Source of the DNA: Micavibrio sp.
GTDB lineage: Bacteria > Pseudomonadota > Alphaproteobacteria > UBA9219
Reading direction: 5' to 3'
DNA length: 34,157 bases
NCBI GenBank assembly: GCA_020718105.1
Contig: DYDA01000024.1
Coordinates: forward strand, 1 to 34,157
Shown here: in pieces, positions 1 to 34,157 of the stretch
Numbering within the stretch: the first letter of the stretch is position 1
Layout of the letters: the number at the start of each line of letters is the position of its first letter
Notes under the pieces: model-generated
Databases searched by the model: none
Seen by the model: the letters and a program-made list of their open reading frames with translations, nothing else
Told to the model about the DNA's origin: nothing
Position numbers and translations under genes: made by a program

Positions 1-1569
1 GAAGTCAGCCAGTTGGTGCATGGCTATGTCATGAGCCGCCGCGCCTCGGCACGCGATGCCATCGAGCCTTTGCTCGGCGCATATTTCATTGATGCGGCGG
101 AGACGGATGGCGTGTTGCGTTTTATTCCGCGCGGGCAGGAGTTGACGGCGACGATCCCTTACGATGATCTTGGCGCGGTGGAGGGAACATCGAACGATAA
201 TCCTTTAAGGGTAACCGAAACCCGTACACAGGAATTGGAACTACCGCAACGGATCGACCTGACGCATTATGATCCCGACCGCGATTATCAAAGCAACACG
301 CAAAACGCCGCGCGCGCCAGCAACGCCGTCACCACAAAAGACCAACAGACCGTCGAACTTTCCATTGCTCTGTCGGCAGATGAAGCGGCGCAGATTGCGG
401 ACAAGACGCTCACCAGCGCGTGGATCGGGCGCAACCAGTTCGAGTTTAATCTGCCGCCCAAATGGCTGCGGCTTGATCCCACGGACGTGATTGACGTTTT
501 ATTGCCCGATGCGACCTTGGCTTTGCGCCTGACGCAGGTGGATTTTGGCGGCAACAACATCGTGGCTTGCAAGGCAGTAGCCGAGGACGAAATAGCCTAC
601 ACGTCCAACGCCAAGGGCGCAGGCGTTCCGATTGTCTCCAACCCGATCCCGATCTCTACGCCCATCGCGGCCTTGGTCATGGATATGCCCATGCTTCGCG
701 CCGAGGACGATGGGCTGGGGCTTTATTACGCCTTGGCGCTCAAGAACAACGGCACGGCCAGCCTTTACAAATCGCCGGACGCTTTGACGTGGAGCATCAT
801 TGGGACGGGATCCGCCGCCCATGCCTATGGCTGGGCATCAAGCGTTCTGGCCACGCCTTTAAGTCCGTGGTCTTGGGATGAGACCAACACGGTACAGATT
901 GCCCTGAGCCACGGCACGCTGGACAGCAAGACAGCGCTTGAAGTGCTCAACTGGAACAATGTCGGCCTGCTGGGCGACGAACTGATTCAATGGCGCAACG
1001 CCACGCTTCTGGCCGAGAACCTTTACCAGCTTTCCGGCCTCCTGCGCGGGCGGCGCGGCACGGAATGGGCAACGGGCACACACAAGATCGGCGACAGGTT
1101 TGTTGTTCTAGCGACAGACGGCTTTTACCGTATGGCGATAGCGGCAACCGAGATCGGGCAGCTTTCTTATTACAAGGCGATCCCATCCGGCGGGGATTGG
1201 GATGATGCGGCGCAAACAAGCCAGAAGTTTAATGCAGCAAGTCTCAGGTGTTTTTCGCCTGCCCATATCAAAGGTGTACGTGACGGCAGCGGCAACCTGA
1301 CTCTTACTTGGGCGCGGCGGACGCGATGGCATGGTGAATGGCTGGATGAGATCGACGTGCCGCTCTTTGAGGCTGAGGAGTCCTATCAAATTGATATTTT
1401 GAAAAACGGCGCAGTCGCTCGAACGCTTACACCCAACACCACAACAACAAGCTATAGCACCGCCGACCAAATCACCGACTTCGGTGCAGCGCAAAGCGTG
1501 CTGTCCATCTCCGTCTATCAAATCAACAGCACCATCGGGCGTGGTTACGCCGGAAAGGCCACGGTTTAA
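1..1569 (+). CDS. Phage tail/baseplate protein, GTA megatron-like, 5' end cut by window edge
   Basis: The frame is open from base 1, with no start codon in view, so about 520 C-terminal residues of a longer protein are seen. The text resembles the C-terminal half of the large tail-tip/baseplate protein of gene transfer agents and related siphophage tails (GTA TIM-barrel/phage tail family). An early stretch reads SARDAIEPLLGAYFIDAAET and a later one LLSGLLRGRRGTEWATGTH, both typical of that family. In such tails this protein forms the hub that contacts the host surface. It lies three bases before a DUF2793 gene on the same strand, in the usual order of tail genes. I infer a function in virion assembly and host contact. 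The family assignment rests on remembered sequence style, not on a search. Confidence 0.8.
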   Translation, partial: EVSQLVHGYVMSRRASARDAIEPLLGAYFIDAAETDGVLRFIPRGQELTATIPYDDLGAVEGTSNDNPLRVTETRTQELELPQRIDLTHYDPDRDYQSNTQNAARASNAVTTKDQQTVELSIALSADEAAQIADKTLTSAWIGRNQFEFNLPPKWLRLDPTDVIDVLLPDATLALRLTQVDFGGNNIVACKAVAEDEIAYTSNAKGAGVPIVSNPIPISTPIAALVMDMPMLRAEDDGLGLYYALALKNNGTASLYKSPDALTWSIIGTGSAAHAYGWASSVLATPLSPWSWDETNTVQIALSHGTLDSKTALEVLNWNNVGLLGDELIQWRNATLLAENLYQLSGLLRGRRGTEWATGTHKIGDRFVVLATDGFYRMAIAATEIGQLSYYKAIPSGGDWDDAAQTSQKFNAASLRCFSPAHIKGVRDGSGNLTLTWARRTRWHGEWLDEIDVPLFEAEESYQIDILKNGAVARTLTPNTTTTSYSTADQITDFGAAQSVLSISVYQINSTIGRGYAGKATV

Positions 1570-1572
1570 ACC

Positions 1573-2298
1573 ATGACCACAACGCCCAACCTTTTGATCG
1601 ATCATATAGCCGCTGCCCAAGCGCAAAAAGAAGTCACGGCGAACACGGCCTTTGACGCGCTGGACAAAGCTCTTTGTCAATTTACGAATATTGCGTTGGC
1701 CGATGCAGCACTCACGCTGACCGATGTACAAATGCTCGGCAATATGGCCTTGAAATTCACTGGTGCGCTCACGGCTGCGCGGATCATCACCGTTCCAGCG
1801 CGTGCGAAGTTGCTTTTTGTTGAAAACGGGACAACGGGCGGGTTTTCTCTTTCGGTCAAAACACCATCTGGTACAGCCGTGCCGCTGGGGAGCGGCGAGA
1901 GAAAACTTCTTTACTGCAACGGCACGGATTTCTCGGTGGTGGCCGAGGCTGGCGTGGCCGCACCTTATGACATCGGCGGTTCTTTCGTCGGCAAGCCAAG
2001 CGCAGGTAGCATCATTCTTCGCTTTCCACTGCCTCGCGCTGTTCGATTTGTAGCTGGGTTGGCTCCGAGCAAGGGCGTAGCGGCAACGGCAGCAACGGCG
2101 GCGGTGTCCTTCCTGCTTCGCAAGAATGGCGCGCAGTTCGCCACGATGGATTTTGCGGCGGCTGCTGCAACCGCAACTTTCACTTGCGCCAGCAACACGG
2201 ATTTCGTGGCGGGTGACGTTCTGACGCTGGTCGCCCCCTCCACGCCCGACGATACGCTTTCGGACATCGGCTTCGCCTTCGCGGGCCTTCGCATTTAA
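1573..2298 (+). CDS. DUF2793 phage protein
   Basis: The protein has 241 residues. Its N-terminus, with PNLLIDHIAAAQAQKEVTAN and then FDALDKAL, is the hallmark of the DUF2793 family, which is found next to tail-tip genes in alphaproteobacterial prophages and gene transfer agents. The C-terminal part is rich in Ala, Thr and Val with predicted beta strands, as in tail fibre or receptor-contact proteins. The start lies three bases after the preceding stop, and 13 bases separate its stop from the next ATG, so it belongs to one late operon. A role as a fibre-like or tail-surface protein is inferred. DUF2793 has no established biochemical function that I know of. Confidence 0.8.
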   Translation: MTTTPNLLIDHIAAAQAQKEVTANTAFDALDKALCQFTNIALADAALTLTDVQMLGNMALKFTGALTAARIITVPARAKLLFVENGTTGGFSLSVKTPSGTAVPLGSGERKLLYCNGTDFSVVAEAGVAAPYDIGGSFVGKPSAGSIILRFPLPRAVRFVAGLAPSKGVAATAATAAVSFLLRKNGAQFATMDFAAAAATATFTCASNTDFVAGDVLTLVAPSTPDDTLSDIGFAFAGLRI

Positions 2299-2311
2299 GG
2301 GAGAGGACAAC

Positions 2312-3337
2312 ATGGCCTTACGCTTTATCGACGGCTTCGATCATTTTACGACCATCGCCCAGCTTCTCTATAAGTATAATGAGATTGCATCCAGCAGCTA
2401 CGTCTCGTTGGACGCGGGGCGGCGGTCGGGCAGTAATGCCGTGCGTCTTTACACATCGTCCGGCAACGTCAGCAAAACGCTGGATGAGCAAGCGACATGG
2501 ATTGTAGGCGCGGCGGTTAAGATTGCATCCATACCTTCAGGCAATGGGGCAATCTTCCAGTTTCGAGACAATTTAGGAAATGCGCAGTGCAGTTTGTGTG
2601 TCACCCCCACAGGAGCGTTAGCCCTCATTCGGGGAACAACAAGCGGAACGGTATTGGCAACCTCTGCCAACGCCATCATCGGCAATTCATGGAACTTTAT
2701 CGAAGCCAAGCTCACTATTGCCGATAGCGGCGGCGTGTTTGAAGCCCGCGTCAATGGCGAGGTCTGGGCGACCTACACGGGCGATACAAAATATTCCTCA
2801 ACACTGGCCACGGCGAACTCAATCCGTCTCAGTGGATTTCCATCGGCGGTTCAAGTCTGGTACGACGATTTTTATATCTGCGATGCAACAGGCACGGTCA
2901 ATAACGGCTATCTTGGCGATGTGCGCGTGGACACGCTCTATCCCTCCGGCGTTGGGTCGTCGTCGCAGTTTACGCCTACTGGCAGCGCTACCAATTGGGA
3001 GAATGTGGACGAAGCCTCGCCAGATGAAGATACAAGCTACAACGCCAGCGAGACCGCAGGACATATTGACAGCTTTACCTTTGCTGATTTGACAGCTCTC
3101 AATGCTACAATCATGGGCGTTCAAGCTAACATCCTCGCCCGCAAAGACGATGCGGGAACGCGACTTCTTCGCGCCGTTGCACGGGTGGGATCGACCAACT
3201 ACGAAGGCACGGATTTGACGTTTTCGGACTCCTATGTTGATCAACGCACGATCTGGAACCAAAACCCTGCGACCGCTGCCGCATGGACGGAAGCAGAGAT
3301 CAACGCCGCAGAGTTTGGCTATAAGGTGCAATTGTAA
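2312..3337 (+). CDS. Phage structural protein with concanavalin/LamG-like fold
   Basis: The protein has 341 residues and a clear ribosome-binding site (GGGAGAGGA) before ATG. The N-terminal half, with MALRFIDGFDHF and the phrases FIEAKLTIADSGGVFEARVN and VQVWYDDFYICDA, follows the pattern of LamG/concanavalin-like beta-sandwich proteins found in phage particles. The C-terminal half ends with WTEAEINAAEFGYKVQL, a style also common in phage appendage proteins. It sits between DUF2793 and a small repeat protein in the tail operon. I infer a surface or fibre component that binds glycans or host envelope. The stop codon overlaps the next start by one base. Confidence 0.7.
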   Translation: MALRFIDGFDHFTTIAQLLYKYNEIASSSYVSLDAGRRSGSNAVRLYTSSGNVSKTLDEQATWIVGAAVKIASIPSGNGAIFQFRDNLGNAQCSLCVTPTGALALIRGTTSGTVLATSANAIIGNSWNFIEAKLTIADSGGVFEARVNGEVWATYTGDTKYSSTLATANSIRLSGFPSAVQVWYDDFYICDATGTVNNGYLGDVRVDTLYPSGVGSSSQFTPTGSATNWENVDEASPDEDTSYNASETAGHIDSFTFADLTALNATIMGVQANILARKDDAGTRLLRAVARVGSTNYEGTDLTFSDSYVDQRTIWNQNPATAAAWTEAEINAAEFGYKVQL

Positions 3338-3546
3338 TGTTGCGCGTCACACAAGAAGCCGTTGAGGTCATCCGCAAACCGACAAACGCCGACCTGCGCA
3401 TATCGCAAGCGGCGGTGGAGATTGTCCGTCGCCCAGCTTCTCGCCACGGACGGATCACACAAGCCTGTATTGAAGTCCTGCGCCTGAACATCGCTGCGCC
3501 CACAGGGACGACGCAACAGCCTCTCGTCATCATTATCGCGGGATAA
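3337..3546 (+). CDS. Small phage protein with three internal repeats
   Basis: This protein has 69 residues. The sequence is built from three imperfect repeats of about 19 residues: LRVTQEAVEVIRKP, LRISQAAVEIVRRP and RITQACIEVLRL. The pattern is hydrophobic-x-x-T/S-Q-x-x-(V/I)-E-(V/I)-(I/V/L)-R. Similar short repeat proteins occur next to tail-fibre genes in alphaproteobacterial prophages. The start ATG shares its first base with the last base of the preceding TAA, so translation is probably coupled. The alternating hydrophobic pattern suggests beta strands, possibly a trimeric or fibre-linked element. Function is unknown. Confidence 0.65.
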   Translation: MLRVTQEAVEVIRKPTNADLRISQAAVEIVRRPASRHGRITQACIEVLRLNIAAPTGTTQQPLVIIIAG

Positions 3547-3552
3547 TCCATC

Positions 3553-3855
3553 ATGCCCCAAACCCAAACGCAGCCCGCGCTCACCGAGCGGGAACAGGAG
3601 AACACGTCCATGAGTCCAAACGAACAAATTGAGTATTTCCGCAGCATTGGGCGGCTGGAAGCGCAAGTTGCCAGCCTTATCGCCGCTGTGTCCGAACTTA
3701 AAACAAAAGTGGACGGCATCGACACGCGCCTCGACCAGCTCGACCGCTTGGCGAACCGATGGAAGGGCGGCTTTGCCGTCATTCTGACCCTCGGAGCCAT
3801 CGCCGGATTTGTGCTCGATAATGTCCTTCGCTGGTGGACAAGCAAGGGGTCGTAA
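3553..3855 (+). CDS. Small coiled-coil membrane protein, holin/XhlA-like
   Basis: This protein has 100 residues. Residues about 25-70 form a heptad-rich coiled coil (IGRLEAQVASLIAAVSELKT, then DTRLDQLDRL). A single membrane segment follows near the C-terminus (GGFAVILTLGAIAGFVLDNV), with a short WWTSKGS tail. This layout matches phage hemolysin XhlA-like or accessory holin proteins that act with an endolysin. A second in-frame ATG at 3610 has a better ribosome-binding site (AGGAG, nine bases upstream) and may be the true or a dual start. It lies at the end of the tail operon and shortly before the lysis genes. The function is inferred from topology and position only. Confidence 0.6.
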   Translation: MPQTQTQPALTEREQENTSMSPNEQIEYFRSIGRLEAQVASLIAAVSELKTKVDGIDTRLDQLDRLANRWKGGFAVILTLGAIAGFVLDNVLRWWTSKGS

Positions 3856-3879
3856 GCAGGGTCCTCGTTGTCTCAAGTT

Positions 3880-4266
3880 TTATTGAATATGTTGCTTGAC
3901 TTCTAAGGCTTCAAGAAAACGCACAAGCGTATCGTAGTAATCACTTCCGATCTCGGCTTTCTCGTCACAAGGTCCAAACTGCAATTTGATAAGTTCACGG
4001 ATGACCAGCTCATTAACGCCTAGGTCACAAGCAGTCCAGGCGATAAGCGCTGGAATAGATTTCAATACTGGTTCTGGAGGATGTTGTTCATCTTCGGCGC
4101 GAAGTGCGGCGAGCCCTTCATGCAGCAGCTTGGTTTCTTCTTTCGTAAGAGGGGGGAGACCGTTTGTGGTCACGGACGGAACTACATCCTCTTTCTTCGA
4201 AGTTATGTTTGCTGAGGCTGTTTTTGCGGCATTTTTGATCTTCGTTTCATCTTTCATGGCACTCAC
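3880..4266 (-). CDS. Small cargo protein, member 1 of a five-copy family in this window
   Basis: This 128-residue protein is encoded against the phage genes on both sides. GTG at 4266 is chosen as start because AGGAG lies five bases before it; the ATG at 4258 is too far away. The N-terminus is Lys/Thr-rich and probably disordered. The C-terminal 65 residues (IPALIAWTACDLGVNELVIR, then DYYDTLVRFLEAL) align by eye with proteins at 15129, 16408, 18658 and 19840: hydrophobic-A-(W/Y)-x-(A/S)-x, a helix, an FG or F-containing turn, then a Y-x-D/N...FL-x-x-L end. Its inverted orientation and lower GC mark it as an inserted cargo gene. Function is unknown. Confidence 0.7.
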   Translation of the reverse strand: MSAMKDETKIKNAAKTASANITSKKEDVVPSVTTNGLPPLTKEETKLLHEGLAALRAEDEQHPPEPVLKSIPALIAWTACDLGVNELVIRELIKLQFGPCDEKAEIGSDYYDTLVRFLEALEVKQHIQ

Positions 4267-4392
4267 ATCTTCTCCTCAGATTGCGAACTTTCGTTTATCG
4301 CATGTGCCCAGAATGAAAGGTTTTCGACAAAAACTCAAGCAACGAGATCCGATTCTAACCAAAATTACCCGCAAATTTAGGGTAGCTCCACC

Positions 4393-4419
4393 AAAGGCCG
4401 ATCCAAAAGATCGGCCTTT
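4393..4419 (+). terminator. Strong hairpin before the lysis cassette
   Basis: An 11-base perfect stem (AAAGGCCGATC at 4393-4403 and GATCGGCCTTT at 4409-4419) encloses a five-base loop and is followed by TCTCTTT. It reads as an intrinsic terminator on the + strand, 28 bases before the lysozyme-like gene. It could reduce read-through from the tail operon into the lysis genes, or it may be a relic of the insertion of the neighbouring - strand gene. Confidence 0.7.
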
Positions 4420-4446
4420 CTCTTTGCCCAAACGAAAGGAAAAACC

Positions 4447-5109
4447 ATGACCGCAAAACCGAAACCTCGTGGCATTCGCAACAACAATCCGGGCAATCTG
4501 CGCCGCACAGACGATCCGTGGCAGGGGCTGGCCGAGACCCAGACGGACACGGAATTCTTCGTGTTCCAAAGCCCGATCTACGGGATCCGCGCTCTGGCGC
4601 GGGTTTTAATCGCTTATCAGGTCAAACACGGGTTACGAACGATCCGGCAGATCATCGGGCGTTGGGCTCCCCCGAACGAGAATGACACGGCGGCCTATGT
4701 GGAAGTCGTCTCGGCGGATACGGGGTTTCCTGCCGGTAAGGCGCTTGACATGCACGCCCACGCCGACCTGAAGCCTTTCGTCGAAGCGATTATCAAACAC
4801 GAAAACGGCCAGCAGCCTTACACGGGCGCACAAATCGACAAAGCCTTGGTGCTGGCAGGTGTGGAGCCTCCGCCCAAGAACTTGCAACACACGCGCACCG
4901 TAAGGGGCGGAAAGGCCGCTACGGCGGCCACGGTCGGCCTTGGGGTGCTGCAGGCTGTACAGGACGGAATTGCCCCTGCGCGGGACAGCCTTCAAATGCT
5001 CGTGCCGTATTTGGACGTGGCTAAATGGCTGCTTCTGGTCATCACGCTGATCGGTATCGGCGTGATGATCTGGGCGCGGATCGACGATCATCGGAAAGGG
5101 CTGCGCTGA
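4447..5109 (+). CDS. Lysozyme-like phage protein (structural protein P5 type) with C-terminal membrane anchor
   Basis: This protein has 220 residues. The N-terminus RGIRNNNPGNLRRTDDPWQG is the signature of phage P5-like proteins, a lysozyme-like group whose members cut peptidoglycan or help the virion through it. Residues about 30-125 hold the rest of that domain (FQSPIYGIRALARVLIAYQ; RWAPPNENDTAAYVEVVSAD). The C-terminus has one clear membrane segment (WLLLVITLIGIGVMIWARI) followed by basic residues, so the protein is probably membrane-anchored like a signal-arrest endolysin or a fused endolysin-holin. It overlaps the next gene at TGATG, and the Rz/Rz1 pair follows, which supports a lysis role. 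The ribosome-binding site is GAAAGGA. Confidence 0.75.
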   Translation: MTAKPKPRGIRNNNPGNLRRTDDPWQGLAETQTDTEFFVFQSPIYGIRALARVLIAYQVKHGLRTIRQIIGRWAPPNENDTAAYVEVVSADTGFPAGKALDMHAHADLKPFVEAIIKHENGQQPYTGAQIDKALVLAGVEPPPKNLQHTRTVRGGKAATAATVGLGVLQAVQDGIAPARDSLQMLVPYLDVAKWLLLVITLIGIGVMIWARIDDHRKGLR

Positions 5110-5348
5110 TGTGGACACTTCTATCCGGCTGGCTTTCCAGCAATCTCATCAAAATCATCGGCTGGGGCGCAATTGCCGCGTCTGTAGCCGCCATCCTTCT
5201 CGGAGCAAAGCAATCAGGCCGTACAGCAGAACGCTATGACCAACTCAAGAAAATAGTGGAGATAAAAGATGCTCAACTTCGCGCCACGCTGGACGCTCCT
5301 CGCACTCGCGCTGATCTTGTTAAGCGCCTGCGGGACGGCAAATTCTAA
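5109..5348 (+). CDS. Rz-like inner-membrane spanin
   Basis: This 79-residue protein has an N-terminal membrane segment (IIGWGAIAASVAAILLGAKQ) followed by a charged, helical periplasmic part (RYDQLKKIVEIKDAQLRATL). This is the topology of the inner-membrane spanin (i-spanin) that bridges to an outer-membrane lipoprotein and fuses the membranes at lysis. ATG overlaps the previous stop (TGATG). An embedded gene in another frame starts inside it and encodes a small Pro-containing lipoprotein, the classical overlapping Rz/Rz1 arrangement. It is shorter than lambda Rz (153 residues). Confidence 0.75.
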   Translation: MWTLLSGWLSSNLIKIIGWGAIAASVAAILLGAKQSGRTAERYDQLKKIVEIKDAQLRATLDAPRTRADLVKRLRDGKF

Positions 5349-5502
5349 CCCCGCCTGCGTCTGTCCGCCCATCAAGGAATACAGCCAAGAGTTTCAGGAG
5401 AAGCTTGCGGCAGAAATTGAGGCTGCGCCAAAGGAGGCAGTGTTTATAGAATCTCTCAGTGATTACGCGATTTTACGTGATCAGATTCGTGGTTGCAGAT
5501 GA
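5269..5502 (+). CDS. Rz1-like outer-membrane spanin lipoprotein
   Basis: This 77-residue protein starts inside the Rz-like gene and runs past its end. It has a lipoprotein signal: a basic start, a hydrophobic core (WTLLALALILLSAC) and a lipobox LLSAC, with lipidation expected on that Cys. The mature part contains NPACVCPPIKEY, giving the Pro and Cys content common in Rz1-type o-spanins. With the Rz-like partner it should form the spanin complex that disrupts the outer membrane. It is the last recognisable phage gene on this side; base composition drops sharply after it. Confidence 0.8.
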   Translation: MLNFAPRWTLLALALILLSACGTANSNPACVCPPIKEYSQEFQEKLAAEIEAAPKEAVFIESLSDYAILRDQIRGCR

Positions 5503-5565
5503 GAAGGTTTGTTTGATTTCCAGCGAACGACCATCTCTTTGCCTTTAAGCAAGCATACCCGTTCT

Positions 5566-6543
5566 TCATACGGGAAATCCCAAGTGAAGAATGCAATCCC
5601 CCTTTCTCACACGATTAATCGGCCTGCGACAAACAAGAATACCGTTATCAGGGTAGACCAATTCTTGAGCAAGACGATCAGGTTCATGGGGCCACATTAA
5701 GTGGCCAGCCAACTCTCCCTTGTGAATTTCTTGACCGAGCTTATGTCTCGGCAAAAACACTCCATCGCTTGGCGCTCTTAAAAAAGCATTTGATCCAAAA
5801 AACAGCTTTTGTGGAGATAATGCTGCTTCAACTTTCTTTTGAACTATGCCAGAGAGCGCTAAAATATTTTGGATGCCTTGATGCGCGATGGTTACACACT
5901 CTAAACTTGCTAGTTCTCCTCCCCCAATTTCTGTGGCTATTACTGGCTTCTTGTTTCTGTGACCAGCGGAGGCCGTTGTTTGTCCATTATCATCTATAAC
6001 ATACACATATTTTGTTCCAAATGCTTCAGCAAGGCGAAGGGACTTCTCATCCAGCTCTTTGTTTTTGGAAAGAGGAACTAGCGGCGCAGGAATGTACTCA
6101 AGGCTTCTTCCGCCAGAATGAATGTCAATAATAAAATCGCATTCAGGAATCAGTGCAGTCTCAATGATGTTGCATATTCTATCGGTTACAGATCCAATGT
6201 TCTTGCCAGGAAAAGCTATATTCATGTTCTGGCCATCTAGCGGAGATAGCCTTGTGCCGACCAGTGAGGCGTAAACATTTGACGCTGGAACAAAGATCAA
6301 ACGACCATTAATATCAGATGCTTTAATGGATTGAACAAGAGTTGTCAGAGCTAATTGACCAACATATTCGTCCCCATGAATCCCTCCTAGCAAAAGTGCT
6401 GTTGGCCCATCACCATTTTTTATGACGACAACGGGCGTCGCTGCTTTGCCTTCAGCAGATTCGTTTGTTACATCAGAAACCCAAATATTTCCGAAGTTTT
6501 TTCCTTCTGCCTGTAGATCAACATCAATTGATGGATGGGCCAA
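5566..6543 (-). CDS. AstE/AspA-family zinc hydrolase (M14-like deacylase or peptidase)
   Basis: The protein has 325 residues. TTG at 6543 is the likely start, with AGGAGGAGATC directly upstream. Zinc ligands of the succinylglutamate desuccinylase/aspartoacylase family are visible: H56 and E59 in GGIHGDEY, and H142 in IIDIHSGG. E205 in TEIGGGE fits the catalytic Glu. The N-terminal lead (ATPVVVIKNGDGPTALLL) is closest in style to the DoeB-like N-acyl-diaminobutyrate deacetylase branch. Family members remove an acyl group from an amino acid or cut a C-terminal amide bond. It is the last gene of the - strand cluster that contains a YcaO and a radical SAM enzyme, so I infer a late processing step such as trimming of a modified peptide, or detoxification. 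Convergent with the phage spanin genes. Confidence 0.8.
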   Translation of the reverse strand: MAHPSIDVDLQAEGKNFGNIWVSDVTNESAEGKAATPVVVIKNGDGPTALLLGGIHGDEYVGQLALTTLVQSIKASDINGRLIFVPASNVYASLVGTRLSPLDGQNMNIAFPGKNIGSVTDRICNIIETALIPECDFIIDIHSGGRSLEYIPAPLVPLSKNKELDEKSLRLAEAFGTKYVYVIDDNGQTTASAGHRNKKPVIATEIGGGELASLECVTIAHQGIQNILALSGIVQKKVEAALSPQKLFFGSNAFLRAPSDGVFLPRHKLGQEIHKGELAGHLMWPHEPDRLAQELVYPDNGILVCRRPINRVRKGDCILHLGFPV

Positions 6544-6570
6544 GATCTCCTCCTAGCTATGAGCTACAAA

Positions 6571-7950
6571 TTATTTTGCGTTTGTTGTTAGAGCAAAGAA
6601 ACCCCGTTTCCCAATGCGCAGTTTAAGTTCTACCTCTTTCGGACACTCAACCTTTTGCAGAGGATCCGAAAGTTTTTCACCGTTTAAGGAAACGGCACTT
6701 GATGAGATGAGACGGCGCATTTGAGTTCGTGATACGTCAGGTTGTAACTTCGCGCAGAGATCAATCAAATTAATGCTCGTTTCCCCCTCAAACACAGTAC
6801 TGGCGTCGATTGATTCATAGTTTTTCTCATCTGCGGCTTTGTTTTGAAATTGATTATAGAAGAACGCCGCTGCTGCTTTTGCGCTTTCTTCATCGTGATA
6901 CTGTTTCACAATGTTCTCGGCGATCAGCTTTTTGACTTCCATCGGATTGGCCGTTCCAGCACCAAGTTGTTCCTTCAAATCAACTATCGTGTCATGCGAA
7001 AAATCTGTTGCAAGATCCAGATAGTTTGGCAGCAAATGGTCAGGTATAGACATCGCCTTGCCATACATTTGGTTCGGTTCTTCCGTTAACCCAATGTAGT
7101 TGTTGTGTGACTTGCTCATTTTCTCTTTGCCATCTAGCCCGACAAGAAGCGGCATAGACACAACAATTTGCCCAGGCTTTCCGTCTCCTTCTTGCAAGGC
7201 GCGCCCGACCAAGCAATTAAAAAGCTGGTCCGTACCTCCCATTTCGATATCTGCATTAATGGCTATAGAGTCGTAACCCTGCATGAGAGGATAGAGCATC
7301 TCGTGCATCCCAATTGGAATATTATTTGCATAGCGCTTATTAAAATCTTCACGCTGCAACAGTTGTGCCACTGTTGCCTTGGAAAGCAGTTTTACCACGT
7401 CGGTGAAGTTCATTTTTCCAAGCCACTCAGCGTTGAATCTCACTTCCAACCTTGATGTGTCCGTGTCTAAAACTTTTGACAATTGATCAAGATACGTTTT
7501 GGCATTCTCTTGAACTGCCTCCTCCGACAATGGGGGCCTCGCCTTGTTTCGTCCCGTTGGATCGCCAATGCGTGCCGTGAAGTCACCGATAATAACAACT
7601 AGCTTATGTCCTGCATTTTGAAATTGGCGCATCTTTCTTAAGACGACTGCATGACCGAGATGAAGGTCAGGGGCAGTCGGATCAAAGCCGAGTTTTACGA
7701 CAAGCGGTCGGTTGGCCTTTTTTGCCTCTTCAAGTTTAGTTCTAATTCCATTGGGAGGGGTCTGAATGGCAACGCCGCGATTCAGTTCGTCCAATGTCTT
7801 GGCGGATGGATGTGTCATGTTTAAGCTCCCTGCTATTGCCTTGAAATCTTCTGATGTAGGGTTAGATTGAGTGAATCTACCAGCCGCCACGCCGTGCTTC
7901 GTCACGCTTTGAACGCCAGAACCCTTTGTATTTAGTACGTCATATTTCAT
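6571..7950 (-). CDS. tyrS: Tyrosyl-tRNA synthetase, probably a dedicated or self-resistance copy
   Basis: The enzyme charges tRNA-Tyr with tyrosine. The first ATG gives 459 residues. KLGFDPTAPDLHLGHAVVLR contains the HIGH-like signature (HLGH), KEKMSKSHNN is the KMSKS loop, and the last 60 residues (LIDLCAKLQPDVSRTQMRRL, AVSLNGEKL) form an S4 RNA-binding domain. All catalytic parts look complete. The sequence belongs to the class with KLGFDPTAPDLHLGH rather than the E. coli-type CGFDPTADSLHLGHL version. The first 44 residues are unusual, and an in-frame ATG at 7818 has a better ribosome-binding site (GGGAG, seven bases upstream) and gives the normal family length of 415. Its place inside a peptide-modification cluster suggests either target-copy self-resistance or supply of Tyr-tRNA; both are inference. 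Confidence 0.9.
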   Translation of the reverse strand: MKYDVLNTKGSGVQSVTKHGVAAGRFTQSNPTSEDFKAIAGSLNMTHPSAKTLDELNRGVAIQTPPNGIRTKLEEAKKANRPLVVKLGFDPTAPDLHLGHAVVLRKMRQFQNAGHKLVVIIGDFTARIGDPTGRNKARPPLSEEAVQENAKTYLDQLSKVLDTDTSRLEVRFNAEWLGKMNFTDVVKLLSKATVAQLLQREDFNKRYANNIPIGMHEMLYPLMQGYDSIAINADIEMGGTDQLFNCLVGRALQEGDGKPGQIVVSMPLLVGLDGKEKMSKSHNNYIGLTEEPNQMYGKAMSIPDHLLPNYLDLATDFSHDTIVDLKEQLGAGTANPMEVKKLIAENIVKQYHDEESAKAAAAFFYNQFQNKAADEKNYESIDASTVFEGETSINLIDLCAKLQPDVSRTQMRRLISSSAVSLNGEKLSDPLQKVECPKEVELKLRIGKRGFFALTTNAK

Positions 7951-8008
7951 GTTTATTCCATTCCAAATTATAACAAATCGTCATCATGTATGCTCTTTGC
8001 TGCTTTTT

Positions 8009-9391
8009 CTAAGTGATCAGTGGCCCCATATATAACTCTTCTTCCGAAGGACGGTGATTAGTAAGCCCAAGTTTTTGAGGCACGTCAAAGACACGAGGAG
8101 AGATAAAAAACGGGTTTTCTTGCGTATCACAATAGGCGCTCCCGACAATCATAACCTTCACGGCGGTGAAATCGACTTCAGGGACGGACAAATCAACAAC
8201 GATCAAATCCATGCCAAGTTCTTGAATTTTGCTTAGACAGAACTCAAGGTCAATTCTAAGGTTGCCAGATGCTTTTGTTTCATACTCACGCAAGCTAACG
8301 CTTTTCGATCCAGCACTAATTAACGCCGTGTGAGGCGGAAGAACCTTCGCGCCCTTCAGTTCTTCTGAAAAATGCCTTTTAAGCCAAGCGTAAGAACTTC
8401 GGCCTTGGAACGCTTCAGTTACGGCTCTTGTTAACGCAATTTCTGGATCAAGATGGCTTCCAAAACCAAAGAAATAATCTGGCGTTCGGCGCTCATCGTA
8501 GAACTGCGCAAAGAAAATCGGAATGCCAAAATCTGAGGTAAAATCTTTAACGGAAACGTCCATTCCCTCAGCATCACAAAGTGAACAAATCATTTTAATG
8601 AACGGATTTTCTGTTGTTTCAAGATCAACATCCGGCAGCGAAACCATGTTGCGCATGAAGATCATTATTGCATCGCGCTCAAGAGCTTCATAAAAGCCCT
8701 GCAAAATTGCCTCTTCAAGATTGTTCCCCAATGAAAGTCCATCAGTATTCATCGGGGTACATGTAAACACGTTAGTTGGTGCGTTTGTATAAATCAAAGC
8801 AGAATATGCAGGAACCAGTACAGGTTTGTTCTTAATTAAGGAAAACCCAGACACCCAGTGCAACGGCAAATCGGGAGAAAAGGGGCGCATAAAATCATGC
8901 CCGAAAATCCTTTGACACTCTTGAGGTGTTGAGGTTGTTTTCTCAAAACGAGATTGAGAGTCCGGCGTAAAATGAATTAGAGATGCGGGACTTAATGCAA
9001 TGTTCTGAACGTCTCGATATGAAGCTGTGATTAAATCTTCTGGCTCCCATGTTGCGGCACAATACCTCTCTAACGCCTCGCATAAGGCGCTTGCTTGAGA
9101 TTGCTCAACCGTCTGCCCTTTGCCCATTGAATGGGCTGCAACAAACCGACGGATGCTTGTCTGACTTTCTAAGGGTGGAGCATCCAAACTACGGGATATT
9201 TTGTGACGGCATACATAGGTTGGTACGCCAAACTTCTCATCAAAATCAATTCGCTCTGGCTGATACAAAATATTGTCGCTCACATGTTTTTTGGCACGCC
9301 TCAACGTGCTTTCTATGTCCACGGATCGGGTCATATTACAAACATACCGTACAAATCGGTCTTGAAACTTTACTGATTCAATAGGTTTCAT
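8009..9391 (-). CDS. YcaO-domain protein (ATP-dependent peptide-backbone modification)
   Basis: The protein has 460 residues. YcaO enzymes use ATP to activate a peptide-bond carbonyl and form azolines, thioamides or amidines. Three ATP/Mg-binding blocks are visible: GKGQT (90-94) with SALCEALERY (101-110); NTDGLSLGNNLEEAILQGF with ALERDA (about 215-241); and GFGSHLDPEIALTRAVTEAF (309-328). The C-terminus ends LYMGPLIT and lacks the Pro-rich tail of azoline-forming YcaOs, and no E1-like or dehydrogenase partner is nearby. It is therefore more like a stand-alone YcaO. The start lies six bases after the stop of the radical SAM gene, so the two are translated together. An in-frame ATG at 9334 is an alternative start. 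Confidence 0.9.
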   Translation of the reverse strand: MKPIESVKFQDRFVRYVCNMTRSVDIESTLRRAKKHVSDNILYQPERIDFDEKFGVPTYVCRHKISRSLDAPPLESQTSIRRFVAAHSMGKGQTVEQSQASALCEALERYCAATWEPEDLITASYRDVQNIALSPASLIHFTPDSQSRFEKTTSTPQECQRIFGHDFMRPFSPDLPLHWVSGFSLIKNKPVLVPAYSALIYTNAPTNVFTCTPMNTDGLSLGNNLEEAILQGFYEALERDAIMIFMRNMVSLPDVDLETTENPFIKMICSLCDAEGMDVSVKDFTSDFGIPIFFAQFYDERRTPDYFFGFGSHLDPEIALTRAVTEAFQGRSSYAWLKRHFSEELKGAKVLPPHTALISAGSKSVSLREYETKASGNLRIDLEFCLSKIQELGMDLIVVDLSVPEVDFTAVKVMIVGSAYCDTQENPFFISPRVFDVPQKLGLTNHRPSEEELYMGPLIT

Positions 9392-9397
9392 GTTGGC

Positions 9398-10390
9398 CTA
9401 TGCAACAGCATTAGGATAAAGCGCATCGTAAAAAGCTGCATTTACGGTCTTTTTAAATCGGCAATAATCCGCAAACTTCTTATCCGCCGAAATGGTTGGC
9501 GATGGCTGTTTCCAAAGCCATTTAATCCGTTGGCATCCCTCGCGCCATTCACAATCTGTTTTGTCGCATTTAACAGCTGGATAATTTACCCACTGATAAT
9601 CCGTGATGATCTTTAACATCTCGTCCATATTATCCATTGTCATCTTAAAGCTGTTGTCCATATCCATATCTGATAGGAAAACCTGCTTCTTGTTATGAAG
9701 GGACGTGAATTCAGGCGATATGTAAGAAAAGAGATTGAGCGGGGCTTTGTTATGAAAGTCCGCTACAACTCGGCGCAGATTATCATATAGATCGTTCAAC
9801 TCTTCATCGGTTGGGCTTTCATATGGCAGATAATTTATCTCTTGAATGTTCGGAAGCTGCCCCAATTCCTCGTATACAATGCGGCAGACTTCATAAAGGT
9901 TCTTGAAGTCCGAGTTTCGTAGCACCGTTGCGCCAAGAAGAAGGGGCATGTCTGGAGAGTTATATTTTTTAATAATCCGCATTGTCTCTTCTGGTTTCAA
10001 CGCCCCTCTGTCAGGAGATAAAGGGCTTTCCAGAGAAATAAATAAGTGGCTTATCACAGGCTTTGCTCGATCAATCCATGTCTGATCGATGCACTTGCCA
10101 CCAGTTAGAACGTATGGTTTGGTTCCTATTTTCTTTAACGCACGTCCAGCCAAATCAAACAGCCTGTCTCCAAGCACAGTCGGATCACCACCGCTAAACC
10201 GATACGTTACTTCAGTACCAGAATTCTCTGCAAAATATTTTATAAAAGACGTGTAAACATCAAACAGATCGTCAGGTATATCTCGTCTAACATCTTTTTT
10301 GCCGCGCGCAGCAAAGAAATGGCAATATGTGCAAGCGAGATTGCAGCGCTCTGTTACGAGTATGCTAAAAGTATTGACAATATTTTTCAT
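9398..10390 (-). CDS. Radical SAM enzyme with C-terminal SPASM/twitch-like Cys cluster
   Basis: The protein has 330 residues. The radical SAM motif CX3CX2C is at C16, C20 and C23 (TERCNLACTYCHFF), followed by the SAM-binding region YRFSGGDPTVLGDRLFDL. The C-terminus has additional Cys in CDKTDCEWREGCQRI and DYCRF, like the auxiliary iron-sulfur site of SPASM or twitch peptide-modifying enzymes. Such enzymes make radical-based crosslinks, epimerisations or excisions in precursor peptides. No separate RRE domain is seen. It begins 15 bases after a terminator-like hairpin that separates it from a tiny precursor gene with a strong ribosome-binding site, a normal RiPP layout. The reaction cannot be deduced. 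Confidence 0.9.
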   Translation of the reverse strand: MKNIVNTFSILVTERCNLACTYCHFFAARGKKDVRRDIPDDLFDVYTSFIKYFAENSGTEVTYRFSGGDPTVLGDRLFDLAGRALKKIGTKPYVLTGGKCIDQTWIDRAKPVISHLFISLESPLSPDRGALKPEETMRIIKKYNSPDMPLLLGATVLRNSDFKNLYEVCRIVYEELGQLPNIQEINYLPYESPTDEELNDLYDNLRRVVADFHNKAPLNLFSYISPEFTSLHNKKQVFLSDMDMDNSFKMTMDNMDEMLKIITDYQWVNYPAVKCDKTDCEWREGCQRIKWLWKQPSPTISADKKFADYCRFKKTVNAAFYDALYPNAVA

Positions 10391-10411
10391 AACAGCCCTT
10401 TCAAAAAATGA

Positions 10412-10450
10412 CCAAGTTGCCGTAGATTAGGTCATCTACGAGCAACTTGG
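10412..10450 (-). terminator. Hairpin plus T-run between precursor and radical SAM gene
   Basis: On the - strand CCAAGTTGC pairs with GCAACTTGG and, inside, CGTAGAT pairs with ATCTACG with one bulged base and a six-base loop. The sequence TCATTTTTTG follows. This has the form of an intrinsic terminator and would lower transcription of the enzyme genes relative to the precursor, as is usual in RiPP operons. It lies entirely between the precursor stop and the ATG at 10390. Confidence 0.8.
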
Positions 10451-10460
10451 CCCAGAGTAT

Positions 10461-10610
10461 TTACCGAGGTTCGAGAGGCGTGATGCCGCTAGAATAAAAA
10501 ACCGTAACAGGAACATTATCGCCCTTCATAAGGGTTTCCTGAACCTTCATGATCTTTCTGTCGTTCCGCTTCGGCGCATCGAGCTTACTTTGTTCAACGA
10601 GATTGTTCAT
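10461..10610 (-). CDS. Candidate RiPP precursor peptide, 49 residues
   Basis: A small ORF with an excellent ribosome-binding site (TAGGAGG, seven bases before ATG) sits directly upstream of the radical SAM and YcaO genes. The N-terminal 30 residues (starting MNNLVEQSKLDAPKRNDRKI) are charged and look like a leader. The C-terminal part is VPVTVFYSSGITPLEPR, with one Tyr, two Ser, two Thr, a Gly and two Pro but no Cys. Residues open to chemistry are F38, Y39, S40, S41 and G42 and the T/S hydroxyls. The absence of Cys argues against thiazoles and lanthionines. Size, position, ribosome-binding site and the terminator behind it all fit a precursor. Its identity as one is inference; I do not recognise a family. 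Confidence 0.7.
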   Translation of the reverse strand: MNNLVEQSKLDAPKRNDRKIMKVQETLMKGDNVPVTVFYSSGITPLEPR

Positions 10611-10620
10611 AACGTACCTC

Positions 10621-10779
10621 CTATGTTGTGTTTGTGTTTTTGCCTACCCCTGCACAGAGCAAAGAAGTTCTTGGTTTGAAGGCGCAGGCTATTTTACGGT
10701 AGTGGTCTATTTGTTGTCGCTCAACCGGTATAAAAGGCTTTTTGGTCCCCTTAGCGGATACTTTTTGTTTCCTTTTCAT
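10621..10779 (-). CDS. Possible 52-residue basic peptide upstream of the precursor
   Basis: An ORF runs from ATG (10779) to a TAG that overlaps the ribosome-binding site of the precursor gene (TAGGAGG), which would allow translational coupling. The product is Lys/Arg-rich with two Cys (begins MKRKQKVSAKGTKKPFIPVE; contains RKIACAFKPRTSLLCAGVGK). There is no convincing ribosome-binding site for its ATG, and no recognised family. It could be a second peptide, a leader that controls the precursor, or chance. Between it and the decarboxylase stop lies an 18-codon ORF (10824-10880) and an isolated AGGAGGTG without a normal start codon behind it. The 291 bases between decarboxylase and precursor hold no other clear gene. 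Confidence 0.3.
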   Translation of the reverse strand: MKRKQKVSAKGTKKPFIPVERQQIDHYRKIACAFKPRTSLLCAGVGKNTNTT

Positions 10780-10902
10780 ACACGGGTGATCAACCCAGAT
10801 TTAATGTGCAGTTCTATTTTGTTTCACCTCCTTTTCGTTCTCCGCCGCTTATTAAACGCGTCCATCAAAACACGGCGCATTTTTTGATATGAAACAGACT
10901 TG

Positions 10903-12648
10903 TTAGCTCCAGCAATTCGGGCCGTTCGCCACGGCCTTCTTTTGGGTTGCCGCTCTGGTTGGCTTTAACTCCAGCGCGCTATCGAACTCCGTTTTTGCAG
11001 CGGCAATTCTCTTTATAAGCTCAAGAGACGTTCCCGCAGTTATGTATGGATTCAGCACGTAGATTCTTAATGCGGTTACACCGTCTCCCGCAGGGGAATA
11101 AAATGATGCGGATGTTTTTCCGATTGCAAAGCCGTCAGCTCCACTAAACTTGCTCTTTTGGAGCCAACTATAAAAATCGGAATTATATGAATTGTTTTCT
11201 GACAACGCTGTGGCGTCGTGTAATTCCTTCTCATACTGTTGTGCTGGAATTACGCTTGAAGGATAGCAGCGAATGTAGACATCAGAGCCATAAGAAGAGT
11301 TGTTGGCGACAAATAAACCCGTGTCGTTGGATTCGCTGTTTACAGCGTCTCTCATTAACTGAGCCATCTCTTGCGCGTGTCCAAGCAAGATTTGATACCC
11401 CTTTTTGCCAAGCGCCGTTATTGTTAGCCATGTTCCAACCATGTTCGCGGCTGAACGAGATGTTTCCAAAGAATACTTGCCAGGATTATAAGCATTCTCG
11501 TCGAAAAAAAGCGGTGTCATCATCTGGCTATCACGCCCAAGATTAGCTAAATCCTGCTTGTTTCGCGCAATGATCATGCTTGAGACATAGGGGATATAGC
11601 CTGTTTTATGAAAATCAATCCCAAAGCTGTCCGCAAATTTAAACGTCTTTGCTAGATCGCTTGCGCGACGAATTTTAGCAAGAGCCTTTAAGCTAAAGCC
11701 CAATGAGTTATCTTGAAAATCATAGTCGGCAAAATGTAGGTATGACCATCCTATTACGCTATCGCTATGCACGTGTGGCGTATAATCCAAATGATGTTTT
11801 CTAACTAATTGGTCTCGCATGCTGGCTATTTGTTCAAAATCATCAATAGCCATGTTGGCCGTTGTCCCGCCCACGCCAACTATGCATGCAATTCTTTTTC
11901 CTAAACGAATTTGCTCGACACAAATCCTTTCAAGATCGTCCAAATCGGTTGTCTGGTCTGTATTTGAACGCGCAGTAAGATAGTTGTTGCGCCCAAGGCC
12001 TAGCCAATTGGTTGCATTCTGTTGTGCGTAGTGGGCTGGTTTAGACCCGATAACAACTAAATTGTTTTGGCTCCCCTTAAAAACAAAGTTTGGGTCTGCC
12101 CTTGATATGCCCATTTTGAAAGCATACAGGTTTGTTCCTGTTCCGCCGAACGTAAACAATCCTCCGGCCACTAAAGGGTCGTAACCAGCAAGTTCCGCAT
12201 ATACCTTGGCAACTTTCAATTCTGCATTAACAGAATTTGCGGCATCCTCTCCAGTTACTGCATTGGGCATGTAAAGTGACACGGCAAGGTTGGCTGCGAA
12301 ATATGTCCATGCCGGAAGCGGAATAACGTTCTTTGTCATGAAGGGATGGCTTGCCTTTACTGAGCCTTCAAGTTCACCCATCAAACTGGGTAAAACATCA
12401 AATGGATTTTCTAACAAGTCATCCGAAAGTTGTGCATTGGCTGCAACATCGTCCAATTTTAGTTCTGGTTTTGTGCGCTGATACGTTGGGCCTACGCCTT
12501 GATGTTGAACAACCATGCGGACAGCTTCTTTAAGAAATGCCATTAGGTGATCGGAATTATTGCCGTCTGGCCTTAGAAAATAATTCTCTCTGATTTTCTT
12601 AAGGTCGCTCAAATATGGATAGTTTCCGTCATCATTGTTAGATTGCAT
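10903..12648 (-). CDS. PLP-dependent group II amino acid decarboxylase-like protein
   Basis: The protein has 581 residues with the fold of glutamate/tyrosine/aromatic amino acid decarboxylases. GLFTFGGTGTNLYAFKMG (163-180) is the phosphate-contact block. HSDSVIGW (294-301) replaces the usual H-V-D-A-A-x-G-G block and keeps the Asp that holds the pyridine nitrogen. DSFGIDFHKTGYIPY (340-354) carries the PLP-binding K348 after H347. Such enzymes remove the alpha-carboxylate of an amino acid to give an amine; some family members instead catalyse oxidative deamination or act on peptides. It lies just upstream of the precursor gene in the same direction and has CGGGAG before ATG. Substrate unknown; a role on the peptide C-terminus or in making an amine building block is speculative. 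Confidence 0.85.
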   Translation of the reverse strand: MQSNNDDGNYPYLSDLKKIRENYFLRPDGNNSDHLMAFLKEAVRMVVQHQGVGPTYQRTKPELKLDDVAANAQLSDDLLENPFDVLPSLMGELEGSVKASHPFMTKNVIPLPAWTYFAANLAVSLYMPNAVTGEDAANSVNAELKVAKVYAELAGYDPLVAGGLFTFGGTGTNLYAFKMGISRADPNFVFKGSQNNLVVIGSKPAHYAQQNATNWLGLGRNNYLTARSNTDQTTDLDDLERICVEQIRLGKRIACIVGVGGTTANMAIDDFEQIASMRDQLVRKHHLDYTPHVHSDSVIGWSYLHFADYDFQDNSLGFSLKALAKIRRASDLAKTFKFADSFGIDFHKTGYIPYVSSMIIARNKQDLANLGRDSQMMTPLFFDENAYNPGKYSLETSRSAANMVGTWLTITALGKKGYQILLGHAQEMAQLMRDAVNSESNDTGLFVANNSSYGSDVYIRCYPSSVIPAQQYEKELHDATALSENNSYNSDFYSWLQKSKFSGADGFAIGKTSASFYSPAGDGVTALRIYVLNPYITAGTSLELIKRIAAAKTEFDSALELKPTRAATQKKAVANGPNCWS

Positions 12649-12690
12649 AATGTTCTCCCGTTTTTATATGAATATTCAAATCGGCAATTT

Positions 12691-13347
12691 TTATGTTGCT
12701 TGCTTGCTCTTCCCCCATACGGCCAAAAACTGTTTTCTTGCAAAAAGCGAGAGCTTGTTTGAATCAAGAACAATCAGCTTTGAAATTGAGTCCCCGCGAG
12801 GAATGGCAATTCCAATCTTTTGCCCATAAATACAGATGGCCGTGATGTCGCCGTAATCTTTTGATAGAAGACGCACTTGAATGTTCTGAGATGTCTTTGA
12901 GTCATCTGAAGCCTTAATGGCAAGGCATTTAATTGAGGTGTCTTCGCAAAGTGCGCACAGGCCGCTGAGCCGTTGAAGATTCTTTAGCCCACACAATTTT
13001 GTGAACGCCGCTACGGATGAAGTAGCGATTAACACTTCTCCGCCAGATTTTCTGATTGTCTTGTACACATCATCAAAAAACTCTTGGCCACTACACGCTC
13101 CATCAAAAATGTAAACATTTTCAGCGCGACGGCGAACACCATCTCTTTCAAGAAACTCTATCCCAGCCAATTGAAGTGAGCCAGAAATGGCATCGGTTGT
13201 CGAACGGCGCGGCGAAATGTATCCAAGCTCCATTTTTCGTATCGCTGCTAAGGAGAGTCCTGATGCCTTCACTAAGTCTCGTTGTGACCAATCAAGCAAC
13301 GCGCGCGCAGCTTTTATTTGTCTGGCACTAAGGGGGCGTGTGATCAT
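12691..13347 (-). CDS. XRE-family regulator with C-terminal sensor-like domain (copy 1)
   Basis: This protein has 218 residues. Residues about 8-65 form a Cro/CI-type helix-turn-helix (QIKAARALLDWSQRDLVKAS, then SLAAIRKMELG). A domain of about 140 residues follows that ends in LFARKQFLAVW. The same end pattern, hydrophobic-F-x-x-x-W after a predicted strand-rich core, is seen in the regulators at 15750 and 17255, and recalls the phospholipase-D-like effector domain of TrmB-type regulators. It lies 13 bases behind the NUDIX gene and 42 bases before the decarboxylase, so it is probably in one transcript with both and may control the peptide cluster. The effector-domain assignment is tentative. 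Confidence 0.8.
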   Translation of the reverse strand: MITRPLSARQIKAARALLDWSQRDLVKASGLSLAAIRKMELGYISPRRSTTDAISGSLQLAGIEFLERDGVRRRAENVYIFDGACSGQEFFDDVYKTIRKSGGEVLIATSSVAAFTKLCGLKNLQRLSGLCALCEDTSIKCLAIKASDDSKTSQNIQVRLLSKDYGDITAICIYGQKIGIAIPRGDSISKLIVLDSNKLSLFARKQFLAVWGKSKQAT

Positions 13348-13360
13348 TTTTTCTAATCCC

Positions 13361-13873
13361 TTAAAACAATGAATGAAGGTTGTATTTTTCGCGCCCTAAT
13401 TGGGCCGTTTCTGCGTGTTCGTTCTCAATTTCTTCCGAAACCAAAACGTGATGAGCTTCCTCGATCAACGAACGAACAAGGTCGCTCTGTACGCCAACCG
13501 TCTCGAAAAACGTTTCCTTGCTCATTAAACGGTGGCTCTGCTTTTGCCTCGGCCAAGCCCGTCCTTCACCTGCCATGCGCCCAACAAAGACGATAGTTTG
13601 TGCGCTTTGGTTCTGACGGTTTTTTGTTTTTATAATCGTGACGGGTTTCACGAGGCCAAGTGAGATATTCGCTGTCTCAAAAACTTCGCGCCGCGCCGCC
13701 GCTTCCATATCGTCATCATCCCATTCAATGCGTCCGCCAGGCAGGACGAAGCGGCTTTTGCTCTTGAGCGCCAACACGTGATTTTGATCGTCGAAGACAA
13801 CAATTTTGACGTATTTGATTTCTTCTGTATCCAACGACTGATCAGCAACAAAACGAGGCTTGGTTTTAAGCAT
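13361..13873 (-). CDS. NUDIX hydrolase with degenerate box
   Basis: This protein has 170 residues. ATG at 13873 is chosen because GGGAGG lies just upstream; an ATG at 13891 lacks a site. The NUDIX box GX5EX7REUXEEXGU is recognisable in GGRIEWDDDDMEAAARREVF followed by ETANI: the REVFE core is present, but the second Glu of EE is Thr and the Gly is Asn. The preceding strand (FVLPGGRIEW) is typical. NUDIX enzymes cut nucleoside diphosphates linked to another group. The altered box may change activity. The start overlaps the upstream gene by eight bases, so it is the sixth gene of a tightly packed operon. Function in phage or cargo biology is unknown. Confidence 0.8.
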   Translation of the reverse strand: MLKTKPRFVADQSLDTEEIKYVKIVVFDDQNHVLALKSKSRFVLPGGRIEWDDDDMEAAARREVFETANISLGLVKPVTIIKTKNRQNQSAQTIVFVGRMAGEGRAWPRQKQSHRLMSKETFFETVGVQSDLVRSLIEEAHHVLVSEEIENEHAETAQLGREKYNLHSLF

Positions 13874-14138
13874 ATCGCGCCTCCCGTTCATAAGAGGAAC
13901 CGATGCCGTTTGCGCGGCACTTAAGCTCGATGGCGGCCAGCGCGTTGGCGAAGTGCCAAAGGGCAGCGATGTCTTGATGTGTGAAGCCTTTGTCGTGAAG
14001 GTCTTGCGGCTGGCAATTTCCGCTTTCTAAGGTTGTTTCAATAATGACATCGGCCATGCGCGCGACGGGTTCATATTTTTTGTCTGTCGGTGTCGTAATT
14101 TGATCGACAATACGGCGTGGGTGGATGGCTTTAGTCAT
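13866..14138 (-). CDS. Small protein, paralogue of the gene at 14926
   Basis: This 90-residue protein overlaps both neighbours (8 bases on each side). Its centre (IIETTLESGNCQPQDLHDKG, then FTHQDIAALWHFANAL) aligns by eye with the protein at 14926 (TTMKSQGKCKPKDLLDQRFS, then HEEIERCWDMAECF). The shared pattern is a helix, (Q/K)-x-(Q/K)-DL-x-D, F-(T/S)-H-x-(D/E)-I, and W. Two members of one family in one operon point to duplication and divergence. No function is recognised. The ribosome-binding site AGGGAGAT supports the ATG. Confidence 0.7.
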   Translation of the reverse strand: MTKAIHPRRIVDQITTPTDKKYEPVARMADVIIETTLESGNCQPQDLHDKGFTHQDIAALWHFANALAAIELKCRANGIGSSYEREARYA

Positions 14139-14487
14139 GGCCTATCTCCCTGATTTCGGAGACAGAGAGCTCCATGCGGAATATCCCAATATGAGAAAAT
14201 ACCAAAGTGCTTTCCTCTTGCCCGCAACTGGCAGGAATGGAGACGACGGCCTCATTTTGAACAAACTGGATGCCTCGACGCGCGAAGACATCAACCAAGG
14301 TTTTGATTGTTTCTTCCTTTGGCGAATAAATGCTGTGTTCGATATTCTTGATCGTTTCTGCCGATAGTCTTGCTTCCTTGGCAAGCTCGCCACGAGACCA
14401 CCCAAGCATGCCGCGCGCTGCGCGCAGCTGCGACGGGCCGATGGCGCAATCTTTGAGGCGTATCTTCGTATTTTCATTATTGGTCAT
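14131..14487 (-). CDS. Short XRE-family regulator
   Basis: This protein has 118 residues from ATG 14487, which has GGGAGGAT upstream and overlaps the previous stop (ATGA). The helix-turn-helix is at residues about 15-72 (PSQLRAARGMLGWSRGELAK, then LSAETIKNIEH). It is closely similar in its HTH to the three longer regulators at 12691, 15750 and 17255 (same AARxxLxWSxxxLA-TIxxIE pattern), but it lacks their large C-terminal domain. It is probably the autoregulator of the six-gene operon 13361-15428, whose upstream region holds repeated TGGCA/TGCCA palindromes. Confidence 0.8.
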   Translation of the reverse strand: MTNNENTKIRLKDCAIGPSQLRAARGMLGWSRGELAKEARLSAETIKNIEHSIYSPKEETIKTLVDVFARRGIQFVQNEAVVSIPASCGQEESTLVFSHIGIFRMELSVSEIREIGHD

Positions 14488-14924
14488 TGATATCCTCCCG
14501 CTTTTCTGTCTTCGATTTCCTCGTCGAGATATTTCAAGACCAGATCGGCTAATTGTCCCGTCGAGGCCTCCGCGTAGAACACCCATTGCTTGCGCCGCGA
14601 TTTGCGCTGTTGAAGGCGGTCATAAAATTGGATGAGGGTTTCACGATCTTCGGGCAATTGGGTCTGCTCTCGCTTTTGCAAATCTTCGATGTGCATGTTG
14701 ATCGCCGCATCGGTCTTCGCCGCGCCCTTGTCGTCGGTAAGGCCGATGGTCTTTGCAGGGAATGCCTGCGAGAGATGCAAATCGCAAAACTCGTTCATGA
14801 GCTTTGCAAGCTCGATGATCTTTTGATCGGCATCTTTTGACTTGGCGATTTCGCCTTGTGAAATCATGCTTTGAAACGCCAGCATAAGGCTGAGCCGCAA
14901 TTGTTCGTCTTTGGTCATTGTCAT
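14484..14924 (-). CDS. Unknown helical protein, 146 residues
   Basis: ATG at 14924 is chosen over upstream codons because GGAGG lies seven bases before it. The protein is charged and predicted mostly helical, with phrases such as MLAFQSMISQGEIAKSKDAD and DRLQQRKSRRKQWVFYAEAS. There is no signal peptide, membrane segment or motif I recognise. The stop overlaps the start of the XRE gene (ATGA), so the two are likely made together. It is the third gene of the operon. A DNA- or RNA-binding role is possible from the basic RKSRRK patch, but this is a guess. Confidence 0.65.
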   Translation of the reverse strand: MTMTKDEQLRLSLMLAFQSMISQGEIAKSKDADQKIIELAKLMNEFCDLHLSQAFPAKTIGLTDDKGAAKTDAAINMHIEDLQKREQTQLPEDRETLIQFYDRLQQRKSRRKQWVFYAEASTGQLADLVLKYLDEEIEDRKAGGYQ

Positions 14925-14925
14925 C

Positions 14926-15132
14926 TCACGCCTCCGCCATATCAAAATGGGCAAAGCATTCGGCCATATCCCAGCAACGCTCAATTTCTTCATGAGAAAA
15001 GCGTTGGTCGAGAAGGTCTTTAGGCTTGCACTTGCCCTGGGATTTCATCGTCGTGGCAATGGCGACGGCCATCTTTTGGCAAACGGCGAACCCGTTGCCG
15101 GAATCATGGGAAAGGATGTCAACAATGATCAT
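14926..15132 (-). CDS. Small protein, paralogue of the gene at 13866
   Basis: This 68-residue protein starts at ATG 15132, with GAGGAAGGGAG upstream. Its stop is one base from the next gene, and its start overlaps the previous stop (ATGA). The body (KCKPKDLLDQRFSHEEIERC, then WDMAECF) matches the centre of the protein at 13866. No known domain is recognised. The two copies lie in the same operon with two unrelated genes between them. Confidence 0.7.
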   Translation of the reverse strand: MIIVDILSHDSGNGFAVCQKMAVAIATTMKSQGKCKPKDLLDQRFSHEEIERCWDMAECFAHFDMAEA

Positions 15133-15428
15133 TGTACGCTCCCTTCCTCTGGTTCTTCGTCGCACAGGTCGACAAGAAACTTGATAACGTCCTCGTAAGA
15201 ACGAGAAGGCAGGTGATCTATGTTTGCCGCAGAGAATTTCGTGGAAAGGCGCTGTTGGATTTCTTCTTCCCGTGCGCCGATATTCATGGACGCGTAGGCT
15301 ACAAGCGCCCGAACGGAAATCATCTCGTTCTCGTTGAGCCCAGTGATCGACGCTTTATGAGTCAGCGCGCCGTTTCCATTGGAGGGACGGCTTGGATTGA
15401 TGGTAATGGGCATCTGTTTCAGCGACAT
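15129..15428 (-). CDS. Small cargo protein, member 2 of the five-copy family
   Basis: This 99-residue protein is the first gene of the six-gene - strand operon. ATG 15428 has AGGAT seven bases upstream. The conserved part runs from about residue 35: MISVRALVAYASMNIGAREE, then AANIDHLPSRSYEDVIKFLV. It shares with the family the (A/Y)-(V/A)-(S/A) helix, the turn and the PSR-x-Y-(E/Q)-(D/N)-x-(I/V)-(K/E)-(F/Y)-L-V-D-L ending, closest to the member at 16408. Its function is unknown. As in the 15750-16946 operon, a family member lies in the same operon as an XRE regulator. Confidence 0.75.
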   Translation of the reverse strand: MSLKQMPITINPSRPSNGNGALTHKASITGLNENEMISVRALVAYASMNIGAREEEIQQRLSTKFSAANIDHLPSRSYEDVIKFLVDLCDEEPEEGSVQ

Positions 15429-15500
15429 CGGTGAAATCCTCAACACAACCTTGTTGAGTCCATATGCCGACGGTTCGCTTCAGAAGGGCACGACTATTTT

Positions 15501-15597
15501 TAGCAAAATTTGCCATTTAAAGCGGCTTAAAATGGCAAAAAACGCCATTAACCTTGGAAATGGCAAATTCTGCCATTGTTGTTGGCATTTTTTGCGA
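15501..15597. promoter_or_regulatory. Operator region with repeated TGGCA/TGCCA palindromes
   Basis: The 321 bases between 15429 and 15749 hold no clear gene but carry a dense set of related half-sites. TTTGCCATTT (15509-15518) is inverted to AAATGGCAAA (15530-15539). AATGGCA (15559-15565) and TGCCATT (15571-15577) form a perfect palindrome with a five-base spacer. Additional half-sites are GCCATT at about 15544 and TTGGCATTTTTTGC at about 15582-15595. Placed upstream of the operon that starts at 15428 and encodes an XRE protein, this is probably its operator and promoter region. Confidence 0.65.
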
Positions 15598-15703
15598 CGG
15601 GGAGAATCTGCTCAAGCACTCAACATTTTTTGATCGCGTTTTTCACGCCGGAGATGCGAGGAGGCATGATGAATATGATTTCAGGAGATTTGGCGGACAT
15701 GAA

Positions 15704-15726
15704 AAAGGCAGCATATAGCCGCCTTT
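15704..15726 (-). terminator. Terminator behind the XRE gene at 15750
   Basis: AAAGGC (15704-15709) pairs with GCCTTT (15721-15726), and an inner GC pairs with GC around one mismatch. On the - strand the hairpin is followed by a run of T. It lies 24 bases after the stop of the regulator gene and fits an intrinsic terminator for the 16946-15750 operon. A short + strand ORF (15667-15732, about 21 codons, after GAGGAGG) overlaps it and is probably chance. Confidence 0.6.
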
Positions 15727-15749
15727 CTTGAAACGATTATAACCGAGAT

Positions 15750-16385
15750 TTACGCGGCAGCCGTTTTCTTCCACGTGGCCTCAAACAACGCCTTGTGATA
15801 ATAGGCCATCTCAGAATCGCTGATGATCGTAAACTGATATCCACGACCGACCCCTCGGATCATCACAAACTTTTTATCGTAGATCAGGCATCCCGGAAGC
15901 GGGTTGTCTGGATCGGACGCAATTGTTCTGAAGGCAATCTTTTTGTATTTTCCCGCTTCCGTATTGGTTTCGCTTCTAACAAGACAGCGAACCGCAGCAA
16001 AATCGTCAATGCGCCGAAGCCACTCGTGATTGTTGCAGAAGATGTCGAAAAACTCTTTCGAGCTTTCCGTAACAGCTAGGACGCTCCCGCCTTGCCCTGA
16101 AACGACTGTCTGCATGAGATTGGTGTACAGAGAGAGATGTCCGTCCTGCCCATCGCACTGCATGATTTCCTTCCGGCGCTTCTTGATGCCATCGGGGATA
16201 AATTCCAGCCCCTTGCGTTCGAAGGCCTCGCAAATGAGGCGCGTTGTGTCGTCGCGCGGAGAAATGTTCCCGTCCTCAAGGTTACGGATCGTATTGGCCG
16301 CTAGTCTGCACGCCGAGGCCAAGTCCTCGCGCGACCAGTTCAACATGGCTCTTGCACCACGTATTTGTTCGGCACTAATTTGCAT
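15750..16385 (-). CDS. XRE-family regulator with C-terminal sensor-like domain (copy 2)
   Basis: This protein has 211 residues. The helix-turn-helix covers residues about 5-62 (EQIRGARAMLNWSREDLASA, then LAANTIRNLEDG). The C-terminal domain (about 75-208) ends with MAYYHKALFEATWKKT and contains GCLIYDKKFVMIRGVGRGYQ, similar in layout to the regulators at 12691 and 17255. It is the third gene of a small - strand operon, 22 bases behind a member of the five-copy small-protein family. It probably senses a ligand or partner through the C-terminal domain. The resemblance to TrmB-type PLD-like domains is tentative. Confidence 0.8.
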   Translation of the reverse strand: MQISAEQIRGARAMLNWSREDLASACRLAANTIRNLEDGNISPRDDTTRLICEAFERKGLEFIPDGIKKRRKEIMQCDGQDGHLSLYTNLMQTVVSGQGGSVLAVTESSKEFFDIFCNNHEWLRRIDDFAAVRCLVRSETNTEAGKYKKIAFRTIASDPDNPLPGCLIYDKKFVMIRGVGRGYQFTIISDSEMAYYHKALFEATWKKTAAA

Positions 16386-16407
16386 TATTAAATCCCGTCC
16401 TTCAAAA

Positions 16408-16740
16408 TCAGTTCACAACGTTGTTCATTTTCAAATCGACAAGATATTCGATGGCGTTTTGATACAGCCGTGATGGCAATACCTTAACTTCGTTGACGCC
16501 GAAATGAGAAGTCAGAACCTCACAAACCGTCGTTTCATTTACTTCCTGCGTATAGGCCACATAGGCAATCATGCCGGAAATGGCCTGCAGTTCGACATTG
16601 TTCAGGGGCCTCTCATGTGCCTTGCGAAGCGCGGTCAGGCCAGCGGTCAAAAGGCGCAGATCGCCGGAGGCTAAATCGCCGCCCTCTGTTGCTTCGCTGT
16701 AAATCTCTTCGGGAGTCTTTGTGGATTGAGGCTTGTTCAT
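16408..16740 (-). CDS. Small cargo protein, member 3 of the five-copy family
   Basis: This 110-residue protein starts at ATG 16740, with AAGGAGCG upstream. The N-terminal half (TPEEIYSEATEGGDLASGDL) is variable; the C-terminal half (AISGMIAYVAYTQEVNETTV, then FGVNEVKVLPSRLYQNAIEY, then LVDL) is the family core. It has both the FGV turn seen at 19840 and the LPSR-x-Y ending seen at 15129, so it links the family. It lies between a 64-residue protein and an XRE regulator in one operon. Function is unknown. Confidence 0.75.
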   Translation of the reverse strand: MNKPQSTKTPEEIYSEATEGGDLASGDLRLLTAGLTALRKAHERPLNNVELQAISGMIAYVAYTQEVNETTVCEVLTSHFGVNEVKVLPSRLYQNAIEYLVDLKMNNVVN

Positions 16741-16751
16741 CTGTTCGCTCC

Positions 16752-16946
16752 TTAATTGATAGAGGTAGGGGTAACGGTGGAGCAAACGCTGGCCTGATAC
16801 TCGTTGGTGGCACTAATAAAGAAGGCCCAACGGTCCTCAAGGGCCATAGGGGGATGTTGAACTTTGTTGTCGCGTTCCCAAACATGAAGGATGTCCCAAA
16901 TGAAGTTTTCGCCATGTTTTTTGTAAAACGTCTCAAAATCCAACAT
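16752..16946 (-). CDS. Small unknown protein, 64 residues
   Basis: ATG 16946 has GGAGAC upstream. It is the first gene of the operon that continues with the family member at 16408 and the XRE regulator at 15750. The sequence (MLDFETFYKKHGENFIWDIL, then WERDNKV, then DRWAFFISATNEYQ) is aromatic-rich and has no motif I recognise. No signal peptide or membrane segment is visible. The 308 bases between it and the divergent gene at 17255 hold the promoters of both operons. Confidence 0.6.
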   Translation of the reverse strand: MLDFETFYKKHGENFIWDILHVWERDNKVQHPPMALEDRWAFFISATNEYQASVCSTVTPTSIN

Positions 16947-17152
16947 TTTCTGTCTCCGTTTGAAAAGTTTCAAAGGCCACTTTGGCTCCCGATTTCTGTA
17001 ACCTAAAGGATTTTTGCCATGAAAGCAATAGAAATGTTTTGTGAAAGGGACTGACGATACCTCTCACAACAAACGTCTTCACAGCCAATCGTTAAGATTT
17101 TAGCCCTATATTTTAACCATTTCGAACAGACCTACTTAAAATTAGTCCAAAC

Positions 17153-17169
17153 CTACCAAAAAACGGTAG
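17153..17169. promoter_or_regulatory. CTACC-N7-GGTAG palindrome upstream of the XRE-CDPS operon
   Basis: CTACC (17153-17157) and GGTAG (17165-17169) form an inverted repeat with an A-rich seven-base spacer in the AT-rich divergent intergenic region, about 85 bases upstream of the ATG at 17255. It is a plausible operator for the regulator that starts the operon. No exact -35/-10 pair could be fixed. Confidence 0.45.
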
Positions 17170-17254
17170 ATTTTATTTATTTTACGACACTCTTTTCATT
17201 TTCAAAAGTTTGTGCTACAAATAGAGACGGTTGTTTTCACAAGGAACGGAAGCC

Positions 17255-17890
17255 ATGCCAACAGGAAGACAAATAAGAGCAGCAAGAATGCTTATTGACT
17301 GGGAAGCTACAGATCTTTCTCGGAGCGCGAACCTGAGCACCGAAACGATTTTGAAAATTGAGCGCGGGGAAGCAAATCCCAAACCCGATACGACGGAAAA
17401 GATAATTAATGCGTTGCGCGATGGGGGCGTGGAATTTGACGGGGAGCGTGGGGTTAAATTGATCCTTGAGGATTACAGAGTTTTTGGAGGAGAGGATTGT
17501 TACCTAAGACTTCTTGATGAGGTTTTTTTAGATCTACATGCAAGGAAGGGTGCGGAGGTTTTGTTCATTTGCGTGGATGACGCGGTTTCATCCCCAGAAA
17601 TCATCGATGCCAACAAGCGCATTAGGAATGCTGGCATCAAGTGTAGATACTTATGTTCAGAGACGGCAACAAAATTTGATTATACACTTGAAGACTATAG
17701 GGCAATTTCTAAAGAGTATTTTAAGAATAGCGTTATGGTTGTTTATGATGAAAAAGTTGCAACTCTTAGAGGAACGAACAACGGCGTTCTTATAGTTAGA
17801 GATAAAGACCAAGCAGAGATGCTACGCGGTTTATTCAACATAGTCTGGTCACATTCGAAGTCGCCTAAAAACGGAGTTAAATCTAAATGA
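17255..17890 (+). CDS. XRE-family regulator with C-terminal sensor-like domain (copy 3), paired with a CDPS
   Basis: This protein has 211 residues from ATG 17255, which has AAGGAACGGAAG upstream; a TTG at 17231 is an unlikely start. The helix-turn-helix is at residues about 5-60 (RQIRAARMLIDWEATDLSRS, then LSTETILKIERG). The C-terminal domain contains AEVLFICVDD, MVVYDEKVATLRGTNNGVLI and ends EMLRGLFNIVWSHS, like the copies at 12691 and 15750. The stop overlaps the start of the cyclodipeptide synthase gene (ATGA), so the two are expressed as a pair. It may sense the cyclodipeptide or its trigger through the C-terminal domain; that is inference. Confidence 0.8.
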   Translation: MPTGRQIRAARMLIDWEATDLSRSANLSTETILKIERGEANPKPDTTEKIINALRDGGVEFDGERGVKLILEDYRVFGGEDCYLRLLDEVFLDLHARKGAEVLFICVDDAVSSPEIIDANKRIRNAGIKCRYLCSETATKFDYTLEDYRAISKEYFKNSVMVVYDEKVATLRGTNNGVLIVRDKDQAEMLRGLFNIVWSHSKSPKNGVKSK

Positions 17891-18606
17891 CAACAAGGTA
17901 TAAAATCGAAGTGCGCAACTGCCCAAACTGGAGAAAACAAAGGGCAACAACACTTGGTGTGAGCATTATGAGCCCTAATTGGCAGGGAGAGAAGTTTCAG
18001 GCGATAATGGAATTTGCGTCAGAAAACTTTGAAGAAATTCGCATTGATGTCACAGATGCTCTATACAGACACAACTTTATGGCTCAGGGCCTCGATGAAG
18101 AACAAGCCTTTGCGCAGGCAACAGCTGCGGGTTCTCTCTGGCTTACACAACACGCCGACATTATCATGGCATCCCCTGTAAAACCGCAGATTATCAGATG
18201 GGCGCGCTGGTATAAACACGCCGACTTTGAAGCGGTTCACCATAAATTCGTTTCCCTCTATAATTCTTCGTCCGTTTTCCATGACGCTGTAGAATCCGAT
18301 ATTATGAACTTTTATCGCAGGGCGAACAATAGATGTCATGAATCCGAGAGGCAGCACAGCAGAGACTTTCTTATTGAAGAAGTTGCTGTGATAACTCTTC
18401 AGGCAAGAGAGTTACCCTCAGTGAAGATTTATCCTGGTGAAGAATTGAATTGCTTAAATGTTGTTCGCAGAGGGCTTGTTGAAGATGCTCCGACAGGTCT
18501 AGAGCGAGAACAATATGCAAAAATAAAATTTGAAACGCGTCCAGCGTATAAAAAGTCTCTTTCCGTATATGGAACGCAAAAGCTTGCTGTGGCAAGTCTA
18601 CTGTGA
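17887..18606 (+). CDS. tRNA-dependent cyclodipeptide synthase, XYP subfamily
   Basis: This enzyme type takes two aminoacyl-tRNAs and makes a cyclic dipeptide. The protein has 239 residues, the usual length. LGVSIMSPNWQGEKFQAIME has the nucleophile S26 in the GVS motif. FLIEEVAVI carries E165, which aligns with the catalytic Glu182 of AlbC, and VKIYPGEEL has Y182-P183, the YP pair that defines the XYP subfamily. The intervening RHNFMAQGLDEEQAFAQA is also typical (short H-x-x-x-x-x-G, then A-rich helix). The position of AlbC Tyr178 is Phe161 here, an unusual substitution near the active site. No oxidase or methyltransferase follows, so the product may be used unmodified. Substrates cannot be read from the sequence. 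It is translationally coupled to the XRE gene upstream. Confidence 0.8.
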   Translation: MTTRYKIEVRNCPNWRKQRATTLGVSIMSPNWQGEKFQAIMEFASENFEEIRIDVTDALYRHNFMAQGLDEEQAFAQATAAGSLWLTQHADIIMASPVKPQIIRWARWYKHADFEAVHHKFVSLYNSSSVFHDAVESDIMNFYRRANNRCHESERQHSRDFLIEEVAVITLQARELPSVKIYPGEELNCLNVVRRGLVEDAPTGLEREQYAKIKFETRPAYKKSLSVYGTQKLAVASLL

Positions 18607-18657
18607 AATTTGGTTCCTGATGGAGCCTCTCCTTCATGAGGAGCAGCTGGCTGTGGT

Positions 18658-18939
18658 TCAGCGTTTTGCTTGACTTGAAAGAGGTAGGTCATTGAGAAAC
18701 TTTGTCACCGCCTCAAGATCACGAGCGGGTATATGGCTCAAATCGCAAATGCCGAAGACCCTCTGGGTTATCTCAAAGATTTCCGCTTCCTCGGTTTTTA
18801 TCTCGTAGGCGACGTGACGGATCAGCATGGAGAGCGTATGCACCTCTTTGAGGTCAAGCGTTCTGGAAAGCTCGCAGCCCTTGTCGGCAACAACCTTCGC
18901 TTTAAAAGAGAGAATGTTCGAGGCAGTATCGTCGCTCAT
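18658..18939 (-). CDS. Small cargo protein, member 4 of the five-copy family
   Basis: This 93-residue protein faces the cyclodipeptide synthase gene from the other strand; the two stops are 51 bases apart, with a CTCCT/AGGAG stem of terminator type between them. ATG 18939 is favoured by AGAGG nine bases upstream. The family core is HTLSMLIRHVAYEIKTEEAE, then FGICDLSHIPARDLEAVTKF, then LNDL. It has R in place of the usual A/Y before HVAY and an Asp for the conserved Tyr after (P)AR. Function is unknown. Confidence 0.7.
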   Translation of the reverse strand: MSDDTASNILSFKAKVVADKGCELSRTLDLKEVHTLSMLIRHVAYEIKTEEAEIFEITQRVFGICDLSHIPARDLEAVTKFLNDLPLSSQAKR

Positions 18940-19531
18940 GTCCAAAAACCTCTTTGTAAAAAGTCTTAAAAGAACAACCCCATTATATCGTTAACGCGAC
19001 CTAAAATCAAAACAATGCAGCACGGAAATCCGCACAAAACATAGTAAATGGTACGATTTTTCTCTTGATTTCTTCTGTGCAAGCAAATCCGGCCTGCACC
19101 CCAACGAAGGCGGCCTGAAGCTGCCAGTCCCCGCCGAGGTGCCCGATTTCATCTGACGGGATCCCATGAACCAATCAGGCGGCGGGCGTATAAACGCCTA
19201 CCTTTGTGGGCTACGAACGGGGTCGCCGCCATTCCCACCGCCACGCTTGATCTGCCCCTCGTGCAGCGTCTCCCGCGGTCCCGACGTTTCTATGGGTCTC
19301 GGTCCCCGACTGTGGCGCTCAAAGCCTTTCGGCCAAGCAGCCGCTTCAGATTCGTAGAGAAAAATATATTCGTGATAAAAATGGTTGTCTTCTAAAAAGT
19401 TGGGTAAAACTTTACCCAGATTTTATCTGGCCAACCAAAATTTGTCGCACGAAAAAACGCACCATATAAGTTTGAAAAAATTCAGCCTTACCATCACGAA
19501 AAGCCTAATTATTTGCCTATAGATGCGCGTG

Positions 19532-19579
19532 CGATGTCCCTTTAAATGTCCCCATAAATGTCACATTAAATGTCACAAT
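19532..19579. repeat. Four tandem 12-base repeats (iteron-like)
   Basis: Three contiguous units read AAATGTCCCCAT (19544-19555), AAATGTCACATT (19556-19567) and AAATGTCACAAT (19568-19579). A more diverged unit, CGATGTCCCTTT (19532-19543), precedes them. The exact period of 12 places every ATGTC on nearly the same face of the helix, as in iterons or multi-site operators. They lie about 25 bases before a weak ORF. Confidence 0.7.
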
Positions 19580-19604
19580 AAAGGGGCTATAGTGGGCAAA
19601 GGCT

Positions 19605-19781
19605 TTGCTCAAATCTTATCGCACAGCAGTTATTTTAGACGCTGCGGCAAAGACTGTCTCTCGCAAAAATGGTGAAAGTTTGCATGTTGTTAGAGGGCCT
19701 CTTGATCAAGCCAAACAGCCGTTTTCTTGTGTGCTGGACATCAGAACAAGGCTCGATGCGGACCTAGAAACGGACCTATAA
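19605..19781 (+). CDS. Weak 58-residue ORF or gene remnant
   Basis: An open frame with TTG at 19605 and no clear ribosome-binding site follows the 12-base repeats and ends five bases before a terminator. The product (LLKSYRTAVILDAAAKTVSR, then HVVRGPLDQAKQPFSCVLDI) has protein-like composition and normal codon use, so it may be a real small gene or the tail of a decayed one. No family is recognised. Confidence 0.3.
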   Translation: MLKSYRTAVILDAAAKTVSRKNGESLHVVRGPLDQAKQPFSCVLDIRTRLDADLETDL

Positions 19782-19786
19782 AATAA

Positions 19787-19818
19787 AAACGCGCACCACG
19801 ATGCGTGAGTGCGCGTTT
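19787..19818. terminator. Perfect 10-bp stem, bidirectional terminator
   Basis: AAACGCGCAC (19787-19796) pairs perfectly with GTGCGCGTTT (19809-19818) around a 12-base loop. Both strands end the stem in T residues. It sits between the + strand remnant and the convergent - strand gene at 19840 and would end both transcripts. Confidence 0.75.
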
Positions 19819-19839
19819 GAAAAGGCAAAACGGAAGGGC

Positions 19840-20124
19840 TCAGTTCTTCATGTCGCTTGGGTTTGTGAAGTCAACAAAAAAGCTGATGAGGTCATTGTAG
19901 GATGACACAGAGACGTCCTCAATCTTTGAGACGCCGAAATTCTTGCAGGCCATCTGAAGGATTTCAGACCCATTGATTTCCAAAGTGTAGGACACATAGG
20001 CGACCAAGGCAAAAACGGATTTGATTTCGCGGTCGACCAGTTTTCTTGTCGGACTATAATCGAGGGCTGAGGCGATGGTTCTTATCTCGCCAGAAATAAC
20101 GTCTGAAGAAGTATCCTTGCTCAT
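19840..20124 (-). CDS. Small cargo protein, member 5 of the five-copy family
   Basis: This 94-residue protein has ATG at 20124 with AAAAGGA upstream. The family core is SVFALVAYVSYTLEINGSEI, then FGVSKIEDVSVSSYNDLISF, then FVDF. The match to the member at 16408 (AYVAYTQEVN, FGV, SRLYQNAIEYLVDL) is easy to see. The gene stands alone about 330 bases before the tRNA-Thr fragment, so it may be the outermost cargo gene of the element. Function is unknown. Confidence 0.75.
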   Translation of the reverse strand: MSKDTSSDVISGEIRTIASALDYSPTRKLVDREIKSVFALVAYVSYTLEINGSEILQMACKNFGVSKIEDVSVSSYNDLISFFVDFTNPSDMKN

Positions 20125-20790
20125 CGGTGCAATCCTTTTCTGAAAAAGTCATAAGAACGATTTGCGCAGTATACCAGAAAAGAGCACCTGATTTCAAAAC
20201 TTGCGTGGTTCCCCAGCCGCCCAACATGAGAGCAGTATGGGTGCGTTTTGGGAGCAAAGTATGGGTGCAAACCGATAACGATTTGAAAGAGAACATAAAA
20301 ACTCGAACAAAACCGGAAGCAGCCGATACAGTTTTGCAAGGAAATGGCTAAAAACACCTTGTTTGTGTCCGATAAAAACGAAAGGAGTTGCTTTTGATTT
20401 GAAACGCGCGTAAAAGTAGATAATCGAGTTGAATCAAAGTGATAGCGCAGATCCTTGGTAAGGACGGGGTCCGCGGTTCAATTCCGCGCGGCAGCACCAT
20501 TAGATTTTCTTGCCGAGCGCAGCGAGGCTTAGAAAAGCTTATGTCCGGCGAAGCTTTAGCGTAGACGGACGGCCTCCATTATTCCGAATGCCCCGATGAC
20601 CCCATCGGCGCAAATATGCAGAACTTTGCAAGAACATCGTCCAAAAGTGGGGGAAAAGTGGGGGAAGAAAGAGCAGGATAGAAAAACCCTTGAGAGAAAG
20701 CGTAGAATAACGCATTATCTAGAAACAAACTAAGCCCTTCTGCCACTTGTAAAACAGCAAAACAAGGGCTTCTCCTTAACGGGACATCAC
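20125..20790. other. Intergenic stretch at the element boundary
   Basis: No gene is supported in 666 bases. It contains a direct repeat AGTATGGGTGC (twice, about 20234 and 20259), a tRNA-Thr fragment (20451-20499), an inverted repeat GTCCG/CGGAC (20543-20570) enclosing an AAGCTT core that looks REP-like, the doublet AAGTGGGGGAA at about 20645-20666, and a loose AAGCCCTT/AAGGGCTT inverted repeat (20732-20771) before the next gene. Confidence 0.5.
20451..20499 (+). tRNA. 3' fragment of tRNA-Thr(GGT), probable attachment-site copy
   Basis: The sequence contains the anticodon loop TTGGTAA (anticodon GGT), a variable loop, a perfect five-base T stem (CGCGG / CCGCG) around TTCAATT, the 3' acceptor strand CGGCAGC, discriminator A and CCA. 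The 5' half is missing: no GCTGCCG acceptor strand or D arm lies upstream, and the 5' side of the anticodon stem pairs for only three bases. It is therefore a partial copy of the kind left when an element integrates into the 3' end of a tRNA gene. Confidence 0.75.
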
Positions 20791-21447
20791 ATGAAACTCA
20801 CAGAATGCAGCATAGTCTTTGCACAGAAAGTAGACCCCGACCGCGACAATCAGCTTCATTTCATTGATGTGCCTTCATTAGATTTTTTGGTGCGCAAAAG
20901 CATTATTAGAATGGACGCTGAGTGGGAACCTGAACAAAACGAACTCACTTCAAGTCGCCCTATTTTTGCAAAATCAATTTCGTTCAAGAACAAAATAAGT
21001 ATAGCAAATGATGTTGGAAAATTAGTTATCAAGCAAGATTTTTGCAATGAGGAAAAATATGATCAACTACAAAAGCTAGCCAAAAAAATCCTTGGAAAAC
21101 TAGAGAAAATACCCTACGCAGGAATTGGCGTAAATTTTCTATCAGCTATGCCATGTGATAATGCAGAACAGCAGATAGTAGATAAGTTCTTAAAGTATAT
21201 TCCGAGCATATCTGATGAAAACATTGTAAGGGGAGCATTCTCCTATGTGCATCAATTAGATGGAGCCGCTGTTACTGTAGAAGTCAGTCCCGTTAAAAAA
21301 GTTGATGGAGCGTCTGCGTTATGTATGAGCTCAAACTACCATTTAGACACAGAATACCCAAAAAAAATGTTGGAATGGATTGACAAAATACCGGAACTGC
21401 AAAAGGACTTTTCATCACGGCTTCAGAAGCTATTCGGAGAGGCCTAA
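20791..21447 (+). CDS. Unknown protein, first of a two-gene unit
   Basis: This 218-residue protein is AT-rich and directly follows the attachment-site region. It begins MKLTECSIVFAQKVDPDRDN and has no signal peptide, membrane segment or known catalytic motif. The mix of strands and helices (IPYAGIGVNFLSAMPCDN in the middle) recalls conserved sporadic proteins of mobile elements, but I cannot name a family. Its stop touches the next ATG without a gap, and that gene encodes a membrane protein, so the two probably act together. A defence or exclusion function is possible and unproven. Confidence 0.6.
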   Translation: MKLTECSIVFAQKVDPDRDNQLHFIDVPSLDFLVRKSIIRMDAEWEPEQNELTSSRPIFAKSISFKNKISIANDVGKLVIKQDFCNEEKYDQLQKLAKKILGKLEKIPYAGIGVNFLSAMPCDNAEQQIVDKFLKYIPSISDENIVRGAFSYVHQLDGAAVTVEVSPVKKVDGASALCMSSNYHLDTEYPKKMLEWIDKIPELQKDFSSRLQKLFGEA

Positions 21448-21939
21448 ATGGTTGACAGCTCTTCCAGATCAAGCAACGTATTTTCCCTTTTACGCAATGA
21501 GACTTCTATCCCCATTAAACCCAATTACGGATCATCTGACGGAGGGGCTGGAGGCGGAGGGGACGTTGAACAGCGGCTTTCCTCTCTTGAAAATCAGGTT
21601 AAAGGGATATATCAGGCATTAACCTCTATAGGCGAGAGCGTAGAAAGTATTGAAAGAAGAACTAGGGCGCTGGACAAGCCTCTTTCACCAGAAAAGGTTT
21701 TGCTATGGCTTGCAGGGGCGATAGGGATTGTATGTGCGGCATATGCCTTCGTCACGCCGCTGTTTATTGACGCTAAGATCAACACAAAAATGGAAAAAAT
21801 TGATAACATAATTTCTCGTGTAGAACAGAGCGTTAATAAGAACGATAGTGTATTGGAAGCTGTGAACCGCATAGAAAAGGCTGTAATTAACAACGGGGAC
21901 GCGATTAACCAGAAAAAACAAAAAGCTATAGCCGAATAA
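21448..21939 (+). CDS. Coiled-coil membrane protein, second of the unit
   Basis: This protein has 163 residues. A disordered Ser/Gly-rich N-terminus (SSDGGAGGGGDVEQRLSSLE) leads into a coiled coil, then one membrane segment (VLLWLAGAIGIVCAAYAFVT), then a second heptad-rich helix (KMEKIDNIISRVEQSVNKND). The layout is that of a membrane-anchored scaffold. It starts immediately after the stop of the 218-residue protein. No family is recognised. A minor in-frame alternative start is not evident. Confidence 0.65.
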   Translation: MVDSSSRSSNVFSLLRNETSIPIKPNYGSSDGGAGGGGDVEQRLSSLENQVKGIYQALTSIGESVESIERRTRALDKPLSPEKVLLWLAGAIGIVCAAYAFVTPLFIDAKINTKMEKIDNIISRVEQSVNKNDSVLEAVNRIEKAVINNGDAINQKKQKAIAE

Positions 21940-21951
21940 TTACAAGAACCG

Positions 21952-22152
21952 CTATAACATCTGAGGTAATTTCCGCCCCGCCTCCCTAACAACCTCAATA
22001 TCCCCCGCCTGATAACGTAGAGAGCTTTTAACGTCTGTGTGGCCGAGGCGATCCATAATGGTACGCAGAGAGGCTCCCTGCGCGCCCCGCATGGTTTCCG
22101 ACAGTATGACGCGCCATGTGAGGGATAGGACGTTCGAAAAAATTCTTTGCAT
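21952..22152 (-). pseudogene. C-terminal remnant of a tyrosine recombinase (integrase)
   Basis: Only the last third of the catalytic domain is left. GASLRTIMDRLGHTDVKSSL, then RYQAGDIEVVREAGRKLPQM, carries the conserved LGH and the RY near the active-site Tyr. The HxxR block and everything upstream are missing, replaced by sequence with no similarity. It is a third, separate integrase from the two at 23065-24643. It lies beside the tRNA-Thr fragment region and may be the remains of the integrase that once used it. Confidence 0.7.
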
Positions 22153-22248
22153 CTAAGTGTTCCTTCGTTTTCAGACAAAAAATCGCTTTTATGAATCAAC
22201 TCAACGCTTTATCTAACCCGCGTCTAGTACGATGCGCCTATTTAGCCT

Positions 22249-22277
22249 TTGACAGCCGTTGCACTTAGTGCTATAGT
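22249..22277 (+). promoter_or_regulatory. Sigma-70-type promoter with operator palindrome for the toxin-antitoxin pair
   Basis: TTGACA (22249-22254) and TATAGT (22272-22277) are separated by exactly 17 bases. The spacer contains the 11-base perfect palindrome GCACTTAGTGC (22261-22271), ideally placed for repression by the HTH antitoxin. The toxin ATG follows 24 bases downstream. Confidence 0.75.
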
Positions 22278-22300
22278 AATAACTAAAGTTAGGGGCTTGA

Positions 22301-22681
22301 ATGATATCATTCAAAACGAAGGCTTTTGCCCGCTGGGCGAAAAAGGAAGGGCTTGACGATGCAGCTCTTTGTAAAGCACTCCACGAAATGGAGCGCGGGT
22401 TGTATGAGGCTGATTTAGGCGGGGGCGTTTTAAAAAAGCGGATAGCGAGATCAGGAGAAGGGAAAAGAGGCGGCTTTCGCACATTGATAGCGACGAACAA
22501 AGAGAACCGCTGGTTCTTTATGTTCGGTTGGCCGAAAAACGAACGCAGCAACATTGATGCAAGAGAGGAGACCGCGATTAAGAAAATGGCCTCGCATCTT
22601 TTAACCCTGAAGCCAACAGAGTTGGCAGCGGCAAAGCAGGAAGGCGAACTTATAGAAGTGGCTATGAAACCTCATAGCTAA
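22301..22681 (+). CDS. RelE/HigB-like toxin (DUF1044 type)
   Basis: This 126-residue protein begins MISFKTKAFARWAKKEGLDD and has GGVLKKRIARSGEGKRGGFR and ENRWFFMFGWPKNERSNI, the pattern of RelE/ParE-superfamily toxins of the HigB-2/DUF1044 kind, which cut mRNA on the ribosome. Basic residues K, R, R and the GFR turn are preserved. The toxin gene comes first and the antitoxin second, as in hig systems. A clear promoter with a palindrome lies upstream. No sign of decay is seen, so the pair is probably active and helps keep the element in place. Confidence 0.85.
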   Translation: MISFKTKAFARWAKKEGLDDAALCKALHEMERGLYEADLGGGVLKKRIARSGEGKRGGFRTLIATNKENRWFFMFGWPKNERSNIDAREETAIKKMASHLLTLKPTELAAAKQEGELIEVAMKPHS

Positions 22682-22716
22682 CATTAGGAACACTGAAGCA
22701 CAGGAGGCACATACCA

Positions 22717-23040
22717 ATGCCGACAAAAAAATCAGCTATACTTAAGGCCATGCACGAAACCGCAACGGGCTTGCATCGTGCGGGGGTCATGGATCAGGTT
22801 ACATTAAAAGAATTCGACCGGCTGTGCTTGCCCCCAGTTAAAGATCTGGCCCCCGCAGCAATCAAAAGAATCCGCCAAAAGGAACGGGTCAGCCAAGCTG
22901 TGTTTGCATCTCTTCTCAACACGAGCCTTTCAACTGTTCAGAAATGGGAGGTTGGTCAAAAAAAGCCAACTGGAGCGGCGCTCAAATTACTTCACATTGT
23001 CCAAGATCGCGGTCTGGATGTAGTAATGCACACCTCATGA
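22717..23040 (+). CDS. HigA-like antitoxin with HTH domain
   Basis: This 107-residue protein has a Cro/CI-type helix-turn-helix in its C-terminal half (AAIKRIRQKERVSQAVFASL, then LNTSLSTVQKWEVGQKKPTG). The N-terminal half presumably binds the toxin. ATG is preceded by CAGGAGGCAC. It starts 35 bases after the toxin stop. It most likely neutralises the toxin and represses the promoter at 22249-22277. Confidence 0.85.
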   Translation: MPTKKSAILKAMHETATGLHRAGVMDQVTLKEFDRLCLPPVKDLAPAAIKRIRQKERVSQAVFASLLNTSLSTVQKWEVGQKKPTGAALKLLHIVQDRGLDVVMHTS

Positions 23041-23064
23041 CAATTACCGTGAATTTATCATCCA

Positions 23065-24174
23065 CTATGCCTTAACCTGTTTCTTATTGAGTTCCTCGCC
23101 GTTCGACTGCGTCAGATTTAAAATTTGCTCAATTCTGGCTGCGAGTTTTTCAAGCGCTTCACGTTTTTCGTTTGCATATGAATGGCGGTCATAGGTTCCC
23201 TCGACCCCGCCAATAACGTGACCAAGCACGCGCTCGGAAATATCCGGGCGCACACCTGCGCTCGACATGATAGTTTTGGCTGTTCGGCGTAAGTCATGAA
23301 GAGTCCAATTGGGCATCGGCTCGACCTTTTCTCCTTTCTTTGCTTGTTTCCGCATTGCCGAAAGGATGGCCTCGTCTAGCGCGGCCTTACTCTTACCAAA
23401 CGCTGAGAATGGTGTTTTGGCGCTTGATGCAAACACATAATCGCATTTACTGATTTTTTTCCGCTCTTCGACAAGGCCTAGAACTGTTTTCGATAAGGGA
23501 ACAAAATTGGGGCGCTTTGTTTTGTATCTTTCCGCAGGAATGGTCCACATTCCATCCTCATTAATTTCTTTGAGACTCATGCTTGCAACTTCATCGCGTC
23601 GTTGTGCGGTAAGCAATAAGGCCTTCACGAGGGTGCCGAATGTTCCAGCCTCGTCAAGCACTGGCCAGATGATACGAATTTCGTCATCGCTTAGAACCCG
23701 CGTGCGCGCGCGATCTTTTGTGTTGGCGCGGGGCGTAACTCGAACAATGGCTGCGTTCAAATTAAAAACATCATCGCGCTCGGCATACCAAGTGAGCGCT
23801 TTCCGAAGATTCTGCCGTGCCCTGTCGGCCATAACAGGGCCACGCTCTTTTTCAATCTGATCCAACATTCTTGCGACGTGAGATCGACGCAGGTCGTAAA
23901 TTCCAACTTTTCCTATGGCAGGCTTAACCAACCGTTTAAATGTGCTTTCGTATGCGTCAGCGGTACGCAGGAGCCGTTCCTTATCGCGTACATATTGTTC
24001 TATAAAATCGTCAATCACTTCCCCCACAGTCCGTGTTTTAGTGGGCTTTATTTTATCATTTAGAGGATTGTCCCCACGATCAATGCGTTGGCGTATTTTC
24101 TTTGCTTCCTGGACGGCTTTGAGTACAGACCAATCGCCAAACCGGCCTATCGTATAGCGCCGAAGATAAAACGC
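23065..24174 (-). pseudogene. Tyrosine integrase lacking its N-terminus (integrase B)
   Basis: The frame is open from 24174 and reads FYLRRYTIGRFGDWSVLKAV, the middle of the N-terminal arm-binding (DUF4102-like) domain, then the SAM-like core-binding domain (RTADAYESTFKRLV) and a full catalytic domain: R in LLTAQRRDEVASM, HDLRR (H-x-x-R), VLGH and the nucleophile Tyr in YDRHSY. The C-terminus looks complete. No start codon with a ribosome-binding site precedes it, because its first residues were lost at a junction with another integrase. Later in-frame starts (24027) would miss the arm domain, so function is doubtful. Confidence 0.8.
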
Positions 24175-24643
24175 TTAACTCACGCCGGACAGTCCCTTTT
24201 GTGACGGGGCGCTTGTCTTCAACATAAACAAGACCATCCTTTTTCCTTATCACGCGCGGCTTTCTCGTACGCTCATGCTCGTATTGTTTAAACGCTTGGG
24301 GTGTCAGGTGTGAAACTTTTGCATGGGGCCCGAAGAATTTGATCAAAGAGTCGGCACACCGATTGGCAAGGCCGATTGTCTTAAGATCGTTCTTTCGCTC
24401 TTGGACATATTGCTGCAGGGCCGTAATAACAAAGAATCCTTCCGGCGGCCTAATCTCTTCGCAACCAATATCCAATGAATGTTTGACCAAAAATTCTCCA
24501 AGAGCGTATTCGGCCTTTGCGCGATCCCGCGTTCCCGTGCTAAATCTCCGCCAGCGGCGTTTGACGGGATCCTTCCAGTAAACGTACCACGCATGCTGAT
24601 TGGGTTCTTTTCCAAGCCGTGGGGCAAAGGGTTGTCTTAACAT
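24080..24643 (-). pseudogene. N-terminal fragment of a second integrase (integrase A)
   Basis: ATG 24643 has GGAGGCC upstream and opens a normal integrase N-terminus (MLRQPFAPRLGKEPNQHAWY) through the core-binding domain, up to KGTVRRELSVLSSAL. There the homology ends near 24170 and the frame runs on into sequence that belongs, in another frame, to integrase B. The catalytic domain is missing. The two genes were therefore joined by a deletion or recombination inside both. The shared DNA at about 24165-24185 is the junction. Confidence 0.75.
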
Positions 24644-24713
24644 TAGTGGCCTCCATATGTTTGTGGAAGCCTACGATGATAATACACGATCCCTTGATAT
24701 AATGTGCAAACGC

Positions 24714-25565
24714 TTACTGAGCTCTGGCGTTGGCGTTACATGTCGGTACTTTTTTCAATAGCTCCGGCCAACGTTCGGTCCATCCCTTTTCGTGCGTGAC
24801 ATTATCAATGATGTGCAGCGTAACACAACTTGTGGGTTTAGAAGCGGCAAGAAATCCTTTGGCTATAACAGGGCTGATGACATCATCATCCGCCCCACTA
24901 AAATGTATCTGCGGAATCGTCGCAACTTTACGGGCCTCCTCCATCGCATTAAGTGATCCCATCATTGGCGTCACATCATGCTGGCGGTTTACCTCGACAT
25001 GATCCAGATTACCGACGATTGTACGAATGGATAAAATATCATTACGTCGAGCCGCTACAAGAACGGCCACAGCCCCGCCGCCCGAGTAGCCGATCAAATT
25101 AAGCTTGGGTTTTGGGGCATGGACAATCAGTTGATCTATCGCCTGATCAACTGATGCAATGACCTCTTCAGAAAAACGACGATCTGTCCAATAGGTGACT
25201 TTGCAATTCAAGTCGCGATCAAGGGGCGTGTACTGGCAAGGTCGCGCTATATAGATGACATTTGCGGCTGGATCGAGAGCCGCCAAGGAGAGGCCTAGCG
25301 CCTTGCGCGGTGTCGGATTCCATGACGGTTCAGACGGTGATATCCATGCCAACCCGTCGCCTTCGATATAGACATCAATCGGCTGGGTCTTGTCGATTAT
25401 TTTCGAATAGGACGTGAGCAAAAACGGCTTGGTCTCAATCTGCCTGCGTTGCAGCCCCGACGCCGAAGCCAACGTATCCGCATGAATAATAGGGTCGGAG
25501 GCACAACCGACGACAAGCAACCCCAACAGCAGGGACGCGCCGCCAAGAAGAGAACCCTTTTTCAT
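24714..25565 (-). CDS. Lipoprotein alpha/beta hydrolase
   Basis: This protein starts at ATG 25565, preceded by AAAGG nine bases away, and has about 283 residues. A signal peptide ends in lipobox LVVGC (LLLGLLVVGCASDP), so the mature protein should be lipid-anchored in the envelope. The alpha/beta hydrolase nucleophile is in LIGYSGGGAVAV, the acid in SGADDDVI and the His in NVTHEKGW; the triad looks complete. Substrate unknown, esterase or lipase activity expected. It lies 18 bases behind the autotransporter stop and is probably co-transcribed with it, which may hint at envelope remodelling. Confidence 0.8.
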   Translation of the reverse strand: MKKGSLLGGASLLLGLLVVGCASDPIIHADTLASASGLQRRQIETKPFLLTSYSKIIDKTQPIDVYIEGDGLAWISPSEPSWNPTPRKALGLSLAALDPAANVIYIARPCQYTPLDRDLNCKVTYWTDRRFSEEVIASVDQAIDQLIVHAPKPKLNLIGYSGGGAVAVLVAARRNDILSIRTIVGNLDHVEVNRQHDVTPMMGSLNAMEEARKVATIPQIHFSGADDDVISPVIAKGFLAASKPTSCVTLHIIDNVTHEKGWTERWPELLKKVPTCNANARAQ

Positions 25566-25583
25566 AACCACCAACCTTTGGAC

Positions 25584-28500
25584 TTAAAACTCCTGACGGA
25601 GTTGCAGCATAAAGTTATGTCCCAAGTACTGTTCGCGAATTTCAGAATCATATTTTGCCGAGAAGCTTAGACCGGATTCAGATTTTGCTTCAAGCCCAAG
25701 ACCGACGATGCCAGCTTCTTGCGCGAGCTGGATACCTTGTGTCGTGAAGGACGAACCACCTGCGTAACTTGAAGTTATTGAGGGCGCATTCGTGTTGAAC
25801 TCATGCATCCATGCGCCGCGAGCGCTTGGGACAAACTTCCATGATCCCTTTACACCAACCGTACCGGATACTTTAGCACCGAGGCCCGAACGGATCGAGT
25901 CGGTGTTCTTGCCTTTGACTGTCAGGTCAGCGCCCGGCGCGCCGCTTTCCGTATAGCCGCTTTGATCGAGGAAATTATAGGCCAACGTCGCAAACGGGGT
26001 CAGGATCACCCGGACAATCTGCATCGGATATCCAACCTCGGCGCTCGCCCCGTATTGTTTGCCAACATAAGACCCCTTGGCTGTTTGCGTTGTCCCAAGC
26101 GCATCAACGAGGCGCGTACTGCGGTAATCGTGATAGCCCATCGTTACGGCTCCATCAACGTACCAAGGCGTGCCTGTATAGGTTCCATAGATGGTTCCGA
26201 TATAGGAATTGATGCCGAGGCCGCTGCCCTTGCGGTCGCCCGTCTCATCAACGTTCGTGTTGGCATAGGCCAGCAACGCGCCAGCCCGCAGGTTTTTCAG
26301 CACGCGAGCATCGGCACCAAAGGCCGCCCCGCCCGTCGCCGAGTCGTAGCCGTTGACGCTTTCGCGAATACCTTCACTGACAAGTGAGCCGAAGCCCTGC
26401 GTCCAGACACCGCTGCCGCTCAGAGCCTCACCGGAAGAGATGCCCTTTTGCTCGATTTGTGCGCCGCGCAGGGTCTCTTCGCGCACGGAAAGCGTGTTCA
26501 AAGCGGTTCGAACAGTCTCTATCGTTGCGGCGCGATCGCTATCGTTTGTTTGCGGCGCTAACTGGGCACCAGCCTTATTAAGTTGCTCACCCGTTGTCAG
26601 ATTCTGAAGCTCGCTTTGAAGGGCCAGAACGGCCGTGTTAGAACCGGTATAGCTGTCGAGGTTTCCAATCACGGGCATCACGCCTGTATTGACGCCGCTG
26701 ATTTCAGAAATCACAAAGCGCGAGGCGGTCAGCACGAGGTCTTGCGCACTAAACGCATTGCCATAAAAATCAGTTCCTGCCGTTCCCGCCGAGAGGCTCC
26801 AACGCAACAAACCGGAAGACGCCACGGTCGAAATCGCGGACGGATCAACCGCCGCCACGCCCGTGTTGCCGTGAACGAGCACGATCTTGTCATGATTATT
26901 GATGGTCACGCCGTCGCTCACCGTTGGCGTCACGGATAGGCCTGTCAAGAAGGTCGCGTTCGTTGTGTTGCTGGTATTGATGATGTTGCCAGAGCTCGCG
27001 CCACCGATCGTCGTGGTGATCGTGCCGTTGGTGCCCGTGATATTCCCGTCAACCGTAACAGTATTGTCCCCCAGTGCAAAGGTACCATTGTTGGCCATCG
27101 CGCCCGTAAAGGTTTTGCCTGTCGTGCCAACGCGCAAGATAGAACCGTTGCCAATGTTTGTGTTGGTTACGAACATATCGTCGTTGATGAGAGTGGCGCC
27201 ACCCGAACCTGTAAGGTTCAGCGCTTTCAACTCGTGGGTAGAATTGCCAATTGTCCCGAAGGTGTTCGTGCCGCTGGTATTGGAAATAGTAAGTGTTCCC
27301 GTGTTACTTGCACTAGTGTTGGCAGAAGTAATATCAGATCCTCCCGTCGCATCCGTCAGTGCCAATATTCCGTCATCCCAGAAAGTAAGGACTCGCACGT
27401 CAACGGTATTCGAGGCCGTCGTTGTTCCGGTGTTTTGTACATAAAGGCCGGTCAATCTATCGGTTGCCGAACTGCCCAACTTTCCAGAGAAGGTCTGCCC
27501 TGCTGCTAAGGCGGTAATATAACCGCAGCCGATTGTCCCGCAGCCCGTTGTTACGACGTCGCTTGCAAAAGTTGTTCCACCTGTCCTAAGGGCCAGAGAA
27601 CCATCATTGGAGCCTGTGAACGTGGTTGTTGTGATGGTAGCGTTGTCATAGAAATTGACGCTTCCCGATCCGTTGATAGTAAGGGACGAAGCTGACACAT
27701 TGCTTGACATTTCCAGATCTGCGCCACTGCTGATTGCCATGTTTTTAGCATATAAATCCCCTGACACTGTTGTCATGCCACCGTTGCCTGTGATGTTGAG
27801 ATCTTTCAGCGCATGCGTTGAATCGCCAATAGCCCCAAAAGTATTCATACCACTGGTATTGCTGACAGTCAGTGTGCCTTTATCGTCAGTTACCGTCGTC
27901 ACTGCCGTGATATTGGAGCCGCCAGCCGCTCGTGTCATCTCCAGCGTTCCATCTTGCTCAAAGGACAGATTAGCGGCATCAATAATGTTAGAAGCTGTCG
28001 TGGTGCCTACATTGGCTATGACAATGTCCATCACTCGATCCGCCGTTGAACTACCAAGTTGACCCGACAAAGTCGTGCCCGTGCCGCTTACTGTGACTGT
28101 ACCATAACCGCTTGTGCCGCCACCTGTTGTGACAACATCTCCCGTAAGGGTCTTATTGACCCCTGTCATCCGCAAAGTGCCAGCACCCGTGAAGGTTGTT
28201 GTACCCGTTATATCACCGCCACTGTTAAGTATGCCCGTGCCAGCAATCCCTATCGCCGTTGCGGCGACATCACCCGCAACAATCAATGTCGCGCCGTTGC
28301 TTACATTAACGGCTGCCACGCTTGTGCCTGAACCAACTGCCGTTGCAGATGACGTGCCTGCTGTTGCATTCAAAGTACCCTTGCTGCCTGTGCCGCCAGT
28401 AACGATGCCAATATGAGAACCAGAGGCATTGTTGATAATGTCGTTTCCAGACCCGAAAAGAATATCCCCCGTAACAGTTGAAAAAGAACTGCCTAGGTTT

Positions 28501-29141
28501 AACGTAATCGAAGATGCGTTAGCACTATTATCAATGGCACCTTCTATGGTGCCTTGTGTGTTGGTAATGGTGCCCGCAGCACCATTGGCTAGCGTGATTG
28601 CCGTTCCTGAACCTGTATTTCTTATATTGCCTAAGTTATTGTTGATAGTAAAACCAGTTGCGCCGCCCAACAGGCTAATGGTTGGCCCCGTGGAATCCGA
28701 AGATATTACCGCGCCATCATTGTTATTAATGGTGGCTCCGGCTGCATCAACCCGAATGATGGACTGATTTGAACCAGCTGCCTCTAATATATCTTTCCAA
28801 GCGGCGTTTGTGATTGTGGCATTCGTACCGCCCGCAACAATATCAATAACAGGCCCACCCAAGGTTCCCGTTGTGGTGATAGCTTCCGTTGCATTCCCAT
28901 TTGTCGTATTTATGCTTGCACCATTGCCATTGATCGTCACAACGGCCCCAACCGAGTTATCCACGGTGACCTTGTTTGCCGTTGTATAGGTCAGGCTTTC
29001 CCCCGCCCCAAGAGCAATTGGTGCGGTTACATTCGCGCCGTTGACAACGACCGAAGCCGCCTGAGCTGGATTTGCAACCATCGCAGACATAACAATGATA
29101 GACGCGCACGCAAGAAGGGACTTCTTCGTTGAGAAAGCCAT
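25584..29141 (-). CDS. Autotransporter adhesin-like protein, 1185 residues
   Basis: The protein has a Sec signal (KKSLLACASIIVMSAMVANP then AQAA), a long Gly/Thr/Asn-rich passenger of predicted beta-helix type, and a C-terminal beta-barrel from about residue 905 (SGVWTQGFGSLVSEGIRESV) ending in F (FMLQLRQEF), as outer-membrane barrels do. The passenger has two large repeats about 585 bases apart, with the phrases GTLTVSNTSGMNTFGAIGDS and GTLTISNTSGTNTFGTIGNS. It should be type V secreted and displayed as a surface passenger. The ligand is unknown. AAGGATC precedes ATG 29141. The high repeat content makes it prone to recombination and length change. Confidence 0.9.
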   Translation of the reverse strand: MAFSTKKSLLACASIIVMSAMVANPAQAASVVVNGANVTAPIALGAGESLTYTTANKVTVDNSVGAVVTINGNGASINTTNGNATEAITTTGTLGGPVIDIVAGGTNATITNAAWKDILEAAGSNQSIIRVDAAGATINNNDGAVISSDSTGPTISLLGGATGFTINNNLGNIRNTGSGTAITLANGAAGTITNTQGTIEGAIDNSANASSITLNLGSSFSTVTGDILFGSGNDIINNASGSHIGIVTGGTGSKGTLNATAGTSSATAVGSGTSVAAVNVSNGATLIVAGDVAATAIGIAGTGILNSGGDITGTTTFTGAGTLRMTGVNKTLTGDVVTTGGGTSGYGTVTVSGTGTTLSGQLGSSTADRVMDIVIANVGTTTASNIIDAANLSFEQDGTLEMTRAAGGSNITAVTTVTDDKGTLTVSNTSGMNTFGAIGDSTHALKDLNITGNGGMTTVSGDLYAKNMAISSGADLEMSSNVSASSLTINGSGSVNFYDNATITTTTFTGSNDGSLALRTGGTTFASDVVTTGCGTIGCGYITALAAGQTFSGKLGSSATDRLTGLYVQNTGTTTASNTVDVRVLTFWDDGILALTDATGGSDITSANTSASNTGTLTISNTSGTNTFGTIGNSTHELKALNLTGSGGATLINDDMFVTNTNIGNGSILRVGTTGKTFTGAMANNGTFALGDNTVTVDGNITGTNGTITTTIGGASSGNIINTSNTTNATFLTGLSVTPTVSDGVTINNHDKIVLVHGNTGVAAVDPSAISTVASSGLLRWSLSAGTAGTDFYGNAFSAQDLVLTASRFVISEISGVNTGVMPVIGNLDSYTGSNTAVLALQSELQNLTTGEQLNKAGAQLAPQTNDSDRAATIETVRTALNTLSVREETLRGAQIEQKGISSGEALSGSGVWTQGFGSLVSEGIRESVNGYDSATGGAAFGADARVLKNLRAGALLAYANTNVDETGDRKGSGLGINSYIGTIYGTYTGTPWYVDGAVTMGYHDYRSTRLVDALGTTQTAKGSYVGKQYGASAEVGYPMQIVRVILTPFATLAYNFLDQSGYTESGAPGADLTVKGKNTDSIRSGLGAKVSGTVGVKGSWKFVPSARGAWMHEFNTNAPSITSSYAGGSSFTTQGIQLAQEAGIVGLGLEAKSESGLSFSAKYDSEIREQYLGHNFMLQLRQEF

Positions 29142-29232
29142 GAGAAAAGATCCTTTTGTGGTTAATAAATAAGCAGTTAGGGTGTGGTGTTAGGCAAGAA
29201 AGCACAGTTCACGAAAAGAGATTACGTAAAAT

Positions 29233-29261
29233 TATATAGAGCATTAACTAAATATTAACAA
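29233..29261 (-). promoter_or_regulatory. Possible promoter of the autotransporter
   Basis: On the - strand TTGTTA is followed after 17 bases by TATATA, in a very AT-rich stretch about 90 bases before the autotransporter ATG. It is a moderate match to a sigma-70 promoter; AT-rich sequence makes chance matches likely. Confidence 0.4.
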
Positions 29262-29355
29262 TAAACTTGTGGTGAACTTCTCGTCAGCGAGCATCTTATC
29301 TGTGGATAAAAAAGCACTGGAGCTCGTAATAATAAATTTGCATTTAGTTGTATGG

Positions 29356-29472
29356 TCACCAGATGGTTTTTATAAGCGATTCGGAAAATAGCGTGACAAT
29401 ACCCCCCGATGCAATCCCAAGGATCATCAGCGCGATCATGGTCTCGAGGAGGGTGAAGGCTTTGGTGTGCAT
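29356..29472 (-). pseudogene. Pseudopilin N-terminal fragment, copy A
   Basis: A 38-codon ORF reads MHTKAFTLLETMIALMILGI and continues ASGGIVTLFSESL before diverging and stopping. KAFTLLE is the type IV prepilin/pseudopilin processing site and the hydrophobic stretch is the conserved N-terminal helix, as in GspI/GspJ of type II secretion. The rest of the gene is absent. It is a gene fragment copied with the repeat listed at 29378-29463. Confidence 0.75.
29378..29463. repeat. 86-base repeat, copy A (pseudopilin gene start)
   Basis: This block aligns without gaps with 32347-32432: six mismatches in 86 bases by hand count (about 93% identity), in the same orientation. It encodes the N-terminal helix of a pseudopilin. 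It marks one border of the 3-kb zone of displaced toxin-immunity pieces. Confidence 0.85.
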
Positions 29473-29525
29473 ACCACGCTTTCTTGATTTTTTTGTCTAT
29501 CGTGCAATAACACACTCTTTTTTTA

Positions 29526-29870
29526 CTAAAAAGGGATTTGTATCACAAAAGAAAACAAAGGCTCGTAATCATCTATATAAAATATCTCGACGTATGACAA
29601 TGCCATTTGCCGACTACGTTCCGCAAAACTTTTTGCGTTCTCGTCCTTTGTTCTCTTACATGACCAGTTCTCGTATGTATACTCAAGATGCCCTCCTGAA
29701 AGCCGAAGAACATCTCCCCCTAACACGGCGAACATCGTCTGATCAAGTTACTTCAATGCTTCAACGGCGTTGGCTTTTGGGAAAGCAATTTCTTCGCTTC
29801 CAGGGGCAATTTGATCAAGACTAAACCCATGTGACGCACATAATTCAACATATCGTTGGGGTAGCATCAT
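29526..29870 (-). pseudogene. Imm40-like immunity gene interrupted by an in-frame stop
   Basis: Reading from ATG 29870, the frame gives MMLPQRYVELCASHGFSLDQ and reaches AVEALK, then TAA at 29748-29750, then continues in the same frame as LDQTMFAVLGGDVLRLSGGH and YTYENWSCKRTKDE to a stop at 29526. Removing the TAA gives one protein of about 114 residues with the LGGDV and Y-x-NW signatures I associate with Imm40-type immunity proteins. The start overlaps the stop of an orphan Rhs toxin tip (ATGA), the normal toxin-immunity layout. A nonsense mutation is the simplest explanation; a readthrough event is less likely. Confidence 0.65.
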
Positions 29871-30061
29871 GGTGTTGCCTTAAAGAAACGATGGTTTATT
29901 TCTCCTGCTGAATCTTTAATATATTCAAAAACCCCCTTTGTTCCATTGACTGAACCTGCTGACTCAAGACGAAGGTAGCTAGCTCCATCTTTCCCCACAA
30001 TCTGGGAAACACGACCAGATTTTGTTACTAACGAACCAACAAGAGATGGGAAAGCATGCGC
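29867..30061 (-). pseudogene. Orphan Rhs/CDI-type toxin C-terminal tip
   Basis: About 64 residues without a start codon: HAFPSLVGSLVTKSGRVSQI, then NGTKGVFEYIKDSAGEINHR and FFKATP before a stop. The HxFPSxV and GxFE(W/Y)IxD...(T/N)HRxF patterns match a toxin domain I recall at the C-terminus of Rhs and CDI proteins. There is no Rhs core attached. Its stop overlaps the start of the immunity gene. It is a displaced toxin cassette that has lost its parent. Confidence 0.6.
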
Positions 30062-30066
30062 AATTA

Positions 30067-30396
30067 TTATTTATTGGTCGTATCCGAAACACTATGCTTT
30101 CCTGCCCAATTGAGGAAAATATTGATCAATTCTTCGAGTTGAAATTGCCCTCCATAAACAATAAACTTCCCCCCCTTGATATAACATTCATGCCACCGCC
30201 CATCATCAGAGGACGCTTTTTCTGCTTCAAATGCTTTATCTGCTAGTTCCGTTTCATATATATCAACTTCAAGATACCAGCCGGGGTTATCCATGGTTTC
30301 TATGCGGACAACTGAGTTATGTTCCCACGCCCCATCACAATGAAAAACATACCACTCTTGCAGCCTTTGTAAGGCATTTAGCTCAATTCCTGCCAC
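30067..30396 (-). CDS. Imm53-like immunity protein
   Basis: This 109-residue protein starts at GTG 30396, with AGAGGAG upstream. LNALQRLQEWYVFHCDGAWE, then HNSVVRIETMDNPGWYLEVD, is the signature of Imm53-family immunity proteins, and LEELINIFLNWAGKH near the C-terminus also fits. It should neutralise a cognate polymorphic toxin, which is not its present neighbour: the toxin tip downstream belongs to the Imm40-like gene. The start lies inside the truncated AAA ATPase ORF, overlapping its last codons. It looks intact and may be an orphan immunity gene. Confidence 0.8.
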   Translation of the reverse strand: MAGIELNALQRLQEWYVFHCDGAWEHNSVVRIETMDNPGWYLEVDIYETELADKAFEAEKASSDDGRWHECYIKGGKFIVYGGQFQLEELINIFLNWAGKHSVSDTTNK

Positions 30397-30892
30397 TGGG
30401 AATCTCCTCTGGTGTTGCGGGACGTAGCCCTTCCAGCCGAATGACAAGCAGCGGAAGATGCAGCTCTCCAGCCAAAGCCTCGGCGGTCATGGTTTTGCCA
30501 GAGCCCGGAGGTCCAATAAATAGGATACGGCGAGCGGGGGTTTTTCCGTGTTCACGCAACCAGTCGCGTCGCCGTTGTTGACGCAGGAGGTCCTCAAACA
30601 TTGAGATTAATTTCTTGGCAAGCACAACATCTTTTAACTTAAAACGAGGCTCGCGCATCTCGAGCAAGCCTTCAAGATTCCCGCGTGGAGTAGAAAATTG
30701 AATAGGGACAGACGCGCCACGAGTGGTATTTGCGCGAGCTTTATCAATCTCTAATCGCAGTTCTTCGGCTGTCTGCTTTCTTCCTTGGCGAGCTTCGGCT
30801 GCGGCTACCTGTAGAGCAATAGAGAAGAAAGCCTCCTCATTGCCGTCGGTGCGACTTCTAAGCATAGCCAATATTTGTTTTGCGTTGGACAT
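30383..30892 (-). pseudogene. AAA ATPase truncated after the Walker A motif
   Basis: ATG 30892 has AAGGGGTG upstream. The N-terminal part (LRQQRRRDWLREHGKTPARR) leads to Walker A GPPGSGKT and then AEALAGELHLPLLVIRLEGL, typical of SpoVK-like AAA proteins that are often paired with a subtilisin-like protease. Immediately after, the sequence changes to RPATPEEIPSGRN and stops; Walker B, sensor and arginine-finger parts are absent. The break is where the Imm53-like gene begins, so an insertion or deletion cut the ATPase. The product is probably inactive. Confidence 0.75.
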
Positions 30893-31020
30893 AGCACCCC
30901 TTCGATTCCAAACATACACCAAACTTGGCGGGCATAAAATGGCTTTTTCTACCTTGCTAATAACCTCAATTCCTTACCAATTCGTTGTTAACGCGATAAT
31001 ATTTCACCAGCATACTCGCC

Positions 31021-31335
31021 AACATAGGCGGAACGCGTGCCTTAGGGGTGGACCCCCTGCTAAGGCGCGAACTGACCCGCATCGCAGGGCAACTCTCCGA
31101 CCAGCTCGGCCTCGCCTTTGTCGAAACCCGTTCCGGCGACCCCGTCGAAGGCCGCCTCAGCCGCATCGTCGAACTCGCCAGCGGCAAAGTCGGCATCGTC
31201 GAGAAAAACCGCGAGTTCACCCTCGTTCCATGGCGCGCCGTCCTCGACAAACAGATTGGCAAGGAAGTCTTCGGCATTATGCGCGGCGACGGCATATCGT
31301 GGACGTTTGGAAAGCAGCGGGGGTTGGGGGTGTGA
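31021..31335 (+). pseudogene. C-terminal fragment of a VirD2-like relaxase (DUF3363)
   Basis: The open frame reads LGVDPLLRRELTRIAGQLSD, then REFTLVPWRAVLDKQIGKEV and ISWTFGKQRGLGV before a stop. The LVPWR...iGk.v.G..R...(I/V)SW.(F/Y)GR+RGLG pattern is the DUF3363 tail of relaxases in alphaproteobacterial plasmids and conjugative elements. No start codon or relaxase catalytic domain is present. GC content is higher than in the neighbours. It is a relic of a conjugative element. The 175 bases after it (31336-31510) hold nothing recognisable. Confidence 0.75.
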
Positions 31336-31510
31336 ATAATGGCAAACATAAGTCCAAGAGAGCACGATTGATGCTCATTCTGCTTGGTGTTGGTCTTGCA
31401 ACCCATAGAAGATGAGCGGAGAGTGTTCCGTGCCCAACGAGACATATGGGTACAAGCCTCACGTCAAGCATAATCTAAAAATTGTAGTGACAGGTATTTT
31501 GTATGTCCTT

Positions 31511-32263
31511 CTAACGCGGTTCAGTAAGGGCATCCTTTTCATCCAGAGAATTAAACATCCCTAAAATTTCAGGTGTATTAAAGGCTTTAGTGAATACCGT
31601 ATAACGTTTAATGGCAAAATCTATAATGGCTTTAATTGCGTCATTTTTCTCTTTTTCTATGTCCTCGATTTCACCCTCGTTGTTAAGCTTACATATGGGT
31701 AGGCTTGCGATTCTAGTCCATTCGGGTGTTTCCCGACGTGTGCCTATTTTACACTCTTGTGCTTTAGAGCAGGCAATCCATAATCTATGACGTATTTTCT
31801 CATCACCAGGCCCCAGATATATTTCACATGAAATTTTATCTGGCCGTCTTTTTATTTCGAACAGAATAAATCGTTTACTGCTTGTCCAGGTGCCATTTCC
31901 TTTGAATCCGGGAATTTTATCCCAACCCGTAAATGCAAATCGGAGTATGGTGTTTTCTGACTGATCTTCTACAACCTGAACGCCTTTTTCCTCAATAGCA
32001 CTGAGAATGCCTTTGAACGAATCTCTTAACTTTGAGAACACATCATCAATATCATTGGGAGTGTTATCAGCAAGATATATAAGGGCATTTTTATGTTTGC
32101 GCCATAGTTCACGAGCAATTTCTTGAAGATTGTCATCGTCCACATGATTTCTCCGTAACATTTTCAGGTAAGCTTCAAGGGTAGTTCTAGCCAATGAATC
32201 GGATCCTGGCTCGTTTAGATGAAGAGAGAAAGCATTGCGTATCGCCACCTTGAAGAGAAACAT
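31511..32263 (-). pseudogene. C-terminal part of a PD-(D/E)XK nuclease-family protein
   Basis: From about 32240 downward the frame gives DSLARTTLEAYLKMLRRNHV, then FTGWDKIPGFKGNGTWTSSK and RFILFEIKRRPDKISCEIYL, a pattern found in the C-terminal half of PDDEXK_4-type proteins. The N-terminal catalytic half is missing. The first codons instead overlap the pseudopilin fragment in another frame, so the gene was cut at a junction near 32240. An ATG at 32263 could start translation but has no good ribosome-binding site. Some of these proteins are defence-related nucleases. The fragment is probably inactive. Confidence 0.6.
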
Positions 32264-32459
32264 CACCACCCTCAATCCGCGCCAAAAGAGACTGCGCAAA
32301 AGCCCCCGCCTGCGCCGCACTTTCGGACGCACGGATGCGGTGGAGGGATTCTGAAAATAGCGTGACAATAACCCCCGATGCAATCCCAAGGATCATCAGC
32401 GCAACCATGGTTTCAAGGAGGGTGAAGGCTTTATTATTGCGTCGTGAAATTAAGCACAT
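32187..32459 (-). pseudogene. Pseudopilin (GspI-like) fragment, copy B
   Basis: ATG 32459 lies one base after the stop of the immunity gene. The product begins MCLISRRNNKAFTLLETMVA and continues LMILGIASGVIVTLFSESLH to SLLARIEGGDVSLQ, about 75 residues of a type II secretion pseudopilin with its KAFTLLE prepilin site. After that (about 32240) the frame runs into the nuclease fragment and ends in unrelated residues. It extends further than copy A. A complete gene would need about 120 or more residues. Confidence 0.75.
32347..32432. repeat. 86-base repeat, copy B (pseudopilin gene start)
   Basis: Direct copy of 29378-29463 with six mismatches by hand count. It lies directly behind the immunity gene of the Rhs locus. 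Recombination between the two copies would delete or insert the 3 kb between them. Confidence 0.85.
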
Positions 32460-32460
32460 T

Positions 32461-32970
32461 CTAGTGCGACACATATTTTATGTCGAGCTGATTTACCAGT
32501 ACGTTCGAGTTATCCATTTTTCTTTCTGTTAATTCCCAGCCGCCACAATTCGGGGTCATAAACCGATGCCCCCCCTTCGTCTCATTAATATCACGAACAA
32601 CGTCCATTAAATAACCTAAGGCACTTTCATCAAGGAACATCTCAACAATAGGTGTTTCAGAACCATGACGTTCAATCTCAATCGAAAAAACCTTTATAGA
32701 ATCAATAAGCCCGATTCCGCCTTTTGGTATAAAATTAGGTGGGACGTATCTTATATTGAGCATGTTTACTAATACATTTGGTCCCCCTACCTTCACCTCC
32801 GTCAACTCATTACCCGCCCAACTCGGCGTCATAAAATGGTCATGGGACTTCCCATTTTTTATAAATTCAAGCCTACGTAGCAATAGTTTTATCCCGTCTT
32901 CATCAAGAAATATTTCAACTCGGGGGCGATCTGAGTTCGTGCTAGCTATTTCAACTGTAAACAGCATCAC
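32461..32970 (-). CDS. Tandem Imm32-like immunity protein
   Basis: This 169-residue protein is made of two similar halves. Half one has RPRVEIFLDEDGIKLLLRRL and HFMTPSWAGNELTEVKVGGP then NVLVNMLNIRYV; half two has TPIVEMFLDESALGYLMDVV and RFMTPNCGGWELTERKMDNS then NVLVNQLDIKYV. The HxMT-x-x-x-GG-x-EL(T/S)E pattern is what I associate with the Imm32 immunity family, here duplicated within one gene. It overlaps the Rhs stop (ATGA), so it should neutralise that toxin tip. The double domain could bind two toxin molecules or two variants. Confidence 0.75.
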   Translation of the reverse strand: MMLFTVEIASTNSDRPRVEIFLDEDGIKLLLRRLEFIKNGKSHDHFMTPSWAGNELTEVKVGGPNVLVNMLNIRYVPPNFIPKGGIGLIDSIKVFSIEIERHGSETPIVEMFLDESALGYLMDVVRDINETKGGHRFMTPNCGGWELTERKMDNSNVLVNQLDIKYVSH

Positions 32971-34157
32971 TTCAGTTCCCTGCCACCGTCAAGAAAATAT
33001 TTTGCTTTATCGCCAAGGCCACTATTTCCAAGTCGATTTACGTCAATATGCGAAGGTTCATTATAGCTGTTATTCATATCAATGTGATAAGAACGCCCCG
33101 TTTCAGGATTAACATATCCGCCTCTTCCATTCAACGGATCGGGGCCTCGTGGTTCAAAACCCTTCTCTAAAAACATGCTTTCAACTTCCTCGGCGCTTCT
33201 TCCCACAAATGGGTTTGAATTTAAAGCACTGGAAGCAGGGACAGCATACGGAACCCCCAAAGCCGCAGCAGCAACCCCCATTGTTCCCACCGCTGCCCCA
33301 AGCATATCAGCATTAGTACAAGACGAATATCCGCTAAACAATGCCCCCATACATGCCCCATATTTATAGGGGGGGAAATTATTGTAAAGCCACTGCTCCG
33401 TATTAGCAGAAAAGAGCGAGTAAGAGCCATCACAATGCCCATCCAAGCAAGCGTTATACAAATACTGAAACGAACTGGTGATGGCGCCGTTTTCGAACTT
33501 TCCTCCTCCAAGTTTGGAGGCGGTGCCTCCCGCCATAGATCTGGCAACCCCCGATCCTACTGGCCCAAGTTTCATGTCTTCAATATGCGGCCCCGCGAAT
33601 TCCGAGAAGCCTGCCGCCAAGAAGCCACTTTGGAAATTCCCGCCGCGAATAACGCTTGAAACACCTCCACCAGCGCCGCTAAGGGCGACCTTTCCGATGC
33701 TACCTTCCGCAATACCAGCGTTCTGGGCAAAGCTGCCAATGCTGGAGAATATTGCTCCACTCGCCGCCCCTTGCCAAGCGCCACTTAAATTACCACTCAA
33801 AACAGCGCCACTTATGGCGCCTTCAATAACCCCAACTGCGATTAGTGTTTGGGCGGAGAGAGAGGACATTGACGCCAACGCTGCCATACCGTTGGCAAAA
33901 CAGGCCGATGTTAAATATGGTGCCAGAACATACGCATTAAACGTCAATATTGCAGCAGTGACGACAACCATCTTAAATATCGGACTCTTCCAAAGGGAGT
34001 CAAAGATTCCATGCCCCGTCGGGTCTGTAAATGACAGCGGGTTGTTGCCGACGTAGCTGTAGCGGTTGAGGATTTGGCCCTTGAAGTAATCCTCTATCAA
34101 TGAATCTGGGCTTGTGAAGCGGCCTATGACCGGATCATACGTCCGTGCGTTCATATT
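32967..34157 (-). CDS. Rhs-family polymorphic toxin, C-terminal end, cut by window edge
   Basis: The frame is open beyond the right edge, so the long Rhs repeat part lies outside. NARTYDPVIGRFTSPDSLIE, then NRYSYVGNNPLSFTDPTGHG, is the conserved Rhs-associated core; DPTG marks the border. Behind it come a Gly/Ala-rich hydrophobic region of about 250 residues (RHS-linked pretoxin, several possible membrane-crossing helices) and a final toxin tip: AEEVESMFLEKGFEPRGPDP, then GRGGYVNPETGRSYHIDMNN and EPSHIDVNRLG. The H-x-D...H-x-D-V-N-R residues may form the active site; the activity is not known to me. The next gene is an overlapping immunity gene. Such toxins are delivered by T6SS or similar. 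Confidence 0.85.
   Translation of the reverse strand, partial: NMNARTYDPVIGRFTSPDSLIEDYFKGQILNRYSYVGNNPLSFTDPTGHGIFDSLWKSPIFKMVVVTAAILTFNAYVLAPYLTSACFANGMAALASMSSLSAQTLIAVGVIEGAISGAVLSGNLSGAWQGAASGAIFSSIGSFAQNAGIAEGSIGKVALSGAGGGVSSVIRGGNFQSGFLAAGFSEFAGPHIEDMKLGPVGSGVARSMAGGTASKLGGGKFENGAITSSFQYLYNACLDGHCDGSYSLFSANTEQWLYNNFPPYKYGACMGALFSGYSSCTNADMLGAAVGTMGVAAAALGVPYAVPASSALNSNPFVGRSAEEVESMFLEKGFEPRGPDPLNGRGGYVNPETGRSYHIDMNNSYNEPSHIDVNRLGNSGLGDKAKYFLDGGRELK

Follow-up and report, generated by a model that had tools for sequence, protein, structure and literature searches.

The XRE-type regulator gene and the cyclodipeptide synthase (CDPS) gene at 17255–18606 are a real, recurring pair, and they belong to a broader family of such cassettes. 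The regulator, here called X1, belongs to a family (X) whose members stand ahead of exchangeable enzymes. The pair lies in a 34,157-nucleotide stretch of Micavibrio sp. DNA, referred to in its entirety as the window, and the genome (1.9 Mb, 42 contigs, 96% complete) holds a second X-CDPS pair on another contig (C19). As had been claimed from the letters of the sequence, the coordinates of the two + strand open reading frames confirm that they overlap by a shared ATGA.

17255–17890, + strand: X1, XRE-type regulator gene (ATG 17255, stop TGA 17888–17890)
17887–18606, + strand: CDPS gene, XYP subfamily (ATG 17887, stop 18604–18606)

The pair may be read, with slightly better than even confidence, as a one-component autoregulated circuit in which X1 senses the product of its own enzyme.

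Identity, recurrence and exchange of the enzyme

The sequence-only reading had recognized CDPS motifs, and the profile searches agree. The window CDPS scores above the cut-offs of both NCBIfam TIGR04539 (56.4 bits, cut-off 45) and Pfam CDPS PF16715 (27.9 bits, cut-off 27), while a profile built from 15 CDPS relatives matched solved CDPSs at up to E 1e-41. By alignment, the equivalents of AlbC Ser37, Glu182, Tyr202 and Pro203 are S26 (the catalytic serine), E165, Y182 and P183, and since all four are present, the protein is assigned to the XYP subfamily. Active CDPSs strictly conserve both Ser37 and Tyr202; AlbC is impaired by the Y178F substitution (PMC5935735). The window CDPS has a phenylalanine (F161) at the position of Tyr178. 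Because this position is described as well conserved rather than strictly conserved, it was not used as a defining XYP feature. Phenylalanine occurs there in 8 of the 16 relatives compared (window CDPS counted) and tyrosine in the others; thus it is naturally occurring variation and not an isolated defect, although activity is not assured. Of three CDPS copies in one relative, the first (L044, 9391–10128) carries S37C, the second (L046, 9108–9851) carries Y202C and the third (L045) keeps both Ser37 and Tyr202. Given these losses and the effect of Y178F on AlbC, some CDPS copies may be inactive or altered. CDPS domains were also seen within two long open frames, L043 (6940–8820; 626 aa) and L218 (747 aa), that are possible fusions. 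The usual tailoring partners (cyclodipeptide oxidase, P450, methyltransferase) had been reported as missing, and indeed Pfam identified none in those window proteins that were scanned.

The regulator and the enzyme were found together 14 more times, so the overlap is not a peculiarity of this sequence. The total of 15 X-CDPS pairs is spread across seven alphaproteobacterial families (f1, f3, f22, f35, f121, f138 and f159). Among 190 genomes, comprising relatives and the Micavibrio genome itself, 13 contained a CDPS at a total of 18 places. Two of these (L054 and L055) run off the contig; at 14 of the 16 evaluable places an X gene lies directly upstream with a gap of −52 to +19 bp, and at the other two (L042 and L056) it does not. 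A class-wide sample added one further pair (G312, family f159) and two genomes, G087 and G381, with a CDPS and no X within the 1.5 kb read. The enzyme itself is rare, being present in 10 of 385 alphaproteobacterial genomes sampled evenly and in 2 of 398 across the phylum, one of which is the Micavibrio genome. The named relatives are metagenome-assembled genomes with labels such as 'Alphaproteobacteria bacterium' and 'Rhodospirillales bacterium'.

The X family extends well beyond CDPS. The set analyzed has 105 copies (99 distinct) from about 30 genomes, and 15 matches fall in the Micavibrio genome. When the genes in the downstream same-strand slot were grouped into sequence clusters, annotated from a subset of members, the main clusters were CDPS (14), LPG_synthase_C-like (6), GNAT (4) and EgtD-like Methyltransf_33 (3), followed by an unannotated family (3) and class I aminotransferases (2). 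Two of three scanned members of the LPG-like cluster match the Pfam model and L164 does not. Single cases included SAM methyltransferases, an aldo-keto reductase, a 2-hydroxyacid dehydrogenase, GCS2 and a metallo-beta-lactamase fold; some of these may sit beside X by chance, since the ORF caller was crude. In the Micavibrio genome alone, the slot is occupied by two CDPSs, an LPG-like enzyme, an EgtD-like enzyme and the unannotated family. Regulators also occur without enzymes, as in an array of eight or nine successive X-family genes at L058 (1492–8587).

In a tree of the 99 distinct X proteins, all 14 CDPS-linked members fall in one clade of 22 rows (support 100/99) that also includes solo regulators. 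Enzyme labels required 34 changes on this tree versus 55.6 when shuffled, and none of 200 shuffles was as low. This clustering could be plain common descent of the operon.

The window holds a further X-family regulator next to a different set of enzymes.

12691–13347, − strand: further X-family regulator, in line with the enzyme gene row 5566–12648

Read along the − strand region 5566–13891, the genes encode an AstE/AspA-like protein, a TyrRS-like synthetase, YcaO, a radical SAM protein, a PLP-decarboxylase-like protein, the X regulator and a NUDIX protein. Judged by gene content, the row looks like a small-molecule cluster with an X regulator of its own.

Regulator fold, putative operator and divergent genes

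X1 is composed of an XRE-type HTH (residues 4–56; Pfam HTH_3, 26.8 bits) followed by an alpha/beta, PLD-like C-terminal domain (about 71–206). The AlphaFold2 model, calculated from 26 rows, has a pLDDT of 90.5. Among solved structures, the neighbours of the C-terminal domain were the PLD-superfamily proteins NucT (VIA Z 13.5) and Nuc (13.1), TrmBL2 (5box, 12.8) and TrmB (2f5t), whose sugar-binding domain gave a VIA Z of 11.4. The HTH resembles that of C.Kpn2I (VIA Z 12.5). The catalytic HxK(x4)D motif is absent from X1 and is found in just 1 of 105 full-length X-family members. The TrmB Pfam model has no match in X1, for which Pfam reports HTH_3/HTH_31 instead. Since the predicted fold is that used by TrmB and the catalytic motif is missing, the C-terminal domain is likely to be a ligand sensor. 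The earlier suggestion of a ligand-sensing domain in this part of the regulator thus finds support in the predicted structure.

A palindromic element precedes the pair.

17133–17168, strand not assigned: putative tandem operator, with a perfect TACC-N7-GGTA dyad at 17154–17168 and a weaker copy 21 bp upstream

The window copy has 3 mismatches out of 16 in its tandem form. Across 49 upstream regions, 13 exact TACC-N7-GGTA dyads were counted where 0.12 were expected from shuffles, and the excess occurs at a spacer of 7 with almost none at any other spacer. The element is often doubled, 21 bp apart, ahead of CDPS, LPG-like, EgtD-like and GCS2 modules. In genome scans, an excess over the reversed control was confined to family f1, for example 11 sites versus 0 in G003 and 7 versus 0 in G012. 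The Micavibrio genome has 4 tandem operators with no more than 2 mismatches, of which 3 lie at X1-enzyme modules. Sites away from modules were located at hemC-hemD in three genomes, in the vicinity of rodA and an XRE gene of 154–163 aa in three, and ahead of an acpS-lepB-rnc-era row; these gene names were read from the protein sequences without a database match. The f1 occurrences (L198, L200, L202, L205, L208, L215 and L217) raise the possibility of a wider regulon.

The HTH signature W[DEKG][ATI] is found in 14 of 14 X proteins with an operator and in 6 of 80 without one (Fisher p 2e-12), a comparison among related proteins with a signature picked after the data were seen. The recognition helices of operator-linked X1 proteins differ, and therefore another shared regulator could bind the element. 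In CDPS modules the operator is positioned roughly 70–130 bp ahead of the start codon, a distance that would suit an activator.

Co-variation of the sensor domain with the enzyme was measured with the HTH of the same X protein as an internal control. Over 15 pairs, the Pearson correlation with CDPS distance reached 0.71 in the sensor domain, compared with 0.42 in the HTH, and within the order the values were 0.80 versus 0.03. The nearest neighbour coincided with that of the CDPS for 9 of 15 sensors and for 0 of 15 HTHs. Bootstrap ranges from 14 pairs with equal column numbers did not overlap (sensor 0.59–0.75, HTH 0.20–0.40). Spearman coefficients (sensor 0.44, HTH 0.47) do not separate the two domains, and so the effect rests on the closer pairs. 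Exchange of the HTH between modules would explain the co-variation as well as ligand matching does. Taken with the exchangeable enzymes, the co-variation gives indirect support to the idea that X1 senses the product.

On the opposite strand, the pair is accompanied by genes for a small helical protein (SM) and a second X-family regulator (X2).

16408–16785, − strand: SM, small helical protein, divergent from X1 (likely ATG at 16740); same position in other modules
15750–16385, − strand: X2, second X-family regulator, in line with SM; separate SM-linked clade
18658–18945, − strand: SM paralogue, downstream of the CDPS gene (profile match 98.6 bits)
19840–20124, − strand: SM paralogue (profile match 96.5 bits)
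15129–15446, − strand: SM paralogue (profile match 90.7 bits)

With an additional ORF at 3880–4266, the window has five members of the SM family. SM proteins are 95–140 aa in length, helical and often divergent from X1. The AlphaFold2 model of the window SM (16408–16785) is all-helical with a pLDDT of 75.7, and a fold search produced no significant match, the best Foldseek hit being a Red-beta C-terminal domain (E 0.67). SM is followed by X2 in the window and at L040, L045 and L047, and likewise at L041 with a larger gap; SM is present without an adjoining X2 at L044 and L046. The SM-linked X2 proteins make up one clade (100/99), separate from the enzyme-linked X proteins. X2 was considered as a binder of the operator in cis, which is unlikely since the operator is retained next to SM in L044 and L046, where no X2 adjoins.

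Proposed circuit and competing explanations

Computation establishes the pairing and how often it recurs, along with the predicted fold of the domains, the exchange of enzymes, the operator and the link between operator and HTH signature; the product, the ligand, the direction of regulation and any export of the product are inferred. In the proposed circuit, the CDPS would use aminoacyl-tRNAs to make a small product, most likely a cyclic dipeptide. The catalytically dead PLD-like domain of X1 would bind this product or a close derivative, and the HTH would control the operon of X1 by way of the tandem TACC-N7-GGTA operator, placed ahead of the promoter. The X chassis would be reused with other enzymes as parallel channels, each regulator being matched to its enzyme. 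Since operators of this type also occur in relatives at hemC and at a handful of further genes, the circuit may reach outputs beyond itself.

A competing explanation is feedback-controlled biosynthesis, in which the CDPS product is secreted or stored, for example as an antimicrobial or metal-binding compound, and is sensed by X1 without being a signal. The same gene data fit, and there is precedent in PchR (YvmB), which regulates the Bacillus pulcherriminic acid genes, with the CDPS YvmC and CypX as the enzymes encoded (PMC4992311). The concentration of tandem operators at X1-enzyme modules in the Micavibrio genome also hints at a circuit that may be mostly self-contained. However, Pfam revealed no tailoring enzyme among the window proteins scanned, and the eleven operator sites in one relative, one of them at hemC, point to wider outputs there. 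This explanation is considered rather unlikely. More doubtful still is a toxin-antitoxin-like module, whereby the CDPS drains aminoacyl-tRNA to slow growth and X1 represses or neutralises it. Such modules commonly show a regulator-then-effector order with an ATGA overlap, the CDPS, LPG-synthase-like and GNAT families include users of aminoacyl-tRNA, and the window encodes a RelE-type gene at 22301–22681. Yet the slot also accepts ordinary metabolic partners (aldo-keto reductase, 2-hydroxyacid dehydrogenase, aminotransferase, EgtD-like enzymes), X1 possesses a PLD-like sensing domain and solo X regulators are common. Nor do PADLOC defence models cover the pair other than by a generic HTH, and on the same grounds a defence system was rejected. 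The operator might instead be owned by a separate global regulator, such as the 154–163 aa XRE protein near rodA, with the X1-CDPS modules as clients and the X1 ligand unrelated to the CDPS product. Operators at hemC-hemD and near rodA with the XRE gene, in three genomes each, and the varied recognition helices would fit, but all 14 X proteins that have the operator also carry the HTH signature and the X sensor tracks the enzyme, leaving this arrangement improbable.

The sequence-only reading had placed the pair as phage or island cargo and had suggested the cyclic dipeptide as a signal, for example in lysis-lysogeny or within a population. Its CDPS, possible sensing domain and missing tailoring partners have held up, and the pair is conserved; the phage cargo and lysis-lysogeny parts find no support, as phage records, viral sequences and neighbouring genes all speak against them. 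A tblastn search of 50,697 phage records returned no CDPS relatives, and none was seen in IMG/VR by a pattern scan that reaches close relatives only; matches to the X regulator in both collections were at the level of the HTH. Around 13 other X-CDPS loci, neighbours are not phage-like: 2 of 100 genes are integrase-like and no structural phage gene recurs among the listed families. The roughly 15 X-family copies in the Micavibrio genome are a further argument against cargo. Plasmid carriage was discarded as well, the only records being from sponge symbionts with 23% identical matches. What favours a mobile origin is local: tail-like genes at 1–5.1 kb, a split tyrosine recombinase, in two parts (23065–24643), a recombinase remnant (21952–22152) and a GC content of 43% at the pair compared to 48–52% in other stretches of the genome that were read. 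These features allow an island origin for this single copy; that the pair serves the lysis-lysogeny choice as cargo of a prophage or island is very improbable. An Rfam scan of the window found nothing. Elsewhere in the window, 31514–32389 scores 136.6 bits against PDC-S26, a candidate defence family of PADLOC.

Relation to known systems and significance

The arrangement recalls LuxI-LuxR, where a sensor-regulator gene sits beside a one-step synthase, types are matched and solo regulators (LuxR solos) exist. It differs in that the X1-CDPS proteins are unrelated to LuxR and LuxI and the enzyme slot is exchangeable between unrelated families. Neither a LuxR-type HTH or autoinducer domain nor a LuxI-type synthase is present, the Pfam and NCBIfam matches of the pair being an XRE HTH and a CDPS. 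By profile and key residues, the enzyme belongs with the solved XYP CDPSs (5OCD, 5MLQ and 5MLP), from which it is set apart by Phe at Tyr178, by the lack of tailoring genes found beside it and by the overlap with a dedicated regulator. X1 shares the PLD-like fold of the TrmB sensor with archaeal TrmB and TrmBL2 (VIA Z 11.4–12.8), but its amino terminus is a Cro/C1-type HTH, closest to C.Kpn2I among solved structures, and there is no family match at the sequence level.

Cyclic dipeptides and CDPS pathways have been connected to regulators of other kinds. In Vibrio vulnificus, the cyclic dipeptide of the cyclo(Phe-Pro)-ToxR-LeuO pathway is reported to be bound by the periplasmic domain of ToxR (PMC6934829). 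A regulator would sense a cyclic dipeptide in both cases; ToxR is a membrane sensor, in contrast to the cytosolic XRE-PLD protein, and the abstract does not mention a linked CDPS gene (PMC6934829). PchR, associated with yvmC-cypX, likewise regulates a CDPS pathway, but is of the MarR family, has a P450 present and serves an iron-chelator pathway (PMC4992311). CDPS clusters with PAS domains have been proposed as possible quorum-sensing systems, an earlier suggestion that CDPS products are signals (PMC5767969). That proposal concerns PAS rather than XRE-PLD, is one of association only, and the term 'helix-turn-helix' does not appear in the paper (PMC5767969). A literature search, with most subscription journals outside its coverage, found no published XRE-CDPS pair and no papers joining TrmB and PLD-like regulators.

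On a broader scale, it is tentatively suggested that small-genome alphaproteobacteria have an undescribed family of signalling cassettes. Each would combine an XRE HTH and a dead PLD-like sensor with one of several interchangeable enzymes sensed by its own regulator, with an SM and second-regulator arm in many copies, several private channels per genome and a shared operator code that reaches core genes such as hemC. If the proposed circuit is correct, CDPSs would gain a candidate receptor encoded in the same operon and the long-standing question of cyclic-dipeptide signalling would become testable with two genes. The X family would then be an example of a signalling chassis in which unrelated enzymes replace one another around an unchanged architecture for sensing and DNA binding. 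Candidate receptors would also come into view for further orphan products, among them those of EgtD-like or LPG-synthase-like enzymes.
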